In this document: in pieces, positions 1 to 64,000 of the stretch | Layout of the letters: each line of letters starts with the position of its first letter | Position numbering within the stretch: the stretch's first letter is position 1 | NCBI GenBank assembly: GCA_033065855.1 | Contig: JAVXUO010002935.1 | Coordinates: forward strand, 1,054,001-1,118,000 | Direction: 5' to 3' | Length of the DNA: 64,000 nt | Origin: Escallonia rubra | Lineage: Eukaryota; Streptophyta; Magnoliopsida; Escalloniales; Escalloniaceae | Position numbers and translations under genes: made by a program | The notes under the pieces: generated by a model | Seen by the model: the letters and a program-made list of their open reading frames with translations, nothing else | What the model was told of the DNA's origin: nothing | Databases searched by the model: none

Positions 1-47
1 TGACTGTATTTTCACTCAAACCTCAGGGACATGAGTGTAATTAACCC
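1..47. mobile_element. Right terminus of a GGGTTAATTACAC-type TIR element, cut by the window edge
   Basis: The first 47 bases end in GTGTAATTAACCC and contain 'cctcagggacatga'. This is the inverted form of the terminus seen at 39,671, 43,296 and (more diverged) 15,459. It is therefore read as the last bases of another copy of the same nonautonomous TIR family whose body lies outside the window. The assignment rests on these four-way matches only. Confidence 0.55.
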
Positions 48-628
48 TTAAGAAAAAAAAAAGTTTTGACAAGTTAAAGGAATTGCAAATGAAGTAATAA
101 AACTTTTTAAGAGAGACAAGTTGACATGTAAGAGAGAAAAATATGAAATTAATTTGATTGGTTGAATTTTAAATGAGGAAATGAAAGACATGCCAAATAA
201 AAAAAGACAACATTAATTTTCCCTCAGCTTTGATTTTACTACATAAACTAGTTTTGACCCAATGCACTGCACACAAGAGCACTATATTACAATTACTAAA
301 ATAATAAACCATGTCGAGAGAGTCTACCGCCATCTTATGTCCGTCGCTAAAATGTTAATAATTGAATTAAACTAAGTTTTAGCACAAAAAAAAGTAAAAA
401 ATACGTAACAGACTGCAAATAGTGTTTCTCAACAATTTGATAAAAGTGTTGTACGGAGTAACATTATTCTTAAACCAATGTACAAATGTTAACTCTTTAA
501 AGAAAGATGAAGCTTTTCCTTTTTGAAAGTTAAGTATCATGAATAGTGACGATTTATATTTTTAAAAGAGGAAGATTCCTCTACTACAAAAAAATATATA
601 TATATACATAGATATATATATATATATA
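48..628. other. AT-rich intergenic stretch, no gene seen
   Basis: AT-rich DNA without a supportable coding region on either strand. It ends in a TA dinucleotide run (about 593-628) that forms the left flank of the TIR element starting at 629. Confidence 0.5.
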
Positions 629-1996
629 GGGGAAAGCGAATATAATGCTAGCCTCACGCAACTTGCGTGAGGCTAGCGACAAAAACTACGTAGTTTTGGC
701 CTTTTTTTTTCCTAATTCCTATTTTATGTCTTTTCTCTCTCCCGGTTGACTCTCTCTCTCTCATTCATCACTCATTAGCCACCGTTCGTCGGCTAGCCTC
801 TTCACTAGCAACCCACCACGCCCACCGTCACAAACCTTACTTCATGCCCCGTCCCCCTTCCAGAAACCGACCCACACAACTCCATTTTTGCCTCCATCTT
901 GAGGGTCTACCTCCACCAATCGAAACAATCCACAGCAACACAGCCTACCGTCAGCGGAACAACGAGTTCACCATGATCACATCATAAAACCAACCACCAT
1001 TACATCGTACAAAACCATCATCGCCCCTCTTCTAAATTTTGAAACTTTAAAAATGGATTCATTGAATCTGAATTGAATTTGTTGAATTGGGAATATTTTA
1101 GATTTTAATCATCATAATTGAATTTCTCAAATTGGGGATCTTCAGGTCGTGAATCTTGTTTCAAACCATTTATGTCAAACTAGTGGAGGAAATGGGCTGA
1201 CCTCGGTGGTTGTGTGTAATTACAATGAGATTTGGTGGGGAAGACAGCACAGACAATGGCTAATTTCAGCATGTGGTGATGGTTTGTTATGGTGGGTGGC
1301 CTGCGGCAATTGTTCATAAGGGTAACCGGAGCTGGGAATTGGGTGAGGTGGTGGTGCTGGGTCTGGTTGCATCAAAATCAAGAGTCGACGATGTTGGGTT
1401 CCTATAATGGTGCGAGTGGTTTTTGTTTTTAAGGTGCTGCTCGACTCTGTGAAGTGGCCGGCGGCAGTGCTGGGTTTCAAGTATGTGGCGTGAGGCGTTG
1501 GGGTCGTGGGAAAAAAGAAGAATGTTCCAGCGATGGTGGCTGCGGTGGCCTAGTGACGGTGGAAGGTGGACGGCGGGTTTCTACGTTGGAGATGGTGGTT
1601 GTGGTGGTTTTGATGGTGGCTGCGGTTGGTGGTCTACAGTGGCTTGATGGCGGGTTTCTACGTTGGAGATGGTGGTTGTGGTGGTTTTGATGGTGGCTGC
1701 GGTTGGTGGTCTACGGTGGCTTGTGGTGGTCTACGGTTGAAGGTTGGGGCTTTGATGACAGTGTGTTACTTTTGCGGCAGGAAGCTTGGGGGATTGATGG
1801 GTGACCGTGGCCGGCGCAGGAAGGTTGGGCGGTGGGTAGCTAAGGCCTGTGACAGAGAAGACGGGGAGGAGGAGAAGAGGGGAGGGAGGGAGAGAGAAAA
1901 AAAAATTATATCTTATCATTTCTGTTAATGAAACTATGTATTTTTGCCGCTAGCCTCATGCAAGTTGTGTGAGGCTAGCCTTATATTCGCTTTCCC

Positions 1997-1997
<1 letters not shown>
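629..1997. mobile_element. Nonautonomous TIR transposon with palindromic subterminal hairpins
   Basis: The two ends are inverted copies beginning GGGGAAAGCGAATATAA; the right copy ends TTATATTCGCTTTCCCC at 1997. Immediately inside each end sits a palindrome: 14-bp arms GCTAGCCTCACGCA around a 3-nt loop at 647-677, and a near-identical copy at 1949-1979. The element lies in a TA microsatellite (593-628 and 1998-2038), so a target-site duplication cannot be separated from the flanking TA run. The interior is noncoding as far as I can judge, with a GT/GC-rich tandem repeat (1572-1725). No transposase is present. The superfamily is unproven; a Mutator-like or other hairpin-ended DNA element is possible. 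Confidence 0.7.
1572..1725. repeat. Two-copy 77-bp tandem repeat inside the TIR element
   Basis: A unit starting GGCGGGTTTCTACGTTGGAG at 1572 is repeated at 1649 with almost no change. The repeat makes the overlapping short open frames here look Gly/Trp/Val rich, which is an effect of low complexity rather than of coding. Confidence 0.8.
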
Positions 1998-2041
<44 letters not shown>

Positions 2042-2488
2042 CTAGAACACACGTGCAAGAGAATGGGAAAAAAAAGAAGGTAAGTGAGAAAGAGAATTAC
2101 TCAGTTGATTATCAAATTTAAGAATAAAATTGCAAACAATTTATATCGAATATAGTGATTGATTACAAAATAAATTATAAACTCAGATCATAAAAGGAAT
2201 TTAAGTATTATAGATCATAAAATAAAAGAAAGATTCCAAAAAATGTTCAAGAGAATTAGGGATTTCTTTACAAAAGTGGAATTTGAGACTCTTATTTTGA
2301 ATTAAAACTATCAAATTAGATTGGGTTATGTGCAAATGATATTAGTGGGAGTGGAGTATATTGTGGTCAAATTTTTAGAGTGAAGTGGCTGCGATGCGTG
2401 TTCAAAAAGTTAGATAAAAGAAGAGCTATATGCGGCACTAACATAGTAGTGTGTGTGACGTTGTGTGTTTGTGTGAGTGTGAATGTGC

Positions 2489-2538
<50 letters not shown>

Positions 2539-3637
2539 CTTCGTTGCTACTCGGGTTGTAGCAAACACTTTTTAATAATACTTTCAACGATAATTCTTTA
2601 CAACGCTTTTTTGAAGTCACTATAGATATTTAACGATAATTGACTGTTACTATACGAGGGTTATAGGTATCTTCCAACAATCCAAGTAGCATCGAGAATT
2701 ACTTCAAATCAAATTGAATAGCTGGAAGCGAGAAAAAAAATGAATTCAAATATTAATTACAAAAGTGAGTAAATTCAAAATGATTTCAAAAACAAAAAAT
2801 AAAAAAATTTACATCACGAGTTAAGAAAGCGTCTAAGTAAACGGAGACAAAACAATATTCTCTAAATTTTGATTTTATTTTAAATATTATAGTATATATA
2901 TAATATGTACTCCGTATATTGTTTAGAGCACTAAAAAAATATAGATGAGGAAAAAAGATTAGAATGTACGTGACTATTGTCATCATACAATTGATAAGCG
3001 CACTAATAATACATATATACAATAAGAGTTAAATTATTTTCATGTAAGATTAATAGTTTGTTGTGGACTAACTTTACAAGTTAAATAAATCACTATGAAT
3101 AGTGAAATTATATGATTCTTAGTCAAATTGAGCCATCTATTTTTAATTTAATGTATTCAATCGTGATGCGAAATCTCTTATGTTAGCCGTAATTTTTTTT
3201 TTTTATGACTTTTAATCGCCCAGGTTATACTTCCTGAATCCGCTCCGGATGACAACCCGTTCCAAAAGGTAAAAGTAACCAAAGAGTTAAGAAACAAAAG
3301 ACTTCTAAAACCAAACCATTGCAAGGAAATCAGCTTGGCAAAACCCGAGTCAAGGAAGTGGTACCGCAGGTTGAATCACACCAGAGCACCAGAATGTAAT
3401 ATATAATATATATAAACTCTGATAATTAGATTAGATTAGATAAGATCGGATTTTGGACTTTCCCAACGGAACCGCTAGCAAAGTGGCCCCCGCCGGTAAC
3501 TGATTTTCAGCAAAAAGCCGCTTAACTAGATGGCAACTTCCTCTCTTTATTACGAACCTCGAGCGCCCAAAATCAGCCTCTCCGTTGCCCTAGCCAATAC
3601 AAAAAACCTGTTCGTTGTTTAACGCCCTGCCGCTTCA
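1998..3637. other. Intergenic region upstream of the OTU gene, with microsatellites
   Basis: No gene recognised. It contains a TA run (1998-2038), a compound microsatellite of GT/TG followed by GA (about 2447-2533), and AT-rich DNA. The part from about 3,200 onward is the proximal upstream region of the OTU gene. Confidence 0.5.
2447..2533. repeat. Compound (GT)n(GA)n microsatellite
   Basis: Irregular TGTG/TGTGAG repeats pass directly into an uninterrupted GA run. The open frames on both strands through it are low-complexity artefacts. Confidence 0.85.
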
Positions 3638-3644
3638 TATAAAA
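3638..3644 (+). promoter_or_regulatory. TATA box candidate of the OTU gene
   Basis: TATAAAA lies in CATATAAAACGG, followed about 30 bp later by a pyrimidine-rich CT stretch (about 3,660-3,700) of the kind common at plant transcription starts. A noncoding first exon ending near 3,740-3,745 and an acceptor AG at 5,087-5,088 place the coding start 32 bp inside the second exon. Inferred from position and sequence, not from transcript data. Confidence 0.5.
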
Positions 3645-5119
3645 CGGTAACGTCTCATCATCATCTCGTTCTCTCTGTACACTCCTTTTTCGTGTGAGAT
3701 TTCCTTACTTTTACGTTCACACGCCTGTTCGAATTTGAGGGTCGGTATTGAAAGGAATGCATGAATTTGTACCTCTGGATATAGATACAAGCATGCTTGT
3801 ATTTATTTGTATGATATACGTGTTTTGAATTGGAATTACTGTTTATCTGCTTGTTTTTAGTGGTATTAGGTGATCGATTATCAATTCTTTCAGGTATTAA
3901 ATTAGGGCTAGGCTCTATGTTCTACTATTTTCTAATTGCTACATGTTAGTAATTGCTACTTTATTGGTGTTTGACAACTGATAAGTTTGTATGTTCGACA
4001 AGCAAGTTTCATAACCTTAATTGGCGTGTTGTGAAAATTCTCTTCTAAGGCTGTAAATTGGGCATTGGTTGATCTTGTGCACCTGGTGACTGCAAACTAC
4101 GTTGTTTGGATGAATTTTGGGAGTGGAATGGCAAAAGTACCTTTACTGATTTGATGAGATGTCAAAAATGCCATTAATGATTTAATCCTAGAGCAACGGC
4201 GCAGAAAAATTTCTACAGCGATAGCAACATGCTAGAATTTACCAAATGTTACTTGACAAGTTCAATGACTACATCGGTAGATAGTTGCCTAGGGTTTGAA
4301 GATTCTACTGGATGATTACGCTCAGTGTACTTGTGGACCGCCCCCTTGACCAGTTCAGTGTTTGGTCTGGTTTCGATAACTATGACATTAATTACTTCCA
4401 TTTTGAAAAATAAAACGTGTACTAGAATATTGTTCTGTAGTAATTTGCTAACGCAGCCCCAAGGATGTGTGTTTGAATATGAAGGTTAACAGAGACATTT
4501 TAACTTAAGTTTTATGCTGCAAGATTGAAAGACGAGAAAACATTTTAACATGCACAGCATTTTGTGACAACGGGGTGAATTTACCTTTTGATGGTTATTT
4601 AGGAAGTGGGAAACAAAACATACAACCGATGATCATGTGATTCTTGTCAAATACTGGATTATGTGAATCCTTTTATTTTTTTTGTCCTTTTTCTTGCATG
4701 ATTTAGTCTCATACACCTTTTGAAGCAATTCTTTCATAGGAAGGTTGTTTTTTCTTGTTTGTTTTGTAAACTGTCTACTAATTTACTCGCCTAGTCATGA
4801 GTGTCTCCCGTTCCTTTAGTCCTTTCTTGCTGATGCAGTGCCGATTTCTTTTGATGATATAAGGTGTCGGTATTCTAGTTTTGGACAAAAAATTGAGGAC
4901 ATAGAATCATTATGTGCAATGAGTGGTTGATTTGATGTTTTCATAGTTTTGTATTGATCAAAGCTGAATGTTGCTAGAGGAATATTACATTTGCACTAGA
5001 TTAGAGAAAAGAACGTGAAGTTTTCTTTTTTCTATACGGTCAACCTTAGATCAATAACTATAAACTCATTTAGAATATAACATTGTAGGGACACCGATAT
5101 CCTGGCAATACACAAGCAG

Positions 5120-8100
5120 ATGACTCCCTGCGAGTTTGATCCAGATGTGGTTCGGTGGGGTCTTCACCTTCTAGATGTTTGCACTCCTTCTAACGATGGT
5201 GCTCCCAGCACAATTACTCTTTACGATATGGATTTATCTAGAGTCGAGTACGTTAGAGAAGGTTATTGTGAGACGAAGCAAATAAATGTGGAGAATGATG
5301 AGGTAATTGCACATGCTCTGCAAGAAGAACTATCACGACTTGTGGATGCAGAGACGTCGCGATTGTCACATGCTGAGAACGATTATCAACAAGCGTCCAT
5401 TCTTGCTCAGGATTGGTTAGGGCCTTCAAAAAGATATGGTAATTCTGTTACATTAAAGGCAACGTTAACATTTGATTAGTGACGAAGTGACTGCTCCCTT
5501 CTAAACCCCAACACCCCTGAGCATGTTGTAATGATACTCTGATAAGCTGTAGGAAATGACAGCAGTCAGGAAGAGGAAGGTGAAAGGGGGATATACGCTT
5601 CATGTTCTACCTCAGGTGAAAAATTAATTGATGGGGAGGACCAATTATGGCCAGAGATAGCAGATGAGTCCACTCTTGATGGTGAAGTGGGCAAGAGAAT
5701 GAATCAGATGATTCCTGTGCCTGTAAGTTATGAGATACTTATCTACATGCTTTTATGTAATTAGTTAACTATTTCTCATCTTGTATCCACCCTACAAATT
5801 CAGGATTAGGTTTCTTGCTCCATATGTGCAATAGTTGTTTTTGCTTTAACGTATGTCTATCACAATATGTCTTGATTAGAAGATGTGTATATTTTTTTAT
5901 AATCACAAGAGATTATGTTCTTGGATTTATATACCGTCTCCAAAATTTCCATTAATGATCAGTGGCCTCCTGTATCTTTGGATTTGTTTCCTCTGGTGGT
6001 TTCTTTTCTTGAAATTTCTTACTCAGCAAAGGATCTTTATATCAACTATCCTTGGTCTAGTACTTTATGGCAATGGTGTTTATGCCTAGTTATGCAAATA
6101 TTTTTTCGGGTTATGTACCTTTTGCAGAACATCTCGTATTTTATTTTCATTGGCATCATACTTTTCGCAGTGCATCTACAAAAGTTTGACCATCACATGC
6201 ACACACCCATGTGCACAGAGTTATATATACAGTCATCTAACCAATTTTCACTTTCTTGTATGGATTTGGTTTTTCCTAATATTTGTTTCTGGTGCAACGC
6301 CGTATTTTTTTGTAAATCTGGTTTCCTGCACTAGTTTGGTTTGAACTTCTTGACGCTTTTGGATTTTCTAGTTACAAAAATTAGATTGTCAAGAAGATAG
6401 CAAGGTTGGTGCAAAGACCTTGGGTGATATGATATGTTTTGTATAGGAAGAACTGTTGAAAATAAATATGTAGGTCATCAATGATTCAACAATTACTGCT
6501 AAAAACGGGAGAAAAATGATGGGGGAGTGCAGGGTCTTCAAATAGTAGTCTGGATCTAATTTATTGTGTTATATTTCGAGAAAGCCTTTTTAGTAATTTG
6601 TTATCGAGGGTCTTGGAGAAGAAGGAGTTATTAGTAGAACAAAGGACTTGTAGACTGGAACAGCGACTAAGATACATTGCGGGTTAATTGAGAGAATTCT
6701 CAGTTGTTGTAGGCTTGAACAGTTAGATTCCAGATGTGGCCCAGCAGAGTTCTTTGACAAGTGTTACTAGTTTGAAGAAAGAGTGGAAATCTTACTTGGT
6801 GTAGAAGGCTTGTGCAGCTGACAACAGATTTTAAACCTCTTTTAGGCAGTTACTTGTGCAATTTTGGATGACACTTTCTTTCTTTGTTTCAAAAAAGAAG
6901 CTTATTCCCTTTTCCTTTAGCTAATTTTTATCTTGCATCTTGGTTTCGGAGCTTCGATCTGTGTTGAAAGATTTTTATTTTTGTTTGGATATGGAAATCA
7001 TGGTTTAATTGTGTTGTACTTAACTGGTTTTGCAGCATTTTCCAAAAATTAATGGAGAAATACCTTCAGTTGATGAAGAAACATCAGATCATCAGAGGCT
7101 GATGGACAGGTCCTTTTCCATGTTTTCCTACTACTCTATTTGGGGTTTACCGTAAATTTTGTGGTGGTTGCACTGCCACCTTAATATATTTCTTTTGCTG
7201 CTGTGCTTTGACACGGGTTGTTTTTCTCTGGGATCTTTGTCTATTTTTTTTTATTTTAGCTGCAGTGAGCTTTCATAATGCTCTTCTTTGTTAACATTAT
7301 ATCATGGGTGGTTTAAGTAATTTGTGCAGTTCACTATCTCTGTTTTTTGTTGGCCTGCCCTTTTTCTTTGGTAGCTTTGTAGGTGCCTTTGCAAATAATG
7401 TGTAGAGAAGTGTCTTGCCAAATGATTCTACCGCCGTAGTCCCTATTATTTATCAACAAAATGAACTACTTCTCTCTTCGCTGCTAGTTATTTCTGCGCC
7501 TGTAAAATTGAACTTCTGGAGCAGTATCGGTAACACCATCTATTGCTTTTTTTTTTTTTACAGATTGCAGTTGTACGATCTCGTTGAGCTAAAGGTTTCA
7601 GGAGATGGTAACTGTCAGGTTGGTTTTACTTATCTTCTTACTGCTTTCAGAAATTAATATTGGTCACATTTTGCTGCGAATGTTTTTAGGACAGGTTTTC
7701 TGGTGAGACTATCATAGTTGTATTCACCTAATGTTTGATTGGTGTATGCCCTAAATGTGTTTCAGTGTATTAGGGACATTGTTTGCCCATCTATTCATCC
7801 TGAGATTTAATTGTTCCTGGACTGTGATTCTCTTTTTATCCTTTTCTTCCTGATGACTTGTTATCCACTGGGCAACTTGATTCCTGAAAAGTTTTGCCGT
7901 ATAGTCGTTGGAGCTTAGAATGAGCTTGAAGCTTGCATCAATAGTGCTTTAGTTTAAGAGATGTGGCCCAGTGGATAACAAGTCACTAGGAAGCCCATTG
8001 GATAAGAAGTCGTCAAACTTTTACATTGGCCTTAAACTAAAATGGTCCCTCTTATGGTATAGTCTCTGGAGTGGTCCCTTTGACAAGTATGTTGGTCTTT

Positions 8101-8929
8101 TAGCTGTTAAATTCTAATTGATACAAGCGCTAAGGTGCTATTTGCTAGCATCTTAGTGAACCCTTAAATCTAAAAAGTTCTCAGTGGCATCTCTGTAAAG
8201 TGCGCTTAACAATGCATAGTAGGTTATCAGCAAGAGAACATTTCCTCTCAAAAAGGGATTTCTGGTCATATATATAGATAAATTGTTTAGAGTTTATTAT
8301 AGAGACTGTAATCTTCACTTGATTGTTTCTTGTGACTAAGTTGTTTCCAACTCCTAGGATCTTCGTTGCTCAAAAGATACTTGGATTTGATGGTTGTCTA
8401 TTGTAGAATTCAGTTACTGCAGTTGGTTCTGAGTTCAGTTAATGTAGTTGGTTTTTGCTTAACAAGCTTACTTAAACTTTGTATTTCTTCATGATATAAA
8501 GACTTGATTAACATAGTTTCTTGTGTCCCAGTTTCGCTCTTTGTCAGATCAAATCTATCGTACTACTGACTACCACAAGTTGGTGAGAGAACAAATTGTT
8601 GATCAGGTCAGCTTTCCTTTGGTATTCAAAAATATTTTTTTCCCCATTAATTGAACTTGTTATGATGTTTATGCGTGCTTCGTTTCAGCTGACATCTCAC
8701 CCTGAATTATACGAGGGTTATGTTCCTATGGCTTTTCATGACTATATCAAGAAAATTGGCGAGTATGACTCTTACCTCGCTTTGATTTTGTCCTCCATCC
8801 TTTATAAAGCTCAGTCATGCTTACGCTGTTTCGTCATTACTTTTATTTTGTTGATTCCTCCCTTTGGTTTTAGGACTGGTGAATGGGGTGATCATGTTAC
8901 GCTGCAAGCTGCAGCAGATGTGGTATTGG

Positions 8930-8962
<33 letters not shown>

Positions 8963-11900
8963 GCGTGCGCGCGCGTGTAAAAACAGATTCTCGCTCACAG
9001 CTTGAACATGTGTACTATATGTATACTTGTTAGACTTCAAATCATGTTATTTTGTCAAACTATGCGTAAAATGTTCTTGAAATTGCATGTAATGATAGAC
9101 CGCCTGGTTTTGTGTTATAAAATTGTCGTATTTGGCTACTGGATTCTGCATCCAGATAACAAAATTTTGTGCAGAATCAGAGGAAGGATGTCCGTAACTA
9201 GTAAAACCTTACTAAAATAATCACGATTACATTAGACTATCGAAATATAGTAAAAATGGTAATTTGAGGAGATGGTACGATTGATTCATTTGTTAACTGA
9301 GTCCATCATGATTCGTGCGAGATAGTTACATTAACATTCAGTATGTATATCGGAAATAGAAATGGTGAAGAAAAAAGAGACTTGGGTACAATTAGCTTGA
9401 TTTTAATGATCTTTTTTTTTTTTCTCGTTATCGGAAGAGAGCGAGAAGTACCAGGGGTTGTGCTTATACTCGATTGCTGGCATCCACTACCATTAACTCT
9501 TTGTGTATTGCCGTTCTTGTTAGAGCGACTGGACTCCTAGCAGAATCATTCAAGTCCTTTTTGATAGAGCAAACTTATATACTTTTGAGAGGTGAAATAA
9601 TCCTATCCAACTGCTTTAGGGGAGGAAAAAAAAGGAAAAAACTCGCAGTAGATCCTATTCGCTGATGGTTATTTTTTTTTCACCTTTTCCCTGTCTCTTT
9701 TGTGTTCAAATGTCGTGATTTAGTGCGCTTTGAGAATATTTATTTGTGGGTTCTTAAGGTATTCTGATAGGAAAACAAACAGAAAAGTTAAAAATAACTG
9801 GTAAAAGTTGACTAGAAACACCATGAAATAGCAAAATTAGTTTGGGTGGGTGGGTAGGGACTTTGTTTGTAGTTTAGTGCTGCTTTGTGGGTTACGGCCC
9901 CACTTCTCTTGGAATCTTAGGAGACGACCAGCCATACTAAGCGTACCAAACATCTGGGCAATTAAGGCAAAGCATATGTGGGAATGGGATCACAATTATC
10001 ATTTTCTCATTTCAACATGAGGACATCTTGGATGGATTTGGCAATTGAATAAGAGACAAGATGTGTACAGTGTCTGCTGTCTGTCAGAAAGAAAGATGAT
10101 ATCACTTGGTTTCTTCATCGGGTCATGCACTACCGAGGAGCGGTTCGTTCGAAGGTGCTTGGAAATTTCAGTTGGGGCATTAATAATGTATTTTCTTAAA
10201 ATGGTTCTGACCCACACTCTCTTGACCTCAGCTCATTGATGCCTTTATCTTGAACTGGATGTAGCTTCACGAATCCTCTATTATGTTCCCCTTCGGTGAT
10301 GCAAATGAGTATGCAGTAGATATGCACATAATAATGTTACATAGGTTGAAATCTTAGAAAATCAAAACGAGTACTCCACAAGGTCTAGCATCAAGAAGCT
10401 TGTTACTTGTTACGAACTTTGAGAAAATGCCTTCAAACAGGATGTTCTAGGTCTGAGCAGCAGAGAATATCACAAGAAATAGTGGCTTTGTGCTAGCCTC
10501 TGGCGCGTACAGCAGCTGTAGAGGGATGGGAAGGCGTCACAGGGTTGAATCCTCAAAATCCTAGCCTCCAATGCCTGAGAACCCTGGCTGGGGTGGAGCT
10601 GAAGCTCAATCTTACTGTTCTGCTTTTCTGTTTTCTTCAGAAGCGCTAGAGAAGGCAGACTTGTGTTCTTTTATACTAACTCCAAAGCTTCCAAGAGAAG
10701 CCAACTCTAATCTTCCAAGAGAAGCCAAAACTTTGCACACAAACCCTTCCCACTGATATCAGATTTCTCTAACTCCCTAAGCACACAAGTGCTTTTACAA
10801 AATAACCCCAAAACTGTAGAGCTGACTCAAATTAGATACAAAACTGAAAATAGACTACTACCCCCTACAAAAAGTACTAAAAAAAATACTTGAGAATAAA
10901 TACTTATTAGAAACTAAACATATTCACATGAGTTGGCATCATTCTTCCCCTGTCAGAAAGAACTCGCCTCCATGCGAGTTACCATGGTACATCTCAGCGT
11001 TAATTTCCATGAACTCCTTCTCACTTAACCACGAGTTCTCATAGTTAGGTTGTCCCGCCCACTTCACGAGAACTCTTAAATATGCCCCTGCTCGTCTTAA
11101 TTTCTTGGACGTGGATCACTCTTTCAACCTTGGCCTTTTGTTTTGCGAACTTCACCTGATGTTTCAGCACCGCAGTACTAGATTCAGTATGTGTATCACC
11201 ATGAAAGGTGTAAATATCGGCCACATTGAAAATGGGGGATATGACTAGACCATGTGGGAGTTCTACTTCGTAGGCATTATCACCAAATTTGGGCAATATC
11301 TTGCATGGGCCAACGTTCTTGCTTTTTTGCGCAATATCTTGCATGGGCCTGTCTTCTTGGTTTTTAATTTGTGATAACTACCAATTGGAAGCCTCTCTTT
11401 GCGAAAGAAAACCATAAGCCAATCCCCAACCTTGAACTCTTTGAACAGCCGGTGTCGATCAGCAGCTTCAGTGTAGCATTAATTCATTTCAGCCAATTTC
11501 ACTTGAACTTCTTCTTGAACCTAAGGTCAACAACCTGGTTTATGTTTCTCTCGTAGGCATATTAGAAAGGCACTTTCCGGTAGACCTGTTCACAGTGCTA
11601 TTATAAGCAAATTTTGCTGAAGGCAAGATCAAATTGAACTTGGTGTCTCGATTGAATGTGATGGTATTCGGGGAACTCTGTAATCTAATTACTTCTTGGA
11701 AGGAAAGAGTCGCCATATGGGTTTTTGGAAGTCTTCTTACATGCAATGAAATGAGCCATCTTTGAAAATCGTCAACGACGACAAAAATGGAATCAACTCC
11801 TCTTGCTGTCCGTGGTAGCCCCAACACAAAAATCATAATAACTTCAACCTTTGGAACCATAGGAGTTGGTAGTGGAGTATACAAACCTGTATTTTGATGC

Positions 11901-14900
11901 TGCCCTTTAGATACTTGGCGTGTATAACACCTACTGACATACTGATGCATGTCTCTACGTATTGTCGGCCAAAAGTACCTTTAAAACAGCAAATTCAGAC
12001 GTCTTATCCCTGCCAAAATGACCCCCAAGGCCCCCTCCATGCAGTTCAGCAATCAAAAGCTCCCTCAAAAAACCTTTTAGTATACAGAACTTGATGCCTT
12101 TGAACGAATAGCCATTATCAACAATAAACAGAGCACATACTTTGCTGTCGGGCTGCCTTTTTCTCTAATCTCTCTTGGAAATAAGAATCTTCTTTGTATT
12201 GCTCTTTGATCACTTCCAACCAACAACACTAGCCGACATGGCCTTTAACAACTAAAGTCTTCACTTAAAGCATCGGCAACTTTGTTTTGGAGACCATCCT
12301 TATCTCGAAGAAAAAATGTGTATTCTTGGAGAAATGCAACCCACTTTGCATGCCCCTGACTTAGCTTCTTTTGAGAGTTGAGGTAGCGCAAGGCTTTGGG
12401 GCAAGATAAACTCCCTTTGGATCAGATAGTGTTGCCAAAATTTATAGGCTTGAACGATGGCATAAAACTCAACGTTATGTAGAATAATTTTGCCAAGCTT
12501 GATTGAGTTCTCACGAAAGTACGCGATTGGAGGCTCTACTTGACTTAAAACAGCTCCAGCTCCTACCTTAGATTAATCACAATCCACCTTAAAAATCTTT
12601 TTAAAATCTGGTAGAGTTAGTAAGGTGCTCGAGTCATTCTCCTCTTTATCTCGAGTTTCAGCATCCAAACTCCAAGTAAACTTTCTACCTATTCAACCTC
12701 TTTCCGCCATGCTTTTCGCAGCTCAAACCACCCAAAATAAGGAAACAAGTAGCCCCAAAGAGAAAAGTTTCTCTAGGTATCAGTTGATGCAAATGAGGAT
12801 GCAAAAGATATGTACATATGAGTGTTACATAGGCTGAAATCTTAAATCAAAACGAGTACTCCACTACTTTGGGGAAATACCTTCAAATAAAATGTTCTAG
12901 GTCTGAGCAGCAGAGAATAACACCTGAAACAGCGGCTTGGTGCTAGCCTCTCGCGCGTACAACAGTGGCAGAGGGATTGGAAGGCGCCATGGGGTTGAAT
13001 CCTTGAAACCCAAGGCTTCGATGCTTGAGAACCCTAGTTGGGGTGGAGCTGAAGTTCTTCTTTTCAGTTTCGTCGAAAGTGCTAGATAAGGCAGACTTGT
13101 CTTCTTTTATACCAAGTCCAAAGCTTCCAAGAAAAGCCAACTCTAATCTTCCAGGAGAAGCCAAAACTTTGCAGACAATCCACTGATATAGATATCTCCA
13201 GATCCCCAAGCACACAATTGTTTTTACAAAATAGCCCATAACTTCAGATCTGACTCAAATTAGAGACCAAACTGAAAAGACACTACTACGCCTGACAAAA
13301 GGTACTAAAGAAAATACTTGAAAATAGAAAGTTTTTAGAAACTAAACATATTTACATGAGTTTGCATCATTTGGTCACTGTCTCACTTCTTGTATCTAAA
13401 CATAGCTTTATGCTATCCTTGCGTGCTCGCTTGTTCTTACAATTCAATTACAATATTTCATGCTAGTGTTGCTTAGTGGCCCCAGATTATGAAACATACA
13501 ACATCTCTGCCTTAGACCCTTTTTGTGTGAGTTTTAAAAAGGAAAGAAAAAAGGGAAATGGTCCTTAGTTTGAGTTTATATACGGGACGAAGAGGAGAAA
13601 TGAGAGGCCTCTTTCTCCCCAAATCTTTTTCTCCAATGTTGAGAAGAAAAGGAGAGAAAGGAAAGGAGTTTGATGAAACTTTTGGAACACCAATAATACC
13701 CTTCCATTTAAACAGTAAAACTAATACCACTTTGAACATCAAAGTACATATTTGAAATAACATTTGATAATTCTTTTCTTTTCTTTTCATTACAACTCAC
13801 AAAGAACATGAAAGGAAGTAGGTTTCTCTTTCATCCCGAACTCACAAAATCAAAAGGAAGAATGATGCAAAGTCATGTAAAGAAGTACAGCTTCTAAGGA
13901 GTTTTTATTTCAAGTATTTTCTGTAGTACTTTTGTCAGGGGTAGTATTGTCTTTTCAGTTTGGTCTCTAATCTGAGTCAACTCTGAACTTTTGGGGTCTT
14001 TTGTAAAAGTACTTGTATGCTTGGGGAGCTAGAAAAGTCTGAAATTAGTGGGAGGGGTTTGTGTGCAAAGTTCTAGCTTCTCTTGGAAGATTAGAGTTGG
14101 CTTCTCAAGGAAGCTTTGGGGTTGGTATAAAAGAAGGCAAGTCTGCCTTCTCTAGGGGACTTTGGAAGAAACAGAAAAAGAAGACTATTAAGATTGAGCT
14201 CAGCTCCACCTCAGCTAGGGTTCTCAAGCATTGGAGGCTTGGGTTTTGAGGATTCAACCCCGTGGCGCCTTCCGATCCCTCTGCCGCTGCTATATGCGCG
14301 AGAGGCCAGCATAAAGCCACTGTTTCCTGTGCTATTCTCTGCTGTTCAGATCTAAAGGGTGTTGTTTGAAGGTACTTTCTCAAAGTTTGTAAGAAGTTAT
14401 GAGTTTCTTGATGCTAGACTGTAAAGTAGAGTATCGTTTCAATTTCCTAGGACTCAGCCTATGTAATCTAAGTATGCGCATATCTTTGCATCCTTAATTG
14501 CATCAAAGAAGCTCATAATCCTCTCGCTTCCTGTCTCTTCTTTCCCTTTCTCTTCCTTTTACTCCACTCGAAATTCACAAACCGGCTGATGCAAAGTCAT
14601 GTAAAGAAGTACAGCTTCTAAGGAGTTTTTATTTCAAGTATTTTCGGTAGTAGTTTTTGTCAGGGGTGGTATTGTCTTTTCAGTTTGGTCTCTAATCTGA
14701 GTCAACTCTGAGCTTTTGGGGTCTTTTGTAAAAGTACTTGTATGCTTGGGGAGTTAGAAAAGTCTGAAATTAGTGGGAGGGATTTGTGTGCAAAGTTCTA
14801 GCTTCTCTTGGAAGATTAGAGTTGGCTTCTCAGGGAAGCTTTGGGGTTGGTATAAAAGAAGGCAAGTCTGCCTTCTCTAGGGGACTTTTGAAGAAACAGA

Positions 14901-17900
14901 AAAGAAGACTATTAAGATTGAGCTTCATCTCCACCCCAGCTAGGGTTCTCAAGCATTGGAGGCTTGGGTTTTGAGGATTCAACCCCGTGGCGCCTTCCGA
15001 TCCCTCTGCCGTTACTATATGCACGAGAGGCCAGCACAAAGCCACTGTTTCCTGTGCTATTCTCTGCTGTTCAGATCTAAAGGGCGTTGTTTGAAGGTAT
15101 TTTCTCAAAGTTTGTAAGAAGTTACGAGTTTCTTGATGCTAGATTGTAAAGTAGAGTACTCGTTTCAATTTCCTAGGAACTCAGCCTATGTAATCTAAGG
15201 ATGCGCATATCTTTGCATCCTTAATTGCATCACCGGCTTTTAGGGCCATTGCGTAAGTTTTTACCTTTAACAAGACAAGAAGTTATGCTCCCACAAAGTT
15301 AAGCAGCACTTGTCCAGTTTATCATGCCCATTTTTATCCTACGAGTACGATCTTCATTGGTCTCTTCCTTGTGCAATATTACATGAAGATGTTTCTAAAT
15401 TTGTATCCCAATTAGCTTTCCCTTTAACATTTACTTCACTCACAATCGTTTAAAATTTGGGTTAATTACACTCAACATACAAGAGGTTTGGTACAATTAC
15501 ACTCAACTACATGTAGTTTGACAGATTACGCTCCACAATACTGGGGTTTTATCTTTTCAAACACTTCACCCAGAAAAGTGACAATGTCGTATTATTCAAC
15601 ACTTATCTGCCCAAATTACCCTTGATAATTTCGTGACTGAAAGAATATCATTACAGCAGTACCGAAACCAAAACGATGTATGAGTCTCCAGTCCCACCTC
15701 CAAGTACCTAATCATCTTAGCACCACACTCCATTATTCATTCCTTCTCCTACCCAGGTTTTGCATGAGACCAACCGTCTTGGTGATGCTCATCACTGCTA
15801 CCCCCCAAAAGTGACTGGAGCGGTAGACTACGAGATGTTTTGAACATTAACTGTGGGAAGTAATCACTTTCTGGCCTTGAAACTCGAAAACTACGGCTTT
15901 ACACAATCAAGTTGTATTATAATAGACCCATGTATTTATGGATCTTCTACTCACCAGTTCTTCAAGTAAAAATTTCTCTGGTTTTGATCTTTAATGCTCA
16001 CTGAGCTTTGTCGTCTCTGTCCCTCGTTATTGTGGGTGTTGCTTTCTGGTTTTCATGGGTGTGATTGTGGAATTTAACTGGTGGAGGTATGGTGGTTTGA
16101 TGGATGGTTTCGGAAATGGTGGTGTGGAGAGGGGTCGATAGAGATCTCTGTGAAAGAACCCATGGCTGCTTCTTCAGAATGACGAGGCAAAGTGGGTTTC
16201 GGTCTCTGTATTTTATAAGATCTGGGGTTTCTTTCTTTACATTTTGTTAATTGTATGTAGACACTAAAGGCTAGTTTGGTTCTTTTGTAGCTTGTGTGAG
16301 TGGAGTGTAATGTAGAACACCTGATGTAGCCACTGTAGCAAGTCAAAACTCACGAGGGGTCATTGTAATTAACCCAAACTTACTAAAGTTGCATTCCCTA
16401 CATCATCTTAGTCCGACTTACGCAAAGCCCTTGGATTAGTGAAATACTTCTTCATGAACCAGTAACCCATCTCATCAACTAACAGGATATCATAGCAGCT
16501 CATCTGGTATGCCCTTCCCATCCATAATCCGTCCTATATACCTTTATAAGCTTGTACAGATTACAGCAGGTAGATATGTGATCCTTGGTGAAGTCCTACT
16601 TGAATGAAAATTCACTGGTCTTATTCATGCCAACTTATTTAATAGGAAACTCCTTTTTCTCTGGGATCCTTGGTGAAGTCCTACTTGAATGAAAATTCAC
16701 TGGTCTTACTCCCACCTCCTTATTTAATACTTTCTCTGTCCAAAAAAATTGATCATATTTCCTTTTGGGCTGTCCCAAAAAGAATTGATCACTTCAAATT
16801 AAGAAAGATACTATAGGCTTTTTTCCATGTTTACCCTTCTTATACTTTTTTTTTATACTATTTCTCTCTCCACATTTAATCCTCCACCAACCCATTTTCT
16901 CTCTCGACGCTCACTTTCTTCATCCCCCCTTCTCTCTTGGGGTAGAATGAGAAACTCATAAAATATGACTCGTGTCCTAATTAAGCGTACAAGTTAAACA
17001 TCATCAAATAATTTGGGATAGAGGGAGTGCACAACTCTTTTTTCTCTAGAACCTACCACATAACTTTTCTTGGTACCCTATTTAAACTATCGCCAAATCT
17101 TTAAGACCATAGATCTGTGGGTATTTTGCTATCTAGTCTAATGTCCTAAATCAGAAGATTGTTTCTACAGTTGATCTTTTAGCCATTGGACAGATGTTTT
17201 TGTCTCATTCCATAGTCTATGTTAAATAACTTTCTACCACCTCTCAGTGTAGCCTTATTCTTGTATCTTGGCATCAACATTTATTTTTTCACTTATCAGG
17301 CTCTTCTAAGAGTTTGACAATCTTCTCATCATTCCAGGCCACAGTGGCTAAGCATCTTGAAACCTCTCTTTGCCATTTAGCCCTTCTTTTCGTCATTTTC
17401 TTTTTCACAATTTTCTTTCCGTTGGGTAAATGATGTGAATGAACTGTCAATTGCTATCAGCTTCAGTTTCCCCATCATACAACTTCACCTCTACGTTGAA
17501 CCCCTCTATTACTAACAGTCTGTTCTCATCCTTGATGCACTTTATGATTCAAGTCGATGCTTCTCCTCTCCCTTAACTTAGCAAGCTTTCAAGTCTCTCT
17601 CTTACCTTCCTTGTCCGCAACCTTTTCTTTTGTAATTTCTACTTGAATTTCATCTATCTATTTAATAAAAATAGCACCAATTGTACTTTAAAATACATAT
17701 ATTATCACCTAAATTTATGGTGTCCAGCGACTATTGCTATTGACTTAGCACCACTCATTTGCAAGCCTCAAATAAAAGCAACAGAAAAATGCTAATATTT
17801 TTCAGTGGTTATTCTTGGTTGTAAGTTTTTGGTCTCACTAAAAGGTTCCGAAATTAATTTGTTAGTAGTAGTCTCTGGTGCTATGTATTTCTCTCAATCA

Positions 17901-20900
17901 GGTCCTTATGTTTTACATCTTTGTATTTGATGTAAGCCGGATAACATTTCCATCCCCTGCAACCTTAGTAGGTTTCCTAATTACGGCCTTCTTCAATCTA
18001 TTAAAAAATAAGTTATGGCCTTAGAAAAATGAGAATCCTTGTTGTATATGAACTTCATCATATTTCCTCTTTGATGTCTGTTTGTTTATTTCGCTTTTTC
18101 TCGTATCTTGGCCTTAGTTATCGTGGCACAAGTGATGCGGGTACAAAAATGAATTTAGCAATCTGAGAAAAATATCAAGCATGGTCTATCGGATGTTTTT
18201 TAACTACAAAATATGTCCTGTAAGGTAGTTATCTACTATTTAAATCTTTTGTTCTTTGGCCAGTTTTAGACAAATTTCTTTTGATGCCATGTGTCATTAT
18301 TCTAAGTAGGTAGTTATGTTACACCAACTTCGAATTTGTCTTTCTTTATAAAGTATAGACTATATACAATTCAAATTGACTAAATACTTGTACTACTTTC
18401 ATGAATGCTATGTTACATGGACCCTTCACTTTGAGGTGAAGGGGCGGTGTGGACACGACCAGCCCACGGACATCGGTATGGAATCCGTGTTAGACTCGTC
18501 ATTCGCTGGACGGAAACGCCACGTTGACAAAGACAGTGGAAGAAGATCAAAGAAAGAAGAAAGGCTGCAGATCTGCTCTGTGAGGGGAGCAAGAGGGAGG
18601 GGGGGGGGGGTTTCATACAATTATTTAATACAACTCAAATTACGTAAATAACTCCAGCGTGACTCATGTAAAATTCATAACCTTACACTTAGGCGAGTCC
18701 GACACTTGGACATGTATCTAAACACCGACACCGAGAGGGAGGGAGGGAGGGAGGGTGACTCGTGTAAAATTCATAACATTACACTTAGGGGAGTCCGACG
18801 CTTGGACATGAATCTGATCCGAACACCGACACCTAGTCCATGTAACATAGCCTGTATGAAGTAATTGAGTGGTATTTTTCTCCAACAACTTATAGTTCTT
18901 TAAATGTTTGGTTCATAACTAATGCTTATGTTTAAACTTCTTGCAGTATGGTGTCAAGATACTTGTTATAACGTCATTCAAGGATACTTGCTACATTGAG
19001 ATTCTTCCACATGTTCTAAAGTCAAAAAGAAGTAAGTGTTACGAGGTCTTTATTTTGTGAAGCAATAATTGATTGGAAAATTAGATGATCATGTGGAATG
19101 TGGCAAAAGAGTAAATTGCTTAGCACACATTGAATAATTGACTTAAAGCTGAAGTTGACCTTAATTGGCAACATTTACTGCTGATCCTAGGAGCAGTCAA
19201 CATATCCACGTAGCATGAATGAAATTAAGATAATTAAAGAAGTTGCTTTCGAAAATTTATTCCTGTGCAAAGAAGCTAGAAATGCCAAGTTTCTTTTTGA
19301 ACTAAAGTAGCAGGAAATTGGTCAGTGCGTCCTGCTACTTGACCTATACCAATTAGCCTTCCTGTAGTGCTTGAACTTTTGGATATTCTGGTCTGATAGG
19401 ATGTTGGCACAGACAAGTGGTGACCCATGGCACATTGAGGCGATGTTTTAGCTCCTTCTTAGTTGTTACTAACCTGTTTATGAGTAGTTAGATCTTTCAC
19501 GCTTCTTAAAGCCTACTGCTTTAAGAGTTCAGGCTGTTAGAGAGTGGAGAAACAATTTTGTTAAGCACATTTGCCTTAATGGGTGACTGCCTCTCACCTT
19601 GAGGTTGCTTTGATCACATAAAATAAGTAAGCTAACTCTTAATCTTTTTTTTTTCTAGATCACAATTCTGATTTCTGGGTGCTGGTTCTCTCACTCCTTT
19701 TTTCAGTTTTATCTATAATTGCTTCTAAAGAATTATGAACTTTTTCCTTTCCGCATTTTCTGGTTGAATACTTGTCTTTGATAATGATTCAATGCTCCTT
19801 CAAGGATTGATATATTGTAAACCTTAAAAATTATGCCTTATTCAGATCATTTGTATCTTTTGTTTTAGTTTTAAATGGCTCGACAGCTATTAATCCCCAA
19901 TGCCATCCTTTTATTGGTAGGTCATTAACCTTTCAGGTTTTTCATATTCCAGTAAAGGAAATTGGTATTCTATATCCTATCCTATGAAGTGGTGTGTTTA
20001 CGTGTGCTTCTAGTTGTGCTTTGCAAGTTCAAGGAATTAATACTTTGGTTTCTGATTTATGCAGTTATTTTCTTGAGCTTTTGGGCAGAGGTGCATTACA
20101 ACTCAATTTATCCGGAAGGAGGTACTGCAGAAATTTTAATTTTGTTATGTACTACTGAAAGTTAAGTCAAACAATGGTTTAGACATTATGGTTTCACATA
20201 CAATGTGATTCCTTAGCACTTTTGAGCTATACACTACATAGATCCCGATTTCCCACCTTGTTTTCACGTGGAGTTCCCATATGTCAAGTCGTTTTAGCTG
20301 CTTTTTGCTTTCATTCTGAGATTGTTTTATTGTTTTTCACTATCTTATTGTCCAGTGTACTGGATTACCTGAAGACGCTGTACAATGCTTGTTCACCTTT
20401 GTTATACCTTTAGCATCATTATGAATTCCATCTGTAGCAACAACTGCTATATACTCTTTTTGATTGCGCCGTCTCTATGCTCTCAGACCAAGAGAAAATG
20501 CCCTCTATCATTGTATATTAAACCAAATTTGTAATTCAAAGAACATAATATTCTGTCAAGGCACAAAGCTACTCATATAGGAGCTAGGCGTCAAGGGAAG
20601 TGGTTATGATGTACGCTGCCAACAAATCAGTTTCAGAATGGGTTGGGTCGACCCTAAGCTGTTTTGAAACAGACCAGGATTTATACACGTGATAATAGAA
20701 GAAGTTGTTCACCATTTCCTTCTCCGTTTTAAATAGGGTCTAGTCCTGGTGAAAAATACATGCGGTGATGATGTCGAGAGAGGGAGGATACGTGGTGTGG
20801 AGGGATGATTCTAGGGGATGCTTTTCTGTGATGTCTTATTATTTGGCATTACAGACGTGCAATACTGTTCCATTTCCTTGGACAATCATTTAAAAGACAG

Positions 20901-22853
20901 CGGCCTGGAACGCGATCCTTACTTGAGATGATCTGAGGAGTTGTAGTAAAATATGCGGCAACTGGTGCTAAAATATATGTCAATATGAGTAGTAAAAGAT
21001 ACGCAAACAAGACAAGGAGACGGTGGACCTCCTCCTTCTTCATTGTCAGGTTGCAAGGGAGTTGTGGTGTATAATATTCTGCCTTTTCAGCCTTTGCTGG
21101 GTAACGCTGTGATCAGTGAGATCTTTTGAAGTGTTGGTCACTTTTTAAGAGGAAAGAGAAGTTATGGGATTTTTAGGCTGGAATGCAACTGAAGACTGTT
21201 TGAGGGGTGTCGAATTACCAGTTTTAAGGGTCAAGGCCCCTTTTTGGTCTACTCTTTTTTGTCGGGCAGGACGGGAGGCATTAGATACCCATGAAGCGTT
21301 CGCTTTATTTATTCTTGATTGCTTCTTGCTGTATATGGATGATTTATTCCCACCCCTTTTAGAGGTTTTTTGTAAATAAATATTACTCATCATTAAAAGA
21401 ATGGGAATCAATGCCAGATTGGTGTTTAATATTTTTTTTTGCGTCAACCGGATGTTCACTGTGAACAACTTTAGAGGCTTATTTCCTGGTAGAAGTGGTC
21501 GAAATGAAATGGAAACCAACTCATCTTTCCTTCAATTTAATGTTTATTAGTGAATTTTTTTGTAATAAGCCTCAGATACTTGTTCTATGGTGGCGTTGTT
21601 TGACACTTTAAATTGGTATTTTTATGGCTTTTAGGGTGGATGTGAGTAACGCTTACGAAGATGCAGCAGGTGGAATTTGGCTTATAATGGTGATAATAAT
21701 AACTGTAATGGAAAAAAGCAGGTGGAATTTTTAACGTGGTTCGGCTATAATGTGCCTACCTCCACAGGGCGGGCAAACTTCTTCATACTATGAGAATATG
21801 GAGACAAGTACAAGAGAACACTTAGATGTTTAATCCCAAAAACCTCGAGGCCCTTATCCAACTAGATACGTCATGTACACCCCACTCAATATTATCTCTC
21901 AACGAATAAAGAGGTAACTAAAACTCTCTCTTGCTTACTCCCTTCTGGGATGATCTTTGGGAATGGATAAAAGGCCTTATGTATACACACTTTTAAATTG
22001 CAAATGTATGGTTGGTTTGCCACCAAATCTAGTAGTATTGACTCGAAAAGTCCTTTGTCAAATTTGCTAGTGTTGCTGGTTCCTTCTCATGCCAACAACA
22101 ATACAAAGCGAACAATATGACTATTCGATTTGGTGACAAACAAGTCATAACACAGAGTACAGTAGGAGGAGGATGATTTTAGTGGCTTGTTACAGTGCTT
22201 TGCTTTAGTTGTCGAAAATAGGTATATGTGACACTGGATGTGCCTGTAGTTCTTTTGCGGTTTTGCCAAGTGATTCTTGTACGTGAATATGCTGAGTGGC
22301 ATTTCTACTCTCCATATATGAACTTGCTTACCCATCTTATCTGTTGGTAGCGCTTGTGAAACAAGATCTTTTCGAAAGGAAGGGAGGGAGGCCTAAGCTG
22401 TGAAAACGAGCAAAACATTCCCAAGATGTCGGACCTCCCCAAATGTCCTTGGTGTTTAGAAGCATATAATGTTTGTCAATTTGGTATTTTCTTCACTTGT
22501 AGGGATCTAGACCTGAATTCACCACTTTTTCATGAATTTGGTTGATATTGTTGCCAATACATTTTGATGGTACCTTTCCACCTTGATTGGTCGTTAGGAT
22601 GAGAGCCTTGTTTTGGTTTATACAAAGGCCCCCGAGGGAGGGGGGGTTGAATCTAAGTACACTAAACGGACACAAAGAAGACAAAAGACAGGAAATGAAT
22701 ATCACCGGATAGCCATTAGGATGAGAGCTTTTCAATTGAGTTCTGGGTACACATGCGTTCAACTGTGAGCTAATTCCCCCTTGTAATTTCTTTCTTGATC
22801 CAGATATTCCTGCAACAGAGGTGAAGAAAAAGAAGAATTGGAGTTGGTGGTGA
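5120..22853 (+). CDS. OTU-domain cysteine protease (deubiquitinating enzyme, OTU9/OTU10-like), 10 coding exons
   Basis: Predicted to cleave ubiquitin from proteins. Coding exons by GT/AG sites and phase: 5120-5438, 5553-5722, 7036-7109, 7564-7618, 8532-8606, 8689-8762, 8874-8922, 18947-19031, 20065-20121, 22804-22853. They total 1008 nt, 335 residues, close to the size of Arabidopsis OTU9/OTU10 proteins. The N-terminal part ([19 protein letters not shown]) and an acidic linker precede the OTU domain, about residues 188-318. The catalytic motif is S-GDGNC-Q (Asp202, Cys205), continuing [11 protein letters not shown]; the general base is His311 in [11 protein letters not shown]. The C terminus is short, basic and aromatic (KKKKNWSWW). 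A noncoding first exon probably lies at about 3,670-3,745. The intron 8923-18946 is 10 kb and full of repeats, yet both splice sites look normal. Paralogue within the OTU9/10/11/12 group not resolved. Confidence 0.92.
10297..10941 (-). repeat. 3' LTR of the Ty3/gypsy remnant
   Basis: 645 bp bounded by TGATGC and GCATCA. On the - strand it carries a TATA-like AGTATAAAAG and is the same family as the solo LTRs at 13,863 and 14,587. Confidence 0.8.
12785..13369 (-). repeat. 5' LTR of the Ty3/gypsy remnant
   Basis: About 585 bp, direct repeat of 10,297-10,941 with visible divergence, bounded by the same TGATGC/GCATCA termini. Confidence 0.8.
13863..14505 (+). mobile_element. Solo LTR, same Ty3/gypsy family, copy A
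   Basis: 643 bp starting TGATGCAAAGTC and ending TTAATTGCATCA, flanked by a perfect 5-bp duplication AAGAA (13,858-13,862 and 14,506-14,510). A TATA box (TATAAAA, 14,126-14,132) gives the + orientation, opposite to the full element at 10,297. The intact duplication shows an independent insertion later reduced to one LTR, presumably by recombination between its two LTRs. Confidence 0.9.
14587..15232 (+). mobile_element. Solo LTR, same Ty3/gypsy family, copy B
   Basis: 646 bp, nearly identical to copy A (roughly 3 percent different by eye), with its own perfect 5-bp duplication CCGGC (14,582-14,586 and 15,233-15,237). TATAAAA at 14,851-14,857 shows + orientation. It lies only 81 bp from copy A, yet the different target duplications prove two separate insertions. 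Confidence 0.9.
15459..16375. mobile_element. Degraded GGGTTAATTACAC-type TIR element
   Basis: The left end GGGTTAATTACACTCAA and the right end TGTAATTAACCC are inverted. The body of about 0.9 kb has no transposase. Its termini match the copies at 39,671 and 43,296 and the fragment at 1-47. No clear target duplication remains. A short - strand open frame inside (16,074-16,346) is not recognised. Confidence 0.6.
16580..16749. repeat. 85-bp tandem duplication
   Basis: GATCCTTGGTGAAGTCCTAC begins at 16,580 and again at 16,665. The first 44 bases of each copy are identical and the rest is diverged but alignable (both end near TTATTTAATA). Confidence 0.75.
16740..17030. mobile_element. Stowaway-like MITE (diverged)
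   Basis: The left end CTTTCTCTGTCCAAAAA and the right end ATAGAGGGAGTG are imperfect inverted versions of the Stowaway terminus (CTCCCTCCGTCC). It is about 290 bp with TA-containing flanks, diverged enough that the exact ends are uncertain. Confidence 0.55.
18394..18863. mobile_element. About 470-bp TIR MITE 84 bp upstream of an OTU exon
   Basis: The core inverted repeat GCTATGTTACATGGAC (18,407-18,422) recurs inverted as GTCCATGTAACATAGC near 18,837-18,852. The similarity continues imperfectly outward. Inside are two copies of a 96-bp unit (18,659 and 18,755; each contains GAGTCCGACRCTTGGACATG) separated by a GGGA run. No coding capacity. The superfamily is uncertain. Confidence 0.65.
18734..18756 (+). 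repeat. GGGA-repeat, potential G-quadruplex
   Basis: Five consecutive GGGA-type units form a canonical G-quadruplex motif on the coding strand of the OTU pre-mRNA, inside the MITE, about 190 bp before exon 18,947-19,031. Confidence 0.6.
20122..22803 (+). other. Last intron of the OTU gene
   Basis: Splits the C-terminal codons: donor GTACTG after the [11 protein letters not shown] exon, acceptor GATCCAG before ATATTCCTGC. Noncoding. About 21,640-21,960 carries TTAACGTGGTTCGGC, which resembles sequence often met in plant interspersed repeats, but I could not define element ends. Short open frames here (for example 21,145-21,519) match nothing I know. Confidence 0.7.
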
Positions 22854-24030
22854 CTTGTGAGTTAGTGGCCGTTGGAACATGCCTCTGGAGTCTGGGACCA
22901 ATCTTGCAGCCAATTCTTTCGTCCATCCTAGTAGTTCACTTTGTTAAAGCTCTACTGCTTGTGGCTCCTCTTAAATGTTGACTTTATTGGTCTTGCTCGT
23001 GGATGAGAATGGGGCTGCTGCTCCATCTTTGCTGCCTAGATGCCCTGGGCTCACCTGTACATAATATTATATGATATATTACACTAAGGCTTGTAGAAAT
23101 CATTTCCTAGGATTTGTTCATCCCATCAGTTGATTTCCAGTTATCGTTTTCCTTTTCCATGTCTTTACCCTGCTTTGACGGAGTCCGGGGAACGCTGATG
23201 AACTGCAGTACGGTCATTTTACTTCCTCTCACCGAACCCTCCCCACTTTCCCGAGAGCACCTTGCCTACTCAATTCCTCTCCTAGGATTGTTATTTGAGA
23301 TTCACTTCAAAATTTACATGTACATTGAGACCACTGAAAAACAAGCTAAAACCCTAAAAACGAATGGAGACTCAAGGACCGAAAACTATGGCTCCCCTGC
23401 TAATTAAACACAAACACAATTTGTGTTTAAAAGGGAGGGAGAGTGGGGAAGCGAGGACCGGCTAATCCAAAGGACAAAGTCTCATGACCGGGTAATCCAA
23501 AGGAAGAAGAGTCTTCCCCTTGACATCAATATAACTTTATTCTGCAAGTCAGGTTGTTCAGAGTAGCTGGAATATTGTAAACATCAATCCCTTTGGTCAT
23601 CTTGAACTTCATAATCACTTTTAGTAAGGCCACCCCACCTAGTCTTCCTCACTCAACTCTTCTTCGTCTCTTGCCTTCCCGTCCCAGTTTCCACTACGGG
23701 TTGCACCACCTATGGCCACCACCACACTCCCTAGCACCTTACACCAAAACCATAACATCACACCAAACCACCACCACTTGCCTTTACCTCCCCCCACCCA
23801 TCGTTTTATATTCCTAAAACTCATATTTGTCCGTATTGACCATAGGCTGAGGCATTTGTCTGTTTAAGCGCACAACATTATTTTTCCAGTCATGTGACAA
23901 ATGGTTAGTGAACAAGCTGATTATATGTAACTAAAACTGTAAACCCCTCCTTCCCTCGGCCTGTTCTCTTGATCTTCCGCCGGTCGTGCCACCCACCATA
24001 ATACAGATTAAAGCAAAAAGTTACATGACA
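22854..24030. other. Intergenic region between convergent OTU and MIP2 genes
   Basis: This contains the OTU 3'UTR (probably the first few hundred bases) and the MIP2 3'UTR read from the other side. An open frame at 23,114-23,407 and Pro/His-rich frames near 23,593-23,824 show no recognisable family and I do not call them genes. Confidence 0.5.
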
Positions 24031-27000
24031 TCATCTAACAACAGTGTCCGGAAGCAATGACAAAGCAGATTTGATCCGATTCCCCAACCCGCCTTTCAAA
24101 ATGGAGATGGTATTTACTAAAGGCTCACAGCAGCTCAAGTTCTCCAAAGCCAATCCATCATCGTGTTCGGATACCTGGAGCTGCCTTTCCAAGTATTTTC
24201 TTAGACTAGCCCCTGCGACATTGATTAGGCTGAGAGACGGATTCGTGTGCATGAATTTCGTAACAAGAAATCCTGCAAGAATCTGCTGATCCGCCTTCAC
24301 AAGTTCTGATATAAAGCACGGGAAGAGGACGCTTTCAAAAATGAACAAGATGCCTTTCTCATTGCTTTCACGTCCGTCTGCTCCTCTACGCTTGAGAATC
24401 GATAATTCTGCCTCCTGACACTGGCGACAGAAATTCCCGACCATGTAGCAAAGACATGAGAAAGTGCTGCCAAGGGAAGACTTGGTGATGATAGTTGATA
24501 TGACTCCAGAGTATAAAACTAAAGTTAGGAACTCATGGTCCCTCCCAATCGTGTCCGATATGCTTCCCAGCTTCACTTTGTCTTCAACCGCTTCCAAACA
24601 CTGCACCTGCATTGCTTCATAAGGTAGTAACATGGACATCTTAAGAGCTACAAAGGAATCTACACCGATAAGAGTCTCGTTCAAGTTACAAGCACCATCT
24701 TCATCCAACAATATACCACTCATCTTTGTAATGGACTGATCGATCAATTTTAACACGTCTGTAAACCGAGAAGCCAGTACTAGTTTCTTAAGAATCTCCA
24801 GCCAACACAAATGCAAGGGATGAATTGAAAGGGTGTTTTCATTCTTGGTCTCCTTTTCAACAGGTTCTTCCGGGAAGCTTTCCCATCCCTCATCCCAATC
24901 ATCACTGCCCCAATTGTCTTTAGCATCAGATGATTCTGCAGATTTAGCCTCATCTCTCCCAGTAGTGAAGAGACCTTCCCACTCTCGTAAAATGGCTAGC
25001 AAAGCATCACAATGGCGTCCAGAAATGGCAGCCGCAGAGACTTTTAGGAAGCAAGAAACTGCTGATTCCACGGTCAGAAGATTATCGGGGGTGATCTCAA
25101 ATTTTGGTGAGATAGCCGACACTAGCTGTGACGATTTAAGGGCAACCAAAGTATTTGCAAACCTGGTAGTCGCATCTGTCACATTTGACACCCCATGATC
25201 AGAGAAATTGTCGCTGTTCGCAGTTGTACTTTGTAGACTGTCCCAGCCTTCCCATGGAAGAACATCAGCCTGTAGCTCGGTTGAAAAGGCCTTCAAATTT
25301 CTACCTTCAGCTGCAACAAATTGCATAAGCTCCAGCGCATAAACTCGAACTTGACTTGGCAGTTCCAAGTTATCAGAGAACTCAGCTATTCTAGCCCACA
25401 CTGCCTGCCTGACCCTCTTCAGTTCTTCCAAATCACCCTCCCTTTTACTCAAAGATGACACTAAGCGATGTAGATTCTCATGGACCACTGATCCAGAAGC
25501 CAAATCTCGTAAGATGGTTTCCAGTATACTTAAATAAAGATTAGGAAGATCCTGGATGCTATCAAAACATATTTGAGGGTCAGCGTTCATAGTTGAGCCA
25601 GGTGGGAACTGTGACACTGCTTCCGAATATACGTCTAATATGGCTTCAAATCGACAGTCCGAACGAATCATTGCTGTGCAAAAACTGGAGGTTTCAACAG
25701 CAATGTTACCTAAGAGACGGTGGTTAGCATAGCCTACAACAGTGCCCCAGCCCTGACTTGGTGAGACTTTCCCCTCCGTAACCAACCTCACAAAGACTTT
25801 AAGACATGCCATTAAAAACTTCGGAGAGATCTTTTCCTCCCGACCCTCATGTGCTACAAGCTCCTGCATGTCATCACTCAGTCTCAGCCAAAAATTCAAA
25901 AGCACTATGAGGCAGTCCTGCCATGTTGAGTCGCAAGAGATACTGTCAAATGAATCATTGACAGGTAGGAAACCTGTGAAGAATCGTGTCATCATGTCTG
26001 AAGCAGACGGATATGGAAGCACTCTGATATACTTTTTGCACATATCATAGCTGCGCTCAAGCTCATTAATTAAGCGATGAGTATTTTCAGGGCTTTGAAA
26101 ATGGGTTTCTTTGTTAACCCTAGCTTCCAAAGTGGTCATAAAACTGAGCACATGGTGTCTATAGACATCCTGCCATGATACAAGACCCGCAGATGGTGGA
26201 TCTCCACAAATGCTACCAAGGGTCTCCACCATTTTTGCCAACGCTTCCACACTAACTTCATCAACATGAGCATAAACTTCGCTGTTGAAGCACTCAAGAT
26301 TCAATCCTCGCAATCCAGAAATATTTTTGAAGTTCAGCTCCTTAATAAAAGATACCCTACTACATTCTTGCGCAATGATCTCGTATAAGTGACCTGACCC
26401 TGGATCCTGGTCAACTAATTTTTTGGTTTGTTCTAGGTGGAAGAAGCAGTCAGATAGCAGGCCATAAGCAAAAGAAAGACGCTGCTTCTGACGCCCGTCA
26501 ATTGCTGGGTACACAGAGAAGGAAATGGTATTGATGGCCTCTTCAGCACAACTAAGCAATTTGCCTTTAAATTCTGAAATCTCGGCCTCGATATCATCAA
26601 TGGCCCAAACTTCAGAAACAGAGATAGAACCAAGGTACTGCAGTAGCACCTGAAAAAGAAAACGTGAAATATTTAATCAAATTAGCATGCTTTTTTTTTT
26701 CCGAATTATGCTTAGAGATGCAGAAAACCCGCATACCTTGGTTTGATCCAAGCCGTAAGTAGATGCCAGTTTCATCAAATCCTTCAGTATTCGCTTATTC
26801 TCCAACTTTACTGATTCAGTGAGGGAGAAAACAACATTCTCCATATATCTGACGTCCCCTTTTAGAAAACGTGCAACTTCAACACCGGGAATTATTTGCT
26901 CCAACACCCTGGTGTGGTCCGCCACACGCCTTTGTTCTTCTAATTTCAATTTCCATTCTCTCCAAAATGAGGACTGTGCCTCATCAAGTTTGTCCCATTC

Positions 27001-30000
27001 ATCTAAATGCAGAGAGAGAAATAAATTGAGAAGCTACAATAACATGTAAAAGATGTAAAAACAATACTTAGCACATCCTGGGAGGAAGAAAGCCAGTACA
27101 AAGACAAGATCTCTCTGGTCCTGTTAATTCACCTGAACTGAGTGATGTATGTCTCTCCAGAAATTTCCTCAAAAGCAGTTCCCTCCGCTGATCAGGACCC
27201 TTACACTCAACTCCAGAGTTGTGTAACGAACTATAAATCATCCCAACATTCATAATGCTACAAATGTCGTCATAATCCTCCCTTGTTCTTACTTGCTCTT
27301 CTATTATTTCCACCCCGTGAAAGGCATCAAGAAGATTTAACAGAAAGGAGCAACCTAAAATGTCTCTCTCTTCAGTAGCAGGTGGTTTCATAATTGATTT
27401 TGCTACAACAGCAATTAAATCGTCTTTGGGAGCAAAATCATTCCTTGCCAACCAGGAAAGAATAACCAGCACAGCTCGTGTTCTCACACTAACACACAGC
27501 TTTCCTAACAATGAGCCTGCAATGAATTTCTTATCAATCTCAGCTTCTCGACTTAATTCAAGCAGCCATGGGAGCCACAGATCAGCAAAGGCCAAAAGCT
27601 TCCGATTCTCTCTGAGAAAATTCCAATCGGAACCAGACTCTGCAGAAAACTTGCTAGCAACAGAAAGTATATTATTTATGGTGTTTAAACGGACTTCTTG
27701 ATCATCCCGACCAATCCCATCAATTGCCCCAGACCACTCTCTTAGGTCAACTATATCTTGAGTACTATGCAGTGGATTTGAGATGATTGGGGAACCATCA
27801 ACTGAGTTTGGAGGATCTGTCCCTGTCAACGCCATTACAGTTTCGCATTGGTCTTGAATATCTAGATCTTTCCATGCATTTAGCAGCTCACCAATGGACT
27901 CATCATCACAATGACTCAAAGCAAAACCTAGAAGTTGCTTTCGAGAACTTATATCCATGTTTTCAAGTGCGGGCCCTCTTGCCAGAGCAGCACATAAGTC
28001 CCAAATGGGCCCATGTCCCTTTTTGGCCAAAACAAGACAGAGATCAAATGCCAGCTGTAGGTCTCCAGCAACTGCTGCTTCTCTTGCAATAGCTTCTTGA
28101 ACGGCGGAGATCTCATCCTGAGAGCTCAGGCCGAAAAGCTTAGCAATTTCAATAATTTCATCAACATTTAAATAAGCTCCAGCTTGACTTGTGATGGCCA
28201 GTTTAATGATCTCCATTGGATCTTTGTTTTGCCTAAATTGCAGAGGTAGAATGTTCACTCCAAGATTTGGAAGTTTATCAGTAAGCGCATCAATAATATC
28301 TGCCTCTGCCTTGATGTTTCTGCTGCTTGGAAAGATATTCAGACATTCCTTAGCCTTCCAGATCTGTTACAAGCCCCAGCAATTTGTTCAATGAAATTTT
28401 AAAAGCAACAAAGTGACAAAACACATATTGTTATAATATCAAAAACTGCTATAGGTGGATTAAGAAAAAGGATGAAAAGAAATTGCTAAACTGTGAAGTC
28501 AGTTTAGGTAAAATAAAAAAAAATTTAAAAACTAAAAAAATCGACAGTTCTGCATAGTAACGTAGAAAAGGATGGTGTCAGAAGATTCTAGTTTGACATG
28601 AAAACTATCAGAGCCAAAGGGCAAAATGTTTGTTTACCTTAACTGCCAAGCCTAAATCCTCTTACTACGACAGCTTGATGCCCTATGCTCGGGCATTTAT
28701 ATGCCAATGATTAGAGGCTAAACAAAATGTACATTGATTGTTAAACTGCATTCCTACATTAAGATGTGTAGCGCGTTTTATCGTAATTTCACAACTATGT
28801 AATAGAAGAACAATTAGAAATTGCCGATATCCCAACAGCAACAAGCTTGGCAACAGGGAATTCTAATAATTTAAGCACAACCTAGTTGCTTCAATCTGTC
28901 TGCTTCAATAAGCCCTGCGATATGTTCAAGTACCAACAGCGTGCATGTGACTGTGGAGCTGGTCCAGTTGTGTCTTATGTGGACTAAATGGAAAGAGAGG
29001 AACAAGAAAACTTTTAATGATGTGTAATTGCCGCCAGCATGCCCTAATTCTGGGCCTCCTAATTTTTCTGGCTTAAGTTGACTCAACCTTTGTAAACTTT
29101 ATTGATAAGTTCTGTATTGGCGTCAGGGAAATACTTAGGGCTGGCCATGTCATGGTTGTAGCGTTTAACTTACGCTCAGGCTAGGACCCTGTGCAGGGCT
29201 TTGAAGCTGTTTCCATGTTATATTTTTGTGTATTAGGGTTCCATCCCCACCCCGGCCCGGTAGGATCAGTATATTATAAGTTAGCTCCTCATAAGATGCG
29301 TGCTTTAAACAGCAGAAACACAGATGAAACAACATGAGAAGGCAATATATGCGGAAAAAGATGCCACTTTAAAAATAATCATAGACTGTCATACAACAGA
29401 ACCATGTTGAACTTACTTCTGAACAAGCAAGACTTGAAGCGGAGAAGAAAAACTCTCTTGCAGCTTGAATGACTAGATTTTCTGCCTTATCTGTTGCCAA
29501 AGCAACTGAACCAGTGCCTTTTAAGTAGTTCCTTGCAAGAGAAAATTTCCCGGCTTTAAGCAGTCCCCTGCAGAATTCCATCAACATATACTCTAGATCT
29601 AGAAAAGGAAATGCCTTTTCTTGCAAGGATTGCAAATCACGCCACATGTTTGCCCAATCATTGTCTGATCGGCCTGGCTGTTTACGGATAAATTTTGAAA
29701 GTATTAGACGAAGAATCTGCTTTACACTCTTGCCATCTTTATGTGCCGCCTGAAAGAAACTAATTGGTTTTGGGACCTGTGCACGAGCAAATACAAAAGT
29801 AAATAAGATATAAGCTCCTGCAATTATGTTCATGCATATCACTCGAGTCATTTACGTCTCTATTTCAGAAGCATCACAGTTATGCAAACACATAACCATG
29901 TCAAGTCATGGCACCCCCCACCACATACAACGCTAATAAAAAGAAGCAGGCTATCAGATTATAAACGAAGAAGAGGTAAAAGGTTCTGACACCATATGAT

Positions 30001-30377
30001 TATCTGCTCCTACCAGAAAATCAGTAGCCATTTTGACAGGCCTCTCAGCTTTAACAGAAAATGGCAGAGAAAAATTGATGGCAAGAGAAGTAAGGATCTT
30101 ACAAGTTATATTCATCACTTCCACACGCAATTAGAAGAATCACACACTACCATAATAAAGCTTGAAGAAGAAAGAGTAAAATCCCCAATTACTGCCCTTT
30201 CTCAATACCAGCAAGATCAGCAGGGTAAACTAGCGGTTCTTAAGAGAATCTTATTGACAGCCATCAATTTAAGCGCCATAAATGGGCCATGAAACCCCAA
30301 GTTGTCGATGATCACCCTCCTCACGCCAACTTCCATGACTTACTGATTTTAAAGAAAGAAATAGAGGTCATCCATTT

Positions 30378-30441
<64 letters not shown>

Positions 30442-33400
30442 TGGAGGCAGAAACCTTAGAACGCTACATAGAGGAATGAAATATACCGCGTGCTTGGGAA
30501 AAGCACAACACCAATCAGTTGATCCTGTTTTGGTTTTTTTCTTTTTTTTCCCTCCAAAGTGGAAAACGGTTCCTAATTTTAAGGGAATAAAAAAGGAACT
30601 TGCAACGAAAAATATGGTCTCTTTCATTCGTTTCTGTTTCTTTTTTCATTTTTTTGAACAGAGAAACGGGAAATGCTAATATATCATGTTGCCAAATGCC
30701 ACCGTAACTTCCACCAGTAGAAAAATTAACCAAAAAGAGAGAGGGAAAAAATAAAAAAAAAGGTCCACTCTCAATGTACATGAAAAGTTAGAACTCGTTT
30801 ACTGAACCGTTCCAGCTCCATCAACGGTCCAGATTAACCAATCTATCCCAGCTCTTCTTGTTCTCCAACATTCCCCACTTGTCAGAGCTGAGCAGCATTT
30901 TGATATTAAAAGCACATTGACAGAACTAGAAGCGCCCTTCTTGCAAAGATCAGAAGACTAAACATATATCTAATGGCAGATGTGTATGCTACATGAAAGG
31001 TCAGAATTAAAACTACCTTGAGAAGGATATAAAGGTTTTGTACTATGAAGCACAGACACGGGTGCAGGTGCAGATACGCGGAAACGGCATTTTCAAAAAA
31101 TATAGGATACGGGTGCGGCGGGGATACGGCAAATTTTATATATATATTTTTAACCATATATACTCAGTATTAATTTTTAAACAAACTAAAGACCATTGCA
31201 AACTCACAAAGCAATTAAGACAAAGCCAAGGAACCAACTGGATTGTCTTAGACAAGGACACAACCAATGTATCATATTTTTCGGAGCGAATTTTAGGCCC
31301 CAGATAGTATTACTTGTTCTAAAATCGCTTCTGCTACATATTATGGCAAACGTTACTAGGCCATCATATTTTTTGGAGCTAATTTTAAGCCCCAGATAGT
31401 ATTACTTGTTCTAAAATCGCTTCTGCTACATATTATGGCAAACGTTACTAGGCCATAATCATTTCTCACGTAATTATGGGTAACTGCAAAAGTCTTCCAC
31501 CTACTTACTATACTTGAATGCAAACCATTTTTCTTGACTTCCTTTTTGAGACCAAAGCCTCTTTATGGTAGCGTCAAACAAACTGGTGAGCTTTCTCTTT
31601 ATATGTTTGAGAAAAACAAACAAATCTAATCAGTGAGAAATTAAAAGATCAATTACACATAAAATACACTGCCTGGGAGGAAGACAGAAGTACAGACTGC
31701 TGCCGGTGGTCGCCCCTCCACCCCTCCCCCCCCCCCCCACAAACAGATCTGCTGGAGATAGTCGCCGGTGGTTGCAAGGGGTTGCCGGAGTGGCCGGTGG
31801 TCGTGGCTGGTCACCGCTGCTGCTCTCTCCCATCTTCAGATGAGAGATGAGATCCGTTCATTAGGTTGGTGTTACTTTTTTATTTACGTTTTGACCCAAA
31901 AAACTTATTTTCTATGTTTTGACCCCTGAAATTTCTTTTGAAAATTATGTTTTCAGGCCACAAGTATAAAATACTAACCCGACCCGTATCCTATCCGCAT
32001 CCAAACCGCACCCGATATTAAGGAAACAAAGAAAATAAAAGAACAATTCAGGGTGCACACCCGACCCCGGTGCTTCACCCCTTTTGAAGCACCCGTGCTT
32101 CATACGTTTTATATCTACGGATATTATGATAAGATACCAACTCAATACAAATGCAGTGGGATGGGAGCATTGAAAGCAGTAGATGCTGTCATTTCATGTC
32201 ATCATCGAAAGAATAAAGTAAATAAAGAACACCATTCCATACCCTATAACAAGATAGCAAGTTTCATAGTTAAGAAGCATCCAAACCTGGTAAAATGACA
32301 AAAGCCTTCCTGCTTCAATATGGCCTTCTGCGGTTTTAAGACTTCTCTTCAGGCCCTCAAACTTAGTATCTGTAAGGTACGAATGTCACACATTGCAGTC
32401 ATCAATGATAATTTTCATATCCAAGCTGATCATATGAAAAAGTTGTGAGACATAAATGTACAAGCACATAACTAACACACACACACACACATAGATAACT
32501 TGGTATTCCAGCTGTAAATTTACTAATAAATCACATGTTTATATTTTTTATTATATCCTTACCTGGATAAATTATGAAAACGTTGATGGTAAGATGCATA
32601 GTAATGCCTCAATGACTAGCGCAACAAAAGGGATGAAGTTGACAACATAAAGTTCCAACATATTTTACGACGAGTCATTTCCACAATTTTCAACTACCAA
32701 AGCTTCTTAAAGCACTTCCCAAGGAAATTGCTGAGTAATTCTACACCACCAAAACATCTACAGCCATTGGTTTACCGGGGCCACATAGTTTCTCCTCAGA
32801 GCCTAAAAGCACATGAGCAAGTTGAAAATTTAAGGCCATTTGAAGCTTAAAACCTACCACCAAACCTTTAACTTCCCATCCCAGAGGCCAGAGCTTAGTA
32901 GCACAAGCCCAACTCTCTTCTGTTCAAAATTAATTAACCACTTGCTCCTGTGTCCAGCATACTATGCATAATCAATAATGCTTCCGAAGTACTAAACTGA
33001 TAGTTCTTGCCCCTCGTGAGATGTTTTATGATGCAATGGTACGGCATATTCAAAGTTAGAGACACATGCACAAGTACAAAGCGTGCATCAGACATCAGAA
33101 TGACACCAATCAGAACTTTTTATTTCAACTAATCATGCAATTGTTGCTGGTGAATTATTATCATCGATATGGGATGGGTCAAGCACAAACACACACATTG
33201 CTTATGGATCTTCCTAGTTTCCAAATGTTTAGCCTTAATGTCAAACTTCAGAAGAAAACTAGAGGACTACAATTCATTCAGAAGGCATTGACACGCTTGA
33301 TTTTCCTCATATTTCAAGTCTTCTTTCTAAGGAAATACTGAAGTATTGAAGATATTGTAAAATTATTATTTGAACATACATGCATAGATATTCCAAAATC

Positions 33401-36400
33401 CTTTTTTGGTACAAAAAGTACGGGACATATAATGATCATTCAAGGAAAACGGGATCAAACTCGTAATGACGAACTTACCTTGTACTTGTGGAAGTTTAGA
33501 CAACATGGAGGCCATGGTACTCCACCTATCTGTAATGCTGCAAGAGTATATGCACTGCAGAGCACAATCAACCACTTCAGCCTCATTGTTGAAAAATCCA
33601 TTTCTTTCAACCTCCCTGCATCCTTCTTCAACTATGGTTGAGCAAATGTCTAATCTATTCTCCAAAGCAATCTCTTTCATCCATCTAACAAGAAATGAGA
33701 CAGTCGTCTTATCTACAGTGGAAAGGTTATCAATGAACCCATCTCCAGAAGGGGGGTCCGCCACGTGCAATCTTTTTTGCATGAATGGAATTGCTTTAGC
33801 ACGTAGCCTTTCCACCACATTTTCCTCACTCACCCCCCTAAGCATCAATTTAAACCTTTCGTAGTCAGTTAACTGTTCCCATGCACTAAGGCTCATGGAG
33901 AAATTCATCTCACCAGCATCACCATCAGAATAAATAAGCTGATGTAAGTAAGAGATATCCTCATGGAGTTGCTGCAGTTCACATATACCTTTGCGACAAG
34001 CAAAATCAACCAAGCACAGGCAGTTGTCTAGCTGCCCACTTAAAGTATCAATATCTCTAGCTCTCTGTTTATACCATATAAGAAGTTCATCACTTGATGG
34101 CCATAAGAACCCTATGGACTGCTTGACAATGGGTTCAGTTCTAATTTGAATACTTATGTCATGATTCTGAGGTATTTCCTTGATGAAACTTACCATCTTT
34201 TCACATTCAACCCAATCAGCGTCCCTCAAAGATATACTTGAAGGAGGTGCACACCCAGGAAGCAGCTGCCCATAAGTTTGAACTGGAACTGTTTCCGGAA
34301 TAGCAGCTAAAATTTCCAGCATAAAAGGATTCAGCGAATACGGATGGCGTTTGAAGAGAAGATTTAAGGCCCCAATTTTCCCACTTTCAGCAAGTGCTAC
34401 AGCAGCTTTATTGATCAGCAAAATGCGAAATTTGTTGTACTCCTGCACAGAAAACCTGCACAAGACTAAGTCAATAAGTAGCAAGTCAGTGGAAACCATT
34501 TGAAGAGTGGATACCTTCAAGAGAAAAAGCTACAGAGGAATTAACATGAAATGCAGTTTTTTGGCACACAAACAACCAGAAACGTTGTCAGAGAGTCGAG
34601 TTGATTTCAAAAAGAAAAACCTATGTGTTATAGTAAAGGGAAAAATGAAAGTAAAAGTAATTCGAAACTGAATAACCGTTTGCTCATTGATTATTCACTT
34701 TTTAACCAAATTCACAGATATTTCGTTTTTGACTCCAGTTTACTGCGATTCTGAGTCACTTCCAAGTAAGACCGCAAGTATGTAGCTTGACATTCGTTTT
34801 CCTCATAGCCACGTCAAGGGGGTAAGGGAAGAACTTGCTACTAGCTAGTATAAAACGATAAAAGAATGGTATAATTACCTGCCCATGTTTATTCCAAGAA
34901 AAGTCTCGAGCCTGTCCCTGAATTGCAATAACTTGAGTCTTGCCAAACGAAAATCCCAAATTACACTGCTTTGATCATCTTTTGATTCAGAAAATGTGTA
35001 CTGGTTTGTTACACGGAGCCCATAATCAAGTAAAGCCCTCACTGCATCTTCTGTTGGTCCAACTCTATTTACACATTCAGAAAGTACAAAGGCTTGATCT
35101 TTGATAGGTGACAGAAAAATATTTATCTCGTTTGCTCCTTGCCCAGAATGCAACCATTGTGACTTCAGCACTTCATCTTTATCCAATCTATGACGATCAG
35201 CAAACTCTAGAGCAGTCTGATACTTTCCACCACTAATAAATGCACCATACATCTCAGGAACAGATCTCTCCGAAAAAGATATCAAGCTCCAGTGAAGATT
35301 GGCAATGTCAAACTGATTATATTTATCCAGAATGAATGTCTCCATGAGATGTAAGTCACTTCCTGCCTTTATATGAGACGACTTGTAGCTTCCATCAGAT
35401 GATGTACTCTCTAGAAGAAAAAGACGTCCAGGAAACAGCTCTACTCGTTCTAATATGGGCGCGTTGTATACTGGATCACCCCCTGAAACTTTAACACCGT
35501 CAAGTACTCCAACCATGGCAACAGTACCACTCCTTTGAGCAACGGTAAGAATTTGGTCAGACCACCAAGTAAAGTCTGTTACATCTTCCAGATGTTGTTT
35601 TTGTCCGGATGAGTTGTGTCTTTCTTCACAAGAAATTTTTGAAAGAGAACCCTGCTCTTCATCCACCTTGAAAGTGACCAAGAAACCTCTTATATCTAAG
35701 GTGGCAACAAACTTCCCCCGCGGTGAGAATAGCACCTTTGGAGATGTAAATCGACCAACATAACCCTTCGGTTTAGAATATAAACCATCAACTTCAGTAG
35801 AAGACAATCGTGTAAGATCTTTGTTCCTACTTCTTTGCCAAATTGAAAGTATACTAGATCCTGGGAAGGAAAAAAGAAGGCTGATAAGTAGCTTATTGAG
35901 TTTCAGTAGGTAAAAGAAAGGCTTCAAGAAAACCTTGCAATTATGAGAGCATGTCAAAGGTCAACACTTTATCTCAACGTGATTGATTACAAAACAAACA
36001 TTTGAGAGAGATGAAGAGAGAACTTGACTCCAATGGCAAAAAGTCCAAAAGCATATTATACATCTTTATAGAGTGGAAACGGCATGTGTTGGGAACACCC
36101 GTGCTGTCCTACTAATCATTACTACATGAAGTTAACATCTTACCAATTGAAGCAATGTAAAAGCATGTGCCACTTGGCACTTATGAGGAAACTTTTAGAT
36201 TTTAAAGCAATCTAAAAGCATGTTTGCTCCCATCATTTTTTATTTTTTGTTTGTCCCTGAACACATATCAAAGTGAGCTAAGATAATAAACACTGGCATC
36301 ATCAAGACACGAGCGGTGCAGAACCAGCTCTCTGGAAGTTATGTGGCATTCAAAAAAAGTTGAAGATTGGTCAATGATCATCATGTGTATCTCAATGCTT

Positions 36401-39353
36401 CAAACGGACTAGTGGGACCTTCATTGCAAAACTCTCCAGTTCTACTGGCGCTCAAACCCCACCCTAAAACCTGCTATACTACCCCCACCTGCTCCCACTC
36501 CCTCCCACGCTTCATGCAACTAACAATCCCAAGCATCCGATACAGTTTCAGTTAGTACCATGAGAGATTCGTATCTAATTCACCAAAATCACTAAAGAAG
36601 ACTGAATGGAAAAGTATGGAACGTACCAGTATTTCCACCAGAGGTCAATGAGATGCTTGAGGCACTACTAACTACAGCAAACAAAGAAGTTTCTCCAAAA
36701 AAATCGACGCAGAACACATTTGGAGGAAAATGTTTCTTTAGCATTGATCCATTATTTGAGGTGCATGCTGACGAAATGGAGGCACTTGGATCCTGACTTA
36801 TCTCAATATCATGAAGTGAACCATCTGCCATAAGAACACTGAAGGTACACCTGAAAAAAATTGTATGCATTTAAATAGGGATATAAAATCTACTAACCAG
36901 AGATATCGAACATAATAGTCAAAACAGCATCATACAAAGGAAGGAGACATTGAGATGAAGACTTACAAACAGGACCTTTTGATATCAGAGTCATCCAACA
37001 AAATCAAGCCTATAATTGGGACAGACGCCTTCAAAAGCTTCTTTGTAATTCTCGTTATCTCCTCACCATTAGCTTTGATAAAATAAACTGTATCAGCATC
37101 ATCAGCGACTCCTAGAACTTCATGGGACTCTGACCAAGTTCCACACGTGAAAGTGACAAGTCCTTCACCTGCTTGCACAAAGGATAAGTAATGCAGAGTA
37201 AGTGGCAAATGAACGGCAGGAGACCATAATCAACCATCAATATTAAACTGGCATGTTCATCATTGAATACCTTGGCTTCTAAAAGGGTAGTACTGGACTC
37301 ATGGAAACTCTTAAAGAGCATTTATCCTTGTGTTCACACCGACCAACATTAATAAAATAGAAGTTATGCAAGTGATAAAGTAAGTAACTGCATTGAACTA
37401 TCTTTGAATGCAACTCATCGAAAGTCCGAGGCAAGAAGCAAATCCTTCCTTCCTTTCAGCCATTGCATACAGACTAACAGTCCACTACATTTGGATGGAA
37501 GCAAATGGAGAGAAAAAAGCCCGCTGCGCCGAAGTGATCAATGGTCCCTCGCCCGACCTCTTTTTTGCCTTATCCTCCAAAATGACAAATATTTGGAGAA
37601 AAAAGGTAGTAAGTGAATGTCCATTTTGTCATTGCCTCCTTGGACCGTCTATAGTGTTCTATTTCTAGACCTGTCTTTCCAGAAGGAGCACCATGCAAAA
37701 AAAATTATTTTATTTCCTTGTTAACCATTTTTTTTTTCCGCGCGTGTGTTCGGGGAAGTTATGACTATTTACTATGCCAACATATTCAACTGTTCCATTA
37801 CATAAGTGAATCTTACTGGTGAAGACGCCACACGGATCACAGTAGTCATCATCTTTCTTCAACATCGTTATCTGATTCCCAGATGCTACAGCTACATGCT
37901 CGCCTCTTGGAGAGACAAACAACGATGCCAATTTCCTTACTTTCTGCGGATGCCTAGGTTCCCTCCACTTTTCTTTAAGTTGTCTGACACCTTCATGGAC
38001 CATGGAATGAAAATGGACATCAGCAATTTATATTTTGCCATAACCAACCAATTTAGAAAAAGACAAGAGGACGAAAACATTACGAACTGGAGAAATGATG
38101 AAGAAAAAAACAGAAGGTACAATTTGGATCAAGAACACACATTAAAGCGAGAAAAATAAAACAAGCAACCAATGGGGCTTTGTCTAGGGAATAAAACCTC
38201 TCAGATATATCACAGTTTTACTGCCAACGTGTGGCTGACAGAAGGTGCGAGCAATGATAAGCTAGGAAAATGGATCCAGTCAGCCTTTATTGCAGTTATG
38301 ATGTGTGGTCATGTTAACAAAGCACATTCTTTCAGCAGATTCAAATATTTCCATGAAAGGATCAGTAACGCTCTTTGCTGTATAAGTTTTTTACGATAAA
38401 TGACAACATTGCCCAGCATTCTTGTAAGAACAATCAGGTTCGAATTTTACAAAGACATCTTCCATGAAAGAGTTGCATTCCTAATTCTCATCTTGCACAA
38501 AGTAAGCAACTTAGCAATGAGCCTATGTAGATAATTGAAAATGCAAGTTGGTACATATTGATGTAATATAAAAGTGGAACGAGCTACATGGATCACACCT
38601 CGCAGTAACCAAAAGCCACTTAATTACTACTGTAAGTAACTGAACGAAAACAAAAACTTTCGCACTCCACTTCGTCACTGACCTAATTAAGTATCACTAA
38701 AGGCCACCAAAAAGTGCCACTAAAGATCTTTAGAGCCAAAGTGGAGCGCAGTAGTTGAAAAGTGGAGCATGGTTATCCATTTTCAAATTTATACGCATAT
38801 ATCATATTATTCCCTCCGTTCATATTCTTTCTCCCCTTTCGACTTTTTGCAAGTTCCTAGGTTAGAGTTTAAACACATTATAATTTAATTCAACTCAAGC
38901 AGCAATTATATACCAAATTACGATTGTCTCAGAAGTCAAACTAGGGCAAAAAACAATGAGGAAACTCAATGTATCGAATGTTTGAATGAAATTTGCAAAA
39001 GGCCATAGGGGACAAAATTTATGGAACTGGATGGAGTATTTAGCTATAAATGTACATGCGAGTTTAAGTATCATTCATACAAATAAACTACAAGATAAAA
39101 GCGGACCTCGTGGCGTAAGCATTGAAAGAAAGCTTCCTTTAGCACCTCCATTTAGCTGAATTTTCAATACCAAAAAAAATGAATTGGTGAGAAAAGCCTA
39201 ATTCGTGACAATATGGAGATTCAAACAGCAGTTGAGAAGTGTAGTTTGATTAAATTTGTGGACCTGTTGATAAGAAGGAGGGTAATTGGAAGAATAGGGC
39301 CTTGAGGCGTGGTGACGTATCTCGTAGAGAACTTCATGCGCGCTTTCCTCCAT
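24031..39353 (-). CDS. MIP2: MIP2, plant NBAS/Sec39-like subunit of the ER-side Golgi-to-ER tethering complex, 12 coding exons
   Basis: Expected to act at the ER with MAG2 (RINT1/Tip20-like), MIP1 and MIP3, tethering COPI vesicles returning from the Golgi. In Arabidopsis, loss causes storage-protein precursors to accumulate (family knowledge). Coding exons in transcript order: 39353-39264, 39155-39107, 37990-37817, 37168-36967, 36850-36627, 35860-34879, 34455-33479, 32369-32287, 29776-29417, 28363-27133, 27002-26737, 26649-24031. They total 7257 nt, 2418 residues, close to Arabidopsis MIP2; every junction has GT/AG and matching phase. The N terminus (MEESAHEVLYEIRHHASRPY) leads into a beta-propeller-like region, roughly residues 60-570, with SLFVSPRGEHVAVASGNQIT and GTWSESHEVLGVADDADTVY. 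Helical Sec39-type sequence follows from about 600. An acidic Trp motif (NWGSDDWDEGWESFPEE) lies near residue 2125. The first ATG was chosen because exon 1 matches the family N terminus. No break seen. Confidence 0.95.
28364..29416 (-). other. MIP2 intron 9
   Basis: AT-rich intron between the exons ending at 29,417 and starting at 28,363. A frame at 28,871-29,086 is not supported. No repeat with definable ends. Confidence 0.6.
30379..30437. repeat. (TG)n(AG)n microsatellite in MIP2 intron 8
   Basis: An uninterrupted TG run is followed by an AG run. It makes low-complexity open frames on both strands. Confidence 0.9.
31043..32105. mobile_element. hAT-like nonautonomous element in MIP2 intron 8
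   Basis: The left end CTATGAAGCACAGACACGGG and the right end GCACCCGTGCTTCATAC are imperfect inverted repeats. Flanking 8-mers GTTTTGTA (31,035-31,042) and GTTTTATA (32,106-32,113) look like a slightly decayed 8-bp target duplication, as hAT elements make. Subterminal GATACGGGTGCGG / CGACCCGTATCC motifs are also inverted. No transposase. Noncoding cargo includes a 92-bp tandem duplication and a C-run near 31,728-31,738. Confidence 0.65.
31271..31454. repeat. 92-bp tandem duplication inside the hAT-like element
   Basis: ATCATATTTTTCGGAGCGAA starts at 31,271 and, with few changes, at 31,363. Each copy ends GTTACTAGGCC. Confidence 0.9.
38810..39036. mobile_element. Stowaway MITE in MIP2 intron 2
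   Basis: 227 bp bounded by TTCCCTCCGTTCATATTC and the inverted GGAACTGGATGGAG, with TA on both sides (38,808-38,809 and 39,037-39,038). This is the Stowaway/Mariner-type target duplication. No coding capacity. Confidence 0.8.
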
Positions 39354-39670
39354 CGTACAACTGCAATTCGCGGTGGTACGATTGGCAAGCGGCGGAAAAG
39401 ACAGCCAGGTTGTGACGGTGATCGGTGGCGATCCTGGCCGAGCGCGTAGTTACGGTGGTGATGTTGGTCGTCGGTTATGGCAGAGTGCATCTGGTAAAGT
39501 AATCACAGTAAGCAGCAAGAGGAAGAAAGCTGGGCCGTGTTTGGTGCTTTTAGTCGCTCAAGCCCCCCATTCTGTTGCCTAAGAAATGCAACATCACTTC
39601 AGTGACAATTGGAAACATTTTTTTTTTTGGTTTAAATAGAAAATTGGTATTGATAACATAAAATATTCAA
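39354..39670. other. Region directly upstream of MIP2
   Basis: Probable MIP2 5'UTR and promoter read on the - strand. No clear TATA box seen. The + strand open frame 39,373-39,582 runs antisense to the leader region and shows no family signature. Confidence 0.5.
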
Positions 39671-39727
39671 GGGCTAATTACACATATGTCCCTGAGGTTA
39701 TGGTATAATTATAGTCAATGACATTAA

Positions 39728-40725
39728 GGGTCTGTTTGGTATGACTTTCAGTTTGTAGTTTTTTTTCTAAAAAAAAAGAGAAGAGCTTTGGTTTTTTTTT
39801 CTACCAGTTTAAAAAACTGGTAGCTGTTTGACAGGGTTTATTTTTTCAACAAACAGAAAAGAGCGAGCGTTTGACTGTGTCTAATTTTTTTATCCCTGTG
39901 TCCAATTTCCATCTGTGTCCAATTTCCATCTCCTCTCTCTCCCACTACGCTACTCTCTCTCTCACCCAAACAGCCTGACACCACTCATCGACGACGATGG
40001 GGATAGGCAACAACGGACGGCGATGGGCGAGTGACCGGCGACAACGACTCCACTGGCCAACATCCTCTGCTGGCGACGACGATGAGGACGATGGTCAACA
40101 GACGACTCCACTGGCCAACATCCTTTCAGATTTCATGACCGGTCAACAGTCATCGGTGACCCATGACCGATCTCGATCGTCTCATACGCCACACCCTCAC
40201 CCATGACCGATCTCGATCGTCTCGATCGTCTCTCCGTCAGCCCCTCTCCGCTGCCGTCACCGACGAAACCCAGCTCACCCAAAACCCACCAACCCCAGAA
40301 ACCCTAGAGAAACAAGCCGATGACTACCCAGCTCGGGGATCTGTTGAACCCAGCTCGCCCTCGATCGCCGACCATGTTTGATGTCTAGCCGGTGGTAGGG
40401 CTTTCGAACGGAGGGGGCGAGAGAGAGAAGAAAGAGAGAGATGAAATTTTCGTTAAAAAATGGGTTTTATACCCAGCTCGAAAATACAACCAATTGTTGC
40501 TAGTGAGGCTCGAATGGGAGACCTCATTAGTGAGGCTGAACCCACGCGTGAAAAAGAGAAGAGCAAAAGAGCCTTGAGCTCTTTTTAAAAATGGCTTGGC
40601 TTTTTTGATCTCTTTGGCTTTTTTAAAAAAGAGAAGCCAACCAAACAGCAAGAAATTATGGGCTTTTGCCAAAAAAAGAAAAGAGGGTAAAAAAAGAGCC
40701 AAAAAAAAGCCTGTCAAACGGCTCC
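39728..40725. mobile_element. Tourist-like (PIF/Harbinger) nonautonomous element nested in the TIR element
   Basis: Begins GGGTCTGTTTGGTATG and ends CTGTCAAACGGCTCC (imperfect inverted repeats), flanked by the 3-bp duplication TAA (39,725-39,727 and 40,726-40,728). Removing the insert restores ...GACATTAAGTTTCAAAA..., which matches the uninterrupted sister element at 43,340-43,360. Interior is low-complexity Arg/Ser/Pro-like frames and CT/GA-rich DNA; no transposase. Confidence 0.75.
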
Positions 40726-41465
40726 TAAGTTTCAAAATGTAACATACCGTGACAAAAAACTTTAAAAATGTAACAGCCGTATCCATCCGTCAGGGTTCTG
40801 TTAAAAAATTATACTTTTTGGCTGATATCACCATTACGTATTTATAAAATAACAATAATGCCCTTATACTGTATATACCGAATAATTTTTAAAGTCTTTC
40901 TTTTTCTTTTTTTTTAAGCAAATTAGGAATAACCCCACATTATATGCCATTATACACGAAATTGCCTCCTGATTTCAAAATTTAGGGTTTATTAGAGCCC
41001 TAATTTGAAAATTAGGGTTCCAAAACCCTAATTCACAGTGAGCTGAGAAACGATTACAACCCTCCAGTGAGCTGGCGATTACTCTTGTCTCCTTTCGATT
41101 CCATGCAGAGATGACGATCAGAGGTTTATAGTCGTACCACACTCTCAAGAGCAGTAATAATGACAATAAATAATTACTGCTTATGGGTTTATCGAGTTCA
41201 AACAGGTAAACGGGAAATTGGGGCGAGAAATGAAGGGTGAAGATTAATAAGCAAGTGGTGAAGTGATTCGAATTCGAAAAATAAATGTGCAGATTCACCG
41301 AATAGCTCATGCGTATTCCAAACCGAACCCCTTCTAATCTCCCAATTTTACGTATGATTGCAAATCGTATCGATTGATTTATGGCGATTGCTTCTTGTGT
41401 CTCCCAAATGAATGCAAATATGGAAACTTTGTAGCAAGTCGGAGATTCAGACGGTGCATGCAGTA

Positions 41466-41690
41466 GGACGGCGCGGCGGCGCTCTTCTCCGACGCGTCTG
41501 CCAGCGTGCTTCGGCAGACCCTATTCCACCACAAGGATGGGCCTTTACGACATCCTGAAGAAGATATGCACGAATCCGGGCACGGGCAATATGCCGTTGA
41601 CGAGGCCAGTGCAGTGATATGTTGGGCAGGTGACGGGGAAGGGGCGGCGAAGGGGTGCGGCGGTTATTGGGTTTGGGGGGGGGGGGAGTA
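41466..41690 (+). other. GC-rich gene-like segment inside the TIR element
   Basis: A GC-rich block in AT-rich surroundings. One + frame from 41,538 reads MGLYDILKKICTNPGTGNMP before a stop; another overlapping frame (41,506-41,691) is open. The first peptide has natural-looking composition, but I recognise no family. It is best read as a possible transduplicated exon fragment, not a gene. Confidence 0.25.
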
Positions 41691-41842
41691 AACAGTAAAA
41701 TAATAAAGTATTTCTTTTTTTTTCCAGATAAAGTAATGGCATTAGAAAAAAATAAGGTTCTAACTTAATGGCAATAAAGTCTTTTCATTAAAACCGTTAG
41801 GGTTTTTATGATTCCGTTTGGTCAACGGACACAAATGTAATG

Positions 41843-43295
41843 ATTATTTTCTAAGTGGATAGTTTATCTCTAAGTGGGTAGTTTGTTTTGTAATGGTAGT
41901 TATTTTCTACAAAACATCTAGTATAAATAGTGGGTCAAAGATCATCAATCACCAACAACAATCAATCAACCAGACATATTAAGATTTTATTTCAAGTCTT
42001 TTTTTCTTTCTTTGTCTTCCGTTTAGAGGCTTTTGCTGCCTATCGATAGGAAGTTCAGTTTCCAGACTTGGAAACGTTGTTGTGTAAACATTCACAATCA
42101 ATCGAAACTCTCTTTGTCCTTTATGGGCGCGCAGTCTTTTACTTGTAATTTTCATCTATTTGTCAAAGTTTCTCGCTTTCAGAGAAATCCCCAGGCCCTA
42201 GGGGCAAAAAAGATTCCGCACTTTTAATCGGTTGTGCCGCGGGCGCACAAATCGATTGTGAGTTTGCCCAGCAGCGCAAACAGTAGTGTAACGACAAAAC
42301 CATTCTTGAGTACGAGCAATGCCGCCCTGAAAAGCCAGCTAAGGCAAAGGATCTCATGCGTACATGTATCTATAGTAAAATATGTACTAACATAATTAAT
42401 ACAAAAAAAAATCTTAGGGTTACTAAGGCCGAGAGATAATGAGCGTTCCTCATCGGAAAGATATTAAATTCAGAGTCAGAATGCAGAGCGATGTGTTTAT
42501 TGTCTCTATTTTGAGCCTAGAAGAAAGCTAATTGTTGTCCAAGGCTTTGAAAAATGGTGCAACTTGACCAATGATTATTCCATGAACCTCATGTCAGGCG
42601 TTACTGATGAAAAACTAAAGGTGTAGCCCATAGTTGGTATGCAAGGCAGGAAGTTAGTAACGCGCCGGAGGGCTCGGAGGGCCCGACAGGTTAGCACCAT
42701 TGCAAGTGGTCTTTGTAGTCATATTTTGGAGTTGGTTGGCTAGTGTCGTGGGAACCTGAAAATTATGCGACATAGTTTGTAAACCTAAGATTGACTGGAC
42801 TTAGAATACACACCATTGTATGCTCTTTAAGAGTAAGTGGTAAGGGTTGGAAATCAAGTCCAAGCTGAGAATAGAAGGGCAAGAGGAAATGATGTATGAT
42901 GGTGTTATAACTCATGTTTTTGGAGCAAGGTGTTTATATTATATGTGGTTATCAATTTTTTATGGAAGTTCTACTGGATATACCGTTGTGCGACGTTTCT
43001 TCTTGTTCGTGCTAAAATGGTGATATTTGTACCACTAATATGAAAGAGGTTGCTTGAGAAGCCACATGCCTCGGGTGAATAGTACCAAAGAGTAGGAATT
43101 TCTTATGCCAGCTTGGTAGCAATTAAATATATAGTGGATAATAAGCATAAGCGAGATGAGGCAGACCTTGTCTCCTCGTCAAAAGGGTGTAGAACATATA
43201 TTGATCCCTCTAAAGGACAATAAAGGGAAGAACACCCCTTTGACCCTTAGAGAGCTGCCACATGCAGTCATAGGTGGGCAAATATATATATTTTT
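41843..43295. other. Unclassified repeat-like intergenic DNA with a promoter-like TATA
   Basis: TATAAATAG at about 41,931 sits 30-60 bp before an ATCAATCACCAACAACAATC stretch, the layout of a plant promoter or LTR start. LTR ends could not be defined and no pol-like frame was recognised downstream. The rest is AT-rich with no supportable gene. Confidence 0.35.
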
Positions 43296-43542
43296 GGGTT
43301 AATTACACCTATGTCCCTGAAGTTAGGGGGTAATTACAGTCAAAGACATTAAGTTTTAAAAGGTATCAGCCGTGTCCTTCAGTCTTTCGTCCGTTAAAAA
43401 ATCATACATTTTGATGATGTCATCCGTTACGTATTTTTAAAATACCAATACTACCCCTTTAAACCCTATTTTTTTGTCTTAATAAAAAAACTAATTGTTT
43501 CGAACTCTTTGTTTCTCTCTCCAACTCCCCCATCCTTTGCAC

Positions 43543-43737
43543 TTAGTTAATTGAATCTTTGAAGCTATTGAGCATGTCGATCGCGAAGGCCTGGTGACCA
43601 AATCTGCCCAATGAGAACAAAAGGGTTGATCTGTTGCCGTTGTTCGAAGAGAACAAGAGGGAGGAGAAAGAGGAGATGAGGTTCGAGACGGCGAGGCCGA
43701 CGAGCTGTGTGATTTTGAAGTTGGAGGAGGTGGCCAA
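43543..43737 (-). other. Gene-like open frame inside the TIR element (possible captured fragment)
   Basis: A 64-residue frame starts MATSSNFKITQLVGLAVSNL and ends AIDMLNSFKDSIN. Its mixed composition differs from the low-complexity repeats around it. I do not recognise the family. Either a captured host exon or chance; no splice structure could be shown. Confidence 0.25.
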
Positions 43738-43849
43738 GGCCGTGAAGTTCGGGGTGAGGCTTCAAGGGCTGGAGAATGGAGGAAGGGGAAACTGGGCAGA
43801 TTGAGATAAATTAGGGCGGCGGCGGTGCATCGGAAGGGGACTGCCATGG

Positions 43850-44075
43850 TGAGGCGGGGTAGTGGAAGGAGGGTGATGTGCGGGGTGGTGGGGAAAAAGA
43901 GAGAGGGGGGGAGAGCAACTTGTCGGGGGGAAGAAGACTGCCGGGGTGAAGGAAGGGGCTGCCGGTGAGGTGAGGAAGGGGCTGCCGGCGGGGAAGGGGA
44001 CTGCCGACGAGGGGGGGAAGGGGACTGCCGGGGTGAGGGAAGGGGCTGCCGGCGGGAAGGGGACTACCGGCGGCG
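43850..44075. repeat. G-rich minisatellite (GGGGCTGCCGGCG-like units)
   Basis: Irregular repeats of GAAGGGGCTGCCGGCGGG and GAAGGGGACTGCCGG. They generate the Pro/Ser/Phe-rich antisense frame at 43,762-44,124, which is not a gene. Confidence 0.7.
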
Positions 44076-44563
44076 GCAAACCTGGATCCGATTGATTGGG
44101 CTTAACACTGAATTGAAGAATCAAATTGATTTGGTGTAGATTGGAAAGAGACTAACCTAATTTGGTGGTTTCACTCAAAAAGGTTGATTCACATTAACCC
44201 TAGTATTTAGTGTCAAAACCCTAATTTTGAAACCCTAATTTTAAGGTTTCAAAGCCCTAATTTTCAAATTAGGGTTGGATTTTGAAACCCTAATTTTTAA
44301 ATCAGGGTTTGAAATCCTCCTAATTTCAGGGTTTTAAAACCCTAATTAAAAAAAATTAAGGTTTGATAAAAATTGGGGAAGAGATAACTTAATGGCATTT
44401 GAAAAATTAAGTTCTTAAATCATGGGCAATTTGGTCTTTTCAGTTCAAACCGTTATGTATTTGTATTTTCTGTCTGGTAAATGGACATAAGTGTAATTTT
44501 GCCAAACTATTGTCCTTACCTGTAATTACCCCAAAAACCTCAGGGATATAGGTGTAATTAGCC

Positions 44564-45115
44564 ATATTTTTTTTTGGGAGAGGGGGAAGGGGGGGGGGGG
44601 GGGGGGAGGAGGAAAGCGTTTGACCCCCCCTGTATTATGCTTTGAGAGTGATCTTCCTCCCTCTACTTTAACATGATGCACTAAACCCCCTTAAGCTATG
44701 AAAATACCGCACATTTAGCCGAAAAAGTTAATTTTAGCGGTGTGTACTATTCACGTTGTTTAACCTTCAATTTTTTTTTTAAAATAACGGCTTCTTTACC
44801 CTTCTTCTTCCTCATTTCTTTATTATTACACTTCTCATCATCACCAATAAACCAACTCCAACTCCGGCCGCTGTCCAAATAATATCCTACGACCACCAAA
44901 TCTTAATCACTAACTTCACAACCACTCATAACTTTGGCCACCAAGTTCTCTAGCATCTCATTCCCATTTAATATTACCACTAGCTCTATTAGCACTTCAA
45001 CTATCACCATTATCGCTATTCAATCTCTATAACCAAGTCAGAAATATACGTATAGATAGAAGTTGAGGTGAAAAAATGAATTATATATGTATATGTGTAA
45101 TCTGATTTGTTTTTG
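44564..45115. other. Intergenic, poly-G tract and AT-rich DNA
   Basis: A G run (about 44,590-44,607) is followed by unclassified DNA. GACCCCCCTGTATTATGC..CTTCCTCCCTCTACTTTAAC looks repeat-like, but I could not pair it with a second end. No gene. Confidence 0.4.
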
Positions 45116-45413
45116 TAATTTTAAGGCCTAATCTGAAAACTGTACTCTCAAGTTTGCCCCAAGTACAATTTTAGTACCCAAGTTTGAAGGTGTTCCAAAG
45201 AAGTACCCAACTTTTAAAAAGCGTACCAAATCAGTACCTCACCTGATGGAGGACGGATGCCGTTAGAAAGTCAGAGGGGTAGGACTGTCATTTTAAAAAA
45301 ATTGACATAAGCCTGTCCACGTGGGCCGTCCTTTTCACAATTTCTTAAGGACACGTGGCAACGTCACAGCCGTTTGATTTTTTCTTTTCTTAATTTAATC
45401 ACAAAAAAACAAA

Positions 45414-45414
45414 C

Positions 45415-45454
<40 letters not shown>

Positions 45455-45472
45455 TCTCTCTCTCTCTCCAAC
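45414..45472. repeat. (CT)n(CA)n(CT)n microsatellite
   Basis: A CT run, a CA run and a second CT run stand upstream of the ATG at 45,573. Similar CT tracts are common in plant 5'UTRs. Confidence 0.85.
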
Positions 45473-45572
45473 ACACACTCACACTCTGCAACACCACCGC
45501 TTCTCTCTCTAGGCCTTCACCTCAGACCTTCTAAGAACCACCAACAAACCCTAGCTCCTTACAAGTTCAACA

Positions 45573-45886
45573 ATGGTGAAAACCTCAATCTGCTTCCCTT
45601 TCCTCGTGTTCTTCACGCTCATATCCCTCGCTCCGCCAACCACAACAGAATCCCAACAAAGTAATCAAAGCTTGAATCAAATCAAACCGTAAGCCCTAAT
45701 TCCCCTTTCACTGCTTTCTTGCACACATTTTCCCCAAATCCGACTTACTCTATCCATCTAATTTAATTTATTGTTTCATTGTTTTATAGGTCCGACTTAC
45801 CTAGGGTTCGTCCGCAACGCCACAGTGGTGGCGATTATATTGTTTGGGCAACGGCGATTATGGAAGTGGTGTTGGGTTGTTGGTAA
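45573..45886 (+). CDS. Possible captured two-exon reading frame for a small secreted protein
   Basis: The frame starts MVKTSICFPFLVFFTLISLA, a convincing signal-peptide-like leader with a basic start and hydrophobic core, then PPTTTESQQ. Exon 45,573-45,688 ends at CC|GTAAGCCC. A pyrimidine-containing stretch ends in TTTTATAG at 45,789. The second part (45,790-45,886) continues in phase as SDLPRVRPQRHSGGDYIVW and stops after 70 residues in all. The ATG is preceded by CT-rich leader-like DNA. It lies wholly inside the Mutator-like element, so it is probably a transduplicated 5' end of a host gene. Family not recognised; expression unknown. Confidence 0.35.
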
Positions 45887-46423
45887 ATGTGGTGGTACAG
45901 TGGTGGTGAAGGAAGAGAGAAGATATCGGAAGAAGGAGAGAGACACGACAGATGTAATAAGAAAAAGCACCTTGAATTTCACCGGAGATGGGGGGAGGTT
46001 TGATAGAAGATGTTAAGTATCATTGTTTTAGTTTTGTCAAATGAATTTTTTTTCAATTTGAAAAATCTCATCTGGATTTTCAGCTTTTCGGTTCAATTTG
46101 AAAGCATTGGGAAGAAGAAGATAGGTCAGAGAGAGAGAGAGAGAGAAGAAGAAGAAGAAGAAGAAGAAATTGATTCAATAATTAAAATGCATTGAAAACA
46201 TAAAAAAGGACGGATCACTTGGACATGCTTTATGTCCTTTTTTCATAATGACAGTCATACCTCTTTGACTTTCAAACGACATTCATCCTCTGTTAGGTGA
46301 GGTACTGATTTTATACGCTTTTTAAAAGTTGGGTACTTCTTTGGCACACCTTCAAACTTGGGTACTAAAGTTGTACTTGAGGCAAACTTGAGGGTACAAT
46401 TTTGGGATTAGGCCTAATTTTAA

Positions 46424-47296
46424 TCAGCTAAATGTTGCCATTAAAAAAATTAAGTACTCAGTGACGGGGGTTCAAAGAGTATGGGTGATTCTGTAATGGG
46501 TTTTCACAAATGAGTTGTTATAAGGTTAATTTTTCATCACCATCACATCTACACCCAATCCAAGACCACCAACCACCACCACTGAAGTTGCCATCATCAT
46601 TGACCACCGTTACATTTATCCCCATCATCATTGACCACCATTACATTTATCCCCATCATCATCATCAAAGACCAAAAACCACCACATCGTCGACCATGCC
46701 CTATCACCATCAATAACCACCCACTGCAACCGTTTCCCTCCTTTGAACACTTGTGCTTTCTACACTCATATATGGTAGATGGACGGCAATCTTAGTTAGA
46801 TCTGAGCATATCGATAATGATGGTGGTGGTGATCATTTCAATGGCATGGTGGTTGTGGTTGAAGGATAATCATGATAGTGGTGAGGTGCACGGTGGTTAT
46901 GGCGGTTCGGGTATGGTTGATAGAGTTTAGGGTTCTCACCCCTAGAGAGTCTGTTTAGCATTTTATTTTGCTTATACCAGAGTGGTGGTGTGTTTCTATC
47001 AGTAGTTGACCTCGTTAAAGTCAGCGGTCGTTCAAGGTTCCCAAGCTTTGACCCTAGCAGTCTAGTATCTGTATTTCATTTTCACTCGATACAAGGCCAG
47101 CAAGGCTCCAGTGCACCACTCTTAAAAACTAAGACGATGGTTGGTTGAATCGATGGTAGGACCAAGGCTGTGTTTTGAATAATAATTGTATTCCCTTGAA
47201 GCCAAATATGCAACAAACAAAGATAAAGATAGTGACTTTGGATTGTACCCTAGTGGAGCTTGAGGTACAAGTTCATGCGATAGCCATTCACAAAAA
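46424..47296. other. Intergenic DNA left of the CACTA element
   Basis: Contains ACC/ATC-rich DNA (46,540-46,740) with tandem copies of CATCATTGACCACC, and TGGTGG-rich DNA near 46,815-46,920. The open frame 46,510-46,716 is His/Pro low complexity. No gene recognised. Confidence 0.45.
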
Positions 47297-47317
47297 GGGC
47301 ACTACAAGAAAACAGGC

Positions 47318-47696
47318 TTTTAGCGACGGGGAAATCCGTCGCTAAAAGCCCAAAATTCGTCGCTAAAAGAATTAGCGACGGATTTGCCGTCGCTAAAAAT
47401 CCCTCGTATAAAAGCCCGTCACTAATAGTTTAGCGACGGAATTTTTAAATCCGTCGCTAAATATGTGCTTTTTACCGACGGATTTATTTCTCATTAGCGA
47501 CGGATATTCCGTCGCTAATTATATTTTTAGAATTTTATTTTATTTTCTTTTTTGTCCAATTAGCGACGGATTAAATATTTAGCGACGGAATATTCCGTCG
47601 CTAAAAAACTTATTTAGCGACGGAATATTCCGTCGCTAAATAACTGATTGAAAGGAATACTTTAGCGACGGAATAAATCCGTTGCCAAAAGTCAAA
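47318..47696. repeat. CACTA left subterminal repeats (TTTAGCGACGGA)
   Basis: About 18 direct and inverted copies of TTTAGCGACGGA or close variants, many as back-to-back palindromes such as GCGACGGAATATTCCGTCGC. In En/Spm these arrays are the binding sites of the element's own regulatory protein (family knowledge). Confidence 0.9.
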
Positions 47697-47954
47697 AATT
47701 TTTTTTGAATTTTTTTTTATTTTTCAATTACCTAAACCTGTACAGAAATACAATTTTCAATTCTCAACAACAACGCGCAATAAGCGAAATACAGAAAGAA
47801 ATATATATAATCAATTATAAAAAATATTTATTATAAAAGAAACTCATACATGTACAAGCCGGGAACCGGAGATAGCCGGTTAGGAGAGGGGAGAAGAGTA
47901 CAAGCCGGGTGCGGGGGGGGGGTGAAGCTAGGAACGGGCACGGGAAGGGGCTCA

Positions 47955-49632
47955 TCAGGGGTTCCCGAGTCCCGGATCTGGATCCTGCTGAACCGGGGCC
48001 GGGGCGGCTGGTCCAGCAGTGCCCTGCTCCCTCATCATCCGGCACACCACTGTAGCAATGCGCTGGATCTCCTCGTCGTCCAACTGAGGCCGAGGAGCCG
48101 GTGTCTGTGGAGGGGCAGCAGGGGGTGAGGACGCTCCTATCACGGCACGAGGAGTCGTGCTAGGCAGGCCGCGTATGCGGCCTTTCGGCCGATTCACGAC
48201 CTCCGGCGTATCCAGCCATCGCTTCAACCCCCCAGTACTCGCAGCCGTACTAGTGGACGCTGATGGCTGTCCGGACTGCTGCTCGGACCCCCTTAGCTGT
48301 TCATACGAGGCCTGCAAAAATAGTGGTTTAACGATATGTTAGGGCATTAATTAACGAAACAGACATTGAGGATAGAAAGAAAAAACATTAACTTAAATAA
48401 ATTGACTCACATCGATCCGCCGGGCAATATCTGAAATATAGTCGCCCGCCTGGTGCGTCTCGTCCTTGTCCTTCTTCCGCACGTGCGTCTGAGTATAGGT
48501 CAGAGCTATGACCTCATCCTCCTCTAGATCCGGGTGCTCGACCGCGTTCATGTGTCGGACGATGTCGTGTGGCACCGACCCCCCCGTGTGCGTCGGATCT
48601 CTGTTCTGTCTGTTCTCAGCCCCGCTCTTACTCTTGGCGTCCCAACCTGGATCCGCAGCCCACCGATCTATCATCTCCCCCCATACACGGTGAGATATCC
48701 AATGTGGGGGATATTTCGTCATGTCCGTCATCGGGGCACCCGCGGGCAGCGCCTTCTTCGCCCGGTCCCGTGCATCGTGGAGCCATCGGCGGTAATTCTT
48801 GCCGATGTAGGCAAAGAAAGCCTGCTGCCCCAGTACCTGCTGCTCAGGCGTGTCAAACGTGAACCCCTCCTGTAATGCATTCAATAACACAAATTAACAA
48901 CATAAAACAAACTGTAATTTAACATTTACTAACGCTGAAAAAAATACTTCACCGTACCAGCCACTCCTCCCATAGGGCCTCCCTCGCAGCGGCATCCCAG
49001 TCCTTCCAGTACAGGCGTGGCTCGAAGAATCGGCCCTTCACAAGAACGCCGATCTTCGTCCTCGCCATATTCTCCAGGATCCTGCCAAAGAAGTAATTAA
49101 ATTAATTAATACAGTTCAAATATAAATTAACACCCAAAAATTTTAAACATAAGGCATGAGGTGATATTTTTAGTACTTACAGGCCCTCCTGCGTGAGCGT
49201 AACTCTCTGTTTACGCTGGGGGTCGATGCGTACCCCGCGTGTCGGACCACGGCCTCGTCGAGATCCTACAAAACACAGACATTAATACAGTTCAAATATA
49301 AGGCTAGCGAAAATGTACGAAACACCGTTATCAACTATACCTGAGGTAGAACCCACGGAAGATGGAGAATGCACGCGCGTGTGGGATAAATCTGCGTCGG
49401 GCTGGGGCGACGGCTCGAGCTGGGGCTGCGGCGACGGTTGGGGCGACGGCGATGGCTGGGGCTGGGGCAACGGTGACGGCGACTACTGGGGCTGGGCCCC
49501 CGATGGCTATCCGCGATCACTCTGTGCCTCGTCATCAGTAGGCAATGACGAGGTGGGACTAACCGGGGAGGAAGCAGCTCGGCGTCCAGCCCGGCCACGA
49601 ATAGCCCGTATCCTATCCATATCTGACTTCAT
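47955..49632 (-). CDS. CACTA accessory protein, TNPA-like / Transposase_24 family, with in-frame stops in exon 1
   Basis: Probable second CACTA protein, expected to bind the subterminal repeats and assist transposition. Exons by phase: 49632-49341, 49265-49181, 49081-48958, 48869-48411, 48311-47955. The Transposase_24-type core spans exons 3-4 (FFEPRLYWKDWD, GKNYRRWLHDARDRAKK, YPPHWISHRVWGEMI). The tail is Pro/Ala-rich with an acidic helix (DDEEIQRIATVVCRMMREQ). Exon 1 (starts MKSDMDRIRAIRGRAGRRAA) encodes a Pro/Ser/Gln linker holding two in-frame TAG codons, at 49,507-49,509 and 49,483-49,485. The annotated frame would therefore stop after 41 residues unless a different start or extra splice bypasses them. 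Exons 2-5 show no break. Confidence 0.75.
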
Positions 49633-49798
49633 ATAGATTATATACAAAGACATTAACACGTGAAAAACAATAATTTAGGCATAAATCATCATCGGCACTA
49701 TATATATATATATATGAACGGATGTGCAAAAACACATCAATAAACACCAAGTTCTAAAATGTTACTACATTTTTCCCGTGATGTTACAACATTACAAG

Positions 49799-52700
49799 TC
49801 AATCATTTTCAGTTTGCGAATCATCTTCATCACTATCCTCGTCGCCCTCTTCTTCGTGGGACTCGTCGTCCTCTTCATCTTCTAATTCATCCTCTTCATC
49901 AGTAGACTCGGTCACATCATCTCCAACACTTTCAACATCTTCCGCGTCATCATCTACGACTTCTTCTCCCACAAGAAGTGTTGTTGGAAGAGGAAGATCG
50001 TCCTCCTCGTTGTTGACCTCAACAGGGAACAAGACACGTGGTTGGTCGGCTTGAAAGGAGTCTAGCTCACTGTCATATGTCACGGGCAATTTCTTGGACT
50101 TGATAGTTGTATACCAATGAGATTTGGGATTGGCGACGTCCTCCGCGTAAAAGACTTGTACAGCTTGACTAGCAAACACAAAGGGCTCGTCTGATGCAAG
50201 TCTTGACTTGACATTGACATCTACAATCCCTTGAGAGCTAACACGGATTCCTCTACTGCATGTGACATCGAACCACGTACACTTGAACATTACCAGGCGG
50301 TTTTGGGAACCCAGATATGTTAGCTCAACAATCTCATCTAGCTCTCCGTAAAAATCCATGCAATTCTCGGCATAACAGTCGCCGTTGACCAAGACTCCAC
50401 TGTTTTGGGTTTGTTTTGTTCGGTCATCATCTTTTACGTTAAACCTAAACCCGTTGATGATATAGCCTCCGTAACAGGATGTTTGTTTGTTAGGGCCTTC
50501 GGCTAGTAATTTCAAGCAGGAGGCCACTGGTCTATCCATTGACTGAACCTATTGTAGATGACGGTAAAAATTAAGGATAAATCAGTATACTAATTGGCCA
50601 CAGAACTGTATATAACACATAATATAATTTCGTTAAATAATCTTACACGGATTTTGAACCACTGTACAAATTGTGATTTCCGGTGAGATTCAAGTCCAGC
50701 GGGATCAGTGATTAAAGATTCCGCATCGAACTCACTGCAAACCAATATGCATTTAACTCGCTTAACACACACTTTCAATTATGTACAGCAATGTAAGTGA
50801 ATTAAGACTTTAACTTACTCAACGAATGCCGAAACTTCATCGCAATTTAGAAGGGCATATATTGTTGCAGCACTGTACTCTTCATCTGTTAGCCATCGAG
50901 TATACGTTCGGCCGAACGGACTACCTGACTGCTTGAATATTGACAATTGCCCTTCCAAATTTGTGCTTGATCCGGGATCATTTCGGCCTAGTTGATTTAA
51001 CCTTGTACCAACATCCGAACCGAAATATTGACTACAAAAGTTTACAAGTTCTTCCATTACGTAAGCCTCCGCAATTGAGCCCTCAACCCGAGCCTTATTA
51101 CGGACTTTTTTCTTTAAATGGAACATGAACCTAGAAGTTTAGGAAATCGAGTTAGGTGGAATATCAATGATAACAGATGTCGCATTAAGTGTAAACGAAC
51201 AACTGTAACAATTTAAGGATTACCTCTCGAAGGGATACATCCACCGATATTGCACGGGTCCACCCATCTTAGCTTCATATGCCAAGTGAACAGGCAGATG
51301 CTCCATTGAATCAAAGAACGAAGGTGGGAAGATTTTCTCCAGCTTGCAAATCGTCACCACAATGTTCTTCTCAAGCACTTCCATGTTACTCACCCGGATC
51401 GTAGAAGAGCATATATCTCGAAAGAAATGAGATAATTCAGTCAAAGTCTCGCAAACAACCCGTGGCAACAGTCCCCGGAAGGCAATAGGAATGAATCTCT
51501 CCATGAATACGTGGCAGTCGTGACTCTTCATCCCTTGGAACTTGCATTCCGATACATTGCAACAACGAGATATGTTGGACGCAAACCCATCCGGAAGCTT
51601 CAAATTCTTAACCCACTGACAGACCTTCTCCACTTGTTTCTTGTCTAGACAGTAAGGTGCTTTCGGAAGTATGGTCCTCCCACTGACTGTCCGAGGATGC
51701 AATTCACGGCGTACACCCAACTGTTGTAGATCCCTTCTCGCTTTAAGGTGATCTTTCGATTTGCCCTTGAAATTCATCACTGTGTTGAACACATTATCAA
51801 AAACGTTCTTCTCAATATGCATCACATCCATGTTGTTTCGGATAACGAGCGTCCTCCAGTAGGCTAACTCCCAGAAGATACAAAATTTTCTCCAGTTGTG
51901 CTCTTTCCCGAACCCTGCAATCTTCTGATCCGGCACACCCTTACCGTGTGGTATGTCAGTATCAAGTGCCTCCAGGTGTGAGAGTACTTCTTCACCAGAT
52001 GGGTAGTCCAGCGTGACAACCTCACGCTCGATTGTCCCGTCAAATTTATCCTTCTGCCTACGAAACTGATGGCCCGGTGGCAAAAGCTTACGGTGACATC
52101 CGAACCACGAGGCCTTTCCGCCGTGCTTTAACGTATGACCGGGGTTCACGCCCATACAAGCAGGGCATGCTAGCTTCCCATGTGTGCTCCAGCCACACGT
52201 CATTCCCAATGCGGGGAAATCATGTATAGTCCACATCAAAGCAGCCCTCATCTGAAAATTTTGTTTAAGGAATGCATCATATGTTTCGACTCCATGATTC
52301 CATAATTGTTTTAACTCATCAATCAACGGCCTTAAATACACATCTATGTCCTTACCGGGACTCTTCGGCCCCGGAATAAGCAACGACAAGAACATATACG
52401 GCTTCTTCATGCACATGCCTGGTGGAAGGTTGTAAGGGACAATAATAACAGGCCAACAGGAGTAAGGCGTGGTAGACTGACCGAAAGGGTTGAACCCATC
52501 GGTTGCCAGACCAAGTCTAACATTCCGAACTTCCTGAGCAAAAACTGGATGCCTGCGGTCAAACTCCTTCCACGCCTCTCCATCAGCTGGGTGTGTCAGC
52601 ACATCGGCATCGTTGCTGCGAGTCTCACGGTGAGCCCTCATATGTTCAGCCGTACTGGAGGAGTAGTACATTCTCTGAAGCCGTGGTGTGACCGGGAAAT

Positions 52701-53457
52701 ATCGCAATATCTTCCATGCAATGTTTTTCTTCTTCCCTTTGTCCGGTTTGTACCTCGAATGATCACATACTGGACATAATGACAAATCCTTATTCTCTTT
52801 CCAGAATAATACACAATCGTTGATGCACGCATCTATCCGGTCATAGCTCAACCCAAGTTTCCTCATCATCTTCTTCGCGTCATAGTACGACGGCGGTAGC
52901 TTTTCACTTTCGGGCAGTATTTCTTTGATGAAGGTAACAAACTCGTTAAAACCTTTCTCACTCAGCCCGTGGTCTGATTTCAACTGTAATAACCTACTAA
53001 CCGCAGACAGCCGTGTGTGTTTCGGAGCTCCATCCCACAGCGGCTCTTCCGCAGCTCTCAACAACTCATAAAACTGATGAGCCCCCTCGTTCGGCGGTTG
53101 TGGCCTGTCGTTACCCCAGTCAACATTAGCATGCCCAGCATCCATAATCATATCTCGGAAATCATATCGTGCCTCCTCCCTAACTTCAGTTTGACTAGCC
53201 AGGTTGGACGACAATACTATCGTTTCCCCGTGCTGCGTCCACCTTGTGTATCCACCCATAAAACCGTACCGACGAAGATGCCATTTTACTTCAATTCTTT
53301 TTCTCCAGTGCAACAACTCACATCTACCGCACGGGCACCTTATCTTATCAAGGTCAACATGTGCAGGATGCGCATAAGCGAAGTCGAGAAATTCGTCAAC
53401 GCGACACTCAAAATCTTCAGCATTCTTCCTTTTCATCCAACTTCGATCGACTGACAT
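49799..53457 (-). CDS. CACTA transposase (TNPD/TNP2-like), 4 exons, apparently intact
   Basis: Catalyses excision and insertion of the element. Exons: 53457-51224, 51130-50819, 50734-50647, 50548-49799. They total 3384 nt, 1127 residues, with all junctions GT/AG and in phase. Order: Transpos_assoc domain (about 1-85; MSVDRSWMKRKNAEDFECRV, CPCGRC), Tnp2/Transposase_21 catalytic region (about 300-560), DUF4218 (about 640-800; GGPVQYRWMYPFERFMFHLKK), DUF4216 (about 920-1000; CYGGYIINGFRFNVKDDD), then a strongly acidic tail. The expected acidic triad is present: Asp near 320 (ATDGFNPFG), Asp near 412 (TIHDFPA), Glu near 547 (MDVMHIEKN). The start codon lies in the common family start MSVDRSWM. 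No frameshift or stop seen. Confidence 0.93.
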
Positions 53458-53708
53458 GACGACTGAATTATCGTACTGTATACCACCTTCACTAATGATC
53501 AGTGATTAGGCATTGCCGATGTAAATATCAATGCATGAATGTTACAACATGTCTACATATTTCCCCTCCACTCTTGAACAGGTAGTGGTCCTATCCCATT
53601 CAGAAAAACACATGTTTATAAAACAGTGAATAACTCATGCTTAGTCCGATGTCTGTGGAAAATTCGGCAGCACCTCCCCGCATTTCTCCAAGTACACCAC
53701 ATCGATTA

Positions 53709-53765
53709 GGTGTTCTAACATTCATCTAACCTTGCTCAGGAAGGTTTGACGGATGTTAGAACACC
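53709..53765. repeat. 57-nt imperfect palindrome upstream of the CACTA transposase
   Basis: Arms GGTGTTCTAACATTCATCTA... (53,709-53,733) and its inverse (53,741-53,765) pair at about 21 of 25 positions around a 7-nt loop. It lies about 250 bp upstream of the transposase start codon. Confidence 0.75.
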
Positions 53766-54186
53766 AGATCTGTATGCACCCGGAGAAACACACGAGAACG
53801 TGTACCAAATATCCACGACATAGAACATAAAGCATGAGTCAAAATACTGTTTTATAAACAATTAGCTTTTCCAAACTGTCCAAACTGGACATCCAAAGGC
53901 TCATTACAAGGCATTACTTTGTAATGAGTACCTTTGAACGGGAACTAAGGGTTTCTATGCATGCATGTGTTCAGAAATTAATAAGATATGCAAGAATCTT
54001 TCCGAAATATCAAAACTGCAGAATGATCGTTGCATATGTTATCAATTCCACATTAAATAGAACTCGTTGGCAACGAGTTGAACCATCTCGTTGCCAATGG
54101 ACTTCTCAAAACAACAATTAATATAAAGAAGGCAGGGTTTGTAAACAACGAGTAATTGAACCATCTCTGGGCAACATGGAGTAATT

Positions 54187-54965
54187 ATGAGATGTACAAG
54201 GGCTAATTAGGGCTAACTGGGTTATTTTCTTTAATTACGATTATTAATTATAGCTGATTAGAGTTGATTAGGACTAATTAGGGTTATTTAGTCCTAATTA
54301 GGGTTTAATTGTGCCGAGTAGTGATGATTAGTCCTAATTAGGGCTAATTGGGCTTAATTGGGTTATGTTAGGGCTAATTAATGTTAATGAGGGATAGTTT
54401 CGGATGATTATAGCTGACTAGGGTTGATTAGGACTAATTAGAGTTATGTAGTCCTAATTAGGGTTTAATTGTGCCGAGTAGTGCTGATTAGTCCTAATTA
54501 GGGCTAATTAGGCTTAATTGGGTTATGTTAGGGCTAATTAATGTTAATGAGGGCTAGTTTCGGATAATTATAGCTAATTAGGGTTGATTATGACTAATTA
54601 GGGTTTAATTGTGCCGAGTAGTGATGATTAGTCCTAATTAGGCTTAATTGGGTTATGTTAGAGCTAATTAATGTTAATGAGGGCTAGTTTCGAATAATTA
54701 TAGCTAATTAGGGTTGATTAGGACTAATTAGGGTTATTTAGTCCTAATTAGGGTTTTGATGGTGCCGAGTAGTGTTGATTAGTCCTAACTAGCGCTAATT
54801 AGGCGTAATTGGGTTATGTTAGTGCAAATTATGACTAATTAGGCTAACTACAATCAATATGCGCATAATTGGGTTCATTTGGGCTAATTTGAGGTAATTA
54901 CAGCTAATTTGAATTTCATCAGGTTCTTAGGGTTAATTAAAACTAATTAGGCTCGTTAGAGCTAA
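54187..54965. repeat. CTAATTAGGGTT satellite-like array with a 160-bp higher-order unit
   Basis: Short units such as GGGCTAATTAGG and GTCCTAATTAGGGTT are arranged in a higher-order repeat marked by TAGCTRAYTAGGGTTGATTA at 54,252, 54,411, 54,571 and 54,701. Spacing is 159, 160 and 130 bp, the last copy lacking about 30 bp. GTGCCGAGTAGTG recurs in each unit. Noncoding, inside the CACTA element. Confidence 0.85.
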
Positions 54966-55103
54966 TTAGGGTTAATCCGGACACGTGTCCGACGCCCACC
55001 GACACGCACCTCCAGACACATCGGCATACGTTAATTTGTTTTCTAAATGTCGGACACCGTCGATCAGACGTGGTGTCCGTGTCTGCGCTAACTAACAGGT
55101 ATC

Positions 55104-55440
55104 TCAATCCAATTGGGTCCCATCCTCCGTCAACAATCTCAATTCTCAATTCTCAAATGCTCAATGCAATAAAAATTAACAAAAATCACACATTCAATCC
55201 AATTGGGTCCCATCCTCCGTCAATAATCTCAATATCTCAAATGCTCAATGCACAATTAACAATCTAAAATCATCAATTAACAACCTAAAATCATCAATTA
55301 ATAATCGCAATTACTTCAAATGCACAGCTAATAACCTAAAATCATCGATCAATAATCACAATTCTAAAACGCACAATTAACAACCTAAAATTATCAAACA
55401 AATGATCAATGTTCAAATGGGAAAAAAATGTTCAAAATTC
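55104..55440. repeat. AT-rich tandem repeats including a 90-bp duplication
   Basis: TCAATCCAATTGGGTCCCAT starts at 55,104 and again at 55,194. CAATTAACAACCTAAAATCA-type units follow to about 55,400. Noncoding part of the CACTA element. Confidence 0.75.
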
Positions 55441-55464
55441 ACATATCCGATGCGCTTGAATTAT

Positions 55465-56165
55465 TTCAATTTAGGGTTCGATTGTATTAGGGCATTCAAT
55501 TTAGGGTTCAATTAGTTTCATTTAGGGTTCGGTTCGATTAGGGCATTCAATTTAGGGTTCAATTACTTCAATTTAGGGTTCAATTAGGGGGTTCTATTGA
55601 TTCAATTTAGGGTTCGGTTGATTTGAGGCATTCAATTTAGGGTTCAATTAGTTCAATTTAGGGTTCGGTTGGATTAGGGCATTCAATTTAGGGTTCAATT
55701 AGGGTTCGGTTAGATTGGGGCAATCAATTTAGGGTTTAATTAGGGGTTCAATTAGTTTAATTTAGGATTCGATTCAATTAGGGCATTCAATTTAGGGTTC
55801 AATTACTTCAATTTAGGGTTCAATTAGGGGGCTCTATTGATTCAATTTAGGGTTCGGTTGATTTGAGGCATTCAATTTAGGGTTCAATTAGTTCAATTTA
55901 GGGTTCGGTTGGATTAGGGCATTCAATTTAGGGTTCAATTAGGGTTCGGTTAGATTGGGGCAATCAATTTAGGGTTTAATTATGGGTTCAATTAGTTTAA
56001 TTTAGGGTTCGATTCAATTGGGGTTTAGGGTTTAGGATTTAGGGCATTCAATTTAGGGTTCAATTAGTTTAATTTAGGGTTCGATTCGATTAGGGCATTC
56101 AATTTAGGGTTTAATTAGGGTTCAATTACTTCAATTTAGGGTTCAATTACTTCAATTTAGTGGTC
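55465..56165. repeat. TTTAGGG-rich minisatellite (CAATTTAGGGTTCAATTAG) with a 240-bp duplication
   Basis: Dozens of CAATTTAGGGTTC units occur with GGTTCGGTTGATT variants. A larger block around 55,560-55,750 recurs near 55,800-55,990, offset 240 bp. TTTAGGG is the plant telomere heptamer, but here it sits inside a longer, different unit, so this is not a telomere array. Confidence 0.85.
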
Positions 56166-57590
56166 GGTTGAATTGGTCAAAATTTGTTGAGATCGTGCAT
56201 CGTGCCATGGATCTCCGGTACTTGTTAAGATGGTCAAAATTTGTTGAGATCGTGCCATGGATCTCCGGTACTTGAGACCCTCCTTGTGGAGTAACTCAGT
56301 ACAGTTATGGACATGATGCTTTAGGCACCCGTCGTTCGATTTTTCTCATTTGGTCTTTTTGGTTTGTTGCGTCCTCACTGCCATGAAATAGCATTTGCTC
56401 TATACTTGCAGTATCCCTTCATTGACATTAACAGATCATTCTAATGGGGATTTAGTCTAACAATTGCTAGGACCATGTTTGAAAATTGAATCCTATTCCA
56501 ATAAGGGTTTTCTCGTGCACAAACCTTCGACAAGGTGGCACATGAGCACACAGGGAGAGAAACAACACACACATGGAGGTTGGCTCGGTCCTTCTGGTCT
56601 AAGGGAAAATTTGTTTCTAGGGAATTAGGAGAAGAGTTCCTAAGAATCCCACAGCATGAAAAACCACGAGGACGACCAAGAGGCTACCATCAAAGTACTA
56701 CCATCACCCAAGCACTCGGTTCAGACAACTTGAGGCAACATACTAAGATATATAACACCTAAACAATATTAAATTAACTTTGGGTGCTTGAAAACTGAGA
56801 TTGTATATCTCGTGCGCTACAATAACTGCTGCCCTAGTAATAGCACTAGATTATGCACCACCAACTAATTATTAACCCAGCCATCATCTCTCTTTTAATG
56901 CAATAGCATGCACCACTGTCGCAAGAATGAAAGGCACTGCTTGTAGTAATGATCGAACTAATAGCTAAAAGAAATTACAACATAGTTGGAAACCAAAATC
57001 TGGTCACTCGTGTTTACCGTCTATGTGTTTCAATATGAACACAACACGCTTCTCAATAAGTTTCTATCTGACAAGTACAACATGCTTCTCAGTCTTAAAC
57101 ATGTGACTGCCTCATAGCTTGATTCTCCGTTTCAAAACTGAATATGGGGTTTGCTAAGAATAGAAAAAGTTCCTAAGAATCCTACAACATGGGAGATGCT
57201 GCTGCACAAAATTCTAGAAGCAAGCTCAGAAGACTTCCACGCTACGTTCACAACAGGAAGGATAATGCAAGAATATGTAGTTGATGTGGATGCTCGAATC
57301 ATAGAACCACTCAGAAGGCCCAAAATGAACACAATTCCATCATTATTTTCAATAACAAATACCAATCAATCATTTAAGCACCTGATTAATTGGGCAATTA
57401 TTATGCATGTGTATCTCATTTGCAAGAAATCCACATAGACCCACAGACAAAACCTAATTGCAGAACACTAGAGAGGGTGAAACATAAAAGCCCAGAGCAA
57501 ACAAACCTTCTTTGCTATAGAACGAAATTCAAGTTTACCAAGCATGAAGAGAACTTATGTTCAAGGCTCACCTTGCAAGGTTTTTGAAGA
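56166..57590. other. Non-repetitive CACTA interior, possible captured DNA
   Basis: Between the satellite arrays lies DNA of ordinary composition. Open + frames at 56,535-56,762 and 57,151-57,438 share a short sequence, TTCCTAAGAATCCYACARCATG (56,637 and 57,170). The second reads GRIMQEYVVDVDARI, faintly like Helitron helicase-type proteins, but too short to name. No splice model found. Confidence 0.3.
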
Positions 57591-57592
57591 TG

Positions 57593-57774
57593 GGCGGCGC
57601 GGCAGTGGTGGCGGCGCGACAGTGGTGGCAGCGCGGCAGTGGAGGCGGCGCGACAGTGGTGGCAGCGCGGCAGTGGAGGCGGCGCGACAGTGGTGGCAGC
57701 GCGGCAGTGATGGCGGCGCGACAGTGGTGGCAGCGCGGCAGTGGTGGCAGCGCGGCAGTGGTGGCGGCGGTCCT
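57593..57774. repeat. 18-bp GC minisatellite (GCGCGACAGTGGTGGCAG)
   Basis: About ten copies of an 18-bp unit alternating between GACAGTGGTGG and GGCAGTGGAGG. Being a multiple of three, it keeps all frames open and gives Ala/Arg/Gln/Trp/Gly-repeat frames on both strands that are not genes. Confidence 0.9.
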
Positions 57775-57830
57775 TCGGTGTATTCCGTCCGGGGCTAGGT
57801 TGACGGGGATGGCGACAGAAGGAATATCGC

Positions 57831-57844
57831 CGGTGAGAGAGAGG

Positions 57845-57879
<35 letters not shown>

Positions 57880-57881
57880 CA
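57831..57881. repeat. (GA)n microsatellite
   Basis: A near-pure GA run near the right end of the CACTA element. Confidence 0.9.
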
Positions 57882-57924
57882 ACGGGAGAAAGAAAAGAAA
57901 GGGGATCTTATCTTTTTAAGTCCT

Positions 57925-58110
57925 TTACCGACGGAACACACACGTCGGTTAAAGTCCGTTGGGAAAACCCTACTTTCATCGACGGGTGTTTTTAAAGACG
58001 GAATTATTTCGTCGTTAAATAGTTTTACCGACGGACTTTTACCGACGGTTATTTCCGTCTCTGAAACGACTTTTAGCGACGGAATTTAGTCCGTCGCTAA
58101 TTCCCTCTTT
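57925..58110. repeat. CACTA right subterminal repeats (TTTACCGACGG-type)
   Basis: About ten copies of TTTACCGACGGA and variants (CGTCGGTTAAA, ATCGACGGG, GTCCGTCGCTAA). Most read ACCGACGG here, whereas the left end is mostly AGCGACGG. Confidence 0.85.
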
Positions 58111-58120
58111 TCTTGTAGTG

Positions 58121-58529
58121 GGGGTTCCCACACTAAAGAATGAAAGCCTGAGTAAAGCCAAAATAGACTCTCTCTCTCTCCCTCTCCCTCTCCCTCTCTC
58201 TCTCTCTCTTGCACACGCGGTCGACGCTGTAAAAAGATAATCCAATGTCTTTGCATGTGATGAACATAAGGGGAAAAGCTTATCACTCTCAATGTTAAAT
58301 TTTACAACGGAAGATATTAAGGGGACATGATTCTGTAAAGCTTGTGAAATGAGTATCATAAGTGGTGACGAATCAGTGAAGCACTGTTAAAACCAAAGTG
58401 GTTTGCAATTGTAGTTGCCCAAGTTGAAGTAACCATTACTTCTTATCATAATGGAATTGGTGACAGAGCTGATTAAGGAATGATCCAATTATGTCAGATC
58501 CCAAATCCATTTATCCTCATAATCAACAA
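58121..58529. other. DNA between the CACTA element and the LINE relic
   Basis: A CT-rich microsatellite lies at 58,168-58,210. The rest is unclassified and may be a diverged extension of the L1 relic. No gene. Confidence 0.4.
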
Positions 58530-60080
58530 AAGATAGAGATGGTGGGCTAAATGCTCGAGGTAATGTGAATGATGAGATAAGATTTGAATCCCAAGCACCT
58601 AAAGTGGCCAAATCAGTAGCCATTTTGATCAACTGGTTGACTAACCAAAAAAGGAGCCATGCCATCTAGGCTAATCTTAACAATTAAATAGTTGTCCCAT
58701 ATAGAGATTTTCCTACCATTACCAAATTTTCATCTAAACTTTGAGTGATTATGTGTAGAACGATAATACATTGCTCAAAAAACAGATGCACCACAAGAGT
58801 GAGGGCTACGGTAAGACCTTCCAACGTTGTTTTGTAAGTAAACATGTTTGGTTAAACCAAAACTTCCATCAAGATTTGTACCACAAGTCATATGCCAGTT
58901 CATCAAATGGATTCCTTTTCTCATACCATCTCCACACCACATGAAACAATTGAGGATAGCATCAATCTGCTTGCATACATGGGCTTGAAAAAGGAAACTT
59001 ATGTATGACTGATTATATTAGATAATAAGTCAGATTTGACCAAAGTTAGCCTAGCAGCCTTCTTCATGAAGATTCTGTTCCAACCGGCTAACAAAGTTGA
59101 CATTCTGAACCAGAGATTGAAAGAAAGTTATTCTTAAGTCACTATGTCCTAAGAGGTACCCAAGTACTGCCCAAAGGTACCAGAAGCTAATTGCTAAGTG
59201 TAGAATAGAGATAATCATGAAGACGTGCTTGGTGTTGGGGCTTACGGTCACCAATGACTTCTTCAAATTGACTTTCTATTCCGAGTCCCTAACGTGTTGA
59301 TTAAAAATTATTTTAGGAGAATGACAACTAAATGGAGTGATATCATAAAATAATATGGAATCTGCAAAGAAAATATGATTAATACTTGGGCCTCCGCTAC
59401 TAATCAGTATTGCTTGGACATATTTTCATTCTTGAGCACGAACAGCTCAAGGAAGGAAGAAAAATATGTTTGATGATTACCTTCTCTAATACTACAAGAA
59501 GGTGAGAATTTGTTAGATGTGGACCCATTAACAGCTACATTAACACAGCTTAAAAAGCTTCCAACCGACTCGAGCATGAGCTTTGTTCATGTCAATTTAT
59601 GAAGCCTATTATGGTTAGTTAGCTCCATGTTGAGTAAGATAGAACCTAAAACCGGATGACCAACTGTTAAAGCGTTCTAGAAAGCGGAGATTAAATAAGT
59701 CAATACCCCACTCAGACAATTGGCAAGAAACTTCGAGATAATTTTGCAAATGGTGCTATAAAAAAGTGACTGACAACAGCCTGTAGGATCTGGATTTTAG
59801 GCGTGAGAGTAATATATGTATTATAAGTATCTGAAAGCAAGTAGCTTGAAAAAGAGTAGCTTCTTTAATAGGATGATCCATTAATTCTCAATATCTTTGG
59901 TAAAACAATACTAGGTATATCATCAGGAGGACCAAGCTAATGTCAAACAATGCCTTACGAACCTCACCAGCGGAGAAGGGCTTATCTAAAGGAAAATTTA
60001 TGGGCAAAACCTAGCAACTTAGATGACTGTTTTTCCTGCTTTATCAGGTTCAATTGTAAGATGATGTTAGCAAATTCATA
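58530..60080 (-). pseudogene. L1-type LINE relic (reverse transcriptase C-terminal part)
   Basis: Translated on the - strand in more than one frame, the segment follows plant L1 order. HSDLRITFFQSLVQN is followed by AGWNRIFMKKAARLTLVKS (the conserved GW...AGRLTLVKS block), then MHLVNW-like and GNGRKISIWDN pieces downstream. The frame shifts between these blocks and stops interrupt it, so it cannot code. No 3' poly-A or target duplication was identified. Upstream (60,080 side) the match fades. Confidence 0.65.
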
Positions 60081-61619
60081 TGTTTAGTAACCAAAATGAC
60101 ACCTTCATGTATAACACTTCTAAAAATATTTGGTAAGGTTGTTGTTGCTTCCGCACATTTCTATTTTTGCACGCTTCAAGAAAGTTATTCCAATATTTCC
60201 TAATATACCTTCTCTCCCTCTTTCTTTTAGTGTGAGTCCGACACACAATCAAGAAGTTTTACAGGCAGTGGCTGCAAATCAAAGGTTAGCCTAGCCATTT
60301 CAATATGGTTAACCGGAAAATTTTGATGTCTAAACCAAGAAGATCTAAATGGTGAACTGAGTTTTTTCTGATAAAGTGTGATGCAAAATTTGCTGACTAG
60401 GGTTCTTGTTCGGTGCCGTTGATGGTGGAATTAACAACTTTTTATGAATGATTTGGAGCTAAGGTCGAATGATGATTTGTTATGGTTGTTAATGGTGGTC
60501 CAAAATCTTGTTGCCTAGTTAATTTGTGAATATGGCAATAATTTGGTGATGGTAAACCATCAGTTACCGATGATGAAGATGGTGGTGATAGCGGTGCTTG
60601 TGTGTGGTGGTTGGTCGGTAAAAAGAATTGATGAAAGAGAACGAACATAAATTCCTCATACATGTGCATGATCACTGATTGGGTATGAAAAACCACAAAA
60701 GCATAGGGGTGTTTGTGGGGAAGATGTATGGAATTAAGAGAAGGGGTAACTTAAAAATGTGGGGATGATTTTCTCGACATTGTCGCACCCATCCGAAAAA
60801 TATGGTGTGCAAAAGAATGTGGCTTTCTATGATGTTAGAAAAGAATGGTTACCAAAGCCTTTGTTCAATCTAGTTGGGACGGCTATATAAATTCTTTGAT
60901 TCTCTTCTCCTCTTCTGAAGCACATAGTCTCTTATAACTTCCTAGTAATCAAATATTTTCTTGTTACTTGTCCTTATTATTGTAAGGCAACGTCTACTTT
61001 GGCTTGCCTCTTCAACTTGACAAAAACCAGTTCTTCTTACTTAGCATTTAAAAATTTAAATCGAACGCAACCACACTATCTCAAGTTGTGTTCTCTGGTC
61101 TCTTTCGCTGATTTTTATTACCCTTACTTTCTACCGTTCGTTTTCTGACCACTCATCCACATGCATTCACACTTTAACTATTTTAGTCTTGTGTGTATGA
61201 TGTTTTTTAGTTGCCTAACATTTGGAACCATAAAACATTACTAACCCCAGTGCTATCTTATAAAAAAATTCTGTGAGCTGGACATGAATACTTTAATGAA
61301 ATGATCCCCTAAGAGTTAAAATCCATTTTACTAGACCTGCCGTATCTTATGGGTAAAATATCCCAATTATTTTTTCCCTTGTGCATTACTGGTCTATTTT
61401 AACAAAAAAAAAATCCTTTGTTCACCAAGAAAGGAATGGTTACCAAGTAGCAAGTACAAATTCTTTGTTCCTTTATTTACCAAATAGGTGAAGGTAAGAA
61501 CAAAAACACTCGAATACAAACACAAAGGTTGTGTTTGGTTTACTTTCTCATCCTAAATAAAATCTTGTTTTATTTACCATAGTCAAACCCTTTTGAAATA
61601 AAATGGCATTTTAAGATTT
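60081..61619. other. Intergenic DNA with one promoter-like motif
   Basis: No coding region recognised. GGCTATATAAATTC near 60,881-60,894 followed by CTCTTCTCCTCTTCTG resembles a plant core promoter and leader, but no convincing exon follows. The frame 60,442-60,696 (-) is not recognised. Confidence 0.4.
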
Positions 61620-62310
61620 GCTACTCCAAGCTCAAAGTTGATGCCACAAAGCTAGGTTTGCAGTATACAAGGAGGTGCCATTAATAAAACAGTCTGAGTC
61701 AGCTATCAAGTATGCTAGTTTGGGACAGAGCAATGTCGGAGCAAGCGCAGAGACCAAGGTTTCAAAGACAGAGCCTGAGGAGTGGCAGTGCTCCACAGGC
61801 GAGGGCGCAAAGCGAGTATAGATTGACAATCAATACTCCAATGCTTAGGTCCAGAGTTAAGGTCCAAAGTTAGGGTCCAAGTCCAGGATCTTTCTATAGC
61901 TTGAATCCTTTAGCTCTGAGTTCTAGAGTGAGAAAATAGAATATGTGAGTGTGCTACGTTATCCCAGAATGAAATCTAAAGTCCACTATTTATAAGAGTT
62001 GGAAAACCCGTGTCATCAAATGACACGTGGCACTCCCTGGGAGTGACACCTCGCCGGGAAGGCCATAACTGTTAGTGCTCCACGGAGTATCAAATTGCAT
62101 ATTCATTCGGCCTGTCCCACACAAGTATGCTTAATTTATCTAGGAAGATTAACTCACACGATGCTGGTATGGCTAGAGAACTCCATTGATCTAGCCACCA
62201 CTCAAAAGCCCTTATTAAGTCTTGCAGGGAGCATCGAGAGACAAAAAACCTGACAGCGGTGGGGAAGACCCAATGCGTAACTGCAATGCATACTAGACGC
62301 GATGCCCTCA
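61620..62310 (-). repeat. Possible LTR-like segment with a TATA box (unclassified)
   Basis: On the - strand, CTTATAAATAG (about 61,988-61,998) is followed by a leader-like region with TCACTCTAGAACTCAGAGC and repeated GGACCTTAACTCTGGACC units, as in long plant LTRs. No LTR ends, primer-binding site or second copy were found, so family and extent are guesses. Confidence 0.3.
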
Positions 62311-63580
62311 AGATACATTTTTCTGCCTAAGTGACTCGAGGGTCATGGTCCATAAGAGTGCCGGTGAAGAGCCTCTAGTGCTGAAGCATGTGGACTAGTC
62401 ACATTAGACACCTTGCCAGATATAGTTTTTGGAGGTTTCGTCTGAGCGCCTGGAGCGCACTGAGGTAGTGTTCCAGAGAAGTCACCTACCCGATAGGCCG
62501 AGGTAGTGTCCCATAAGAGTCTCCTAAGGTAGTGTTATGAAGGAGACGACTACCTGATGGGATAGGAGTTCTTATGTCGTCGGAGCACTTAGAGCTACCA
62601 ACAAATATAATATCCCAATGGAGTCGCCTATCAGGAGATGAGTCCTTATGCTGAAGCGTGCCAAGTTAATGTCCTGGAGAAGTTGACTACTAGACGGGCC
62701 AAGGTATTGTGCCTGCAGAGTCATCTACCTGGCAGAAGAAGTGTCCTCATGAAGGAACACTCGGAGATCCCTAACGGATATAATGTCCTAGGGTAGTCGC
62801 CTATTCCGTGATGAGTCCTTATGTCAGTGTAGTTAGAGTACACCAAGGTCACATACTAGAAAGTCGTCTACCCAAAGATATGATGAATACTTTGCTGAGC
62901 CAGTCGAAGCTTGTTCCACGACCAAGACGATATGTGTATGGTATGCTAAAGCGACGGACCAACGCCAGGGGCATGGTGGTGTGATGGAGTACAGGGAGCA
63001 TATTTGCATAAGTAGTGTGGCGGGATGTATACGGTGCCAGTGCAAGCTTATTGGTGTAAGGGCATGGTGACTGAGTGTTGTGCGATGGCACATGACATGG
63101 CGATGATGCATAACGTGACCCGGGGAAGCATGCCAGAGCACGTATTAGGAGGTGATGATTAGGCACAGTTGAGCATCGCACCCCTCAGGCGTGGTGATGG
63201 GCGTAGTGCTGAGGGCACGTAATGCTGAGATGACCCTTTTGAGTGGTCGAGCATCAATGCACCTTGACAAGGATCATGGAGCAATGAGCTTTTAAAGAGA
63301 GGAGAGACCAAGGGACAAAGAGAGAACACCAAGGAGGGGCTCTGAACGTGCCTCCACCAAGCGAAGGGGCTCTGGGTATGTCTCTGCCTTAAGGGAGGGG
63401 TTTGGCTATGACACCCCTTCAAGGAAGAAGCTCTAGCCGCGCCACCTTCCCCGAGAAAGGGGCTCTACCACCCTCCCCACCCCCCTAAAAAAAAGGAGGG
63501 CTTTGGCCATGTCCCAGCCAATCGACATGCTGTTGAGTCCCTTCTCTAGGGAGGAGGTATGCAAATGTCAACACTTAGAG
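62311..63580. repeat. Degenerate tandem-repeat region
   Basis: Irregular units recur: GAGGTAGTGTCCCATAAGAGTC-like (62,460-62,850), with GTCGCCTAC and GATGAGTCCTTATG words, then AGGGGCTCTGG-CATGCCTC-like units of about 35-45 bp (63,310-63,500). Many overlapping short frames arise from the repeats. No gene or defined element. Confidence 0.45.
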
Positions 63581-64000
63581 TAATTTTAGAGAAAAATGGT
63601 GTGGCATGTGATGCGAAGCGTGCACTTCGATTTTACCAGATTGCTAGCATTGAACTTTGACTGTAGCGGGGCCCAAGAACGGTCAAAGGTGTGTAGCCAG
63701 GATAGGCCAGCCATATAAGCCCCCTGCATGCAGTATTCGCAGAGGAGAAAAACGGGCGCACAAGACATGCATACATGCTAGCGCACAAGCAAAACAAGTT
63801 GATTTGGTCAGCTGCAGAGACCAGGAGAGCCAACTTTAGTGTTGTGTACACCTATAAAATCATGTAGTTACTTGGCCTTAAGACGTGGTGTTGCGTGGGT
63901 TTCGTTGGCACTGTTGTAAAAGAACAAAAATAATTAGTTTCGCCACTCGAGCCATCTCGCGCACCACCTACTTGGTCATTGGGACGCCTTGTGAAAGTTG
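63581..64000. other. Window end, nothing recognised
   Basis: No gene, RNA or element end identified. Short frames on both strands have no family signature. Confidence 0.4.

Follow-up and report, generated by a model that had tools for sequence, protein, structure and literature searches.

A CACTA transposon of Escallonia rubra with an open transposase frame, two in-frame stops in its second gene, and a predicted leader hairpin

En/Spm elements carry a 13-bp terminal inverted repeat (TIR) and a 3-bp duplication; the element described here has a TIR of that length and a putative duplication of that size. Maize En/Spm also has subterminal motifs and a transposase frame upstream of the second-gene exons (PMC2613891), as we find here, but it is shorter (8.3 kb versus 10.8 kb), and the second protein here would be of the Transposase_24/ORF2 type. 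CDA type 3 elements, among which PMC8978399 counts members from Chenopodium iljinii, C. quinoa, and Amborella as well as barley Caspar and Arabidopsis Taiki and Taimi, are described there with Transpos_assoc, Transposase_21, DUF4218, and DUF4216 in ORF1 and Transposase_24 in ORF2; the element has the same four domains in its first gene and a putative Transposase_24 match, just below the cut-off, in its second, a likeness of domain set and layout rather than of aligned sequence. It differs from CDA type 3 elements in the two premature stops of its second gene and in a long, repeat-bearing leader with a hairpin. Complete Jozin elements are given in the same report as 8.3 to 10.1 kb long, with 19 to 23 copies of a 12-bp subterminal motif; that motif and the terminal sequence following CACTA both differ from those found here. 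The CACTA insert at radish RsMYB1 (7372 bp) has an identical 13-bp terminal repeat, CACTACAAGAAAA (PMC7210773), but the likeness is confined to that repeat, and locus and size differ. Finally, rice CACTA elements containing pre-miR820 provide a case of an RNA foldback inside such an element (PMC3459959). The small RNAs and target (OsDRM2) of miR820 are known, whereas the present hairpin is predicted from sequence and is likened to it in kind, not by alignment.

Within the window, the 64-kb stretch of an E. rubra contig analyzed here, the element occupies positions 47300 to 58120 (10,821 bp), and its genes read from right to left on the minus strand (Table 1). We consider it probable that this is a plant DNA transposon of the CACTA (En/Spm) superfamily, complete in structure and cis-competent, in that its ends could be moved, and that it could supply transposase but is probably not autonomous. 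It is an ordinary plant CACTA element of standard layout with one testable extra, the leader hairpin.

Table 1. Features of the element and its flanks, in window coordinates
Feature	Coordinates	Strand	Basis
GGG, left copy, putative 3-bp target site duplication	47297..47299		flank sequence
TIR, element 3' end, downstream of genes	47300..47312	+	exact 13-bp match to opposite end
3' subterminal array, 16 copies of TTAGCGACGGA, both orientations	47320..47672		motif scan, <=1 mismatch
Second gene exon 5, reaching stop codon	47955..48311	-	frame model
Second gene exon 4, much of Transposase_24 match	48411..48869	-	frame model, Pfam
Second gene exon 3	48958..49081	-	frame model
Second gene exon 2	49181..49265	-	frame model
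Second gene exon 1, two in-frame TAG codons	49341..49620	-	frame model
In-frame TAG, codon 46 of second gene	49483..49485	-	frame model
In-frame TAG, codon 38 of second gene	49507..49509	-	frame model
Transposase exon 4, DUF4216 and acidic tail	49799..50548	-	frame, Pfam
Transposase exon 3	50647..50734	-	frame
Transposase exon 2	50819..51130	-	frame
Transposase (TnpD/TNP2-like) exon 1: Transpos_assoc, Transposase_21, start of DUF4218 region	51224..53457	-	frame, Pfam
276-nt RNA foldback upstream of transposase start codon	53600..53875	-	MFE vs shuffles, arm comparison
AT-rich tandem repeat array, leader	54245..54755		repeat analysis
Second AT-rich tandem repeat array, leader	55459..56157		repeat analysis
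GC-rich 17-bp tandem repeats near 5' end, putative leader	57593..57769		repeat analysis
5' subterminal array, 4 copies of TTAGCGACGGA	57925..58100		motif scan
TIR, element 5' end, upstream of genes	58108..58120	-	exact 13-bp match
GGG, right copy, putative target site duplication, within GGGG run	58121..58123		flank sequence

The element ends in the CACTA...TAGTG inverted termini by which CACTA (En/Spm, DTC) elements are recognized. The sequence-only reading had reported matching 13-bp termini, and CACTACAAGAAAA is indeed exact at both ends, with no third exact match in the window; over the outer 30 nt, the two arms show 87% complementarity. The same reading had proposed a GGG target duplication. 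The left flank ends in AAAAAGGG and the right flank begins with GGGGTTCCC, so that GGG is present on either side, which is compatible with the 3-bp duplication of the superfamily, though three bases alone are weak evidence. Short subterminal motifs of 10 to 20 bp in direct and inverted orientation, a further mark of the superfamily, are found at both ends: TTAGCGACGGA, allowing at most one mismatch, occurs 21 times in the window against 0.44 expected, and 20 of these copies lie inside the element (16 and 4 at the respective ends), on both strands. The putative leader carries GC-rich as well as AT-rich repeats; our literature search returned no paper on a GC-rich Spm control region.

The first gene would encode a cut-and-paste transposase of the TnpD/TNP2 type. 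Its four exons, joined at GT-AG junctions, reproduce the open frame of exactly 1127 residues that had been read from the DNA, and the four domain regions named in that reading were all recovered by Pfam, matched almost end to end (Transposase_21, E = 1.5e-85; DUF4218, 2.5e-47; DUF4216, 1.6e-19; Transpos_assoc, 8.4e-18). Transposase_21 (TNP2), the domain expected of the CACTA superfamily, scored 286.1 bits against a cut-off of 28.6. A four-exon transposase is the ancestral model proposed in PMC4158355, and the exon number is the same here. The claim that the D...D...E residues are all in place stands in part: D320, D413, and E549 occur as letters in the named motifs, but E549 falls outside the Pfam Transposase_21 match (residues 286 to 496), and the triad is putative. 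Another candidate for the catalytic E is proposed in PMC1636069. A PDB sequence search with exon 1 gave no matches at E values up to 1, and a protein scan of viral contigs with the same exon gave 8 candidate stretches, none of which was confirmed by tblastn. Pattern scans for relatives in viral contigs and genome contigs likewise found none; all of these contig collections consist of viral and prokaryotic DNA, so the scans carry no information on plants.

Downstream of the transposase on the same strand is a second gene of five exons, whose four modelled introns are all GT-AG and which would occupy the place of ORF2/TnpA in CACTA elements. One frame runs through all five exons except for TAG codons at positions 38 and 46, counted from the modelled start. 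The Transposase_24 match spans profile positions 3 to 135 of 138 at a score just under the Pfam cut-off (E = 4.4e-6; 27.3 bits, or 26.6 with exon 1 included, versus 28.7). As modelled, the second protein would stop after 37 residues, and the copy is therefore probably not autonomous; both TnpA and TnpD are described as necessary for En/Spm transposition (PMC2613891, PMC8195511), a requirement that may extend, by analogy, to the present family. In En/Spm, it is the ORF2/TnpA protein that binds the subterminal repeats. An autonomous CACTA element is expected to have both genes intact, and the second gene as modelled is not.

The sequence-only reading had taken the open transposase as a sign of recent activity, which goes too far given the two in-frame stops in exon 1 of the second gene. 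A fully autonomous, recently active element, in which an alternative intron or start lets the second gene avoid its stops, would be in keeping with the perfect 13-bp TIRs and the intact transposase frame, and in En/Spm both mRNAs are described as products of one alternatively spliced transcription unit (PMC2613891). On paper, nine in-frame introns of at least 60 nt would remove both TAGs, the shortest being 102 nt (positions 49563 to 49462). However, all nine are 63 to 74% GC, unlike the seven introns modelled over both genes, at 24 to 33% GC, and we regard full autonomy as quite unlikely. Nonautonomy would not follow if such a GC-rich intron were spliced out or if a relative supplied the second protein, and sequencing or assembly error could underlie the TAGs. 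An open TNP2 frame beside a disabled partner gene illustrates that an open frame alone does not make a CACTA element autonomous.

The leader foldback ends 142 nt before the transposase ATG. This hairpin, like the second gene and its two in-frame stops, went unmentioned in the sequence-only reading. On the minus (sense) strand its minimum free energy (MFE) is -141.1 kcal/mol, compared with -66.7 for shuffled sequences (sd 5.0; z = -14.8). A stable foldback on the transcribed strand is one feature expected of plant MIRNA genes, with transcription here inferred from gene direction. Between the hairpin arms, 13 to 16 transitions keep sense-strand G-U pairs, versus 2 that break pairs (P = 0.001 to 0.007 in five alignments). 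One reading of this pattern, by analogy with rice miR820, is that the hairpin is a transposon-borne small-RNA gene, cotranscribed with the transposase; selection would then preserve the fold of the sense RNA, and the small RNAs cut from it might have a host gene or related CACTA copies as their targets. We hold this reading only tentatively and think it rather unlikely.

The foldback could instead be an unrelated palindromic insertion, for instance a MITE, or an inverted duplication that has decayed, in either case without an RNA role; we give this about even odds. Hairpin predictions are common in plant transposons, with one in 32.52% of maize CACTA elements according to PMC10760457, and the plus strand of the present hairpin also folds far better than its own shuffles (z = -10.2). 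At -96.9 kcal/mol, however, that strand falls well short of the sense fold, and the preponderance of pair-keeping transitions also argues against an origin without an RNA role. A control search of the window picked up five further inverted repeats but, at the settings used, did not recover the leader hairpin itself. The five had plus-to-minus G-U counts of 30:17, 3:0, 0:0, 9:1, and 1:1; the 9:1 case (P = 0.02), which lies inside a tandem array, is also skewed, and the 30:17 case has P = 0.08. Strand-biased mutation as the source of the G-U excess was considered and set aside: it should leave T>A and G>C skews together in the flanks, and neither flank (53458 to 53599 and 53876 to 54195) has this combination, which speaks against a palindrome without an RNA role but is not proof.

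Searches for a known RNA family or target are consistent with a hairpin lacking an RNA role. Rfam gave no match at gathering scores anywhere in the window, and the 13 matches at E values up to 10 between 53300 and 54200 were all under their gathering scores, so no known family was assigned to the hairpin. Six 13-letter cores of the hairpin were absent from the literature searched. A small-RNA target scan of the window, which required an exact match to a 6-base seed and was run without shuffled sequences as a control, gave three sites beyond the hairpin; each scored 4.5, the limit value, and we take them as chance. If small RNAs do arise from the hairpin, the element would add to the CACTA elements that carry a small-RNA gene of their own and could help to test whether means of acting on host silencing have evolved repeatedly in such elements.

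Pieces of a Sec39 domain (Pfam) in a minus-strand gene lie at 27.1 to 28.4 and 33.4 to 34.5 kb of the window. We take the first exon of this gene to be near 39.35 kb, a position chosen by eye from the reading frames with plant MIP2 proteins as a guide. An insertion in the host gene was rejected on this placement, as the element would lie about 8 kb upstream of the start of the Sec39-domain gene, outside its coding part.

The element at 47300-58120, whose genes read on the minus strand, is an unremarkable example of an established kind of CACTA transposon, with its partner gene disabled. Its existence and coordinates, proposed in the sequence-only reading, were right, and its length is 10,821 bp. 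The termini described there were also recovered, with CACTACAAGAAAA at the start and its exact reverse complement at the end; these are the only 2 exact matches in the 64-kb window, and the outer 30 nt of the two ends are 87% complementary. The left end is preceded by GGG and the right end followed by GGGG, which fits the putative 3-bp target duplication. The subterminal motif TTAGCGACGGA, allowing up to 1 mismatch, occurs 21 times in the window (0.44 expected), with 16 copies at the left end and 4 at the right, several of them arranged face to face as inverted pairs. The remaining copy, a single exact match at 340-350 (-), lies 47 kb from the element and may be left over from a related element or occur by chance.

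Features of the CACTA element (window positions)
Feature	Position	Strand	Remark
Transposase exons	53457-51224, 51130-50819, 50734-50647, 50548-49799	-	open-frame model
Second-gene exons	49620-49341, 49265-49181, 49081-48958, 48869-48411, 48311-47955	-	open-frame model
Single long hairpin	53600-53875	- (sense)	ends 142 nt before transposase start codon
GC-rich 17-bp tandem repeats	57593-57769		leader
AT-rich arrays	about 54.2-54.8 and 55.3-56.2 kb		leader

The four-exon transposase frame claimed earlier holds on the minus strand, with GT-AG junctions, 1127 codons, and three introns of 84 to 98 nt (GC, 26.5 to 33.3%). Alternative junctions for the second intron (50824/50760) give 1134 codons and several other choices are likewise open, so the splice sites are a model. 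Pfam found all four expected regions (Transpos_assoc, Transposase_21, DUF4218, and DUF4216), each covered almost full length. The residues previously named as D...D...E correspond to D320, D413, and E549. Since E549 falls beyond the Transposase_21 match and a glutamate between the two aspartates has been proposed instead (PMC1636069), this assignment of the catalytic triad is only plausible. A comparison of 64 CACTA transposases proposed a four-exon ancestor, with introns mostly downstream of the catalytic motif and one of three intron regions on or near the E (PMC4158355); in the present model, the first intron comes after residue 744, on the 3′ side of the E549 codon.

A second gene, absent from the sequence-only reading, lies past the transposase gene in the direction of transcription and can be modeled, again on the minus strand, as five exons in one reading frame with GT-AG introns (GC, 24 to 33%). 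Its protein aligns with nearly the whole Transposase_24 profile at 27.3 bits, just below the curated cutoff of 28.7. ORF2 of the CACTA "CDA type 3" elements has the same position and domain (PMC8978399), and Transposase_24 served to pick tnpA candidates in one CACTA study (PMC8195511). Exon 1 carries two in-frame TAG codons, at 49509-49507 (codon 38) and 49485-49483 (codon 46). Nine in-frame introns skipping both can be drawn on paper, but at 63 to 74% GC they are unlike the element's seven modeled introns. An absolute need for both proteins has been described for En/Spm (PMC2613891). If that need carries over, the element would be movable and may make transposase, but would depend on another source for the second protein. 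The open transposase frame and perfect ends are compatible with an insertion of no great age. The apparently disabled partner gene weakens the earlier conclusion of recent activity.

The leader, from the 5′ end to the transposase start codon, spans about 4.7 kb and is partly repetitive. We take its GC-rich stretch to resemble the GC-rich leader of maize Spm, for which a literature search found no paper. The leader also contains a 276-nt hairpin whose sense strand folds at -141.1 kcal/mol against -66.7 (SD, 5.0) for shuffles, none of 200 reaching it; the plus strand, at -96.9, is likewise far past its own shuffles (z, -10.2). When 260-nt windows, 852 in all, were folded in a coarse scan, the hairpin, split by the grid, ranked 18th (-93.7, minus strand), behind windows at 47.2-49.6, 57.6-58.2, near 40.0-40.5, and near 63.3-63.6 kb. 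The first two of these areas belong to the element itself, where they take in both ends together with the second gene and the 17-bp repeats. The subterminal array there folds near-equally on both strands (-113.9 on the minus strand at 47391; -105.7 on the plus strand at 47401).

A DNA alignment of the two hairpin arms gives 78% identity (100/128 positions, excluding 12 gap positions), the differences being 18 transitions and 10 transversions. In a test devised after the hairpin was seen, 16 of the 18 transitions preserved G-U pairing on the sense strand, whereas the other 2 did not (P, 0.0013); four more local alignments gave 13 to 16 versus 2 (P, 0.001 to 0.007). This bias suggests, short of proof, that sense-RNA pairing has been kept. 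When five further inverted repeats from the window were scored as controls, one was skewed (9:1; P, 0.02) and one showed a trend (30:17; P, 0.08). A small-RNA target scan restricted to the window returned 3 weak sites. In rice, CACTA elements carry the precursor of a miRNA, miR820, directed against OsDRM2, a methyltransferase gene of the host (PMC3459959). Among maize CACTA elements, 32.52% have predicted hairpins of a certain type, which are found preferentially in the terminal inverted repeats (PMC10760457). Simply having a hairpin is therefore no rarity for a CACTA element; what stands out more is a hairpin this long that is internal and favors the sense strand, and it represents one testable extra on an otherwise ordinary element.

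The element lies about 8 kb upstream of the apparent start of a host gene at 24031-39449 (-), which contains Sec39-domain pieces at 27.1-28.4 and 33.4-34.5 kb. This gene probably encodes a plant MIP2/NBAS-like tethering factor; its limits and first exon are tentative, set with the help of reading frames. Also outside the element is a large inverted repeat at 12866-14386 (arms 12866-13371 and 13861-14386, 80% identical). At 11540-11980 (-), weak matches to Integrase_H2C2 and rve, both under cutoff, probably mark a retroelement remnant.
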